Assembly: GCF_037975245.1 (NCBI RefSeq)
Contig: NC_092566.1
Location: 18,509,001 to 18,573,000, forward strand
Length of the DNA: 64,000 nt
Origin: Apostichopus japonicus
Lineage: Eukaryota; Echinodermata; Holothuroidea; Aspidochirotida; Stichopodidae
Direction of reading: 5' to 3'
The notes below the pieces were generated by a model. That model did not search any database, was not told where the DNA came from, and was given only the letters and a program-made list of their open reading frames with translations. The translations under genes were made by a program, and so were the position numbers. Positions 1-64,000 of this stretch are shown in pieces; within the stretch, counting starts at the first letter, position 1, and each line of letters starts with the position of its first letter.

Positions 1-282
1 TTTCAGAGTTTCTTGCAGCTCTTTAAATTCTTCCTCTGGCATAAGACCCCTTCCATTTATAGCATCCTTTCCCTCCACAAACCAATTACTAGTAAGAAAT
101 TGGAATAATTCTTTGCCAGAGATGTCTCTGGAACCTTGCAAAATATCCTGAGTTTGATTAGTATATGAAGTTGAACAAGGAAAAAACATATTGTCATTCA
201 TTCCCAGGACAGGGACACCCAAGGCACAGAGCAACCACAACCAGCAAGCATCTAAAAAGGTGGATTTGCAGAAAGACACCAT
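1..282 (-). CDS. First coding exon of an unrecognised secreted protein (partial, runs off left edge)
   Basis: An open frame of 94 codons begins at the ATG at 282 (minus strand) and stays open to base 1, with no stop in this frame. The N-terminus looks like a signal peptide: a short polar start, then a hydrophobic core rich in L, W, C and A at about residues 9-27 (LDACWLWLLCALGVPVLG). A polar region follows with one N-glycosylation sequon (NQT) and acidic/aromatic stretches. No splice donor is needed before the edge, so the exon may continue. The gene points away from the J-protein gene, with 1283 bp between the two start codons, so a shared divergent promoter is possible. I do not recognise the family. 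The signal peptide and open frame are seen directly; that this is a real gene is inferred. Confidence 0.55.
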   Translation of the reverse strand, partial: MVSFCKSTFLDACWLWLLCALGVPVLGMNDNMFFPCSTSYTNQTQDILQGSRDISGKELFQFLTSNWFVEGKDAINGRGLMPEEEFKELQETLK

Positions 283-1565
283 TTCACTTCAAGGAACAGA
301 TGAAGTTAATGTACAATATACAACAAATTGTGTTGTAAGTAGATGATGCACTACACAGATCCCTGAAGCAAAGGAAACAAAAATTTTGTTAACAGCAGCA
401 TTCAACATATCATTTCAACCATCACATTAACAGGTATCAACTGTTTAAAGTTGGGAGAACACTGGCTAGGCCTAAGGTCTATGTGAAGTTAAATATGACT
501 TGTAGCTAAGTATGATAGCCTAGGCCTACTACTACTATAGTTAGTACCTAGAAGTTATAGAACACAAATCTGCTACGTAAATGCACGCGAAGGCTTGTTA
601 TGGGACTAGGCCTAGCCTAAATTGTAGGCCCAACTGAAGTTAGCTTTTTTCATTTAAACGTAGAAAACTTTAATTCGAACAAGGCTGACGGAGGACTTGA
701 CCATATAGGCTTAGGCTACGCCTACACCAATTTGTGTCACAATGAAACTTCTGACAGCAATTACGCAGATTGGCCAAGTTTTTGGATGGTTTCTGAAATA
801 AATTTACTGACTGAATAAACCTTTCCTGCACCGTTATTTATCATAACAGATGATAACTGTCCAAATGGTTGCTTACCCAAAGTGAAGAGCTAACAATTTA
901 GACATCTCACCAACCAATTAATGGAAGACCTCATGTGAGTCGACAAAAATAACAATAAGCCGGCTAGGATCTTGAAAACAAACATTACGCAATGGTGCTG
1001 TGGTTGAGCAGTGAAGGAAAGACAACAGTCCAGTTACACACTACTGACGTTTCGGTAAATTGTGCATGTCACACGTATTGTAAATTAGCACTCTAGCCTA
1101 GTCTAGGCTTCGTAGTTTTATCAGGCAATTTTTTTTTTTGGAAAATAAATATTGCGAATAAATAAGTAAAAAGTATTGCTTGTCAGGAGAAAATGACTGT
1201 AGTGTATTGGACTGTAAAGCGAAACAAAAAATCTCCTTATATTACCAGAATTCCATGAAGTTTGTGGATAAAAAGACTCAACATTTTGAATATAAGGCAA
1301 AATGATAGTCTAAAATGTCTAGATCTGTTGTAAGTTTCGAACTTAAGTTTACATCTGGAGTCTCTGTACTAGTAGTTTGTTCGACAACCCCCCCCCCACC
1401 ATCCCTATCTCTTGCGGACGCCAATGAGATGACGTTTACATGGGGAAAGATATAGATGATGATTGCTGCGTCTGAACGACATGTTGTGCATTTCAAATCA
1501 GAGACGTATATTTACGGCTCTGCTTCAAATTTCGTTATAGCGCCACAGTCTTCAATTTGTCAGAA
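283..1565. other. Divergent intergenic region between two head-to-head genes
   Basis: No convincing coding sequence. The region separates two start codons facing away from each other and should hold both promoters and 5' UTRs. It carries several TAGGCCTA-like palindromic heptamers or octamers (for example near 470-530 and 600-620), a short poly-T run (near 1129) and a C-run (near 1388). A minus-strand open frame at 1278-1496 looks like chance. A CCAAT/TGACGT pair near 1421 is listed separately. Confidence 0.5.
1421..1437 (+). promoter_or_regulatory. Candidate CCAAT box followed by TGACGT element
   Basis: CCAATGAGATGACGTTT lies about 145 bp upstream of the J-protein ATG at 1566, a plausible promoter distance. 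A CCAAT box close to a CREB/ATF-type TGACGT core is common in animal promoters, including those of ER-stress genes, but this is not a canonical ERSE (CCAAT-N9-CCACG). Motif and position are seen; function is inferred. Confidence 0.3.
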
Positions 1566-4500
1566 ATGGAAGGTAACAGAGATGAGAGCGAACGATGTAT
1601 TCATCTAGCACAGAAATTCCACGCTTCGGGAGATAAGGAAAAAGCTAAGAAGTTTTTACTTAAAGCAGAGAGGCTATTTCCGTCTCAGAAAGCTTCAGGT
1701 ACTTGATACAACCCAAGTAACATGACTGCTTACTCATCATAGTTGTTCTCTTTGCTGTATAAAGTCACGTTAGGCTAAGTTACGTGAGGCATAGGCCTAG
1801 GCTAGTTGAAACCTTATGCTTGCTATGCTAGTATTTGCCACTTCCACACTACAAATAAAGCTAACATTAGCCTATGCTAGTAGTACTACTAGCATAGCAC
1901 TTGATGTAATGCACAATGTATATGCTTCGCCTCACAGTAACACTAACAGCAGCACAGGGTCTGACCAAAGGGAAATAATGGCTAAAGTGAAGGGGAATCA
2001 GTTAAACTCTTAGTTACACTCACAGTTTAGTGGGGTAGCAAACAAAATAATCATCACCAAAGTTTGCTGATGCTCAATCATACCATTTGGAATGATTTCT
2101 CATGCTGGCCAAAACTTCAACATGGTTTGGTAGTTTTCATTTGAATGTTTTTATCTTGACGTAGCCGTAGGCCTACATTTAAGAATGATCGAGATCGAAC
2201 TTGTGACATAAGTAACCCATAAAAGCTAGGCCTAAATTATGGCTTGATTAACATGAAATAATTAGTTGCTGGTGAGAGATAAGTTTGAAATATTTCATCT
2301 TCAGACTTCAAATTTTCACAGAATTTTTTTCCCCCTAGCTATAATAGTATTTCGTTCACTGGAACTGATAATTTTGTAACCGTTGATTTTGGACAATGAA
2401 ATCATAGATGTGTGGTTAATTCTTTAACTTGAGTCTAGGGCCCACATGGAAATCATGGTATTCAAATGGTGATTAATAAGTCATATAAGTTGATCCCTTG
2501 ATTGTTCCTAGTGTAGAATCATGTTCATTCACCCATTTTTGAAGTCATTGGTTCAGAAATTAATTAGTGATCTTTGAATTCTCAATTTATACACCATTTT
2601 ACTGTCACTACACAGACTTGCAATTTGAGTACAAAGATGAGTACAAAGTCCCATGAACCAGTATAAGTACGGTTACACTAGTGATGGGAATGGTCCCAAA
2701 GTTTGCTCTCTGGTACCTTTTTGCCCATTTCGGTCGAGCCCCTGGGTACTTGTTCATTAAGTATTCAACCTAAAATCCAACCTTGCGTCTACTATAAGGC
2801 CATACATAAGCCTAATGTTACACTTTACAGGCCTACAGTCGTGTATATGGTAAACAACTGTTAGTTTAACCTGTGAACTGATTCATATGGAAAGTTTACA
2901 TATTTGTATTTCTACTAACATTCCCAAATTACATTTTAAAATCAGCTCATTCTACGTTTTCCACCAATGGTGTTTTGTTAGCGATCAATGAAAAAGTTTC
3001 ATAATTAGTAAGGGTGAAAATCAACAGCCTTTCAAGTCTAACGGTGCAATGTGCCATTGAACGAATCACTGGTGAAAATGTGGTTTGCATGATTGAAGAA
3101 GTCCTTTAAGCATTTGTTGGGGGAATATTTGCATAAAATTGCTAAAAGTAAGCAATTGGAGACAGTTCAAAGTATTATTTGAAAACCAAAACTTTCTCAC
3201 AAGAAATTGTTGGCACTTATACAGCACAGTAATAACATACTTGTGACAGGCCTCTCCTACCTGGTCTTTCATAGCTGTGCACTATAGTTAGCGGTCCAGT
3301 GGGTCATAACTATTTATAGATTAGTTGGAAAGACTGTAGAAACTACATAAATGGTGATGTCCTACAGGTCATTTTGGATCAAGCACATGTCGCTTGATTA
3401 TTCAAGTATATAGAAAATTCAGTTCAACTTTTTGTGGGACTGATCCACTAAATTCAACACGGTGGTGGTCAACCTATAAGCTGCTCAAGAGTGCAGCTTT
3501 GGTCAAGTTTTGTTGAACTGAAAGTGTGCAAGCGCACAATGCAGAGGGATTGCTTAGGACCGAAAGTACAGTGAGCACATGTGCAAGTAAGCAAATGCAG
3601 TTGATCAAAACTTTGTCGGCAGGAATAAAAACCATTTTCACCAATCATTACACTTGAATACAACAAGATAGAAGAGAATATCACCAAATGATGAAATTAT
3701 TAAAAAAAATACCTGTACATAATTTTTTTCCTCACTTTCATTCATACAAAAAAAGTGTAACTGAAAATGGAGAACAACATATGTGATTTTTTACAAATTT
3801 CTGGACTGGGTAGTAAATGCTTAGACCGGGTAGTAATTTGGTGGGTCAGTCCCCGGGTTCTTGGGTACCGGTTCCCATCACTCGGTTACACAGTCTTGAG
3901 TATGCTAAATGTAAAAGTGTACTCAAATACAAGTACACCTGTAACTTGCTTTGATTCTGTAAGTCTTTCCCACTTACACACAAAGCAGATTCACAGCAGT
4001 GTATATGCCTACTTTGATGTTTTTTTCTAATTACATGACCCATTCTGTATATTAGAAAAATAAGAAAATGCTTGATTAATTTGAAGTACAGCTCACATTA
4101 TCATGAACTGAAGTTGATCTAGAACCTAGGTTCTCAACCTTTTTCTATCCAGGGACCCCTTGAGATAAACTGAAATGTTTGGAGGACCCCCGGACAATGA
4201 CCGCCGGCATGGGGGAGGGGTATAAGGGGAGGGGGTGTCCCCCTCCCCTTTGGATTTTTTTGTAATATTTGAGGGTTAGATGCGAAATGGTACATTATTT
4301 TGTGACTTTTGAAGTAAATTTATGTTCAAGAATTTATGTTTAGAAATGCATTTTTTTCTGGACCTGGAATGCAGTTTTCCTAGACCTGCAAGTATTGCTA
4401 GGCATAAGCCTACTTGGAAATTCTTACTTTCAAATTATATATTTCCCAATTAAATTTTAATTTGGAAGTGATGAGTTGTCAGATACAACTGGTTGATTCT

Positions 4501-7500
4501 GCATGGGGTCAGGAGAATTATGGGTTTTCTTTGTCAGAGATAGCTGCAGAGATAGCTGCTTTTGGTCAAATCCAAGTTAGTTGTAGCTTTTTCTCCACCA
4601 AATTTCAACTCAGTGATCAATTAAGTACCACCAGTCTTTATTACCATACTAGTGTTCCCCCTGGAACCAACCCGCCCATATAGTCCTGCGGGACTAGGTG
4701 GGCATATATAGGCAAAAATCTTATTTGATCTGTGCTACTGCCTTTCATCTTTATTACATCGAAATGAAAAATTGTAAGTGTATATATAGTCTTGGAAATT
4801 ACCAAAGTGGGCTACTATTGAACTCCAGTCCTAGTTCAGTGCATTGCTCAATAGCTTCCTCGTGATTCTGTAATCAAAGTCTTTATTCTTGAGACTTAAA
4901 AGCGCATAACGAATATAACAAACGGAACTCTAAGAAAACATTGGAAAAAATAATATAGCCAACAAATGAAAGAAACCTAGCTCTTGGATTCCAGTCCTTA
5001 TTCTGCTAAAGAGTCAGTGGCTCCCTTGAGCCTGTACATCAGCGACCAGTTTTTGTACGTTTGGCTTCACCTTTGTTACGGCCATCCGTAAGTCATTATG
5101 AATTGTGAGTTTGTTCCGGAACTTAGTTTTAATGTGCACAACGGCACTGAAAGTAGATTCTGCTAAGTATGTAGTTGCAAAAGGGATTATTGCTTTCTCC
5201 AAAGCGATCTTCGTTAAATTTGGGGCAATCAATGCTCCTTCAGCAATCCAGAATTTAGCATAGCCATGCCTTTCAAAATATCTTCTTTTGTTGATCGAGG
5301 ATTGAATTTCGATGAGTTCCTCCGCATCAGGAACATCTTCAAGTTTGGCACTAAATGGGTCAAGCACAAAACTATATTCATCTGCATCGGCAATATCTTC
5401 AAATCGTTCCAACATCTCAATTCGAAGAGCATTCAAGTGTGTCAATATAACAGTCTTCATTTCTGGTGTTAGTGATCTGTCTATGAAAAGTTCCGACAAC
5501 TCCTGGAACATACTGTAGTCATCCCTTTGTATCTTGTCACTCCAGAGTGAGAGTTTTCGGGTAAAAGCATCGACTGCCTGTTTACATGTTATGATGTTCA
5601 CAGATTCTCCCTGCAGCTTCATGTTCAGATTGTTATACTGGTCAAATATGTCGACAAGGTAAGCTAACTTGGTTTGAAAGTCGGCATTCAAAAATGCCTC
5701 GGCGTGATCACTCTTGATAACTTCTCTGAGCATTTCAAGAACGCTGGCCCGCAGTTCGAATAGCCGCGCAAGCGTTCTTCCCCTTGAGAGCCACCTCACT
5801 TCTGTATGAAGCAGGAGAGTTGTGTGCTCTTCGTCGTTTTCTTCGCATAATTTCTGGAACACTCTTGAGTTAAGCGCTTTTGCTTTGATCTCGTTGATCA
5901 CCTTGACACTTGTCTGAAGTACATCGTGGAGTTCAGGAGAGAGTTTCTTGGCAGCCAGAGCTTGTCTGTGGATCATGCAGTGTATTATCTTGCAATGAGG
6001 AGCAACGCCTTTCAATCGCGCGGTGAATCCACGATGTTTACCCATCATTGCCGCTGCCCCATCCGAGCAACATGCGACCAAATTGGTGTACGAAATTCCT
6101 TTTTCCTGGAAATATCCATCCACTGTTTCGAAAATATCTTCACCTCTCGTGGTTGTGTCAAGGTTGGAGGAAAACAGCAAGTCTTGATTCACCTCACCGT
6201 CAGTCGCGATGTACCGTACACATACGAGGAGAAGAGCTTCATTTGTTATGGTCGTTGTCTCATCTAACTGTATAGCAAATTTGATTTCCTTCAGTATGTC
6301 TACCAATTGTTTTTCACAATCGTTCGCCATACTGTCGATCCTACGTTTAACAGTGTCATTCGATAGAGGCACATTCTTTATCTTCTCTGCGGCATTTTTT
6401 CCGCACAAAAGCGACACAACATCAATTAAAACCGGTTTGAGCAATTCCTCCCCAATACTATGTGGCTTTTTGGCCTTCGCTATGGCCAGACTTGCTATGT
6501 ACGACGCCTCCGTGCACTTTTCCAGCTCCGAAGTACATTTCCTGAAAGCAGTATCAATGGTGGCTGGTCTTCTTGCCAAATACAGCTCCATTTTCCTCTG
6601 CAAAAATACACGAATACACAACAGTGGTTCCTAGCGGTTTATCAATCCTTTCTAATTAGATTTTTATGTCACACAATACTTCATGAACATTAATGATATT
6701 AGGTTCTAGCTAGGCCCCACCCCCTCATTGATATGCGTAAAACTAAATGAAACATAATTATACACCCACTACACTGCAAACTCAGGCGTTCAACTTTTGA
6801 ACAATTGAATGTAGCAGATATAGAACGCGTTCTGGCCTTGAAAACATATTTTGAACGCTAGTTTTAAGATTCTGAACACTCTGACGCGTTCAAAATTTGA
6901 ACACCATCGGGAAACTTTGACGAAATCGGGAAAATGACCGTTCCGTTAATAACCTCCTCCCCCACCCCCTGAGAAATGAACCTAGATACGCCACTGAACA
7001 TAGAGCTACTGTTACACTGTTCATTAACTGAACGGCACTGCTGTAATTCGCTACGTGTTTATTCATTACACGCTTGCAGCTGTTCGTGAGTTACTGTTAT
7101 AACAATTAGGTTGGGACATCAAAGATATAGAAGTGAAAATATATGTCAATAACTGTCAGTCAAAGAGTGAAGTGTTATAGTTATCAGTTACTTACATTGA
7201 AATATTCAATGTCATGATTCCTCGAACCACCATGCTTCGTTTCCAGGTGCCGCTGCATCTTCGAGGGTTTCATTGCATCGTTGCTCAACACCTCGCCACA
7301 TAAGAAACATTCCGGTTTATTTTCATCAAATTGGGACTTGATAAATCCAAATTTGACGTATTCCTTCTTGTAACATCGAAGCTTCTGCTTCCCTCTTGAA
7401 TCGCGTTTAGACATCGCGGTAGTTAAGTTAACCAGTTATCCATGTGTTCTGCACGAAGCTACTGTATTGTGTAGTCACTGATCTTGAGTGTAGTGTGTAA

Positions 7501-10500
7501 CAATGTAAGTTGTGTTTCAACATTAGGACAACGCACTTAGCGTGGTAGCCTATACTGCCGCACACAGTCTGATTTTGCTAGCAGGTACAGCTGTTAGATC
7601 GAAGTCGCATGTGATTGGACAGTGCAACGTCGCTTATAACTACCGCGCTTCACTGTGTCAACAGTGAGCAACGCATCATAGTTATTGCTCTGCATATTAA
7701 GATGTATAGTTTGCAGTTACGTTGTACACAACACTCACACATACCTCACCGAATGTATACCAATGAGAAACTATATTACTTGTTTTCATCGGGGAACTCA
7801 CGATTCAACATTTATCGACTACTGACGAATCGATACGGTCTGATCATCAGGGTCCGACGTATTGACGGCTAGCCTAGCCTAGATTTCTAGAGGCATACGG
7901 TACATACTTCTTCATTCGACTATATCTCTCATTCCATTTTTCACAAACCTCTTCGTTCTTCGCGGACCCTTATTTTTTTCACGGACCCTTATTTTTTTCG
8001 CGGACCCCCTGCGGACCCCTTTGCCCTCACGGACCCCCAAATGAATTTCACGGACCCCCTAGGGGTCCGCGGACCCCAGGTTGAGTAACCTGGATCTAGA
8101 ATATAACATGTGTGGATTGAATATCACTGAACTTTAAATTAAACAGTCAGGGAGGGCCATGTACAGATAACAAGTGTAGATTTAGAATAAAACTGCTTTC
8201 CAACTTGTAATTTTAGCTTTCTATTGACTTATTAATTATGTATTTCTTTGTCATAGTTATGGATGTAGTGGGATAATTCTGCATTACGTGGTATTGATAT
8301 TCAGTGTGTGTGTGTGTGTCTTTGATTCTATAGATTTGTTAGCCAGTTTAAGTCAAACAGATGATGAGGAGACATCAAGTTCTACACAGTCAGATTCTCC
8401 TAGCCAGCCTGGTTCTGCACCAGGAAGCCCAAAGGTGCGGCGCCGAAGCAAACACCAACCAGAGGAGCAGGAAGTCAATGGGGATGCAGCAAGAACATAT
8501 ACTGATCAACAACTAAATGATGTCAATAGGTATGAGCAGAGAATACTACCTTAGCTCAGGATTCATGAATGCTGTATTTATTCAAATGACAGAATTGTAG
8601 CAAAATATGCCAAAGATTGAACAAAGGTTTAATAGGTTGAGATAGTTTGAATTTACAGTATGTAACTACTGTACTATACTGGTGACTATATATTGTAGTC
8701 TGCAGTACAGGTTATACTTTGACAGTGAAGACTATAATTTGTAAGTAAAGACTATACTTTGACAGTACATTCTATGCTTTGACAGTAAAGACTATACTTT
8801 GACAGTGAAGACTATACTTTGACAGTACATTCTATACTTTGACAATAAAGACTATACTTTGACAGTACATTCTATGCTTTGACAGTAAAGACTATAATTT
8901 GTAAGTAAAGACTAGATAAGTACTTTGACAGTACATTCTATACTTTGACAGTGAAGACTATACTTTGACAGGGTAGACTATGCTTTGACAGTGAAGACTA
9001 TACTTTGACAGTGAAGACTATACTTTGACAGTACATTCTATGCTTTGACAGTGAAGACTATTATTTGACAGCAGTGTGTAAAGTTGTGAGGAATCATGAG
9101 TAGCTTTATGGATCTTCATATCCAGTTACTCATTGTTTAACTAGACTATCAGTGCTGGTGGACATATCAGTGAGTTAAGCTATCACATCAAACTTGTATT
9201 CTTTGTGTAAAACCCTTTAACTTTCTTATAATCCCTCCACAGAATAAAACAATGCAAAGATTTCTATGAAATATTAGGGATACCGAAAGATGCCAGTGAT
9301 GTTGACGTGAAGAAAGCCTACCGTAAACTTGCCCTACAATTTCACCCTGATAAGAACCATGCTCCTGGTGCTAGCGAGGCCTTCAAAGGTATGAGTACTG
9401 TAATTAACATTAAGTGTTCTATCTTTCTATCATTATTAATGAACTTTTCTTAATGTTTCAAATATATCATATGAGAAGTTAATGATAGTGTCTGTTATGT
9501 GACTGGGTTTCTCTTCTATGGATGTGGAAATGAGTTATCCAAAGCAGCTAGGAAATCATGGCTAGTTTAAAGGCCTCCACCGCATTAACTTCATCATGTG
9601 TAAAGCCTTATAAAAAGTATTGAATAATAATTGTTTATCTTGCAGCCATTGGAAAGGCATTTTCAGTTTTAAGTGATACCACAAAGAGGAAAAGATATGA
9701 CATGTATGGGAATGAGGAGGAGAATGTTCAAGTCCACAGACCTAGAAGACAGTACTATCATCATAACGGCTTTTACTATGAGACCAGAGGATTTGATGAT
9801 GGTATGTACCTCTCTTTAAGAGTAAACTTATAAGAGTATATTGGTAACTAGAGGATTTGATGATGGTACATGTACCACTCTTTAAGTGTAACTTAAAGGA
9901 GTATATATTGGTAACTGGAGGATTTGATGATGGGTTTTACCTCTCTTTAAGAGTAATTTAAAGGAGTATATATTGGTAACTAGAGGATTTGATGGAGTAT
10001 ACCTCTACTTAAGGGTAAACTTTAAGGAGTATATTGGTAACTAGAGGATTTGATGATGGTATGTACCTCTCTTTAAGAGTTAACTTAAATGAGTATATAT
10101 TGGTAACTACAGGATGTGATGATTGCATGTACCTCTCTTTAAGAGTTAACTTAAAGGAGTTTATGTTCGTAACTAGAGGATTTGATGATGGGTTTACCTC
10201 TCTTTAAGAGTAATTTAAAGGAGTTTATATTGGTAACTACTAGAGGATTTGATGATTGCATGTACCTTTCTATAAGAGTTAACCTAAAGGAGTTTATGTT
10301 TTTAACTAGAGGATTTGATGATGGTATGTACCTCTCTTTAAGAGTAAACTTAAAGGAGTATATTCGTAACTAGAGGATTTGATGAAGACAATATAAAATA
10401 TGTGGCTCAGATCTGGTGTGCCTCTATAAGGTTAACAAGCAGTGATGATATTGAGAATCCAATAAAAATATTTCACTTGCTTCATTAATTTGCAGATGAC

Positions 10501-13500
10501 TTCTCAGCTGAGGATTTATTCAACATGTTCTTTGGAGGTGGAATGCCTTCAGATAGGGTGTATGTAAGACGGAGACAAAGAGGACATCATCACAACGCAC
10601 ACCATATACACCATGATCGCAGTAATGGGGTAAGTACATGCACTACACACACCAAATACATCATGATCACAGTAATGGGGTAAGTACATGCACAACACAC
10701 ACCATATACATCATGATCACAGTAATGGGGTAAGTACATGCACAACACACACCATATACATCATGATCACAGTAATGGGGTAAGTACATGCACAACACAC
10801 ACCATATACAACATGATCACAGTAATGGGGTAAGTACATGATAGCAGTAATGGGGTAAGTTCATGCACAACACCCACCATATACATCATGATCGCAGTAA
10901 TGGTGTAAGTACATGCACAACACACACCATATACATCATGATCGCAGTAATGGGGTAAGTACATGCACAACACACACCATATACATCATGATCGCAGTAA
11001 TGGGGTAATTACATGCACAACACACACCATATACATCATGATCGCAGTAATGGGGTAAGTACATGCACAACACACACCATATACATCATGATCGCAGTAA
11101 TGGGGTAAGTACATGCACAACACACACCATATACATCATGATCGCAGTAATGGGGTAAGTACATGCACAACACACACCATATACATTATGATCGCAGTAA
11201 TGGGGTAAGTACATGCACAACACACACCATATACATCATGATCGCAGTAATGGGGTAAGTACATGCACAGCACACACCATATACATCATGATAGCAGTAA
11301 TGGGGTAAGTACATGCACAACACACACCATATACATCATGATCGCAGTAATGGGGTAAGTACATGCACAGCACACACCATATACATCATGATAGCAGTAA
11401 TGGGGTAAGTACATGCACAACACACACCATATACATCATGATCGCAGTAATGGGGTAAGTACATGCACAACACACACCATATACATCATGATAGCAGTAA
11501 TGGGGTAAGTACATGCACAACACACACCATATACATCATGATCGCAGTAATGGGGTAAGTACATGCACAACACACACCATATACATCATGATCGCAGTAA
11601 TGGGGTAAGTACATGCACAACACACACCATATACATCATGATAGCAGTAATGGGGTAAGTACATGCACAACACACACCATATACATCATGATCACAGTAA
11701 TGGGGTAAATACATGCACAACACACACCATATACATCATGATCGCAGTAATGGGGTAAGTACATGCACAACACACACCATATACATTATGATCGCAGTAA
11801 TGGGGTAAGTACATGCACAACACACACCATATACATTATGATCGCAGTAATGGGGTAAGTACATGCACAACACACACCATATACATCATGATCGCAGTAA
11901 TGGGGTAAGTACATGCACAGCACACACCATATACATCATGATAGCAGTAATGGGGTAAGTACATGCACAACACACACCATATACATCATGATCGCAGTAA
12001 TGGGGTAAGTACATGCACAACACACACCATATACATCATGATAGCAGTAATGGGGTAAGTACATGCACAACACACACCATATACATCATGATCGCAGTAA
12101 TGGGGTAAGTACATGCACAACACACACCATATACATCATGATCGCAGTAATGGGGTAAGTACATGCACAACACACACCATATACATCATGATAGCAGTAA
12201 TGGGGTAAGTACATGCACAACACACACCATATACATCATGATCACAGTAATGGGGTAAGTACATGCACAACACACACCATATACACCATGATCGCAGTAA
12301 TGGGGTAAGTACATGCACAACACACACCATATACATCATGATAGCAGTAATGAGGTAAGTACATGCACAACACACACCATATACATCATGATAGCAGCAA
12401 TGGGGTAAGTACATGCACAACACACACCATATACACCATGATCGCAGTAATGGGGTAAGTACTTGCACTACACACACCATATACATCATGATAGCAGCAA
12501 TGGGGTAAGTACATGCACAACACACACCATATACATCATGATCGCAGTAATGGGGTAAGTACATGCACTACACACACCACTACACACACAATAAATCCAT
12601 GTTCTCAGAGGATAAAATATCTTTAAAAGTATATATTTTCTAATAAGCTTTATATGTTTATAATCTATTTATCTAGATAATGTATATAATATAATAAGCT
12701 ATATAATCATTGCCAGTGAACCCTTGTTTTAGAGTACACCAACTCTAATATGAAAGTGTCTCAGATTCAGCATTTGAGTATGTCAGTCAAATGACTTAAT
12801 TGTTGCTCGTTACAGTACTTTTGGTGAAATCGGCAGAGTAGACTCTTCATCTTGGCTGGAGAACTTCTGGCTAAATAAATACTTAGATAAATTTAGCAAC
12901 ATAATGCAGAAAGCTGCATATAGAAATCCACACATTGGCATGGATTGTGTTTGCTAGAAGATGGTTCACACAACATTTGTGATTAACATGAGCAGAGGAG
13001 GTAATTGCATTTGATGTGTATTTATTTCTCTTCTGCAGACAAACGCATACTTCATCCAGGTACTCCCTATTCTAGTTCTATTGGCAATATCACTGATATC
13101 AGCCCTGCTGGTACAAGACCCTTCCTTCAGTTTAAGAAGATCTCAGTAAGTACTCCCACAGTCTCTCTATCTCTCTCTGATAGTATAATGCAACTTCATT
13201 CCACTTACCAGCTATCTACTTACTAGTGCTATAGCAATAGCTACATGTTAAACTATAGGTTAGACTTGGTACATCTGACAACATGGTAGGCTAAGTAATG
13301 ATTTGTTTGTTTTCAAAGGTATCAAATAATTCTAAGATAATGAAGAGCTCTTGAGATATGCCTACCTCAAACCATATAACAACTTTTGTTGAAGTATGTG
13401 TGTTACCAAATGATGGTATGTTGCCAGATAAAATGACTACAAGGGATCTCAAAACATTGTTTCATGATGGAAATGTTTCTAATGTTTAGATTGTATTGCA

Positions 13501-15971
13501 TATGTTGACATAGGAGCATTATTTGTACTCTTGAAGACGTGTAGGAATAGAGCAGTATGACTGGACAGGAATCAAATTTAAAGTATGCTGACATACAGTT
13601 ATATGTAAGCTTTCCCTCCTCCAAACAACATATACTCTGTACAGTTATATGTAAGCTTTCCCTCCTCCAAACAACATATACTCCATACAGTTATATGTAA
13701 GCTTTCCCTCCTCTGAACAACATATACTCCATACAGTTATATGTAAGCTTTCCCTCCTCTGAACAACATATACTCCATACAGTTATATGTAAGCTTTCCC
13801 TCCTCCAAACAACATATACTCCATACAGTTATATGTTAGCTTTCCCTCCTCCAAACAACATATACTCCATACAGTTATATGTAAGCTTTCCCTCCTCCAA
13901 ACAACATATACTCCATACAGTTATATGTAAGCTTTCCCTCCTCCAAACAACATATACTCCATACAGTTATATGTAAGCTTTCCCTCCTCCAAACAACATA
14001 TACTCCATACAGTTATATGTAAGCTTTCCCTCCTCCGAACAACATATACTCCATACAGTTATATGTAAGCTTTCCCTCCTCCAAACAACATATACTCTGT
14101 ACAGTTATATGTAAGCTTTCCCTCCTCCAAACAACATATACTCCATACAGTTATATGTAAGCTTTCCCTCCTCCGAACAACATATACTCCATACAGATAT
14201 ATGTAAGCTTCCCTCCTCCAAACAACATATACTCCATACAGTTATATGTAAGCTTTCCCTCCTCCAAACAACATATATTCTGTACAGGTTTCCCTCCTCC
14301 CAACAACATATATTCCAAGTAAACAAATTTCTTGATACTCAGTTACAAGGATTACAATTAGCGGAGCAACAATCTTACAAGTGGTGAGAACACTAACTAT
14401 GTGTCTTATGACTTCACAAGTTAACAATAGCATATTGTACTTATATGTTTCTACTATTATCACTCTTGTTGCAGAGCATACATCAATGAAAGGATAACAT
14501 CTAAGGGCAACATAAAATATTATGTTAAGGTAAGAACAACGTCCATTTATTCTCTTCATTGTCAAGCTCTGGTCCAATAGCTTCAGTGTAGTAATTCCTA
14601 TGAGTACTGCAGATTTTACTTTCCTTAACATCTCCCAAATCTCCAGAAATATCTTCTGTCTGAGTACTCGCTGGACCTGCTCGTTTGCAGAGAATTGACA
14701 TAATACACTATATACTTGGTAACAATTGTTAATGAATAATCATCATTGGTTAAATCATCAACAACTGTGTTTGGTTGAGCTCACTAAAAGCTACATAAAG
14801 CTTTGTTCCTTGATATGATTAAGGTGAACCTTATTCGTTCAAAATGTTGTGTTAATATGTTAGCACTTTCTATTGCAAATTAAAATATTTTCTGGTACGT
14901 AAATAATAGCACACTCTAGGTATAAGGTAAAGCCCAATGCAACTGTCATGGAGTCGTATGACAAAGAGTTGATTTGTGTAGTGGGCATTCAAAAGGTCAC
15001 GTACATACGGTCTGGGGGCATGGCTAGGAGTGTAATGGAGTCTTATGACAGAGTTGATATGTGTAGTAGGCTTTCAAAAGGTCACATACATACGGTCTGG
15101 GGGCAATGGCAGCAGCACATTTTGTTTATGTTGTGTAATGTGTAACAAACTTGTCTTGTGGAACTATAATATCAATACAAAACAACAGCGATGTATTTTG
15201 TGTGTAGACTTTAGTGTGATGTCATTTTGCAGAGATAAACAGGCTTTGTATCTACAATATTTTATTTTCTCTTTTCTCTTGCAGAAAGACTTCCTGAAAA
15301 ATTATCAAGGAAGAGTGCACATGGTTGAACGTGAAGTTGAAAAAGAATATTTGCAACATTTACGAAGCTCATGTTATGAAGAAAAGTATAAAAGTAAGTG
15401 ATCTGTCATTCTGACGAGCAAGGAGATGATTTAAACCTTAAAACCTGTCATTTTAGAATTTGTCTCATTGATTGCGAGTATGTCATCCATCAATACATTT
15501 AAACAGCTTTTAAGTTGATTTTGCTCAATTTATATTTGACTCCACACAGAGTGTTCACGACAAAGTCAGTTCAGTAGCTTCACTAACTAATCATATTTCT
15601 ATTCCAAGTTATCAAGTCAAGTCAACCACTTCTGATACCTTGTCTGGGCGTAAAGGTGTTTTATAATTCATAATTGGAATCATTAATACTTACATTATCG
15701 GTGAAGATTTAGTGGATAAATTTCAAGTAGGATCATCAAGTGATTCCTCAGAATTTAGCTGACATAACAGGTATTAGTAAGATAAGTATGTTTAAACCGG
15801 GAAATTAATCACTGGTTTTCTCTTCTTTCTTCTTTGACTTTTGCAGAAGAAAATATGAAGCAAAGAGGACGTTATTTTGGTGATCGGAAATTATTTGAAG
15901 AAGGCAATAGAATGACGACACCATCTTGTGATAAATATACAGAAATATATAAGACTTTATCAGCTGGTTGA
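1566..15971 (+). CDS. DNAJB12: DNAJB12/DNAJB14-type ER-membrane J-domain co-chaperone, complete, 9 exons
   Basis: Exons: 1566-1698, 8334-8529, 9243-9388, 9646-9801, 10496-10629, 13039-13145, 14475-14529, 15285-15393, 15847-15971. They sum to 1161 nt (386 aa), all with GT/AG borders and consistent phase. The N-terminus ([18 protein letters not shown]) matches the helical N-terminus of DNAJB12/14. The J domain spans about residues 115-180, with HPD at 144-146 and RYDMYG closing it. A glycine- and histidine-rich linker follows, then one membrane helix at about 259-280 and a DUF1977-type C-terminal domain (VERE, RYFGD and TPSC motifs). Known family role: J domain in the cytosol recruits Hsp70 for membrane-protein quality control and ERAD. 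Length is close to the human proteins. DNAJB12 and DNAJB14 are vertebrate co-orthologues, so the symbol is approximate. Introns 1, 2, 4, 5 and 6 hold transposons or minisatellites. Confidence 0.93.
2671..3891. mobile_element. Non-autonomous hAT-like element (about 1.2 kb) in intron 1
   Basis: Terminal inverted repeats TAGTGATGGGAA (from 2679) and its complement TTCCCATCACTC (to 3883) are flanked on both sides by the direct repeat GGTTACAC (2671-2678 and 3884-3891). An 8-bp target duplication is typical of hAT elements, and this one fits an nnnTAnnn pattern. The interior is AT-rich with only short open frames (minus strand, 3066-3272 and 3469-3687) that I do not recognise, so it looks transposase-free. 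It lies upstream of the larger hAT element in the same intron. Confidence 0.75.
4124..8093 (-). mobile_element. Full-length autonomous hAT transposon inside intron 1 of the J-protein gene
   Basis: The element carries a two-exon BED-finger/hAT transposase on the minus strand, antisense to the host gene. Its ends are imperfect inverted repeats (left CCTAGGTTCTCAACCT, right complement CCAGGTTACTCAACCT), bordered by a shared GATCTAGAA (4116-4124 and 8093-8101) that contains the expected 8-bp target duplication; the exact edge is ambiguous by one or two bases. Both subterminal regions are rich in GGACCCC-type motifs: 4151-4193 on the left and 7970-8082 on the right, where repeats of CACGGACCC occur. 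Size is about 3.97 kb. A short G/C-rich stretch at 4205-4250 lies near the left end. No obvious internal disruption is visible. Confidence 0.85.
5014..7414 (-). CDS. hAT-family transposase with N-terminal BED zinc finger (ZBED5/FAM200-like), two exons, apparently intact
   Basis: Exon 1 runs 7414 to 7196 (donor AAT|GTAAGT) and exon 2 runs 6597 to 5014 (acceptor TTTTTGCAG|AGG). Both are phase 0 and give 600 aa. Exon 1 holds a BED finger: a C-x2-C pair (CFLCGEVLS) and HLETKH. Exon 2 shows the hAT RNase-H-like core. Candidate acidic residues are D185 (QLDETT) and D252 ([10 protein letters not shown]). They are followed by CMIHR, by the VRWLSRG motif (W342), and by the C-terminal dimerisation block with the candidate catalytic E553 (YLAESTFS) and IKTKFRNKL. 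Family knowledge: such proteins cut and paste hAT DNA, and domesticated relatives exist in vertebrates (ZBED5, FAM200). No frameshift or stop was found. It sits between matching terminal repeats, so it is more likely a recent transposon than a domesticated host gene. Confidence 0.88.
8700..9072. repeat. Minisatellite in intron 2 of the J-protein gene, about 20-bp unit
   Basis: About 18 diverged copies of a unit like ACTTTGACAGTGAAGACTAT, alternating with a variant ending in GTACATTCTAT, so a roughly 40-bp dimer is also visible. It lies wholly inside intron 2 (8530-9242) and does not resemble the flanking exons. Confidence 0.85.
9784..10387 (+). repeat. Exon-junction-derived minisatellite filling intron 4 (units about 60-70 bp)
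   Basis: About ten tandem units, of which the first is the real exon 4 end and donor. Each unit starts with AGAGGATTTGATGATG, the last 16 bases of exon 4 (encoding R-G-F-D-D), continues through a GTATGTACCTCTCTTTAAGAG-like donor region and ends in GGTAACT. At least two downstream copies (near 10053 and 10320) keep the exact exon/donor junction GATGATG|GTATGT. Others have lost it (GTACAT, GTTTTA, GCATGT). The repeat has therefore copied the exon 3' end and the splice site together. Confidence 0.88.
10585..12571 (+). repeat. 50-bp minisatellite in intron 5 repeating the exon 5 end plus its splice donor
   Basis: The unit is 50 bp and repeats the last coding bases of exon 5 (CACCATATACACCATGATCG and CAGTAATGGG) followed by GTAAGTACATGCACAACACA. 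Donor positions run 10630 (the real one), 10680, 10730, 10780, 10830 and 10855 (one short 25-bp unit), then every 50 bp to 12555, about 40 in all. By eye nearly all are exact GTAAGT; clear exceptions are 11005 (GTAATT) and 11705 (GTAAAT). Copies are almost identical, with a recurring variant at ATCGCAG/ATAGCAG/ATCACAG, so amplification looks recent. Read in the exon's frame, the array meets TAA at the start of the second unit. Confidence 0.93.
13594..14313. repeat. 46-bp minisatellite in intron 6 of the J-protein gene
   Basis: About 15 copies of a 46-bp unit beginning ACAGTTATATGTAAGCTTTC and continuing CCTCCTCCAAACAACATATA. Each unit contains a donor-like ATGTAAGC and a pyrimidine-rich run. 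Unlike the arrays in introns 4 and 5, the unit does not match the end of exon 6. Minus-strand open frames across it are by-products of the repeat. Confidence 0.9.
14948..15110. repeat. Two-copy direct repeat in intron 7
   Basis: A unit of about 85 bp starting ATGGAGTCGTATGACA is present twice (near 14948 and 15033). The copies share GTAGTGGGC/GTAGTAGGC, a CAAAAGGTCAC core and TACATACGGTCTGGGGGCA. The short open frames over it are not conserved genes. Confidence 0.7.
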
Positions 15972-18500
15972 TTCAACATTCAGCATTGCCAAGAAGAGAT
16001 GTATGGATGCCCTTAGTAGCCAGCCTCCAGAATTCAACACAACTGTAACAACAAACAGGCATATAGAGCATATCTAGGAGCAGCATGGGTTGGTGAAAGT
16101 CAATTCAGGGTAAACAGAGATTTCTCTGAAGGAATCACTTGAAAAGGGGCACTTCACTTCATGTAAGTGTCTCTTACTGTGACCTTTGATGTCAAGAGAT
16201 TTCAGCTGTTGTAATTGTAAGACACTTTACACTTTGTGAGTGAATGTCCTGGAGTGAACAGTTCATCACCTAGAGTACATGGTTAATATGGTTAACATGG
16301 TTAACATGGTTAACATGGTTAATATTTTTATCCCAAACTTCTGAGAACACCTCAAGTGGAAGGGTTTCTTTATCAGGGGTTGTGTATCGTATAGGGTTGT
16401 AAAATTCTTTAAAGGTGGAGATAATGAATGATCACACCCATTAGACACCAAACTCATGTGATAATTATAATCATACCAGGTAGTAGTCAAGAGATGTCAA
16501 GTCCTGAATATCAGTGTGTTGTATATATATATATATATATGAATCACATGGTAGACAAAAATGGCAGTTTTAATACAGATTGAGAAGTATTCAAGCTCCT
16601 GGAAGGATATTTCAGTCAGCTAATCCTGCCTGCGTTGGTAATTAATCCATTATATGTGTTTAGTTTTAGTTTTCAGTAATCTGAGTGAGGATATGAGAGT
16701 TTTACAGAAACACACAACTCTACATATGACAGTTAACATTAAAGAAAAGCCTCAAATTTTAAAGGTTTGAAAAAGAATCTTAGCAGTTTATTAGGATTTC
16801 AATGCTTCGTGATGCAATAAATACCTACATTGGGAATTAAATATATCTGTCACTCAGAACATAGAACACTGTCTGCAATGAACACAGATGACATTTAAGA
16901 TATTTAAGTAACATTCATATCTCTCTTTAATCCTTGAATTACTGCATTTGTTATTGTGATTGGTGAGACTAGCATAACATACCAAGGTCAGGATGAATGT
17001 GACACACCTATATGTAAATGAGTTCATTAATGTTTGTTATTTTGCCCTGAATAACGTCTAAGTAACATTCTCTGATCTCTCTTTATATCTTGATTGCTTG
17101 AAACATTGCACAAAATGTTTAATGTCTATACTGTAGTCTGGTGCGCTGCACTCATCTGCAATTGTCATCACCCTCCCCCTCACCCTCACCCTCCACCTCC
17201 CCCTCCCCCTCCCCCTCCCCCCAAACTGGTATTCAAGGTTCCATACATTTAAGAACAGTTCTCTGACACTTGCCTTTAAGCATGGCAAGACATTTTGAAA
17301 TCTCCATCAATACTGAAGCATCCTTGATACTAGATACCTCAAAAATGTAGAATTGTCTTCAGTGACAACCAGTACATGGTGACTTGGTCATGAGTTGAAT
17401 CACTCACTTCCTTTCTTTGCAACCCTCTCAGATTAAACCTTTTCTGTCTCCCTAAACATGTGACATAAGTTTTGACACCCTTAAAGTACTTTTTAAAGCT
17501 ACTGTTTGGTGTAGAGTGTTTACAACAGCAAACCATTAGTTTTCTTGAATGAATGCTAAGCTTTCACCTAAAGCAGAGAAATTAATTTTCATCAATATCT
17601 TATCATCAATATCTTAATTTTAAGTTTATAAAGGTATATATATATGAATACATAAGGTTTATAAAACATATTACTTTAGTTGTTGTTAGGTTTGATGTAG
17701 TAAAGTTGAGACTACCAATATGTAATTCTTGTAATTAATGAAATGGTCTCATCTTTAGAGAGATTTGAGAAGAATAAATATTTAATATATTTATTGTTAT
17801 AACATATATATGTAAGTAATTTATATTACTATATACTATGCAGCTAAGATGTTATAGCATGACGAGACATGCCTCTACACAGTCCACAATGACTTCATTT
17901 TCATATCAACATTCCTAATCAGGACAATAAATATCTTTAGTTCTTTAATAAATGGACAGTTTTGGATTCCTTGCCAATGGCAAAAATGAATGTATGTGAT
18001 GGAAATATCGTTTGATTGTGCACATGTGCTGCCCTGGCTTGTAAACACAAACCAACCAGCATATATAGCTTGCAAAACTACAAAAGTAAACTTGGATGAA
18101 CTTCATACATGGTATGTACATCTGGATATTCAAGCATTGTAGCGTTACAAATATGGTAAATTCCTTATCAGTAACTTAACTGGTTGATGCTCACCAAAGA
18201 ATATAACCATTTTTTTGTGTCTTGTGAGCTGGAAATCTCCCAGAAATCTCTGTTAATCTCCCAAGTCTTTTCTGGTTTTCACTTAATTCCAATACAATCT
18301 AAACTCACATGTTCTACATTGGTCAGATAGTTAAGTGAAACTTGAGTTAATTACATTGTGGTTTACATAGCCTACAGGTTGTTGCATTTTAGTCACTGTG
18401 TTATACTTGCCAGGGGGCTGTGTGTTTCTGATGCAATAATCTGGATATGTTCCTCAAACATTTAATTCTTTGCTCTTTAAGTTGGCTTTGCAGCAGGTAT
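15972..18500 (+). other. 3' UTR of the J-protein gene and downstream intergenic DNA
   Basis: No further coding exon is visible. The segment should begin with the DNAJB 3' UTR; the first clear AATAAA on the plus strand is at 16816-16821, about 850 nt after the stop. It holds a short (TTAACATGG)n repeat at about 16280-16320, a (TA)n run at 16524-16540 and a pyrimidine-only run at 17166-17222 (CCCTCC/CACCCT units). The minus-strand frame at 17058-17288 with glycine/arginine repeats is the reverse of that run, not a protein. Confidence 0.5.
16816..16821 (+). terminator. Candidate polyadenylation signal AATAAA for the J-protein gene
   Basis: An exact AATAAA about 850 nt downstream of the stop codon at 15971, the first plus-strand hexamer I found. 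No transcript evidence is available. Confidence 0.3.
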
Positions 18501-18501
18501 A

Positions 18502-18879
18502 TCTAGCATCATAGGCGTAGGAGGCGGGGGGCTGCAGCCCCCCCAACCAAACATTTGTTTGAAAATTTGGGCAATATGCTGAGAATTCTTTTGGGCACCT
18601 ACTGAAAGAAAAATAAATTGCAATGTGTTTGTCAATGGTTAAACTTATATCATTCTTATCATTATTATTGTAATGACTTCCCCAAAATTATAACTAATAT
18701 GGAAGGGTAATAACACGACAAATGATTGTATGTAATTGACATGCGATGTAGTAACCGATGCATGCCTATATGATATGTACATCAACATGTGGAGCGCGAA
18801 AAATTAGGGTTATATATTTCGCGCAAGTTGTTACAGCCCTCCCCAATCCAAATTGGGCTCCTACGCCTGTGTCTAGAAT
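18502..18879. mobile_element. MITE with GGCGTAGGAG terminal repeats
   Basis: Left end CATAGGCGTAGGAG (from 18510) and right end CTCCTACGCCTGTG (to 18871) are inverted repeats. Flanks TCTAGCAT (18502-18509) and TCTAGAAT (18872-18879) are an 8-bp duplication with one mismatch, pointing to a hAT-type element of about 362 bp with no coding capacity. A relative in the opposite orientation starts at 48464. Confidence 0.75.
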
Positions 18880-19637
18880 CATAAATGGAAACCTTTTTAA
18901 GGCCAAAGACAAAAAGTAGACAATTATCTCAAAAAAATAAAACTTTGTTGAATTTTAGATGCAGTTGTGAGTATATAACATTCTTACAATTACGTAAATC
19001 CTCAGAATTCCCATCAAATAACCATTCTTTTGTTCTGAAATGTTCCTATTAAAGTGTACAGAACTGTTTGAAAACTCTAGCTAAGAATGACTTGCAAGGT
19101 TTTAAGCAGTCGTTTGCTACCAGTATTTGATCCTAATTCATCATCTATGCTTTTGTTCTTTTATTAGGGGATTTTGATGGGACAACTTGTTTCAGCACAG
19201 GTACTTCAATGGTGTTGAGTGGGGTGAAGAAAAGTCCTGTCAATGAACTGTGATGTGGCATGATATGTATAGTATAAGATATGTTCAAGTATTCATTAAT
19301 CAGTAAAGCATATTTTAAGCAAATCATTTTATCCTTCTCTAGCAACTCTTTGTCCTTACTAAGGAATGGTTACGAGAACTAAATTCATCTCTCGGGTTGG
19401 TTTTCAAAAATATGTAATAGTTTTGTGTTTCCAAGTGGATGCATTTTGTTTGTGTATGTATTGCATTTTTTTCTTTATGGATGTGGATTTTGTTTAAGAT
19501 GTTAAACAAGATGTGAAAATCAGCAGTATTCCCCCCTATAGGTAGAGAGTTCACAAGGTGGGGGGAGGGGGAGGGGGTGCACAATGTCTTATACTGGAGG
19601 ATTAAAAAAAGAAAATGCAGCAGATGGGATTCTCTTC

Positions 19638-19811
19638 CACTAGACCAGGGTTTCCCTAACTTTATCCCCCCCACGAACCCCTGGGATGGACTCACGCACC
19701 CCCTGGGATGGACTCACGCACCCCCTGGGATGGACTCACGAACCCCCTGGGATGGACTCACGCACCCCCTGGGGGTTCATGCACCCCAGTTAGGGAACCC
19801 TTGCACTAGAC
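19638..19811. mobile_element. Small non-autonomous hAT-like MITE with internal 24-bp repeats
   Basis: Ends CAGGGTTTCCCTAAC (19646) and GTTAGGGAACCCTTG (to 19803) form inverted repeats. The element is bracketed by perfect 8-bp direct repeats CACTAGAC (19638-19645, 19804-19811), which fit the nnnTAnnn pattern. The 158-bp body consists mostly of four to five copies of a 24-bp unit (CCCCCTGGGATGGACTCACG plus four bases). Its end motif resembles the GGACCCC-type subterminal region of the large hAT in the J-protein intron, but a direct relation is not shown. Confidence 0.8.
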
Positions 19812-20354
19812 CATTAGATCAGACACTGATGTAGGGTGCTTTTCAAATATTTAAAGATCCAGTTGTTTGGACTTAGCAGTCTTATAAGACAGTTTCTTTA
19901 CTGATCAAGGGGGGTGGGCTGCTTGGAACCTTGTCAGGGGGAAGGGGTTGCTGGCAAACTCCTGCTTCAGCATTTACTCACCAAGGGCTTGAACCAATCA
20001 CAAACATTCCGAACTGTCCACTACACCAGTTAGGTTCGCAATTGATAAACTTAGTTTCTTACCTTTAAACTTCCCCCTGCTCTAATCAACAGAAACTTAA
20101 AAGGCTCTCTCTGGACTTGAGCTGCAGATATGAAGCTTGTCTGTCTCTCTCAGTTACAAAACACTACCAACTGCACCACAGAAACTATCATGATATAATG
20201 CTAATTTTTTCTTAAATTTCAATTTTAAAATAGAAGGATGAAAAGAACAGAAAATCAAAATGCTGTCTCCATGGTTTGAATTCTAGACTAGGAGTTTGCC
20301 TTAGTAATAGCAATTGTGACTTAGCCATGAAAAGTGATTTGAGCAATATATGAA
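19812..20354. other. Unannotated intergenic DNA
   Basis: Nothing recognised. G-rich pieces near 19905-19945 and AT-rich DNA elsewhere; no splice-consistent coding exon. The left edge of the segmental duplication lies at about 20355. Confidence 0.4.
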
Positions 20355-21084
20355 TAAGAGATTGAAATATTTCACCCTGTTTGGCATGAATCATAGGTCT
20401 TCTGAGGTGACCTGTTCAAAATAAACCAGGCTTAGTCCTTGAAAGGAATTTGTTATCACTGACATAAAAGTTAACAATGATGTTTGTGTTGAACTCTCTT
20501 TATGTTATGTATCCGTTAATTTATGTTTTTGTTTTATCTCTAGAAACAGATCTGATTTCACATCAATCCAAGCTATTTTAGTATTAACATGAATTCCCAT
20601 AAGTGTCATAATTGTGCTACTTTAACATGGTTATTTCAATATCAACGTTATTTATTTAGTTCTATAGCTGTAGTGTTGTTTAGTTGTTGTTCTTTCTTCA
20701 AAATTGGAATTCAATTTATCTTGGACTTCAAACAGAATACATCTGCATACCATATGCTGTTTCTCCCGGGCAAACCAGTATTTAGCTCAGAAACATTTAA
20801 TCTTTGTTTGTCAGGGTAAGTTGTTTGTGATTTTACAGTCACTTAAAGGATAGAAAGTCTTCAAGGTAACATATATTGTATTGATTAATATTGTAATGTC
20901 TTTACTAGCTACATGGTATGTTTTATTAAGAATTGTCTGTTAATTATCACAGAATCATTTAATAATATAGTATAAACCATTGTTCAAGTTCTTCAAAGTT
21001 CAACAGCACACAAACTAATTGACAGAATACGTCCTCTATTGTAAGAACACTGAAGCAGGTCATTGAATTGCACACTATTAATAG

Positions 21085-21726
21085 TGCGATATGGGAGGGG
21101 CAAGTGAGTGGTGTTTCTCTAGGTGTTAGCAAACCCTGTGATATGGGAGGGGCAAGTGAGTGGTGTTTTATATGGGAGGGGCAAGTGAGTGGTGTTTCAT
21201 ATGGGAGGGGCAAGTGAGTGGTGTCTTATATGGGAGGGGCAAGTGAGTGGTGTTTAATTAGGTGTTAATAAACACCATGATATGGGAGGGGCAAGTGAGT
21301 CGTGTTTCAATAGGTGTAAACAAACCCATGGTATGGGAGGGGCAAGTGAGTCGTGTTTCAATAGGTGTAAACAAACCCATGGTATGGGAGGGGCAAGTGA
21401 GTGGTGTTTCTTTAGGTGTTAACAAACAATGGGATATGGGAGGGGCAAGTGAGTGGTGTTTCATATGGGAGGGGCAAGTGAGTGGTGTTTCATATGGGAG
21501 GGGCAAGTGAGTGGTGTTTCTTTAGGTGTTAACAAACAATGGGATATGGGAGGGGCAAGTGAGTGGTGTTTCATATGGGAGGGGCAAGTGAGTGGTGTTT
21601 CATATGGGAGGGGCAAGTGAGTGGTGTTTCTTTAGGTGTTAACAAATCCTGTGATATGGGAGGGGCAAGTGAGTGGTGTTTCATATGGGAGGGGCAAGTG
21701 AGTGGTGTTTCATTAGGTGTAAACAA
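21085..21726. repeat. Minisatellite (28- and 52-bp units) downstream of the left ceramidase gene
   Basis: Repeats of ATGGGAGGGGCAAGTGAGTG, either followed directly by GTGTTTCAT (28-bp unit) or extended with TTTAGGTGTTAACAAACAATG (52-bp unit). Both lengths are mixed here. The paralogous array at 46795-47548 is almost pure 52-bp units. Open frames on both strands come from the repeat. Confidence 0.9.
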
Positions 21727-22024
21727 ACACCACACTTTAAGTATATACTATTATAATCTAGTATGTGCAATGGATAATGTATAATATGTCAATATTTTGA
21801 AATTGTTAATAACAACTGATATTTGTCTCAACCTGAGACTTTTGTAATAGCTGGGTAAATATAACAATGATAATAATGTTTTGTCTGTTGGTCTTGCCAT
21901 GGATATTATTAATATTGATATAATAATAGCTGAAATATCCCTGCTACCTCTAGATGTCGTAGTAGTGTGAATCCCACTCAAGATCAGATCCTGACGTCGA
22001 GATCTAATCCAGATCGAGTGTAAA

Positions 22025-22950
22025 AGCACCCGAACAGCCCACTCAGCTAAAGAATTTGAAAGCCCAGTCAGTTCTGGCATGTTCATTGTGGTGTGTAATG
22101 GTCTGGAATCTTCTTGTACCAATAGAGCAGTAACAGCCCACTCAGTTAAAGAATTTGAAAGCCCTCTTAGTTCTGGCATGTTCATTGTGGTGTGTAATGG
22201 TCTGGAATCTTCTTGTACCAATAGAGCAGTAACAGCCCACTCAGCTAAAGAATTTGAAAGCCCAGTCAGTTCTGGCATGTTCATTGTGGTGTGTAATGGT
22301 CTGGAATCTTCTTGTACCAATAGAGCAGTAACAGCCCACTCAGCTAAAGAATTTGAAAGCCCAGTCAGTTCTGGCATGTTCATTGTGGTGTGTAATGGTC
22401 TGGAATCTTCTTGTACCAATAGAGCAGTAACAGCCCACTCAGTTAAAGAATTTGAAAGCCCTCTTAGTTCTGGCATGTTCATTGTGGTGTGTAATGGTCT
22501 GGAATCTTCTTGTACCAATAGAGCAGTAACAGCCCACTCAGCTAAAGAATTTGAAAGCCCAGTCAGTTCTGGCATGTTCATTGTGGTGTGTAATGGTCTG
22601 GAATCTTCTTGTACCAATAGAGCAGTAACAGCCCACTCAGCTAAAGAATTTGAAAGCCCAGTCAGTTCTGGCATACAGTTCATTATGGTGTGTAATGGTC
22701 TGGAATCTTCTTGTTGCAATTGGGCAATGACAGCCCACTCAGTTTAGGTATTTTAGAGCCCACTTAGTTCTGGCATGTTCATTGTGGTGTGTAATAGTCT
22801 GGAATCCTCTTCTTCCAATAGGGCAGTAACAGCCCACTCAGTTAAAGTATTTGAAAGCCCAGTTACTGTAGTTCTGGCATGTTCATTGTGGTGTGTAATG
22901 GTCTGGAATCCTCTTCTTCCAATAGGGCAGTATCACCAATCCTCCCAACC
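22025..22950. repeat. 99-bp minisatellite with a 297-bp higher-order unit
   Basis: About nine copies of a 99-bp unit with core TTCTGGCATGTTCATTGTGG and CAGTAACAGCCCACTCAG. Variants occur as a trimer (GTTAAAG...CTCTTAG, then two GCTAAAG...CAGTCAG units) repeated twice, a 297-bp higher-order unit. Because 99 is divisible by 3, long frames stay open on both strands (222 codons plus, 322 codons minus). The paralogous site at 49604-49900 has only about three copies. I treat both frames as artefacts. Confidence 0.9.
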
Positions 22951-23646
22951 CACAATCTTGAGCACTGTTTCATCAGCTCATTAGAGGATTTTGGTGTCGT
23001 GTGAGAGACTGGTTCCATGTTCAAGCATTCAACTGTGTCCAAAGTTGGTGAGTCAGTTCTTGGATTTTAAAATTGACTTGAAGGGATTGAGCACATGGAG
23101 TACTTGGAAGGAAGGTTAATATTTTATAGGCTTTTACATTTGATTACATCTTTGAGAAATGGAAGAAGTACACTGTAACCAAAAAAATACATAACACAGG
23201 ATGTGATTGCTGGCAAACTTTGATTCCTTACAATCTGTTATAGTTTATTTAAAAGAAAACCAACATCTGGCCAAGATAAATCTAGATTGTATCTTGAGAT
23301 ATTAAGCGAGATTTATATACAGATCTTACTTTAGAACTGTACTACAAACTACACCTCTCTAATATTAAATCCATTGCACTGATGAATCTAGAAATATTAT
23401 GGACTCTTAACTGATACATACATTAGTATTACAGTTTGCTTGCTTGGACTCAAATAAATATTTGTATGCTTGATTTGTATAGCAACTAGAAATGAGAAAA
23501 TATTAAGAGCTATTTCATGTATAATATCAAAGAAAATGGTATCAAACAAAAATTCAATAGCTAAGTTCATAGCTCTGACGTCATTTTGGGTACAAATCGC
23601 TTCAATCAGAGACCATGCCACTCCTTAATTATTACCTTAAAAGTAT

Positions 23647-23965
23647 ATATATATATATATATATATAGAGTTTATCTTGGCGCAGAGTGCTCTATGTCCA
23701 GTGGACAGAGCGGAATATATGTTAATACTAGTTGAGACTAGTGGAACACTAGTAGTTGTAACTCGGAGTTTCACACGTTATAGCGATCGTCAGACAACTG
23801 TTGTCTGACGATCGCTATAACGCGTGAAACTCCGAGTTACAACTACTAGTGTTCCACTAGTCTCATCTAGTATCAACATATATATATATATAGTTGTCTG
23901 ATGATTGCTCAACGCGTAAAACTCTGAGTAACAACTACAAATGTTCTTCTAGTCTCAACCTATAT
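23647..23965. repeat. Long near-perfect palindrome (78-nt arms) beside TA microsatellites
   Basis: Arms 23721-23798 and 23800-23877 are complementary around one central base (CAGACAAC-T-GTTGTCTG), with about three mismatches. A third, partial diverged arm follows at about 23891-23960. (TA)n runs lie on both sides (23647-23667 and 23878-23892). The structure is absent from the paralogous position in the right copy (near 51480). It resembles a foldback or MITE whose target is a TA repeat; no target duplication can be separated from the TA run. Confidence 0.8.
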
Positions 23966-24002
23966 AGATAAATATACATAAATATATATATACATAAATA
24001 TA

Positions 24003-24015
24003 TATATACATATAT

Positions 24016-24048
<33 letters not shown>
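24003..24048. repeat. TA-rich microsatellite
   Basis: ATATATATAC-type dinucleotide repeat downstream of the left ceramidase gene. A second, longer TA tract lies at 24507-24590, immediately 3' of the last exon. Confidence 0.85.
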
Positions 24049-24050
<2 letters not shown>

Positions 24051-24278
24051 CATCATCAATACACCATCAACAATACAAAAACAACAATATATGTATAAAA
24101 AAAGTGATTTGTCATCTCCCAAGATTGTCAACCTGAGCCCCTCCCCACCAATATGACCCCTCACCACAAACACACCACTAACATGACCCCCTCACCCACC
24201 AACATGACCCCTACCAACTAACATGACCTCTATCTATTAAGCATAATAATATATTTTTTCAATGTTTTTCCACCAGCT

Positions 24279-24284
24279 TTTATT
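24279..24284 (-). terminator. Candidate polyadenylation signal for the left ceramidase gene
   Basis: TTTATT on the plus strand reads AATAAA on the gene's strand, about 340 nt past the stop codon at 24624. A similar hexamer lies at about 52154-52159 below the right copy. No transcript evidence. Confidence 0.3.
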
Positions 24285-24507
24285 CATATCAGTCATGATT
24301 GTTATAACTCACTTAAACTTCTTTTATATGGCTACTTCTTCCACCCCCACATGGCTACATCTTCTATGATATACTGTTAACCACCCCCCCCCCATCTATA
24401 TGGCTACATCTTCTATGATATACTGTTGAGCCCCCCTTGGCTACAACTTCTAGCATATAGTGTCAACCTCCCCACATGGCTATATCTTCTTTGATGTTAA
24501 CCCCCCC

Positions 24508-24591
<84 letters not shown>

Positions 24592-24623
24592 ACATACACA
24601 CCAGCATTACTTTCTAAAATCCT

Positions 24624-27600
24624 CTAGCTGACTTGAAACTCTGAAGAGGTTCCTTGGTAAGATAGAATATTTCCATCCACATGTTTACTATCACCAAAGT
24701 GACTTATCCTGTAGGTACCAGATGGAGCATCTTGTGGTATATCCCATCTAACAGTAACCTCACTGTGACCCAAAATAGTACTGGTGCGTGTCCAGATAAA
24801 CCTGCCAATGACAACAAGAATAAGATCAAATTACAAACATTAATTGACTGAGAGTTCACTCAACTGAACAACAAAGTCTGGTTAGTAAATACAGAGCAGG
24901 TAAAAACATGACACATGACATACCACCAGGCAGGTACAGACATGACATCACAAACCACCAGGCAGGTACAGACATGACATGACATACCACCAGGCAGGTA
25001 CAGACATGACATCACAAACCACCAGGCAGGTACAGACATGACATCACAAACCACCAGGCAGGTACAGACATGACATCACAAACCACCAGGCAGGTACAAA
25101 CATGACATCACATATCACCAGGCAGGTACAGACATGACATCACATATTACCAGGCAGGTACAAATATGACATCACAAACCACCAGGCAGGTACAGACATG
25201 ACATCACATATCACCAGGCAGGTACAGACATGACATCACATATTACCAGGCAGGTACAGATATGACATCACAAACCACCAGGCAGGTGCAGATATGACAT
25301 CACATATCACCATGCAGACAGGTACAGACATGACATCACATATCACCATGCAGGTACAGACATGACATCACATATCACCAGGCAGGTACAGACATGACAT
25401 CACATATTACCAGGCAGGTACAGATATGACATCACAAACCACCAGGCAGGTGCAGATATGACATCACATATCACCAGGCAGGTACAGACATGACATCACA
25501 TATCACCATGCAGGCAGGTACAGACATGACATCACAAACCACCAGGCAGGTACAGACATGACATCACATATCACCAGGCAGGTACAGACATGACATCACA
25601 TATCACCAGGCAGGTACAGACATGACATCACATATTACCAGGCAGGTACAGACATGACATCACATATTACCAGGCAGGTACAGATATGACATCACAAACC
25701 ACCAGGCAGGTACAGACATGACATCACATATCACCAGGCAGGTACAGACATGACATCACATATTACCAGGCAGGTACAGATATGACATCACAAACCACCA
25801 GGCAGGTGCAGATATGACATCACATACCACCAGACAGGTACAGACATCACATCACATATTACCAGGCAGGTACAGATATGACATCACAAACCACCAGGCA
25901 GGTGCAGATATGACATCACATATCACCAGGCAGGTACAGACATGACGTCACATATCACCAGGCAGGTACAGACATGACATCACATACCACCAGGCAGGTG
26001 CAGATATGACATCACAAACCACCAGGCAGGTACAGACATGACGTCACATATCACCAGGCAGGTACAGACATGACATCACATACCACCAAGGCTTGAACCA
26101 AGCAGGTATTCATGAACAAAGGTCTATGATGCATTTATATAACTAGCTACACCGACCATAAACTAACAACCTATCACCTCCAAATAGCTTACCTTGTTGA
26201 CCAATCTGCATCTGTGTAAATAGTTTTGAATTCTCCAGATATGGAGTCTTTTAAATCCACCGACAAGAAAGTTTCACCGAGCTGTGTGATATAATGTACA
26301 AAATGACAAGTTAGCTTCACTATAGTCTCTGTTTGTGCGGTCATAGAACGAAGACTAACCCAGTGATGTACAATTCACTTATTCCTTAATGATGACATCT
26401 GGATGACACTTACATTCTTTACTGACTCAAGGCAGTTAATACTCAACCAAGAGCTTTAAACACTTACACCTTCATTATGACGTCTGGATAACACTAATAT
26501 TATTCTCTACTGACTTAAGGCAATTAATACTCAAGCAAGAGCTTTTAACACATGTATTTGTTTCAGTACACAATATCTCTACAAAGCTGATATAACCTCA
26601 CAAGTCTCTCAGACCTGTGTTATTATGCTACTGTATCTAGATAGCATGGACTCACCCGTAGGTTATTGCGAGGGTTACCAGCTCTGAAGGTGACTTCTAC
26701 AATGTCTGATCCCTGCAGTAAGAAGAAGACAAAACATGCACAGTGAGAGTTCTCATCTAATGACAGCTATCAATAGAATAAATTACAATCAACTAATTGA
26801 TTTTTTTTACAAGAATAAGGACACCCCAAGCTTGAATTTCTAAGAGTCAACAATCATGAGGGAAATGTGAGTAAAGAGCACAAGAAAGCTTACAATGAGT
26901 TCAGATTAACTAGTCAAATCGAGTACCTTGGGGTGTAACAAGTCAAATCGAGTACCTTGGGGTGTAACAAGTCAGATCGAGTACATTGGGGTGTAACAAG
27001 TCATATCGTGTACCTTGTGGATTACCAATTCAAATTGAGTACCTTGTGGATTTAATACCAAGTCAAATTGTATACCTTGTGGTGTAACAAGTCAAAATGA
27101 GTACATTGTGGATTACCAAGTCAAATTGAATACCTTGTGAATTACCAAGTCAAATCGAGTACCTTGTGGATTACCAAGTCAAAATGAGTACCTTGTGGAT
27201 TACCAAGTCAAATTGAGTACCTTGGGGTGTAACTAGTCAAATCAAGTATCTTGTGATGTAACAAGTCAAATCGAGTACCTTGTGGATTATCAAATCAAAG
27301 TAAGTATGTTGTGGTGTAACAAGTTAAATCAAGTACCTTGTGGATTACCAAGTCAAATTGAGTACCTGCAGGTAGTTACTGCATGCATTATATTGCACCA
27401 TAATATGAAGTGACTTTTGATGACTGTAGTGCATTACTCTGCTCATAGAGAGTGTTGTGGTCAAGTGGTTAAAGGACTTGTGTGATCTAAGGATTGCAGG
27501 TTCAAGTCCTGGCCAGATCATTGCATTGTGTCCTTGGGCAAGGCACTTTATCTCCATTGCCTCTCTTCAACCAGGTGTATAATTTGGGACCTGTGAGATA

Positions 27601-30600
27601 AAACTGTCAGCTGGGCGCTGTTTAGCTGCTGCCATGTGGAGGGATTGTCTCTATGTTTGACAGGTTATGGTTGACCGGGTAATATTGTAAAGCGCTTGGA
27701 GCCTTTAGGGAAGGCGCTATATAATTTAAGAAATTATTATTATATTATTTAGTCTTTGTGGCAAAGACTCACCTTTTTGTACGGCACATTATTTACGTCT
27801 TTAAGGACATCTCCAAAGTTGGTGAATGGAGGAACACCGTCAAATAAAACAGGTGGAAGAAATGTGAGTTGTTTACTCAGCAAATTTGGGGGTGTAGGTC
27901 CTGCTGGTAGACTTGATCCCTAAGAGAGAGACAGGGAACTTTTGTGAATGTAGTCATGGTATAAAAGTATATCAAAGATGTTTTACATATTTACATAAAC
28001 ACGGTATTCCAAACACCACCCATCTGAAATATGATTTAAATTAGTCCCTTTTACACATCACATATATGTAGTTTAGTTGATTTTTTTGGCAAGAGTTAGG
28101 AAGCTTACAGAAGCAGATTTGAACCATATCTCTATGTGATAATCTTGGATAACACTGACTTATAGCAAGCCTTGGTTATTCATTTAGTGTTCAGAGAATT
28201 ATGGAGGCAGGGTTGTAACTGACGCAAGAGAAGCATCTCCCTGATGGGGTTGTAGCGTGAACAGTCTAACTGATACAATCTCTATTCACCTACAAGCTAG
28301 TTTTACCATCTCCCTGGTGGGGTTGTAGCGTGAACAGTCTAACTGATACAATCTCTATTCACCTACAAGCTAGCTTTACCATCTCCCTGATGGGGTTGTA
28401 GCGTGAACAGTCTAACTGATACAATCTCTATTCACCAACAAGCTAGCTTTACCATCTCCCTGGTGGGGTTGTAGCGTGAACAGTCTAGCTGATACAATCT
28501 ATATTCACCTACAAGCTAGCTTTACCATCTCCCTGGTGCGGTTGTAGCGTGAACAGTCTAACTGATACAATCTCTATTCACCAACAAGCTAGCTTTACCA
28601 TCTCCCTGGTGCGGTTGTAGCGTGAACAGTCTAACTGATACAATCTCTATTCACCTACAAGCTAGCTTTACCATCTCCCTGGTGCGGTTGTAGCGTGAAC
28701 AGTCTAACTGATACAATCTCTATTCACCTACAAGCTAGCTTTACCATCTCCCTGGTGCGGTTGTAGTGTGAACAGTCTAGCTGATACCATCTCTATTCAC
28801 CTACAAGCTAGCTTTACCATCTCCCTGGTGGGGTTGTAGCGTGAACAGTCTAACTGATACAATCTCTATTCACCAACAAGCTAGCTTTACCATCTCCCTG
28901 GTGCGGTTGTAGCGTGAACAGTCTAACTGATACAATCTCTATTCACCTACAAACTAGCTTTACCATCAACCTGGTGCGGTTGTAGCGTGAACAGTCTAGC
29001 TGATACAATCTCTATTCACCTACAAGCTAGCTTTACCATCTCCCTGGTGGGGTTTTAGCGTGAACAGTCTAACTGATACAATCTCTATTCACCTACAAGC
29101 TAGCTATACCATCTCCCTGGTGCGGTTGTAGCGTGAACAGTCTAGCTGATACAATCTCTATTCACCTACAAGCTAGCTTTACCATCTCCCTGGTGGGGTT
29201 GTAGCGTGAACAGTCTAGCTGATACCATCTCTATTCACCTACAAGCTAGCTTTACCATCTCCCTGGTGGGGTTGTAGCGTGAACAGTCTAGCTGATACAA
29301 TCTCTATTCACCTACAAGCTAGCTTTACCATCTCCCTGGTGGGGTTGTAGCGTGAACAGTCTAGCTGATACAATCTCTATTCACCTACAAGCTAGTTTTA
29401 CCATCTCCCTGGTGGGGTTGTAGCGTGAACTGTCTAGCTGATACAATCTCTATTCACCTACAAGCTAGTTTTACCATCTCCCTGGTGGGGTTTTAGCGTG
29501 AACAGTCTAGCTGATACAATCTCTATTCACCTACAAGCTAGTTTTACCATCTCCCTGGTGGGGTTGTAGCGTGAACAGTCTAGCTGATACAATCTCTATT
29601 CACCTACAAGCTAGTTTTACCATCTCCCTGGTGGGGTTTTAGCGTGAACAGTCTAGCTGATACAATCTCTATTCACCTACAAGCTAGCTTTACCATCTCC
29701 CTGGTGGGGTTGTAGCGTGAACAGTCTAACTGATACAATCTCTATTCACCTACAAGCTAGCTTTACCATCTCCCTGATGGGGTTGTAGCGTGAACAGTCT
29801 AACTGATACAATCTCTATTCACCAACAAGCTAGCTTTACCATCTCCCTGGTGGGGTTGTAGCGTGAACAGTCTAGCTGATACAATCTATATTCACCTACA
29901 AGCTAGCTTTACCATCTCCCTGGTGCGGTTGTAGCGTGAACAGTCTAACTGATACAATCTCTATTCACCAACAAGCTAGCTTTACCATCTCCCTGGTGCG
30001 GTTGTAGCGTGAACAGTCTAACTGATACAATCTCTATTCACCTACAAGCTAGCTTTACCATCTCCCTGGTGCGGTTGTAGCGTGAACAGTCTAACTGATA
30101 CAATCTCTATTCACCTACAAGCTAGCTTTACCATCTCCCTGGTGCGGTTGTAGTGTGAACAGTCTAGCTGATACCATCTCTATTCACCTACAAGCTAGCT
30201 TTACCATCTCCCTGGTGGGGTTGTAGCGTGAACAGTCTAACTGATACAATCTCTATTCACCAACAAGCTAGCTTTACCATCTCCCTGGTGCGGTTGTAGC
30301 GTGAACAGTCTAACTGATACAATCTCTATTCACCTACAAACTAGCTTTACCATCAACCTGGTGCGGTTGTAGCGTGAACAGTCTAGCTGATACAATCTCT
30401 ATTCACCTACAAGCTAGCTTTACCATCTCCCTGGTGGGGTTTTAGCGTGAACAGTCTAACTGATACAATCTCTATTCACCTACAAGCTAGCTTTACCATC
30501 TCCCTGGTGCGGTTGTAGCGTGAACAGTCTAGCTGATACAATCTCTATTCACCTACAAGCTAGCTTTACCATCTCCCTGGTGGGGTTGTAGCGTGAACAG

Positions 30601-33600
30601 TCTAGCTGATACCATCTCTATTCACCTACAAGCTAGCTTTACCATCTCCCTGGTGGGGTTGTAGCGTGAACAGTCTAGCTGATACAATCTCTATTCACCT
30701 ACAAGCTAGCTTTACCATCTCCCTGGTGGGGTTGTAGCGTGAACAGTCTAGCTGATACAATCTCTATTCACCTACAAGCTAGTTTTACCATCTCCCTGGT
30801 GGGGTTGTAGCGTGAACTGTCTAGCTGATACAATCTCTATTCACCTACAAGCTAGTTTTACCATCTCCCTGGTGGGGTTTTAGCGTGAACAGTCTAGCTG
30901 ATACAATCTCTATTCACCTACAAGCTAGTTTTACCATCTCCCTGGTGGGGTTGTAGCGTGAACAGTCTAGCTGATACAATCTCTATTCACCTACAAGCTA
31001 GTTTTACCATCTCCCTGGTGGGGTTTTAGCGTGAACAGTCTAGCTGATACAATCTCTATTCACCTACAAGCTAGCTTTACCATCTCCCTGGTGGGGATGT
31101 AGCGTGAACAGTCTAGCTGATACAATCTCTATTCACCTACAAGCTAGCTTTACCATCTCCCTGGTGGGGTTGTAGCGTGAACAGTCTAACTGATACAATC
31201 TCTATTCACCTACAAGCTAGCTTTACCATCTCCCTGGTGGGGTTTTAGCGTGAACAGTCTAACTGATACAATCTCTATTCACCTACAAGCTAGCTTTACC
31301 ATCTCCCTGGTGGGGTTTTAGCGTGAACAGTCTAACTGATACAATCTCTATTCACCTACAAGCTAGATTTACCATCTTCACAGGTAAAGCAATAATGTAA
31401 AATGCAATCCTTTTCCTTTCTTGAACATTTTACCTTTTTCAGAGCCTTGGAGAGCTTTTCATACTGGTTCAGGTAAGCTTGTAATGTGTGAGGACCATAA
31501 ATGGTTGATGCACCCTCATACCTTTGCACCTGTGGAAGCAGATTACAAATGCCATACATTTAGTTTCCTTTAAAACAACATATTTGTATCACATGTAATC
31601 TAGGACATCAGGAAAAGTTTCGTTCTGATAAACATTTGACACACTAAACTACAAAATGCAGTTCCACTCTATCTGAAGAAAGAAATTCTAAATACTAAAA
31701 TATAAGAACTTTAATACAGTTGAAACATTGTATGTACCTTTAATCAACCCAGCCATACCCTGACTCGATATTCATATATAGAAAATAACAGTATGATATC
31801 TGCAATGATGAACAAATCATAAACAAATAATGGAACTGAGAGTTCTTCTCTATCAAACTAAGCCTGTTCCACTAACTGATCAGTAGAGGCTTACTAGCTG
31901 GGTCTACTATACCATCAGCTGAGGATTTTCTCTCTGTGGATTATGTCTTAAAGTATTCTTTTATAGTGAGGCCAAGCTACCTAAGGGAAGAATAATTCTC
32001 TGCCACTAATATCTCACCTGGTATTCTTCATACGTGGTTATATAATCACTGTATGTGTTTGACAGACCAGCAATAACTGTAAACAGACTCTCTTCTGATT
32101 TTAGAGCCTAGAAAAGCAAATGTAATAAAAAGAAAGTAAAAGGCTTCTAATAATAGAAGTTTTCTTATATCCTTTTTTGTAACCCTTTCTCTATATTTTT
32201 TATTTTCCAAAGCTTCTTCCTCCAAGACTAAAGGTTGACAATGGCAATTTCTTTTGATATATTTGACAATTCTTCATGGCAAGTCTATAGCAACCACATA
32301 ACTTCTATTCTCTCAACTGCCTTTTTTATTGGTTATGATGGTTGCATATTGTAACAACAACAGCCTTTGTATTGGTTATGATGGTTGCACACAATAACAA
32401 CAGCCTTTGTATTGGTTATAATGGTTGCACACAATAACAACAGCCTTTGTATTGGTTATGATAGTTGCACACAATAACAACAGCCTTTGTATTGGTTATG
32501 ATGGTTGCACACAATAACAACAGCCTTTGTATTGGTTATGATGGTTGCACACAATAACAACAACTTCCCTTGTATTGGTTATGATGGTTGCCAACAATAA
32601 CAACAACAGCCTTTGTATTGGTTATGATGGTTGCCCACAATAACAGCAACAGCCTTTGTATTGGTTATAATGGTTGCACACAATAACAACAGCCTTTGAA
32701 TGGGTTATGATGGTTGCACACAATAATCACAACAATGGCCTTTGTATTGGTTATGATGGTTACATACAATAACAACAACAGCCTTTGTATTGGTTATGAT
32801 GGTTGCCCACAATAACAGCAACAGCCTTTGTATTGGTTATAATGGTTGCACACAATAACAACAGCCTTTGAATGGGTTATGATGGTTGCACACAATTATC
32901 ACAACAATGGCCTTTGTATTGGTTATGATGGTTACATACAATAACAACAACAGCCTTTGTATTGGTTATGATGGTTGCCCACAATAACAACAACAGCCTT
33001 TTTATTGGTTATGATGGTTGCCCACAATAACAACTGCCTTTGTATTGGTTATGATGGTTGCCCACAATAACAACTGCCTTTGTATTGGTTATGATGGTTG
33101 CACACAATAACAACAACAGCCTTTGTATTGGTTATGATGGTTGCCCACAATAACAACAACAGCCTTTTATAAGGTTATGATGGTTGCACACAATAACAAC
33201 AACAGCCTTTGTATTGGTAATGATGGTTACAATAACAACAACAGCCTTTGTATTGGTTTTGATGGTTGCACACAATAACATGATTATACTGTCACAAGTA
33301 CAGTGTATAAATGAATGTGAGTAACTAGTTGAAATAAAGATTTAACATAGCTAGATCTTGATTAAAGGAGTTGTTCAATTAACAAATTACCTTCTTGACA
33401 GTATTTATCATTCTTCGTCCAGACATGGTCCTGTTAAATATGATAAAGAGAAATTAAGAAGCAAAGTTTAGTCTCGAGATGGATCCTGAAATTAATCTTT
33501 GACTGTATCTGTGTACTTCTCCTGGTTATATTAACTTGTCAATACATAAACCAACTGAAGAGAAACCATTTGACTTGTGACAAAGCACTTTATCAATAAT

Positions 33601-36600
33601 TTAGGGACTAAAGACTTAAATCAAATTCATAGGTATTGCAAATAAACCATTAACCAAAAAGTAAACCCTCACGTGAATTCTCCAGGCACTGGAATAATGA
33701 CAAGCTGTCCAACTTTCAGCAGCATGGTGTCCACAATGTTGGGTGTCCATGAATATGGAAAAGTGGTCTGGAAACAAGAAATAGAAATGCTAACAGATAT
33801 TTTAAGGCTTAATTCATCACCTGAAAGCTCTCTTCGACTACGAGGCATAATTCTTAGCATGTGAGTGACCACCACCAAGTCCCGCTCCAAGTCCCGCTAA
33901 CAAATCTGCTCAACCGTGAGTTAAACATTGATATTGAGAGGCAAATACTGATGAAGTTAAACCTCAAATATATAAAGAAGAAAACCTTCACCTGGTGGCG
34001 ATAGCCATGTAATTTTTCAAACTGTAACTTGAAGGGTCAAGAGGTTATCAAACATTACACATAAACAAAAGTAGTTCCTAATACTTCTGCTTGGTAACAA
34101 TCTTTATTCAGCCCTTCCCAGTCTGCAATTCACAAGTTGAGGACAAACTTTGGTTTGTAGGAATTACATACATGAGGTTGTATAGACTTTAACTCTACAA
34201 ATTCAAACCAAGGAAGTATGCTAGCTATAACTCCACTCATTTACCCTTCCATGACTGACTCTAAACGTACCTCTCCTGTTGCTAGCAGAATTGGCTTTGG
34301 CTTCTGACATTCAATAAGTTCCTTGGATGGTTTCTTGATCAAATTCGTTATTAAATTCCAAAAAGGGTTCGATGATGTTGTTCCTGATAAAGAGAGAATA
34401 TAAGAATTAGCATCATTACAAAATAATGTTGTGGTAACCATGGCAACACATAATACTGATGGCAGCAACATCACCACATAAAGGACTAAGTCTTTGGTAT
34501 GTATGACATGCAATACACTCCTAAGTTTAAGAGATTGATAATATAAATCTGTGATAGGGTAAGCTCTATAATGTTACAACTGAGTATGAATAATGACAAC
34601 ATATATTAGTAAAGGAACAAAGAGGTAGGCATGAAAAAAACTGGTTCTTTCTTAGCAAACATTAAATATTCACAAGAAGATTTGAGAAATATTGGTTAGA
34701 ATTATTGGGGAAGTCCTTACAATAATAATAATATCAGCTTAACCATTGAAAAACACATTGCAAATTATTTTTCTTTCAGTGGATGCCCAAAAAATTCTTG
34801 GCATATTGCCAGTATTTTCACAAAATTTTTTTTCTTACGCCTTTACACATGAGAATCCTACCTTGTGTGAAATCAAAGGCCCCTGGACCGTCTGTTGTGC
34901 CTGCTGCAAAGCTGTAGCCCATGGATGGTTTACAAGTTTTACCCTAGCAAATAAAATTGAAAACTTGAATCAATGCAAATCATTAAGATCAGAGTGATAG
35001 CCGTCCCAGTGGTTACTTACCTTTGAGGAAACTTAAAACCAGCATTCAGTTGCTAATTATGAAGGAAATTGTTAAAAATACAAATTATTACTCACAGCAA
35101 GCAATCAATAAATCACTTGTTGTTAGAATTAAATATACCATGTAGGGTTAGAGTATGGCCAATCCCTAACCCCCTACCAGCATCCATATTATAACTGTTA
35201 AAATCAGTTGAAAATACACTTAGAAGTTAGCAATACCATTAAGGGTTAAGTGTTTGACTAACAACAATGTTAATTGTTATAATCAGTTGATATTAGTGAT
35301 CATGTTTGGCATGGCATCAGTGTTAATTGCTATAATCAGTTGCTGCATTACTAATTTTATCCTTCCCTCATTGAGTGGTGTGGTATTAACCTTGGTAATA
35401 TCCACCTTAAGTTTTTGTATAGTTTTCTCAAACTTCAATGATGTTCATGAAAGAAGAATTTACTCCTTTGCCAAAATAGAAAGGACAGTTTGACAATATG
35501 AAGTCAGAGGAAACTGAAATGGATGGAGGACTCAGGACAGATACACAGCCAAGAACTGTTAATGTTTTAAATCCTGTCACATAGCAAAAAATATTAGACA
35601 GATCAATTACTTTGAGATAATGTTGCTACATTAATGTTACTAAAACTAAGCTTCCTCCGGCAATGGGTCAACTTTCATTTCATGTTTACAGCTGCAACAT
35701 GAAGGTCAGTCAATCTATGGGACTCAGTGGCTCATAATTATCTACTATTTTTTAAGAGAACTGTTAATGTTTGGGAAATACTGGGCAAGTAAGTTGACCA
35801 TAGTGCTAATTGTCTTAATAATAAGTTTATTAATTACTGATGTATGGTCCAGAGACTTTGTGACAATTTCTAGAGAGAAACTAAGACATAGTGATTTTAT
35901 GGCATAAGTACAGTTACCATTACAAAGACACTGTAAACATCAAACACTCGGTCTACGCTCACTGGACTTGTACAAATCAAAATAGACAAATACAAATATA
36001 GCTTACAGAACACCTAGTAACTTACAGAATATGAAGCATTGTAAGGCACGGTGACGTTGGTCATATCAACAAACTGATGAATGGAAGAAACAGGGCCAGT
36101 CAGACGGAATCCACCTTCATTCCACAGACCCTGCAAATGTAGAGAAGTTGAATCTTAAAGGTCAGCAAAATCATACAGATCTTATAACTGATTAAAACTA
36201 TTCAAAAGTCATGGATAAGTTTGTTTGAAATGGGGAAGGATAGTAATAAAGTACTTTGTAAAATCAACTTTAGATTAATTTCTGGTTAACAACGAAAAGA
36301 TATTAACAGTTATTTCACATACAAGTGTATCATCCAGCATTACACATTATAAAGAGGGGTTATTTGAACACACTTGACTTGTAGTGTGGGTTAAGGGGTA
36401 ACCAAGATTGTGGTGAGTAGGGGTGGGGGTTAGATGAGCTCTCTTGACTTGTAGTGTGGGTTAAGGGGTAACCAAGATTGTGGTGAGTAGGGGTGGGGGT
36501 TAGATGAGCACTCTTTGAGTTGTAGTTTGCATTAAGGGGTAACCAAGATTGTGGTGAGTAGGGGTGGGGGTTAGATGAGCTCTCTTGACTTGTAGTGTGG

Positions 36601-39600
36601 GTTAAGGGGTAACCAAGATTGTGGTGAGTAGGGGTGGGGGTTAGATGAGCACTCTTGAGTTGTAGTTTGCATTAAGGGGTAACCAAGATTGTGGTGAGTA
36701 GGGGTGGGGGTTAGATGAGCACAGTAGTGGTGTGGGTTAAGGGGTAACAAAGATTGTGGTGAGTAGGGGTGTGGGTTAGATGAGCACTCTTGAGTTGTAG
36801 TGTGGGTTAAGGGGTAATCAAGATTGTGGTCAGTGAGTAGGGGTGGGGGTTAGATGAGAACTCTTGAGTTGTAGTAAGGAGTAAGGGGTGACCAAGGTTG
36901 CAGTGAGAGAGTAGAAATGGGGGGGGGGGGGGGGGGTAGATGAGCATTCCTCAGGTGTAATGGGGATTAAGGGGTGACCAAGGTTGGGGTAAGTGAGGAG
37001 GTGTTGGGGGGGGGAGGGTGTCATCAAGTAAATACTAAACACATGCATCTTGTAAAATATTATTTTTTGGTTTATGGTTTATATCACTGTCTTGTCTTTC
37101 CTGACAATAGAGGTACTTACCATTGCTTTGTCCTTCTGTTTACTGCCGATGATTAAGGTACTTTCAAACATGTCCTTACCAGGTCCAAATGCAATGCATT
37201 TCTCATTCTGTACATAAGAAATGTCAACATTGCAAATTACAATATAAGTTGCTCATTTATTAAAGCATTTTGCACAGACAAACAACCCTGCCCCACTCAT
37301 GTAAACAGATATGTAAGTTTACTTTTACATTGTTCCTCCAACCCCCCCCCCCCCCCAGGACCCTTCCCACCAATGTGCTTCTACTTTCAGTGGTTTAGTT
37401 GTGTCCATTGGTACAAGCTGGTGACATTCAATAGGTTATGCTTTGTCACAGACTTCTGTGCTGTGTACCTTGAGTTTACATTTGGATCTAATATTTATTG
37501 TCAGCTCTCTTTAGATTCCTGTTTCTATGTTTCACTGTCCACAATACATACATATAACAAGCTAGCTTCTTTCAGTATTATCTGTTTTACTCAAAGGACG
37601 TTTCAACTTTTTCACTGTAACCGTTTGGTTTCACAATTTGACTTTAATTCTTCTTTTAGCACTTGAAACATCATAGTTTACTTCCTTGTTCACGTCGCAT
37701 TTCCGTTTCTGTGCAGTTAGGATCAGGTGTCCTTTAAGATTGTGTCATCACATTTTATTGCAGCTATAGTTAATTTATCATATAAGAATTAATTTTTATT
37801 TCCAACAGACAAAGAGTAAAACTATTGTACCTTTCCTCCACATGTACTTGAATCACGCTCACATGGTTTGCCAGTATCAATGCACTTTGCTCCTTGTGTG
37901 TTTGGAGATACATCTCCAAGATGACTCTGTGCAAAGGCAGCAACAAAAGGACCCTGAAATACACAAAAAAAAAATAATACAGAAATAAAAGTGTCCGTGG
38001 AAGCAAGGAATAGAAGATACTGTAGGAAGATTGTCAAAGAGAATGTTGAATGTTACCCTGACAGATAAACTGTGTACACTACTGAGAGAATAACAGTTAC
38101 TAATTATAATTATAATTGACAACAGAAATAAATAATAGCTGAGATATCTCTTGACTTCCCAGTAAGGGTGCATAGTCAGTCATGGACTGCTTTGAAAGGA
38201 TATTGCTACAGTACTCTAATTTAATGTTTACAGTAAAACTACATAATTAAGACAGTGGTTCTACATACATGGTAAATAGAAGGGCAGCTACAGTATACAG
38301 ACTTTAAAAGTCAAATAGCAATCAACTTGACATGATGTAATATATGTGTCACTGTAATGAACACTGTGGATTCCTATTACAACAACAAAGATCATACGGT
38401 TTGCCTGAGGCAAGTGTTGAGTATCAAATTACTTTGCCAGTTTTTCCCAGACCATTGAATTCTTGCTCCACAGAATAGGACGCAAATCCTTTATTATCTC
38501 CGCTGATGAGGTGATTGGTGTTATTCATACTAGTGCCATGAACAGCAAACCAGCTAAAATACGAAAAAGAATAAACAGATAGGTTAAGTGCAAACCAAAT
38601 CCGAGGGGTTACATTTGAATGCTGACTGGCATAAACCATACTAAATATAGGAATAACAGTTTAGATAGGAGCTTAATTATAGAGAATAAAAACCACTATT
38701 AAATAGAAGCATACACCCTGACTTAACTCAGTCATGATCTAGATATAGGGATCAGAAGTGATTGGGTGGGTGGGTTGGTAGGGGGGGTGGGAAGGCTAAC
38801 ATACCAATTTATTGGACTAGCCACAAAGGGAAGTGAGGTTAAAGAGACGAAGACCATCAGGAGAAGGGTTAAGTACAATTTCAAATTTACTGAATGAAAT
38901 ACTTACTTCAGCATTCCAATAGAAACGTTATTTACAGTGTCAACGATTTTCAGATTTGTCATTGTATGGTCAGTATTGGTATCATATCTGTGAGAAAAAT
39001 AACAATAGAGGATCAAGAATGGAATTACTTGAGCTGATATGTCTTATGAGAAGCAGGAAACCTACAAAAGGATGCATATCTATCTACGTACTTCGCCCTT
39101 TATATATGGTTCCAGTCAACCCTTTTTAATTCCCCAGTGAATGAGGTCGCCAGGAGGAAAATCCTGTGGCGACTAGATCTAAATTTTTCCCAAATTCTGG
39201 TCGCCCAAAATGAAAATGTGATCGCCACTTTGATATGCTAAATATTAGTACAAAAAACACTAGGCCTAAGCTCAACATCGAGTAGCACTAGACTGTACAT
39301 GTGTACACGCACAGAATCGTATAAAGACGTATAGGATAATAGGGTTGGGCGATGTATCGAAAATTATTATTATCGCGATAATTTTTTTTCAAGACGATAT
39401 TTTTTGAGGATTGAACAAATGACGATAACTTCTTGTGAAAGAAATTTGAAATAAATGTGGGAAAAAATGCAATTATCCTTTCTCCGTTTTATGTGTAAAT
39501 GTTATTCTAGCATTTCATGGTTAAGAAAGTTGAAAAGAAATCCAGTTATCAACTTCATTTACTGACTTTTGAACTTCGTTAAAACACGTCCTTTACAACA

Positions 39601-42600
39601 TTCACTGTATAGAGAACAAAACTCTGAAAATCAGTAGAGAAATTACCAATTGTGTACGAAAAGAAAGTTGGTACACCTTTCAAATTTTACGAAAGATCGA
39701 GCAAAATACTTTCGAAAAATTCACGCGAAACTGGCATATCGTGCTAAATGCAACAAATGTCATGTAAACAAGGCTCTAGTACACCAATTTATGAATTAAC
39801 TATAAGACCACATCTGGTGTTAAGCGGGGGGAAAAGAAAGTATTTCTAGAATTTCCACCAAAAAAGGAAAAATTATTATCCTACCACAGTTAAGTGTATA
39901 GTAAATAGCCTAACCACTTCGTCGGTTACGGATCTCACGTAACAACAAAAACACAACTATAAATTGTATTTTGCGAAGTTGACGTTCTCTACAAGAACAT
40001 GGAAACAATATTTAGCATTTAGTTAATCATGCCAAGTGGCCTAAAATATGGAATTGCAAGGTTTACTTTTATAAATATGACCATACCGTAGGTATCGGGG
40101 CCATGATATCGTGTCTGTATGGTATAGACTGTGCCTCGTGTATCATGGGGAAAAGATTGTTTTGTTCATGCGGAGGAGTCGGTTGGCTTGAGGTGTGTTT
40201 TACTTACCTTCATGATACGGGGATTATTTACCTACTTTTCTTTAACGTCTAAGATAATATTTCGCATAACTTTCCCGATCCTTTACTGACTGACCTTATT
40301 AATTCTAGAGTGGAGCCAAAATAGTTTACTCCATGAAAAGATTTTTGGAAACGTGCCAAAAATGTTAACAAACAGGTGTTAGACAGGGGATTGCAACTTG
40401 CTTGACAAGGTACCTGGTAAAATTTGCTGCACATGTAGCCTACCAGGGTTAAACACTGCAGTTGTAAACTGATGTACGTATAGTGCACGCTGTTCATTGT
40501 TAGGCAGTCTTGAAACGGGGCTTTGCCGAACGTAGTTTGTTTCATAATATCGACAGTTTTGTAAGTTAAACTTTTAAAAGATTGTGAGACAGATTAAATC
40601 TCTTTTCATTTTATCACATAATATTGCTACTCTAACTTGTCATTTTAAAATTTTGAACGGTTTCATGACAATTTAAATTCATCATGGTGAAATTTTCAGT
40701 TGCAAAAACTGATCGCCACAGTATTATAGGTCTGGCGACTAGCATTAATTTTTCCATAAATTCTCATCGCCAGCCGAGATTGTGGTCGCCAATGCAACCA
40801 TGGCGACCGTAATTAAAAAGGGTTGGTTCCAGTAATGCCTAAACCTTGTTAAATTTATTTGTGTACCTCTGGGAGCTAACACACTTTAAATATCTGATGA
40901 CGCACATTAAAAGAGAGGTCAGGAATACTTCAAATGTTGAGGCATAATGTATGATTTCAGATACTCATCACTTGAAAAGTACATCTGGACAGCATGCTGC
41001 CTCTTTAAAGATCTTCCACTTACAGCATATTTTACTAATATCACTACCCCAGTACTCTAGTTAACAATAAATGATTTGGCCACAAGGACACCTTGCAATT
41101 ACATTATACTTGGGACATCTTGTTAAGGAAAAAGCAATTATGATGCTTACATGTCCCGTTCTTTAGCAGGATTTGCTTCATAGGCAGAGGGACTTCTGTT
41201 GATATTGGCATCTTTAAGATCACCTACTGATACATATATGTCTGCTGGCTTCATGTTCTTATCAGCATTGACTATACTCTGTTGGAATGGAAGAACCAAA
41301 GCAATGTCATGTTTAAGCTATATGTGCATACAAGACTTTCACTTCTTACAGTGTGTCGGTTGCATTCTCTTCATGTACTTAATTAAGTGGGTTCTTAAGT
41401 TGTTTTTCTTACAGTGTGTTACAGTACATTCTCTTCAGTGGGTTCTTAAGTTTTTTTATTGAAGTGTGTGTTACATTCTCTTTGTGTATTTAACTAACTG
41501 GTTATTTCTTACAGTTTATGTTGTATTGTTGTGTTGTTTTTATTCAGCACTAATTACATGTGAACAACTAATTGGAAAAGTTTAGACTATTATTTCATTA
41601 TTTGAAATGAAACCTGAAAGATAAAGTTTCAAAATTACCATATTGCCATATATGATATTAGTATTAAATAGCATAAGAAATCTATCAAAATCAAGAGCTG
41701 CTTTAATTAACCTTCTGATGATTTAATCCCTTCCAATGGTCTTCACTGTGAATATACAGAGACACACAGTCATCTAAAGCACAAGAAGGCAAATGAAGAT
41801 ATAGTGTGCCTTCTCAACTAACCAAGGTGATGTCATCTAAGCTGAGTACCTAATCTGCAATACTTGCTGTCGATAAGTGGTATCAAACAATGCTATAACA
41901 AACCACGCAACATTACATTTCTTGCACTTTCTTACCATTGTTATTCCTGAAACCAGGGCATCAAATGTCTCCTTGACGTATCCCAGACTGGTGACATCAT
42001 ATAGGACGTAATTCAGAAATCCTGCTGGAGTTGAATGTGTGTGGGTTCCACTGATTGCTACATTTTCCTCAGTGTACATGCTGCCAAATTTAACTTTGAG
42101 ATTTTTGATCACCTGCAAAAAGTAAAAACATACATTTCTGCACAATGGACTGTCAGATCATCTGCACCAACTGATGTAGAGTTACATAAGTAAATAGTCA
42201 ATTGTATACTATGTGATTCCATTTGTGCCTACTACTGTTACGTACCATTGCTGCTATGTACGATTGCTGCTATATACCATTGCTGCTATGTACCATTGCT
42301 GCTATATACCATTGCTGCTATGTACCAATGCTGCTATGTACCATTGCTGGTATGTACAGTACTATTTCTGCTATGTACGATTGCTGCTATGTACTATTTC
42401 TGCTATGTACGATTGCTGCTATGTACAATTGCTGCTATGTACCAATGCTGCTATATACCATTGCTGGTATGTACAGTACTATTTCTGCTATGTATGATTG
42501 CTGCTATGTAGCATTGCTGCTATGTACAATTGCTGCTATGTGCCAATGCTGCTATGTACCATTGCTGCTATGGACCATTGCTGCTATGTACCATTGCTGC

Positions 42601-44872
42601 TATATACCATTGCTGCTATGTACCAATGCTGCTATGTACCATTGCTGGTATGTACAGTACTATTTCTGCTATGTACGATTGCTGCTATGTACTATTTCTG
42701 CTATGTACGATTGCTGCTATGTACAATTGCTGCTATGTACCAATGCTGCTATATACCATTGCTGGTATGTACAGTACTATTTCTGCTATGTATGATTGCT
42801 GCTATGTACCATTGCTGCTATGTACAATTGCTGCTATGTGCCAATGCTGCTATGTACCATTGCTGGTTTGTACAGTACTATTTCTGCTATGTACGATTGC
42901 TGCTATGTACCATTGTTGCTATGTACCATTGCTGCTATGTACAATTGCTGCTATGTACCAATGCTGCTATATACCATTGCTGGTATGTACAGTACTATTT
43001 CTGCTATGTATGATTGCTGCTATGTACGATTGCTGCTATGTACCATTGTTGCTATGTACAGTACCATTGCTGCTATGAACAGAACAGTTACACACTGTAT
43101 ATGAGACTACATTTAAGTATGAACAAGTTCAAAAGTAACAGTACTGTCACATCAAAAGCATGTAATGTAAAAAATAACAGCATTATCACGTCAAAAGCAT
43201 GCAGTGTCAGAAGTATCAGTATTATAATGCCACTCATATTGATGTAAATTACAAACCTGTGCGGTAACTCCTTGACCCTGCATGCCACAATCAACACTCA
43301 CAAAAACCACTCTCTTCTCTGGGTTACTACGGTGCGAAAAGATAAATGCTCTGCTGTAGATTCGGAGATGTATTCCTCCTGTGATTTGTGATGGATTAGC
43401 ATATCCCATCTGAAGAGGCAAACATAGTTTAAGTTTTATTGATAGCAAGATTTAAATAGTTTGGAAACAGTGCATCTCTAGTATAATATTTCTTCTAATG
43501 GCATGACTAAATCTAGTATGTTCAAAAAGAAACCAATACCTAAACACAGTGATAAGTTAGGCCTACATTTGAAAAACATTTTTCAATGTACAATTATAAC
43601 TAACCAACATTGCACTTTCAACCAACCAAAATGGGGTTTCCTCAATGACAAGAAAGGCAGAAACTAATCAATGTGGAGATAACATCCGCTGAGACCAACC
43701 ACATAAAAAATTAGTTCTGATGTTGATACAGGTAGTTCATATGTTACAGAAATTGCTCCAATTCTGAACAAAATATTTCAAATATAGGACCAGAATGTTA
43801 TTGATAAGTGCACCTAGCCTAACTTTAGCTGGGGCCTGATGTTACTAACTGATAGGTAATCAAACTAATTTTGAGAACATAAGGTAACAAAAACAAATTA
43901 GAACTGGACAAATGTATTTAACTAGGGAGTAATTGCAGAATACATCGCAACTCGGAAGACATCTGTGGTCACGTTGCATACAGACTGACAGATATATGGA
44001 TTATGAGAACGATGCATCATTTGGTGGTGCCAATGATATAAACTAACAGACCGATATGGCCTACTGCACTGTTGTTGTTCCTTGGATTCCTTCTTCTAAA
44101 TCTAAAGTCCAAGGTAATGCCAATGATGTGGCTTCGCAATGACATCAATGCATCGTTAGTGTGTTTTACCCTTCCAAAAGTCCAAAGTAGCCTACTTCAC
44201 TGTCTAGGCTATTGGATTCACAGTGAAATTAATGCTCCTTTAGTATATATCTCCCTTTAAAAATTAATTAAGTTCACTTAATCTCCGTCATGGCCTCGCA
44301 GTTTTGTAGTTGTTGTGAAATCAATGGCGTCATTAGTGTGTGTCTATACTAAGTCCAAAGTAATGTCAATGTCGTGGCTTCTTGGATATGAAGTCGGATC
44401 GATTCAATAAGTCGTTTGTATGTGAAGTTACAAAAAATAAATATTGTCATTTGGTCTATAGGCTAGGCTTAAGCCTATCCAGTGACAACATCTGCAAAGC
44501 AGGCATATATCAAAGTGGGAACTACTGTACGTGGTTGCTCGGCGATCTGCAGTAAAGCTGTAAGTTGAAGAATTAATTTGACAATCAGTAAGAAATGCCA
44601 CCATGTTATTGTAGGTCTTGTTCCTGGGCATTAATAGTGTTAGATATACCTTGAATTTAGCCCAAAACTAAGTAGGCCTAAGCCTAATTAACACTAACTG
44701 TTATAAGCTATTGTAAATTGTAGTTTACCATGTTCACATCTGCAGCAGGGCCAGTAACATCAGAGATTCCAGCACCAACGATATATTCGGCATTTCCTGG
44801 GTCTGGAGTGGTGGTTTCCGCGCCAATAAGAATGGAACAAAATGATAGAATTAAAACAAAATTAACTTCCAT
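24624..44872 (-). CDS. ASAH2: Neutral ceramidase, left copy, complete, 19 exons, 701 aa
   Basis: Exons (5' to 3'): 44872-44729, 43409-43257, 42112-41936, 41278-41151, 38987-38907, 38553-38433, 37953-37831, 37207-37121, 36130-36026, 34943-34862, 34383-34271, 33767-33673, 33430-33391, 32107-32018, 31529-31434, 27919-27773, 26712-26656, 26281-26193, 24801-24624. Sum 2106 nt with consistent phases. A signal peptide (MEVNFVLILSFCSILIGA) leads into the ceramidase domain. Visible family motifs are GTHTHS (H123, H125), WFAVHG (H233), GDVSPN with nucleophile Ser284, PGEFTTMSG (E468), YSDY (Y505) and a C-terminal beta-sandwich-type domain with GTYRISHFG. Known reaction: hydrolysis of ceramide to sphingosine and fatty acid at neutral pH by a zinc enzyme at the cell surface or in the secretory path. 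The zinc-ligand assignment follows known ceramidase structures. It ends FQVS-stop like family members; no broken exon was seen. Confidence 0.93.
24895..26090. repeat. 32-bp minisatellite in intron 18 of left ceramidase
   Basis: About 37 copies of a unit containing ACCAGGCAGGTACAGACATG and ACATCACATACC/ACAAACC variants. The orthologous intron of the right copy carries the same family over 52940-54595, but longer and with different variant order. Long minus-strand frames rich in MSVPAWW are read-through of the repeat. Confidence 0.92.
26915..27366. repeat. 29-bp minisatellite in intron 16 of left ceramidase
   Basis: About 15 diverged units of AAGTCAAATCGAGTACCTTG followed by TGGATTACC or GGGTGTAAC. 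It abuts the SINE at 27447. The same array sits at 55945-56270 in the right copy. Confidence 0.85.
27447..27750 (+). mobile_element. tRNA-derived SINE in ceramidase intron 16 (left copy)
   Basis: The head shows a tRNA-like promoter: an A-box-like GTGGTCAAGTGGTTAAAGG and a B box GGTTCAAGTCC about 40 bp later. A body follows with TCCTTGGGCAAGGCACTTTA and a 3' part GGGAAGGCGCTATATAATTT, ending in (TTA)n. This layout is typical of animal tRNA-SINEs. It is antisense to the ceramidase gene. The head is slightly eroded here; the copy at 56350 keeps a better A-box region. Confidence 0.82.
28228..31376. repeat. 73-bp minisatellite with a 1387-bp higher-order repeat in intron 15 of left ceramidase
   Basis: About 43 tandem copies of a 73-bp unit (ACCATCTCCCTGGTGGGGTT, TAGCGTGAACAGTCTA, CTATTCACCTACAAGCTAGC). 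Private variants recur at a distance of exactly 1387 bp, or 19 units: the CCCTGATGG variant at 28381 and 29768, and the CATCAACCTGG variant at 28964 and 30351. A 19-unit block has therefore been duplicated. The right ceramidase copy has no array at this position (around 56940-56990). Confidence 0.93.
32330..33285. repeat. About 40-bp minisatellite in intron 13 of left ceramidase
   Basis: Around 23 copies of a unit like CAGCCTTTGTATTGGTTATG followed by ATGGTTGCACACAATAACAA, with length variation in the AAC part. A block of about 182 bp, recognised by TTGCCCACAATAACAGCAAC, is repeated (32631 and 32813). The right copy has a much shorter array (57950-58220). Confidence 0.88.
36372..36960. repeat. 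70-bp G-rich minisatellite in intron 8 of left ceramidase
   Basis: About eight units of 70 bp with cores GTGGGTTAAGGGGTAACCAA and GTGAGTAGGGGTGGGGGTTA; a long G run lies at about 36918-36936. The plus strand has many closely spaced G3-5 runs and could form G-quadruplexes; this is the C-rich sense of the ceramidase transcript. The right copy has only about two degenerate units (62395-62560). Confidence 0.88.
39109..40833. mobile_element. hAT-like non-autonomous transposon (1.7 kb) in intron 4 of left ceramidase
   Basis: A perfect 15-bp inverted repeat, CAACCCTTTTTAATT at 39117 and AATTAAAAAGGGTTG ending 40825, is flanked by perfect 8-bp direct repeats GTTCCAGT (39109-39116, 40826-40833). Subterminal regions contain repeated GTCGCC/GGCGAC motifs in opposite orientations. 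The interior includes a block starting near 39354 (GGTTGGGCGATGTATCG) that looks like an end of another repeat family, so insertion may be nested. No transposase frame is present. Whether the right copy has it cannot be seen because that intron is outside the window. Confidence 0.85.
42243..43078. repeat. 16-bp minisatellite in intron 2 of left ceramidase, with about 298-bp higher-order unit
   Basis: About 50 copies of TGCTGCTATGTACCAT and variants (CCATT/CGATT/CAATT/CCAAT, and GTACAGTACTATTTC). The motif CTGGTATGTACAG recurs at 42347 and 42645, showing a 298-bp block duplication. Because 16 is not a multiple of 3 and the unit contains no stop in any phase, several overlapping plus-strand frames of 87-190 codons arise; none is a gene. 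Confidence 0.92.
44080..44400. repeat. Degenerate tandem repeat in intron 1 of left ceramidase
   Basis: Three loosely similar segments sharing AAGTCCAA(A/G)GTAATG, GTGGCTTC and TCAATG...TTAGTGTG blocks, about 80-130 bp apart. An old, diverged duplication with no coding meaning seen. Confidence 0.45.
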
Positions 44873-46504
44873 AACTCTGCTGCTGGTAAACGAACAGTCG
44901 AAGTTTTGTACTTGTTAAATGTAGCTGCTGCAGTGTAACGTTAGACTAAGCTAGGAATGAACATGTAATTTGTAGGCTTAGCCTGTGTGTGTTTGTACTA
45001 GTGATTGGTGAACTCGTGACATCATGACGTCTAACCAACCAACTACGGAGGTTTTGTTAGATCGGTGCTCCAAGTCAATCATTCTTTTCGTCGGCGTCAG
45101 TACGTCGATAGTGAGACCATAAAATCGTACCAACCAGGGAGGTTCATATTAGTAGACGTGCTTTCTTGTAGCACTCAACTCTTATATTATGAGATCTGCT
45201 TGCGGTACGGGGGAGGGGTATTGATGCACCAATTCATGAATAATCAGTCATGCAGCTGAAGTTGGCAACCGCTCACTGCGATTCTACATTGCGCGTTCGG
45301 ATCTTTCTCTGCATGCGCCTGTATATGAACTGTTTAAATCAACGAGTTTAATGATTCATTTACCTCAATGGTGTATATATGCGGTCACCTTTCCTCGCGC
45401 GTTATCATTCGGTTTCGACGTTAATGCGTTTGTTTTTATTATATGATTTGAATTTACACGTACACCCTTTAATTTACCCCAGTCTTTAATTAAGCCCCGG
45501 TCTTGAGGTTGCATGAATTTTCATCAAAAAACCTTCCATGCAGGTAATTGTCAGTAGCTTTCCAGTAATTCGGCAGCCGGTTTGGTTTACAGTACATCAC
45601 TGCGAATAGATCACCATTCCGTGATGTTTTGTCTATGTGTAATTTTACGACATCATTTGGAGTGAAATGCTCCAGTCATGTAACTGATCCACACCCCAGT
45701 GACCCCACAGTCGCGGTAATAAGCCTTAATGTGGATCAGGATTGGTTGAAGGGGTACACAATTCAAAGCGAAAGGTTATATTAACATTCACGAATGTGCC
45801 ACTTTCCACAATACAGATTCGCTCAGATGGAGTGTTTCGTACCGACACTGTGAAATATTTCGCCTAACGCAATAGCGTAAGCTTACAGATTTAATGAGCC
45901 GTTAACAGGCAGTCAAGGATATCAATGAATTCCGACCGACTTCATAACGCTGTACGGTAACCGATTAACCCTTTTTATTTCTGTGTATATTAATCCATCC
46001 ATCCATCCATCCTCGAGGTGTATCTGTTGTGATTGTAACACTAGGCTACATAGTATAGCAAGTAGGGTGCCAATATGTGCGTGCGAAAACACGATCGACA
46101 TAAGGATGAAATGGTAGGCTAGCTTTAAAGATCTGCCTAATTGGCTCCAATTATTGCACGCTATAGCTAGGAAAGTTTTTGTGATTACGTAATCGACCTG
46201 CCACGGTCGTAAATCAACCCCAGGCTCTACAATTAGCCTGCATAGCTTTTTAACACCATTAGGCTTTTTGTGTAAACACTGTGAATATGTTCATGTCTAC
46301 ATTGTAGTTAAACATCCATCGTTCACACAAAGACCCTCATACAAAAAAATATATGTGGCAGGCAGTGCAGACAAATTGGTAAATAGAGGTCATTTTACAA
46401 CCTAAGGGTCTTCGATTACATAATCTCAAGAAACATTTCCATGATAGTGTGCTATAGTACTATTTGGGGTCCATACAGCCGAGACCTTTAAACTTATATT
46501 TCAT
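44873..46504. other. Spacer upstream of the left ceramidase gene, containing its probable promoter
   Basis: No coding exon recognised. The first 200 bases probably hold the promoter and 5' UTR of the minus-strand ceramidase gene. Further right is unique-looking DNA with a (CATC)n-type tract at 45991-46012. It ends where similarity to 20355 begins (about 46505). Plus-strand frames such as 45065-45259 show no family feature. Confidence 0.45.
45001..45032 (-). promoter_or_regulatory. Candidate ceramidase promoter elements: CCAAT and CRE-like sites
   Basis: On the gene's strand, AGACGTCA and TGATGTCA (45032-45017) lie next to CACCAATCAC (45010-45001), about 130-160 bp upstream of the start codon at 44872. 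Two CRE/ATF-like half-palindromes beside a CCAAT box form a plausible core promoter. Motifs are seen; the role is inferred. Confidence 0.33.
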
Positions 46505-46794
46505 AAATCAAGAGATTGAAACATTTTACCCTGGTTTTTCATCACTGACATAAAAGTTAACAAAAGATGGTTGTGTTGAGCTCTCTTTATGTTATGTATC
46601 CGTTAATTTATGTTTTTGCTATATCTCGTTTCAGAATGTGATTTCACATCCATCCAAGGTATTTTAGTATTAACATGAATACCCATAAGTGTCATAATTG
46701 TGCTATTTTAACATGGTTATTTCAATATCAAAGTTATGTAGTTAGTTCTATAGCTGTAGTGACATTGTTTAGTTTTTTGTTTAAACATGATATG

Positions 46795-47548
46795 GGAAGG
46801 GCAAGTGAGTGGTGTTGATCATTAGACTTGTGTTAACAAACAATGGGATATGGGAGGGGCAAGTGAATGGTGTTTCTTTAGGTGTTTACAAACAATGGGA
46901 TATGGGAGGGGCAAGTGAGTGGTGTTTCTTTAGGTGTTAACAAACAATGGGATATGGGAGGTTCAGGTGAGTGGTGTTTCTTTAGGTGTTAACAAACAAT
47001 GGGATATGGGAGGGGCAAGTGAGTGGTGTTTCTTTAGGTGTTAACAAACAATGGGATATGGGAGGGGCAAGTGAGTGGTGTTTCTTTAGGTGTTTACAAA
47101 CAATGGGATATGGGAGGGGCAAGTGAATGGTGTTTCTTTAGGTGTTAACAAACAATGGGATATGGGAGGGGCAAGTGAGTGGTGTTTCTTTAGGTGTTTA
47201 CAAACAATGGGATATGGGAGGGGCAAGTGAGTGGTGTTTCTTTAGGTGTTAACAAACAATGGGATATGGGAGGGGCAAGTGAGTGGTGTTTCTTTAGGTG
47301 TTAACAAACAATGGGATGTGGGAGGGGCAAGTGAGTGGTGTTTCTTTAGGTGTTAACAAACAATGGGATATGGGAGGGGCAGGTGAGTGGTGTTTCCTTA
47401 GGTGTTAACAAACAATGGGATATGGGAGGGGCAGGTGAGTGGTGTTTCTTTAGGTGTTAACAAACAATGGGATATGGGAGGGGCAAGTGAGTGGTGTTTC
47501 TTTAGGTGTTAACAAACAATGGGATATGGGAGGGGCAGGTGAGTGGTG
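46795..47548. repeat. 52-bp minisatellite downstream of the right ceramidase copy
   Basis: About 14 nearly identical 52-bp units (GATATGGGAGGGGCAAGTGA, GTGGTGTTTCTTTAGGTGTT, AACAAACAATGG). The paralogous left array mixes 28- and 52-bp units, so the arrays have been homogenised separately since duplication. Each unit includes CAAGTGAGT, a donor-like string on the plus strand. Confidence 0.92.
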
Positions 47549-47554
47549 TTGATC

Positions 47555-49023
47555 ATTACCAGGTGCGTATCCGGGGGGGGGCGTTGGAGGTGCACGCCCC
47601 CCGGGTAAGAAAAAGAGGAGAGAAAAAAAAAGAGAAGAAAAAAGGGAAAAAAGAGGGGAAAAAAGAGGAAGAGGAGAGGAAGGAAGGGGAAAGAAAAAGA
47701 AGAAAGAGAGAAAAAGGAGAAAAGGAAGGAGTAAAAGAAAAACGCCAAGACACCTGGAAGAGAAGGAGAAATAGTGACATGATTACAGCGCTGAACCCTA
47801 TTATAAACACAGGGTAGCCAGTTACTGATCAAGGATTTTGGAAGGGGCGTGCGCCTCACCCTACCCCTAACATCGTCAACTCCATTTTTGACGTTTCCAT
47901 TTTGTCCTCTCTCAATGTATATGTACATATATACTATATGGCCTATCATAAAGCGTGTGTGTATATGAAACCTGCTATGAAACCAACTGTGGCTGGTCTC
48001 GAACTTGACCGTGTCGTCGGGGAACATGACGCATTTCGGGAAGGGCGCGACTGCCCCCACCCCCCTTGAGCATATCTTTTTATGATATTGTTAGTAATTT
48101 CAAAATAAAAAATGCTTAGATGCAACTTACAAGGCCGGGGAAGTGTCATTTCCAGCGATCTGGGAGGTACTTTCAGCCAAAATTTGCTTGTACGCTTCGC
48201 GCCAACAAATGGTCCTGGGTAGTGCCATTTCCAGCGATCTGGGAGGCATTTTCGGGCAAAAATTTTCTTGTGTACGCTTCGCGCCAACACATGGTGGTGC
48301 TACGCTTAGATAGTTTGCCAACAGGCTTCGCCCCTCACTTGGCGAACTCCTCGCTACGCGCCTGCTCGAATTTGTAAAGCAAACAGCAGATATCACCTTA
48401 TATCAATGAGCATGAAAATGGTGTTCCAAGATGAACAGCCTCAAAACTGTCTATGTGTGAAGTCATGGGCGTAGGAGCCCAATTTGATTTGGGGCTGTAA
48501 CGACTTGCCCGAAAAAAATAACCAAAACGTTCAACATGGTAATGTCAATATCATATAAGCCAGCATGGTTATTACATCGTTTGCCATTGTGTACCTTACG
48601 ATCCATGAAAGTTGCGCAGTATACCGCGGGATGCTAATGTAAACAACGAAATATCTTATATAGATGGGGAAAACCTTGAAAAGTGGGGCTGACAGGTATT
48701 GTGGGCCGCGACGTAGAATCACCTACACAAGCAATGATCCACAGGACATGCGATGAAGTCGAAAATGATTCGTGACTGGTGACAATCTTAAAAAAGGTTA
48801 TGGATAAAAAAAAAAAAAACTATTGGGAAATACTTGGTTCTCAGACAAAAGTGTACATCTGGTTGGTCATTTTTAAGCCTGAGAAGTGCCATTTCCTGTG
48901 ATCGAGGGGGATATTAAAACCAGAAAATTTTCTTGTACGCTGCGCGCCAACCGATGGTGGCGCTCCGCTTAGATAGTAATTCGTGCCCCCCGGGTCAGAA
49001 AATCCTGGATACCCCCTGATTAC
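47555..49023. mobile_element. TIR element of 1.46 kb, insertion specific to the right duplication copy
   Basis: Ends CAGGTGCGTATCCGG (47560) and CTGGATACCCCCTG (to 49018) are imperfect inverted repeats, flanked by 5-bp direct repeats ATTAC (47555-47559, 49019-49023). The site is uninterrupted in the left copy. The interior contains a purine-only tract (about 47608-47760) and three related modules with CATTTCC-GCGATC and CGCGCCAAC motifs (48145-48220, 48220-48320, 48880-48980). A GGCGTAGGAGCCC-type MITE fragment (48464) may be nested. No transposase is seen; the long low-complexity frames here reflect the purine tract. Superfamily unassigned. Confidence 0.65.
48464..48605. mobile_element. Fragment of the GGCGTAGGAG MITE family
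   Basis: CATGGGCGTAGGAGCCCAAT and the following GGGGCTGTAACGACTTGCCCG match the complement of the right end of the MITE at 18502-18879, including the later TCATATA...TTACATCG stretch. The opposite terminus is not recognisable, so this copy looks truncated or diverged. Confidence 0.6.
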
Positions 49024-49263
49024 TGTAGGTATTAACAAACTCCATTCCCAAAGTACATACTACTGTAATTACATGTGCAATCAATAATAATATGTCAATA
49101 TTTTGAAACTAACTGACATTAGTCTCAACCTGAGACTTTTGTAATTGCTGGGTAAATTTAACAATGATAATGTTTTGTCTGTTGGTCTTGCCATGGATAT
49201 AATGAGCTTAAACATCCGTACTACCTCTCTAGATGTCGTAGTAGTAGTGTGGATCCCACTCAG

Positions 49264-49603
49264 TTAAAGGCCATCTGAAAAAGTTAACTTTCCGTTGCTT
49301 GCAAGTGATGTTTTGTTCGTGTCACTAAAAACTGCAGACAGTAAGGAAAACGTGATACCTTGTTATCTTTAGCACGACCTGAGATGTCCATTGCTGAATT
49401 GTTTGTACACTGTGCTGTGGGTATTGGCCGCAGCTGTATGTACTGACTGTGCACTAGTGTCTAATTACCGATGGTAGCAAGCTGTATGTGTGTATTATCT
49501 CAGACCGCTGGTGATGTCTAAAACTTCTGTTACACCTCATTTGAAACTAGGTCAGATTACCGGCATTAGACGTTTCTTTTTGCGGGAGTCTTCACACCCT
49601 GAA
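49264..49603. mobile_element. TTAA-targeting MITE, copy 1
   Basis: About 332 bp, closely similar to 54965-55322 (shared CCATCTGAAAAAGTTAACTT and ACTAGGTCAGATTACCGGCA). Comparison with the left duplication copy shows it was inserted at TTAA within the 99-bp repeat; flanks are TTAA (49264) and TGAA (49600). The left end lacks about 25 bp relative to copy 2. Confidence 0.68.
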
Positions 49604-49900
49604 AGTATTTGAAAGCCCAGTCAGTTCTGGCATACAGTTCATTATGGTGTGTAATGGTCTGGAATCTTCTTGTTGCAATTGGGCAATGACAGCCCACTCA
49701 GTTAAGGTATTGAAAGCCCAGTTAGTCCTGGCATGTTCATTGTGGTGTGTAATAGTCTGGAATCCTCTTCTTCCAATAGGGCAGTAACAGCCCACTCAGT
49801 TAAGGTATTGAAAGCCCAGTTAGTCCTGGCATGTTCATTGTGGTGTGTAATAGTCTGGAATCCTCTTCTTCCATTAGGGCAGTAACACCAATCCTCCCAA
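49604..49900. repeat. Short version of the 99-bp minisatellite (about three units)
   Basis: Homologous to 22025-22950 but with about three units of 90-99 bp. Overlapping minus-strand frames (49592-49994) are not genes. Confidence 0.85.
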
Positions 49901-50265
49901 CCCACAATCTTGAGCACTGTTTCTTCAGCTCATTAGAGGATTTTGGTGTCGTGTGAGAGACTGGTTCCATGTTCAAGCATTCAACTGTGTCCAAAGTTGG
50001 TGAGTCAGTTCTTGGATTTTAAAATTGACTTGAAGTGATTGAGCACATGGATTACTTGGAAGGAAGGTTAATATTTTATACTGTAGGCTTTTACGTGTGA
50101 TTACATCTTTAAGAAATGGAAGAAGTACACAGTAACCAAAAAAATACATTACACAAGATGTGATCTGTTATAGTTTATTTAAAAGAAAAACCACATCTGG
50201 CCAAGATTTCATAATTAAATCTAGATTGTATCTTGAGATATTAAGTGAGAAGTACAGATCTTACT

Positions 50266-51126
50266 CATATCAATTCCCTAGCGCTCTTCCTTATGCAGCG
50301 GCGGAAATTCACAACAGTTACTTCCCACAGCCCCCGTTTACTTACTGTTAGGCCATGTTCTTTCCTCATTTCATTACACTTTGTCTAAAACATCTTTAGA
50401 AAGGTGGAATAAATCTCTTCATATCTCAGTTGTTTTCTAGTTTCTATTTAGCATGGCACAATCGGACTTTGGGGGTTGAAAATGTAGAGCTATGTAACTT
50501 TTGAAAACAAAAAGTCACACGCAAAACACACATGGCAACATACATGTACAGTAGCGTCGTCTGGATATTGAAACTCCATTATTGAAAGTTCAATTGTGTC
50601 TATATAACACTGGCCCTCCTCTTTGTCTAAATTGAATATGCATTACAAATGAGTGAAAGATTCTGTACATATAAAATTTATTGTGATTGGTTAAAATTCT
50701 CAATTGGGCCTATAGAGGTAACAAATGAGAGTAATCGTTAGAAAATATCGACCTTCTTGCCCAACCTCGAGAGACGCTGTTGTAAATGCCCGAATGGTAG
50801 CGCTAGTATAGTACGCACTGTTTAATCGTTTGTGTGTAATTTGTTTGAATTTTGTCGCTGTACCATTTAGAACTCACAATCAGTTTAAAAGCACATTAAC
50901 TGGTAGTTTAACCCACCCAAATTCCCATGTATACATTGAGAATGCAATAGTTTGCGTCTCAGCAATATAAAGAAACCCCCCACAACAGAATGGATCAGTC
51001 CAATCTTCCTGACCGCGTTGATCCACAGCGCTCACTTTTGGGAGCGATGAGTCACACTTTTTCCTTCAAAGAGCTTATATTGCAGTACTTTTTAGTGTCG
51101 TTTTTGGGGGTGAAGGAATTGATATG
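50266..51126. mobile_element. TIR element of 861 bp, insertion specific to the right copy
   Basis: Perfect 12-bp inverted repeats CATATCAATTCC (50266-50277) and GGAATTGATATG (51115-51126) bound a segment absent from the left copy, where CAGATCTTACT joins TTAGAACTG directly (about 23322-23335). Target duplication is short or eroded (possibly TTA). No transposase-like frame; superfamily unassigned. Confidence 0.7.
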
Positions 51127-52582
51127 TTAGAACTGTACTACAAACTACACCTCTTTTATATAAAATCCATTCCACTGAAGAATCTAGAAATATTACAAAA
51201 TCTTACTACATTAGTATTGCAGTTAGCTTGCTTGGATTGAAATATTTTCTTACTTAATTGCATTTGAAGGCTGAGTTGAATGCTTGATTTGTATAGCAAC
51301 TAGAAATGAGAAAATATTAGGTGCTATTTCATGGATAATATCAAGAAAATGGTATCTAACTGGAGAGAAAAATGGTATTTTATATAAGAGACTTGTATGG
51401 TAACTTTCCTCAACCAAGACTCCCTTAAAAAAAATTACATCCCTCAGGAGATGTTTACAAAACATTAAGACCAAAACTATGGTACAACATTTTTTCTATT
51501 CCATTGCATACCAACAAGGTTTCTCTACTTAAATGCTGGAATACAAGGAAACCTCGCCACACAAAAATGAAAAAAACAACAACAATAAACCCAAAATATG
51601 ATTACATAGAACAACTGCTTTCTGAATTAATCAATGGTCTATACACAACCAGTACCCTTTAATTATGTAAACTGGATAATACTGAAAAATCTACCAATAG
51701 GACACAATATCTTATCACCTACACCAGACCATAAAATTCATCTTTGATTGCCTGATTCTTAACTGGAAATTGCAGTCACAAATATTCCAGGTTAGGAGTG
51801 ATTAAAGAAAACTTCTCTCAACGTCAATCAGACACAAGTCTAGACTACAAGTTCTGAACTTATGAACTGAAAACTTTGCAATGTTTTAACTGGAGAGAAA
51901 GTGTCTTCCTGGTTGCATATGACTTTCATGTTACTGCAACAGGCATGATGTCAAACAAATTAAAAAAAACACTGGTTGAGGCTTATACCCTCCATCAATA
52001 CACCATCAACAATACAAGTATGTATAAAACAAGTGATTTATTATCCCCCCACATTGTCAACCTCAGCCTCTCACATGACCCCATCACCCACTAACATGAG
52101 TGATGACCACCTCCACACTAACATGTATGACCTCTATCTATTATATTAATATATTTATTCACTGTTTCCCCCAGCTTATCTTCTTATCAGTCATGATTGT
52201 TCTAACTCACTTAAAATTCTTGTATATATGTACTTCTTCCACCCCCACATGGCTACATCTTCTATGATATACTGTTAAGCCACCCATTGGCTACAACTTC
52301 TTAGCATATACTTTTACCCCCCAAACATATGGCTACATCTTCTATGATATACAGTAAAGCCCCCCCCCCCCAAATTGCCTACAACTTATAGCAAATACTG
52401 TTAAGTCCCCCAGATGTGGCTATATCTTCAATGATATACTGTTAGACCCCACCATCCCCCCGCCCCCCTCATGGCTACATCTACGATATACTGTTCACCC
52501 TCCTCCCGCCAGAAGATATATCTTCAATGATGTATACTGTCATCACACCCCCACACCCCCCCCCCCCCATTCGACTCCCTCA

Positions 52583-55500
52583 TCAACACAGAGCTCCATA
52601 TAGAAGTAACATGTATAGAAATATACTAGTTTTCACACCAGCATGATTTCCTACAACCATTTCGCTGACTTGAAACTCTGAAGAGGTTCCTTGATAAGAT
52701 AGAATCTTTCCCTCCACATGCGGTTTACTATCTCCAAAGTGACTTATCCTGTAGGTACCAGTTGGAGCATCTTGTGGTACATCCCATCTAACAGTAACCT
52801 CACTGTGACCCAAAATAGTACTGGTGCGTGTCCAGATAAACCTGCCAATGACAACCAGAATAAGATCAAATTACAAACATTAATTGACTGTGAGTTAACT
52901 CTACTCAACAGCAAAGTATGTTTGGTAAATACAGAGCAGGTAAAAACATGACATCACATACCCCCAGGCAGGTAAAGACATGACATCACATATCACCAGG
53001 CAGGTACAAACATGGCATCACATACCACCAAAGGCAGGTAAAGACATGACATCACAAACCACCAGGCAGGTACAGACATGACATCACAAACCACCAGGCA
53101 GGTACAGACATGGTATCACATCCACCAGGCAGGTACAGACATGACATCACAAACCACCAGGCAGGTACAAACATGACATCACATACCACCAGGCAGGTAC
53201 AGACATGACATCACATACCACCAGGCAGGTACAGACATGACATCACATACCCCCGGGAGGTACAGACATGACATCACATCCACCAGGCAGGTACAGACAC
53301 GACAAACCACCAGGCAGGTACAGACATGACATCACATACCACCAGGCAGGTACAGACATGACATCACATATCACCAGGCAGGTACAGACATGACATCACA
53401 TACCACCAGGCAGGTACAGACATGACATCACATACCACCAGGCAGGTACAGATATGACATCACATACCCACAGGCAGGTACAGACATGACATCACATACC
53501 ACCAGGCAGGTACAGACATGACATCACATATCACCAGGCAGGTACAGACATGACATCACATACCACCAGGCAGGTACAGACATGACATCACATACCACCA
53601 GGCAGGTACAGATATGACATCACATACCCACAGGCAGGTACAGACATGACATCACATACCCACAGGCAGGTACAGACATGACATCACATACCACCAGGCA
53701 GGTACAGACATGACATCGCATACCACCAGGCAGGTACAGACATGACATCGCATATCACCAGGCAGGTACAGACATGACATCGCATACCACCAGGCAGGTA
53801 CAGACATGACATCACAGCCACCAGGCAGGTACAGACATGACATGACATCCACCAGGCAGGTACAGACATGACGTCACATACCACCAGGCAGGTACAGACA
53901 TGACATCACATACCACCAGGCAGGTACAGACATGACATCACATACCACCAGGCAGGTACAGACATGACATCACATACCACCAGGCAGGTACAGACATGAC
54001 ATCACATACCACCATGCAGGTACAGACATGACGTCACATACCACCAGGCAGGTACAGACATGACATCACATACCACCAGGCAGGTACAGACATGACATCA
54101 CATACCACCAGGCAGGTACAGACATGACGTCACATACCACCAGGCAGGTACAGACATGACATCACATATCACCAGGCAGGTACAGACATGACATCACATA
54201 TCACCAGGCAGGTACAGACATGACATCACATACCACCAGGCAGGTACAGACATGACATCACATACCACCATGCAGGTACAGACATGACGTCACATACCAC
54301 CAGGCAGGTACAGACATGACATCACATACCACCAGGCAGGTACAGACATGACATCACATATCACCAGGCAGGTACAGACATGACATCACATACCACCAGG
54401 CAGGTACAGACATGACATCACATATCACCAGGCAGGTACAGACATGACATCACATACCACCAGGCAGGTACAGACATGACATGACATATCACCATGCAGG
54501 TACAGACATGACATCACATACCACCATGCAGGTACAGACATGACATGACATATCCCCAGGCAGGTACAGATATGACATCACATTCCACCAAGGCTTGAAC
54601 CGAGCAGGTATTCATGAACAAAGGTCTATCATGCATTTATATAACTAGCTACACCAACCATAAACTGACAACCTGTCACCCCCCAAATAGCTTACCTTGT
54701 TGACCAATCTGCATCTGTGTAAATAGTTTTGAATTCTCCAGATTTGGAGTCTTTTAAATCCACCGACAAGAAAGTTTCACCAAGCTGTGTAATAAAATAT
54801 ACAAAATGACAAGTTAGCTTTACTATAGTCTCTCTGTTTGTGAGGTCATAGAACAAAGACTAACCCAGTGATGTACAATTCACTTATACCTTAATGATGA
54901 CATCTGGATGACACTTATATTCTTTACTGACTTAAGGCAGTTAATACTCAACCAAGAGCTTTAAAGGCATTGAAAACTTAACCCAAACCACGTGCTGCCA
55001 TCTGAAAAAGTTAACTTTCTGTTGCTTGCAAGTGACGTTTTGTTTGTGTCGCTTAAAATGCAGGCAGTAATGAAACATGATACCTTGTTATTTTTAGCTG
55101 GACCTGAGATGTCCATCGCTTCATCGTTTGTTCACTGTACTGTGGGTATCGACCACAGCTGTATGTACTGTCTGTACACTAGCGTCTAATTACCGACGGT
55201 AGCAAGCTGTGTGTGTATTTTCTGGGTTCGATGGTGGTGTCTAACACTCCTGTTACACCTCATTCGAAACTAGGTCAGATTACCGGCATTGGACGTTTCT
55301 TTATGCGCAAGTCTTCACACCTTTAAACACTATTAAATAACTTTGTTATGACATCTGGATAACACTAATATATTCTCTATTGAATCAAGGCAGTTAATAC
55401 TCAACCAAGAGCTTTTGGTCTATAACTTCATGATGACGTCTAGATAACACTAATTTATTCTCTACTGACTCAGGGCAATTAATACTCAGCCAAGAGCTTT

Positions 55501-58500
55501 AAACACCTACACCTTCATGATGACATCTGGATAACACTAATATATTCTTTATTGACTCAAGGCAGTTAATACTCAAGCAAGAGCTTTTAACACATGTATT
55601 TGTTTCAGTACACAATATCTCTACAAAGCTGATATACTGCACCGGTCCCACAGGGGTTATTATGCTACTGTATCTAGATAGTATGGACTTACCCGTAGGT
55701 TATTGCGAGGGTTACCAGCTCTGAAGGTGACTTCTACAATGTCTGATCCCTACAGTAAGAAGAAGACAAAACATGCACAGTGAGAGTTCTCATCTAATGA
55801 CAACCATCAATAGAATAAATTACAATTAACTAATTGATTGATTTTTTGCAACAAAAAGGACACCACAAGCTTGAATTTCTAAGAGTCAAAAATCATGAGG
55901 GAAATGTGAGTAAAGAGCACAAGAAAGCTTACAATGAGAGCAGATTAACTAGTCAAATCTAGTACCTTGTGATGTAATAAGTCAAAAAGTCAAATCCAGT
56001 ACATTGGGGTGTAACAAGCCAAATCAAAGTATCTTGTGGTGTAACAAGTCAAATCGAGTACCTTGTGAATTACCAAGTCAAAGTTAGTATGTTGTGGTGT
56101 AACAAATTAATTCAAGTACCTTTTTGATTACCAAGTCAAATTGAGTACCTTGTGGATAACCAAGTCAAATTGAATACCTTGTGGATTACCAAGTCAAATT
56201 GAGTACCTTGTGGATTACCAAGTCAAATGGAGTACCTTGTGGATTACCTTGAAGTCAAATTGAGTACCTGCAGGTAGTTACTGCATGCATTATATTGCAC
56301 CATAATATGAAGTGACTTGTTATGACTGTAGTGCATTACTCTGCTCATAAAGAGCGCTGTGGTCATGTGGTTAAAGCAGCGGACTTTTACTCTAAGGATT
56401 GCAGGTTCAAGTCCTGGCCAGATCATTGCATGGTGTCTTTGGGCAAGGCACTTTATCTCCATTGCCTCTCTTCAACCAGGTGTAAAACTGGGCACCTGTG
56501 AGATAAAACTGTCAGCTGGGCGCTGGTGCGCTGCTGCCATGTGGAGGGATTGTCTCAATGTTTGACAGGTTATCATTGGGGAAGGCGCTATATTAAATTA
56601 TAAAATTATTATTATATTATTATAGTCTTTGTGGCAAAGACTCACCTTTTTGTACGACCCATTATTTACGTCTTTAAGGACATCTCCAAAGTTGGTGAAT
56701 GGAGGAACACCGTCAAATAAAACAGGTGGAAGAAATGTGAGTTGTTCACTCAGCAAATTTGGGGGTGTAGGTCCTGCTGGCAAACTTGATCCCTAAGAGA
56801 GAGACAGGGAACTTTTGTGAATGTAGTCATGGTATAAAAGCATATCAAAGATGTTCCACATATTAACATGCACAAACTCAGTATTCCAAACAACACCCAT
56901 CTGAGAGATGATTTAATAAATCCCTTTAACACATTGTAGTTTAGTTTATATTTCCTAAGGTTTAGGATTTTAGGAAGCCAACATTTTACCTTTTTCAGAG
57001 CCTTGGAGAGCTTTTCATACTGGTTCAGGTAAGCTTGCAATGTGTGAGGACCATAAATGGTTGATGCACCCTCATACCTTTGAACCTGTGGAAGTAGATT
57101 ACAAATGCCATACATTTAGTTTCATTTAAAACAACATATTTGTCTCACATGTAATCTAGGACATCAGGAAAAGTTTCGTTCTGACAAACATATGACACAC
57201 TCAACTACAAAATGCAGTTCCACTCTGATATCTGAAGAAAGAAATTCTAAATACTAAAATATAAGAACTTTAATACAGTTGAAACATTGTATGTACCTTT
57301 AATCAACCCAGCCATACCCTGACTAGATATTCATGTATAGAAAATAACAGTATGATATCTGCAATTATGAACAATTCATAAACAATTAATGGAACTGAGA
57401 GTTCTCTCTATCAAACTAAGCCTATTCCACTAACTGATCAGTAGATGCTCACTAGCTGGGTCTACTACATCATCAGCTGAGGATTTTCTCTCTGTGGATT
57501 ATGTCTTAAAGTAATCTTGTAGAGTGAGGCCAAGCTACCTAAGGAAAGAATAATTCTCTGCCACTAATATCTCACCTGGTATTCTTCATACGTGGTTATA
57601 TAATCACTGTATGTGTTTGACAGACCAGCAATGACTGTAAACAGACTCTCTTCTAATTTTAGAGCCTAGAAAAGCAAATGTAATAGATCTTTGCATTAGA
57701 CCTAAAGAGCTGAGCAGATAGCATGCTCTGTTAATTGATATTTAGAAACAACACATAAAATGGTATAATAGAATTTTTCTTATATCCTTCTTGTAACCTT
57801 TTCTCTATATTTTTTATTTTCCAAAGCATCTTCCCTCAAGACTAAAGGTTGAAAATGGCAATTTCTTTTTATATATTTGACAATTCTCCATGGTTAGTCT
57901 ATTGCAACCACATAACTTTTATTCTCTCAACTGCCTTTTGTATTTGTTATGATGGTTGCACACTGTAACAACAACAGCCTTTGTATTGGTTATGATGGTT
58001 GCACGTTGTAACAACCACTGCATTTGTAATGGTTATGATGGTTGCACACAATAAAAACAACATCCTTTGTATTGGTTATGATGGTTACACACAATAACAG
58101 CCTTTGTATTGGTTATGATGGTTGCACACAACAACAACAGCCTTTGTATTGGTTATGATGGTTACACACAATAACAGCAATAGCCTTTGTATTGGTAATG
58201 ATGGTTGCACACAATAACATGATTATACTGTTACAAGTACAGTGTATAATGAATGTGAGTGACTGGTTGAAATAAAGATTTAACACAGCTAGATATTGAC
58301 TAAAGGAGTTGTACAATTAACAAATTACCTTCTTGACAGTATTCATCATTCTTCGTCCAGACATGGTCCTGTTAAATATGATAAAGAGAAATTTAGAAGC
58401 AAAGTTTAGTCTCGAGATGGATCCTGAAATTCATCTTTGACTGTATCTGTGTTATTCTCCTGGTTATAGTAACTTGTCAATACATAAACCAACTGAAGAG

Positions 58501-61500
58501 ACACCATTTGACTTGTGACAAAACACTTTATCAATAATTTAGGGACTAAAGACTTAAATCAAACTCATAGGTATTGCAAATAAACCATTAACCAAAAAGT
58601 AAACCCTCACGTGAATTCTCCAGGCACTGGAATAATGACAAGCTGTCCAACTTTCAGCAGCATGGTGTCCACAATGTTGGGTGACCATGAATATGGAAAA
58701 GTGGTCTGAAAACCAGAAATAGAAATGCTAACAGATATTTTAAGGCTTAATTCATCACTTGAAAGCTCTCTTCGACTAAGAGGCATAATTCTTAGCATGT
58801 GAGTGACTCCCTCCCTCCCCCACCCCAAGTCCCCCTCCCTAACACATCTGCTAAACTGTGAGTAAACATTGATATTGAGAGGCACATACTTACTGATGAA
58901 GTTAAACCTCCAATATATAAAGAAGAAAACCTTCATCTGGTGGTGATAGCCATGTAATTTTCCAACTGAAACATTACAGATTTCTTCCATGAATCTGATA
59001 AACTCTTGAAGGGTCAAAAGGTTATCAAACATTACACATAAAAAAGTAGTTCCTAATATTTCTGCTTGGTAACAATCTTTATTCAGCCCTTCCCATTCTG
59101 CAATTCACAAGTTGAGGACAAACTTTGGTTTGTAGGGATTACATACATGAGGTTGTATAGACTTTAACTCTACCAATTCAAACCAAGGAAGTATGCTAGC
59201 TATAACTCCACTCATTTACCCTTCCATGACTGACTCTAAACGTACCTCTCCTGTTGCTAGCAGAATTGGCTTTGGCTTCTGACATTCAATAAGTTCCTTG
59301 GATGGTTTCTTGATCAAATTCGTTATTAAATTCCAAAAAGGGTTCGATGATGTTGTTCCTGATAAAGAGAGAATATAAGAATTAGCATTATTACAAAATA
59401 ATGTTGTGGTAACCATGGCAACACATAATACTGATGGCAGCAACATCACCACATAAAGGACTAAGTCTTTGGTATGTATGACATGCAATACACTCCTAAG
59501 TTTAAGAGATTGATAATATAAATCTGTGATAGGGTAAGCTCTATAATGTTACAACTGAGTATGAATAATGACAACATATATTAGCAAAGGAACAGAGTGG
59601 TAGGCATGAAGAAAACTGGTTCTTTCTTAGCAATCATTAAATATTCACAAGAAAATTTGAGAATATTCATTAACAACACCCACCAAAAACCCCCCAACCC
59701 CCCTCCCCCAAGAACTCTTGTTTTGCCTGAGCTTCACAATGGTTTGATTCTGCACAAAATCATTCTGCTGAGGGTTATCTACACTTTATAAACAAGCCAA
59801 TAGCAATGCGAGTACCACCTACAAACCCCTTGATGATGAGGGTCATACTGTATCTTTAGATCTAGCGATGAAATAGTCTTCTACACTCAACTTTAATTCA
59901 GTATATGGCCTACATAATGAAAACATAAAAGAACAAAAGACAAATATCTGTGCTGGTTAGGATTTTCCTATTATTGATAGATTTGTCTTTCAGTGACATG
60001 AAAGTGGAAGTGGTCACGTGAGAATCGTACTGTACCTTGTTCGAAAGCAAAGACCCCTGGACCGTCAGTTGTGCCTGCTGCAAAGCTGTAGCCCATGGAT
60101 GGTTTACAAGTTTTACCCTAGCAAATAAAATTGAAAACCTGAATCAATGCAAATCATTAAGATCAGAGTGATAGCCGTCCCATTAGTTACTTACCATTAG
60201 GAGAATTACAGGCAGCATTCAAGTGTTACTTATGAAGAAAAGAGTGAAAAATGCAAATTATTACTCACAGCAAGCAATCAGTTAATCACTTGTTGTTAGA
60301 GTTAGATACACCATGTAGGGTTAGAGTATGGCCAATCCCTAACCCCCTACCAGCATCCATATTATAACTGTTAAAATCAGTTGACATTACACTTAGAAGT
60401 TAGCAATACCATTAAGGGTTAAGACAGGTGTGATGTGAGAGAAACGCGAAATTCTGGTGATTATACGTGCCGCGGTGTTTTGGACATTGCAGCCTATTCA
60501 AAGTCGATTGTGGTGCACCAAAAAGCAGCGAGATGCAGTAATCAAGACGTGAGGTTACTAGGCCATTCACGAGTGATTTGGTTGCATCGTCAGTTAAATA
60601 TCGCCTTATGTGACCGATATTTTGAAGACTTGCGTATCCAGACCTACAAACACTCTTAACTTGTTGGGACATGTTCAGATGAGAGTCAAATATTACACCG
60701 AGATTTCTTACCGTTGGCATTGGTGTGATAACAGAATCGCATATATTTAATGAAATGTTATTGACACAGTTTTCGTTGTGCTTAGTGGAAAATAACATCA
60801 CTTCCGTTTGGCAGGGTTCAGCTTTAGCTTATTATTGTGCATCCAATTGTCAATATCAGCTAAACATTCAGATACTAGATGTATTGCTTCCTTCTATGCA
60901 TCCTCATCGTTAGGTTTGAACAACACATACAACTGTGTGTCGTCAACATAAAAGTGGTAGTTTAATCGGTGACGTCGAATACGTTCGCCCAACGGTGCTG
61001 TATACATACATCTTAGGACCTAAAACTGAACCTTGAGGCACGCCTTGCTACAAGATGACAGGTTCAGAATGATGATCACCGGTGGTCACAACTTGTCTGC
61101 GATCGCAGAGGTATGACGACATCCAGGACAAGGCATCTCCAGTAACACCAAATGTGTACTCGAAACGTTGCAGCATGGTTTTGTGATCGAGAGTGTCAAA
61201 GGCTGCCGATAAATCGAGCATAATTAACGCGGTTACATATCCTTTGTCCAGGGATGATAGGAGGTCGCTCTGTACTTTAAGTATTGCAGTCTCCGTTGAA
61301 TGTGATTTACGATATGCAGACTGCATCTTCTCGTTTAGGTTGTTTGCTGTAAGATGGTGTTCCAAAATGGCATCTTGTACTTTTTCCAATAATTTAGAGA
61401 CGTATGGACAACTTTTATTATGTTCATGAAAGAAGAACTTACTCCTTTGCCAAAATAGAAAGGACAGTTTGACAATATGAAGTAAGAGGAAACTGAAATG

Positions 61501-63899
61501 GATGGAGGACTCAGGACAGATACAAAGCCAAGAACTGTTAATGTTTCAAATCCTCTCACATAGCAAAATATATTAAACAGATCAATTACTTTGAGATAAT
61601 GTTGCAACATCAATGTTACTGAAACTAAGCTTCCTCCGGCTATGGGTCAACTTTCATTTCATGTTTACAGCCGCAAAATGAAGGTCAGTCAATCTATGGG
61701 ACTCAGTGGTTCATAATTATCTATTATTTTTTAAGAGAGCTGTTAATGTTTGGGAAATACTGGGCAAGTAATTTGACCATGGTGCTAATTGTCTTAATAA
61801 TAGGTTTATTAATTAGTGATGTATGGTCCATAGACTTTGTGACAATTTCTAGAGAGAAACTAAGTGATTTTATGGCATAAGTACAGTTACCATTACAAAG
61901 ACACTGTAAACATCAAACACCCGGTCGATGCTCACTGGAATTGTACAAATCAAAATAGACAAATACAAATATAGCTTACAGAACACCTAGTAACTTACAG
62001 AATATGAAGCATTGTAAGGCACGGTGACGTTGGTCATATCAACAAACTGATGAATGGAAGAAACAGGGCCAGTCAGACGGAATCCACCTTCATTCCACAG
62101 ACCCTACAAATGTAGAGAAGTTGAATCTTAAAGGTTAGCAAAATCATACAGATCTTATAACTGAATAAAACTATTCCAAAGTCATGGATAAGTTTGTTTG
62201 AAATGGGGAAGGATAGTATTAAACTACTTTGTAAAATAAACTGTAGATTCATTACTGGTTTACAACTGATAAAATAGAGGAATTATTGAAAAGAACCAGC
62301 ATCTTATTTAATTAAGACAAGCTACAGGTACCAGTAGATATTTACATTTATTTCACATAAATGTGTATCATCCAGCATTACACATTATAATGAAGGGTTA
62401 GATGAGCACTCTTGAGTAGTGGTATGGGTTAAGGGGTGACCAAGGTTGTGGTCAGTGAGTAGGGGTGGAGGGTTAAATGAGCCCTCTTGAGGTGTAATGG
62501 GGATAAAGGGGTGACTAAGGATGGGGTAAGTGAGGAGGGGTGGGTCGGGGAGTCATCAAGTAAATTATACCAAACACGTGCATCTTGTAAAATATTATTT
62601 CTTGGCTTCATGGTTTATATCACTGTCTTGTCTTTCTTGACAATAGAGGTACTTACCATTGCTTTGTCCTTCTGTCTACTGCCGATGATTAAGGTACTTT
62701 CAAACATGTCCTTACCAGGTCCAAATGCAATGCATTTCCCAGTCTGTACAAAGAAATGTCAACATTGCAAATTACAATATACTGTACGTTGCTTTATTTA
62801 TTAAAGCATTTTGCACAGACAAACAACCCTCCCCCACTCATGCAAACAGATATATGTAAGTTTACTTTTACATTGTCCCCCCCCACACCCCAGGACCCTT
62901 CTACCTTCTAGTGGTTTAGTTGTGTCCATTGGTACAAGCTGGTGACATTCAATAGGTTAAATGCTTTGTCACAGACTTCTGTGCTGTGTACCTTGAGTTT
63001 ACATTTGGATCTAATATTTATTGTCAGCTCTCTTTAGATTCCTGTTTCTATGTTTCACTGTCCACAGTACATACATAACCAGCTAGCAACTTTAAGTATT
63101 ATCTTGATATAATAGTTAATTTATAATATAAGAATTAATTTTTATTTCCAACAGACGAAGAAAGAGTAAAACTATTGTACCTTTCCTCCACATGTACTTG
63201 AATCACGCTCACATGGTTTGCCAGTATCAATGCACTTTGCTCCTTGTGTGTTTGGAGAAACATCTCCAAGATGACTCTGTGCAAAGGCAGCAACAAAAGG
63301 ACCCTGAAATACACAGAAAAAAACAATACAGAAATAAAAGTGTCCGTGGAAGCAAGGAATAGAAGATAGGAAGATTGTCAAAGAGAATGTTGAATGTTAC
63401 CCTGACAGATAAACTGTGTACACTACTGAGAGAATAACAGTTTACTAATTATAATTATAATTGACAACAAAAACAAATAATTGCTGAGATATCTCTTGAC
63501 TTTCCCAGTTAGGGTGTATAGTCAGTCATCTACTGCTTTGTAAGGATACTGCTCCAGTACTCTAATGTTTACAGTAAAACTACATAATTAAGACGGTGGT
63601 TCTACATACATGGTAAATATGAGGGAAGCTACAGTATACAGACTTTAAAAAGTCAAATAGAAATCAACTTGACATGATGTAATATATGTGAGTGTCACTG
63701 TAATGAACACTGTGGATTCCTATTACAACCAAAAAGATCATATTGTTTGCCTGAGGCAAGTGTTGAGTATCAAATTACTTTGCCAGTTTTTCCCAGACCA
63801 TTGAATTCTTGCTCCACAGAATAGGACGCAAATCCTTTATTATCTCCACTGATGAGGTGATTGGTGTTATTCATACTAGTGCCATGAACAGCGAACCAG
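52583..63899 (-). CDS. ASAH2: Neutral ceramidase, right copy, partial (exons 6-19; 5' end beyond window)
   Basis: Exons: 63899-63779, 63303-63181, 62743-62657, 62103-61999, 60117-60036, 59358-59246, 58705-58611, 58368-58329, 57665-57576, 57085-56990, 56792-56646, 55749-55693, 54784-54696, 52841-52583. All but the last match the left copy in length and phase, and splice sites are intact. WFAVHG, GDVSPN, PGEF and YSDY motifs are conserved, so activity is plausible. Exons 1-5 should lie to the right of 64000. Differences: the end of exon 10 reads G-V-F-A-F-E-Q instead of G-A-F-D-F-T-Q. The protein continues 26 residues past the usual end, with a hydrophobic tail (SIFLYMLLLYGALC). The functional consequence is unknown. 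Confidence 0.9.
52940..54595. repeat. 32-bp minisatellite in intron 18 of right ceramidase
   Basis: About 50 units of the ACCAGGCAGGTACAGACATG / ACATCACATACC family, longer than the left array (24895-26090) and dominated by the CATACCACC variant, whereas the left has many CATATCACC, CATATTACC and CAAACCACC units. Confidence 0.92.
54961..55326. mobile_element. TTAA-targeting MITE, copy 2, in intron 17 of right ceramidase
   Basis: A 358-bp insertion flanked by TTAA on both sides (54961-54964 and 55323-55326); the left copy has the empty site GAGCTTTAAACAC (about 26451-26463). Ends AGGCATTGAAAACT and AGTCTTCACACCT are imperfect inverted repeats. A TTAA target suggests a piggyBac- or Kolobok-type mobiliser; no coding capacity. 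Confidence 0.72.
55945..56270. repeat. 29-bp minisatellite in intron 16 of right ceramidase
   Basis: About 10 units of the AAGTCAAAT-GAGTACCTTGTG family, homologous to 26915-27366. Confidence 0.8.
56348..56630 (+). mobile_element. tRNA-derived SINE in ceramidase intron 16 (right copy)
   Basis: Orthologous to 27447-27750. It preserves a fuller tRNA-like head: GAGCGCTGTGGTCATGTGGT, TTAAAGCAGCGGACTTTTAC and B box GGTTCAAGTCC. The 3' half has lost the segment around GACCGGGTAATATTGTAAAG that the left copy keeps. It is present in both copies at the same place, hence older than the duplication. Confidence 0.84.
57950..58220. repeat. Short 40-bp minisatellite in intron 13 of right ceramidase
   Basis: About six to seven units of the CAGCCTTTGTATTGGTTATG family, against about 23 in the left copy. 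Confidence 0.85.
60412..61425 (-). pseudogene. Non-LTR retrotransposon (CR1/L2/Jockey-type) reverse transcriptase fragment, degenerate
   Basis: Minus-strand frames reproduce reverse transcriptase motifs in order: SKLLEKV (about 61410-61380), LDLSAAFDTLDH, an in-frame stop just before QGVPQGSVLGP (about 61045-61015), FYVDDTQLYV (near 60945) in a shifted frame, LGVIFDSHLNM, and LTSRLDY-type sequence near the end (VTSRLDYCISLLFG). Stops and frameshifts break it, and both ends are truncated. It lies within intron 9 of the right ceramidase copy and replaces about 190 bp present in the left copy (35250-35440), so it arrived after the duplication. Confidence 0.85.
62395..62560. repeat. Remnant of the 70-bp G-rich minisatellite in intron 8 of right ceramidase
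   Basis: About two degenerate units (GGGTTAAGGGGTGACCAAGG, GTGAGTAGGGGTGG), homologous to the expanded array at 36372-36960. Confidence 0.75.
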
Positions 63900-64000
63900 C
63901 TAAAATACGAAAAAGAATAAACAGATAGGTTAAGTGCAAACCAAATCCGAGGGGTTACATTTGAATGCTGACTGGCATAAACCATACTTAATATAGGAAT

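Follow-up and report, generated by a model that had tools for sequence, protein, structure and literature searches.

Intron 5 of a J-protein gene of the sea cucumber Apostichopus japonicus contains a 50-bp minisatellite with 40 copies of the exon 5/intron 5 junction, as established by TRF, pattern counting and alignment with the exon (10591..12587, + strand). We think it probable that this young minisatellite was born across the exon 5 donor and has been tolerated, the first donor being presumably the one used and leakage to later copies being presumably sent to NMD. The anatomy of the array and the reading frames behind its donors were observed directly.

The window analysed is a stretch of 64,000 nucleotides of contig NC_092566.1 (positions 18,509,001 to 18,573,000), in which the host gene lies at 8333..15970 on the + strand. 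Splice signals, open frame and Pfam matches define exons 2 (8333-8529), 3 (9243-9388), 4 (9646-9801), 5 (10496-10629, 134 nt), 6 (13039-13145), 7 (14475-14529), 8 (15285-15393) and 9 (15847-15970, holding the stop codon), all on the + strand; exon 1 was left out of the model. These exons have GT/AG boundaries, and a single frame stays open across exons 2 to 9, up to the stop codon. J proteins of the DNAJB12/DNAJB14 type combine a DnaJ domain and DUF1977 around a hydrophobic segment, and the translation contains all of these: DnaJ (9e-26, residues 72-133), DUF1977 (5.8e-24, residues 237-331) and a hydrophobic stretch of 20 residues recognized by eye. From these domains we take the gene to be DNAJB12/14-like. 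An Rfam search of the window at gathering thresholds gave no match.

The junction copies, counted with up to 4 mismatches allowed, consist of ATGATCGCAGTAATGGG followed by GTAAGT; they start between 10613 and 12538 and run to 12560. The sequence-only reading had announced about 40 donors at 50-bp steps, clearly damaged only at 11005 and 11705, and the recount agrees: GTAAGT is exact in 38 of the 40 copies, the two others being GTAATT (11005..11010, + strand, U1 duplex −6.3 kcal/mol) and GTAAAT (11705..11710, + strand, −6.5 kcal/mol). The spacing is 50 bp throughout, except for one 25-bp step (10813 to 10838). TRF reports 10591-10840 and 10837-12579 at period 50, with 96% matches each, and also 10591-12587 at period 150, so the array, correctly perceived at the outset, ends at about 12587 and not at 12571. 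Similarly, the end of exon 5 is indeed part of the unit, but over 39 nt by alignment instead of the 10 nt first given, followed by 11 nt of intron. The first copy of this exonic part is the last 39 nt of exon 5 itself (10591-10629, + strand, 13 residues), and the exon 5 copy agrees with the array consensus at all but 2 of 50 positions, which bears out the original proposal of a minisatellite born on an exon/intron junction. The array has the head-to-tail units, single unit length and high identity of a minisatellite, and its first unit overlaps both coding exon and donor, as in repeats at exon-intron boundaries. A search of the 671.6-Mb genome for the junction 16-mer returned 34 perfect matches, every one within this array, and 0 when it was read backwards; a DNA pattern of the 50-bp unit found no match in viral contigs. 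An acceptor hidden in the unit, which would imply recursive or micro-exon splicing, was also sought, and only a weak candidate appeared, a CAG 7 nt before the donor with a pyrimidine fraction of 0.55 versus 0.6-0.9 for the seven acceptors tested. An AATAAA lies directly after the array, at about 12590.

The copied donors are strong. When duplex energies are calculated with the conserved U1 5′ end, not with the U1 gene of this genome, the predicted authentic donor of intron 5 (GTAAGT, 10630..10635, + strand) reaches −11.7 kcal/mol and is the best match among the 7 modelled donors, the other six ranging from −5.6 to −9.5 kcal/mol. Among the 39 downstream array donors, 34 equal the authentic energy, in support of the view that the extra copies match the real donor, and 36 are at −10.3 kcal/mol or better. 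A pattern search for a U1 gene in the genome gave 0 matches. The frame, computed for each donor, ends in a premature stop for 39/39 downstream copies: donor 2 shifts the frame and leads to a stop 34 nt into exon 6, and the remaining 38 stop at a TAA (10681..10683, + strand) that is in frame when the first two donors are skipped. The predicted frame effects, including the claim that only the first donor gives full-length protein, are thereby confirmed. All 39 stops fall before the last junction, the nearest lying 237 nt upstream of it, so the resulting messages would likely be NMD targets. An RNA structure favouring the first donor was considered and rejected: in one 605-nt fold, its predicted accessibility (0.38) lies within the range of 9 other copies (0.26-0.62), and structure thus neither explains nor forbids its use.

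The alignment of units proposed in the sequence-only reading for scoring donor conservation revealed no excess in the donor columns, where 3 of 266 cells are variant versus 33 of 1634 in the other columns (Fisher p=0.47). Private substitutions even fall in the donor region in 4 of 8 cases (a post hoc count), contrary to protection of the donors. Truncation at every alternative site is a feature shared with regulated 5′ splice sites coupled to NMD (poison splicing). Selection keeping the extra donors, the other feature of that class, is not seen in this within-array test of one genome; the intact look of the copies reflects the youth of the array.

The same gene has a second, older donor-spanning array in intron 4, found by TRF and alignment (9786..10385, + strand), with a unit of about 66 bp composed of 16 nt of exon 4 and about 50 nt of intron, and with 10 anchors if the exon itself and a partial last one are counted. 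In contrast, no copy of the exon 6 donor was found in the 46-bp array that TRF detects in intron 6 (13592..14315, + strand). How fast arrays change in this genomic region is apparent from a duplicated ceramidase segment, whose copies share 92.9% identity over 6255 aligned bases, arrays excluded. According to TRF, their 43-bp arrays have 23.0 versus 7.0 copies and their 32-bp arrays 37.0 versus 52.0, and one ceramidase copy has a 73-bp array (43.1 copies) that the other lacks in the corresponding intron. Donor-spanning arrays were found at 0 of the 19 donors examined in the two ceramidase genes; the check extended to 10 acceptors, of which one (c2G) was placed approximately. The remaining matches of ceramidase junctions belong to the paralogous gene or are dispersed, with 5 of 24 positions mismatched (two for c1A, one for c1D).

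Elsewhere in the genome, donor-spanning arrays were found at 3 of 69 Pfam-matched exons, two of them independent and both in kinases, since L066 and L067 are near-identical paralogues counted as one event. The sample comprises 64 kinase and 5 DEAD exon matches picked by hand from 134 and 49 listed, many near-whole kinase-domain single-frame matches being left out, and the true donors are fewer than 69, because in some cases the open frame continues past the end of the match. TRF was also run on L063 (DEAD) and L039/L040, which are outside the count (L040 overlaps L043), and at L050, a related kinase locus, the matching exon is free of arrays to a distance of 80 nt. Judging by their motifs, we take the kinases to be MLCK/twitchin-like (C23:17717000-17722500) and CDK-like (C11, near 6.326 and 9.613 Mb). 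Random 40-nt windows fall in arrays at 5.9%, which gives 4.0 expected among 69; the donor count is therefore unremarkable (P(≤3)=0.43). Acceptor windows gave 1 of 69, a short T-rich tract (P(≤1)=0.089; P(0)=0.018), and exon bodies have 49 of 15498 bases in arrays versus 5.7% of all bases. In this small sample, arrays occur at donors at about background frequency and are depleted in exon bodies. Genome-wide, triple GGTAAGT arrays (537+468 matches) show no excess over the reversed pattern (798+428), with counts taken per match and dominated by few large arrays, so the arrays have no preference for donor-like sequence. The small sample suggests that comparable arrays have arisen at other genes of this genome; where donor copies were counted, in three arrays including that of exon 5, they number 12, 16 and 40. 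The sequence-only reading had missed such arrays in other genes, as well as the intron 4 array and the 39-nt exonic extent of the unit.

The array would have begun with a tandem duplication across the exon 5/intron 5 donor, likely seeded by an imperfect direct repeat between CACAACGCACACC in the exon tail and CACTACACACACC about 50 bp downstream in the intron; this seed is deduced from the two array ends, which agree at 12 of 15 positions. Slippage or unequal exchange would then have expanded and homogenized it, and an event of this type also took place at exon 4 and, as the small sample suggests, at other genes. The spliceosome most probably uses the first donor, because it completes the usual 134-nt exon (exon definition) and is the first to be transcribed. 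The copies behind it would mostly be silent U1-binding decoys, and leakage, most likely at +50, +100 or +150, would yield premature stops. We infer that such NMD-type buffering allows arrays to grow at donors and not inside exons. Classical experiments with duplicated, identical strong donors can favour the intron-proximal site; this precedent counts against first-donor use and would give very long truncated messages.

A different role was suggested by the sequence-only reading, namely that the array could tune the protein level. With about 40 donors in competition, a fixed share of the transcripts would be lost to NMD or would encode a soluble fragment that has the J domain but lacks the hydrophobic segment and DUF1977, perhaps according to array length. 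It is true that 34 of the 39 copies are as strong as the real donor and stronger than the other six modelled ones, and that every alternative is truncating. However, the donor columns are not conserved beyond the rest of the unit, and such arrays occur at unrelated genes at about background frequency, as tolerated mutation predicts; we therefore regard regulation as unlikely. The same lack of extra conservation speaks against the array being a platform whose many U1 sites would guard an A/T-rich intron against premature polyadenylation, for instance at the AATAAA that follows it, even if 36 of the 39 downstream copies have strong U1 complementarity. Such telescripting has been described for human, mouse and fly (PMC5499120), and we think it very improbable as an explanation here.

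The order of events might also be inverted, with the end of exon 5 recruited from a pre-existing intronic minisatellite. The repeated tail lies outside both Pfam domains of the J protein, which would permit it. In two kinase cases, however, the exonic part of the unit encodes ICYTL and QYTPIVVTLWYRAPELLL, respectively, both of them part of the Pfam kinase match, so in these cases the exon preceded the array; for exon 5 we consider the inverse order hardly likely. That an assembly artefact has inflated the repeat is extremely unlikely, as both scattered and shared variants occur among the units, along with one partial unit of 25 bp, and similar arrays with other units exist elsewhere in the genome. 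A young array, born on the donor and tolerated, is thus the reading that we prefer.

The closest known repeats are those of De Grassi and Ciccarelli (2009; PMC2812944), who describe variable internal tandem repeats where exons meet introns in segmentally duplicated human genes, with units averaging 30 bp repeated 4 times in recent paralogues, and link them to new introns and alternative transcripts. Ours are likewise minisatellites at such boundaries, able to alter splicing there, but with 12, 16 and 40 donor copies, in conserved gene families and anchored on an existing donor. Tandem genomic duplication is described as a source of introns (PMC2891723, PMC2809761), the title of the latter naming NMD as an enabler of intron gain; splice signals are copied in both situations, whereas here no new intron is evident and donors multiply without a convincing acceptor in the unit. 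Earthworm metallothionein genes also have long intronic minisatellites that differ between tandem gene copies (PMC12783039), and the extract of that report, unlike our case, makes no mention of a repeated exon end or donor. In a literature search at the level of titles and abstract openings, no report of minisatellites repeating a donor tens of times appeared. We see the array as a recurrent variant of the tandem repeats already known from exon-intron boundaries.

Most studies of how the spliceosome selects between identical 5′ splice sites have relied on two-site constructs. Here, several genes of one animal offer series of 12 to 40 nearly identical donors a constant distance apart, in which the length of the joined exon tells which copy was chosen; each is a natural multi-site competition assay. 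We would propose, only tentatively, a large class of donor minisatellites in which a few percent of exons end in arrays of tail plus donor, with up to tens of copies, surviving through reliable use of the upstream donor; donors would then be open to expansion in a way that exon bodies, and perhaps acceptors, are not. Should the class prove as frequent as this small sample indicates, donors tolerate a growth of repeats that exon bodies do not, and NMD together with exon definition may shape where minisatellites can live.

The genome amounts to 671.6 Mb in 35 contigs, and the window, 64,000 bases long with a GC content of 38.5%, has about 17,600 bases in tandem arrays (17,584 when the TRF output is merged by hand). 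The J-protein gene (8333–15970, plus strand) was modelled with eight exons, GT/AG introns and a single reading frame that stays open from exon 2 as far as the stop codon; in Pfam its protein matches DnaJ (9e-26) and DUF1977 (5.8e-24), from which we take the gene to be DNAJB12/14-like. A search of the genome with this protein gave matches of 84–93% identity, which are the gene's own exons, one own stretch spanning introns that aligned at 52%, and matches elsewhere of 35–58% identity. Exon 5 (10496–10629) is followed by the donor GTAAGT from 10630, which lies inside a minisatellite (10591–12587) whose unit joins the last 39 nt of exon 5 to 11 nt of intron. The sequence-only reading was right that the exon end had been copied, although it recognized the last 10 exon bases only. 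The array holds 40 junction copies including the authentic one, spaced by 50 bp throughout except for one 25-bp step. GTAAGT is exact in 38 of them, and the two damaged donors, at 11005 and 11705, are those already picked out by eye. Exact matches to the junction 16-mer number 34 across the genome, every one inside this array; read backwards, the 16-mer has none. Compared with the array consensus, the exon copy of the unit has 2 differences in 50 positions, and CACTACACACACCAC, found after the last donor, agrees at 12 of 15 positions with CACAACGCACACCAT, the start of the repeated tail. The array could plausibly have been seeded by an imperfect direct repeat on either side of the donor, spaced by about 50 bp.

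A second donor-spanning minisatellite (9786–10385, 10 anchors) opens intron 4 of the same gene with units of about 66 bp, the first of which covers the exon 4 end and its donor. Five later copies of the exon 4 junction lie within 5 mismatches of 24, and two are exact. Among the eight full downstream units, as read by eye from their alignment, GTATGT is kept in two, GC replaces GT in two and the site is otherwise altered in four; since so few units keep GTATGT, this array is older than that of exon 5. No tandem copies were found at the gene's five other donors, of which the exon 7 donor has one 5-mismatch match, at 61416, nor at any of its eight modelled acceptors. Intron 6 contains a 46-bp array (13592–14277) in whose consensus unit a pyrimidine-rich stretch and CAG are followed 6 nt later by GTAAGC; every unit could hold an acceptor and a donor. 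A minus-strand frame of 538 aa (5014–6630) runs uninterrupted and weakly matches the hAT dimerisation domain, with an E of 0.0011 that falls short of the Pfam cut-off.

The turnover of arrays can be judged from a tandem segmental duplication (24597–38654 and 52634–64000) that holds two minus-strand neutral ceramidase genes and shows 92.9% identity over 6255 aligned non-array bases. Paired arrays have 23.0 versus 7.0 and 37.0 versus 52.0 copies. A 73-bp minisatellite (28234–31377, 43.1 copies, 96% matches) occupies an intron towards the 3' end of copy 1; in 45501–64000, which holds copy 2, matches to its unit do not exceed 23 nt, and the corresponding intron place there (about 56935–56980) is some 45 bases without the array. 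Because the duplicated copies differ in array length and presence, arrays in this region turn over quickly. None of the 19 examined donors of these genes is tandemly repeated. Copy 2 also encloses a minus-strand RVT_1 reverse transcriptase fragment (61048–61545, 2.1e-7).

Exon ends elsewhere were sampled from Pfam kinase (64) and DEAD (5) exon matches, picked by hand from genome searches; a 40-nt window at the match end was counted when at least 15 bases lay in an array of period at least 10 and at least 2.5 copies. On the donor side 3 of 69 windows are in arrays, representing two independent events, and fewer than 69 true donors are covered because a match does not always end where its exon does. 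One is an MLCK/twitchin-like kinase (L049:2906–3406), with a 31-bp unit of 12 nt exon and 19 nt intron; its junction is present in 16 copies, of which 15 have GT at the donor position. The other comprises two near-identical CDK-like kinase loci on contig C11 (L066 and L067), with 70-bp units of 63 nt coding exon (QYTPIVVTLWYRAPELLLAIK) and 7 nt intron, the donor being present in nearly all of them; the first (L066 with L109) has 12 junction copies, GTGAGC in 11. In both cases the repeated exon tail falls inside the stretch matched by the Pfam kinase domain, so the array grew out of the exon. No array lies within 80 nt of L050, a related kinase exon. On the acceptor side a single window of 69 is in an array (L053); it was rejected as a junction copy, being a T-rich stretch made of 10-bp repeats immediately before the exon match. 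Random 40-nt windows from 20 large loci, the only source of this background, are in arrays at 5.9%, or 4.0 expected of 69, while exon bodies hold 49 array bases of 15,498 versus 5.7% of all bases, all 49 in the two CDK-like arrays (hand count). Thus, donors are near background and exon bodies far below it, and acceptors look low, with small numbers (P(<=1)=0.089, P(0)=0.018). Genome-wide, triple GGTAAGT is not in excess over its reversed control (537+468 vs 798+428 matches); therefore, arrays do not seek donors, nor do donors repel arrays.

Within the exon 5 array, compared column by column over 38 full downstream units (leaving aside the copy in the exon and the incomplete unit at 10855), no selection for the donors was seen: variant cells number 3 of 266 in donor columns (-1 to +6) and 33 of 1634 in the rest (Fisher p=0.47). 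Four of eight private substitutions do fall within -2 to +6 (p=0.027 against 8/50, post hoc); one (GAG|GTAAGT) is predicted to pair more strongly with U1 and the other three more weakly. As donor columns vary like the others, the intact donors reflect youth and homogenization.

Predicted U1 duplex energy, calculated with the conserved U1 5' end, is -11.7 kcal/mol for the authentic exon 5 donor and 34 of 39 copies, and -5.6 to -9.5 kcal/mol for the six other modelled donors; pairing is weaker at the other array donors (exon 4 -6.7, MLCK-like -7.3, CDK-like -9.6). The frame consequences anticipated earlier held: the second donor shifts the frame, with a stop 34 nt into exon 6, and the other 38 all stop at an in-frame TAA at 10681. 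For 39 of 39 downstream donors the stop lies at least 237 nt upstream of the last junction, which is a usual setting for NMD. Since GTAAGT contains TAA, an intact run whose period is not divisible by 3 meets an in-frame stop within three units; in the MLCK-like array it is reached at once. In predicted accessibility donor 1 does not stand out from the other copies. Exon definition, as donor 1 closes a 134-nt exon, and transcription order could favour it, but where constructs carry a duplicated strong donor, the intron-proximal copy can be preferred, which counts against the use of donor 1.

Tandem repeats at exon-intron boundaries are already described, in PMC2812944, for human segmental duplications with units averaging 30 bp and 4 repeats, sometimes giving new introns. 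No case with tens of intact donors in a row, recurring across conserved-family genes of one genome, was found in the portion of literature covered by the search.
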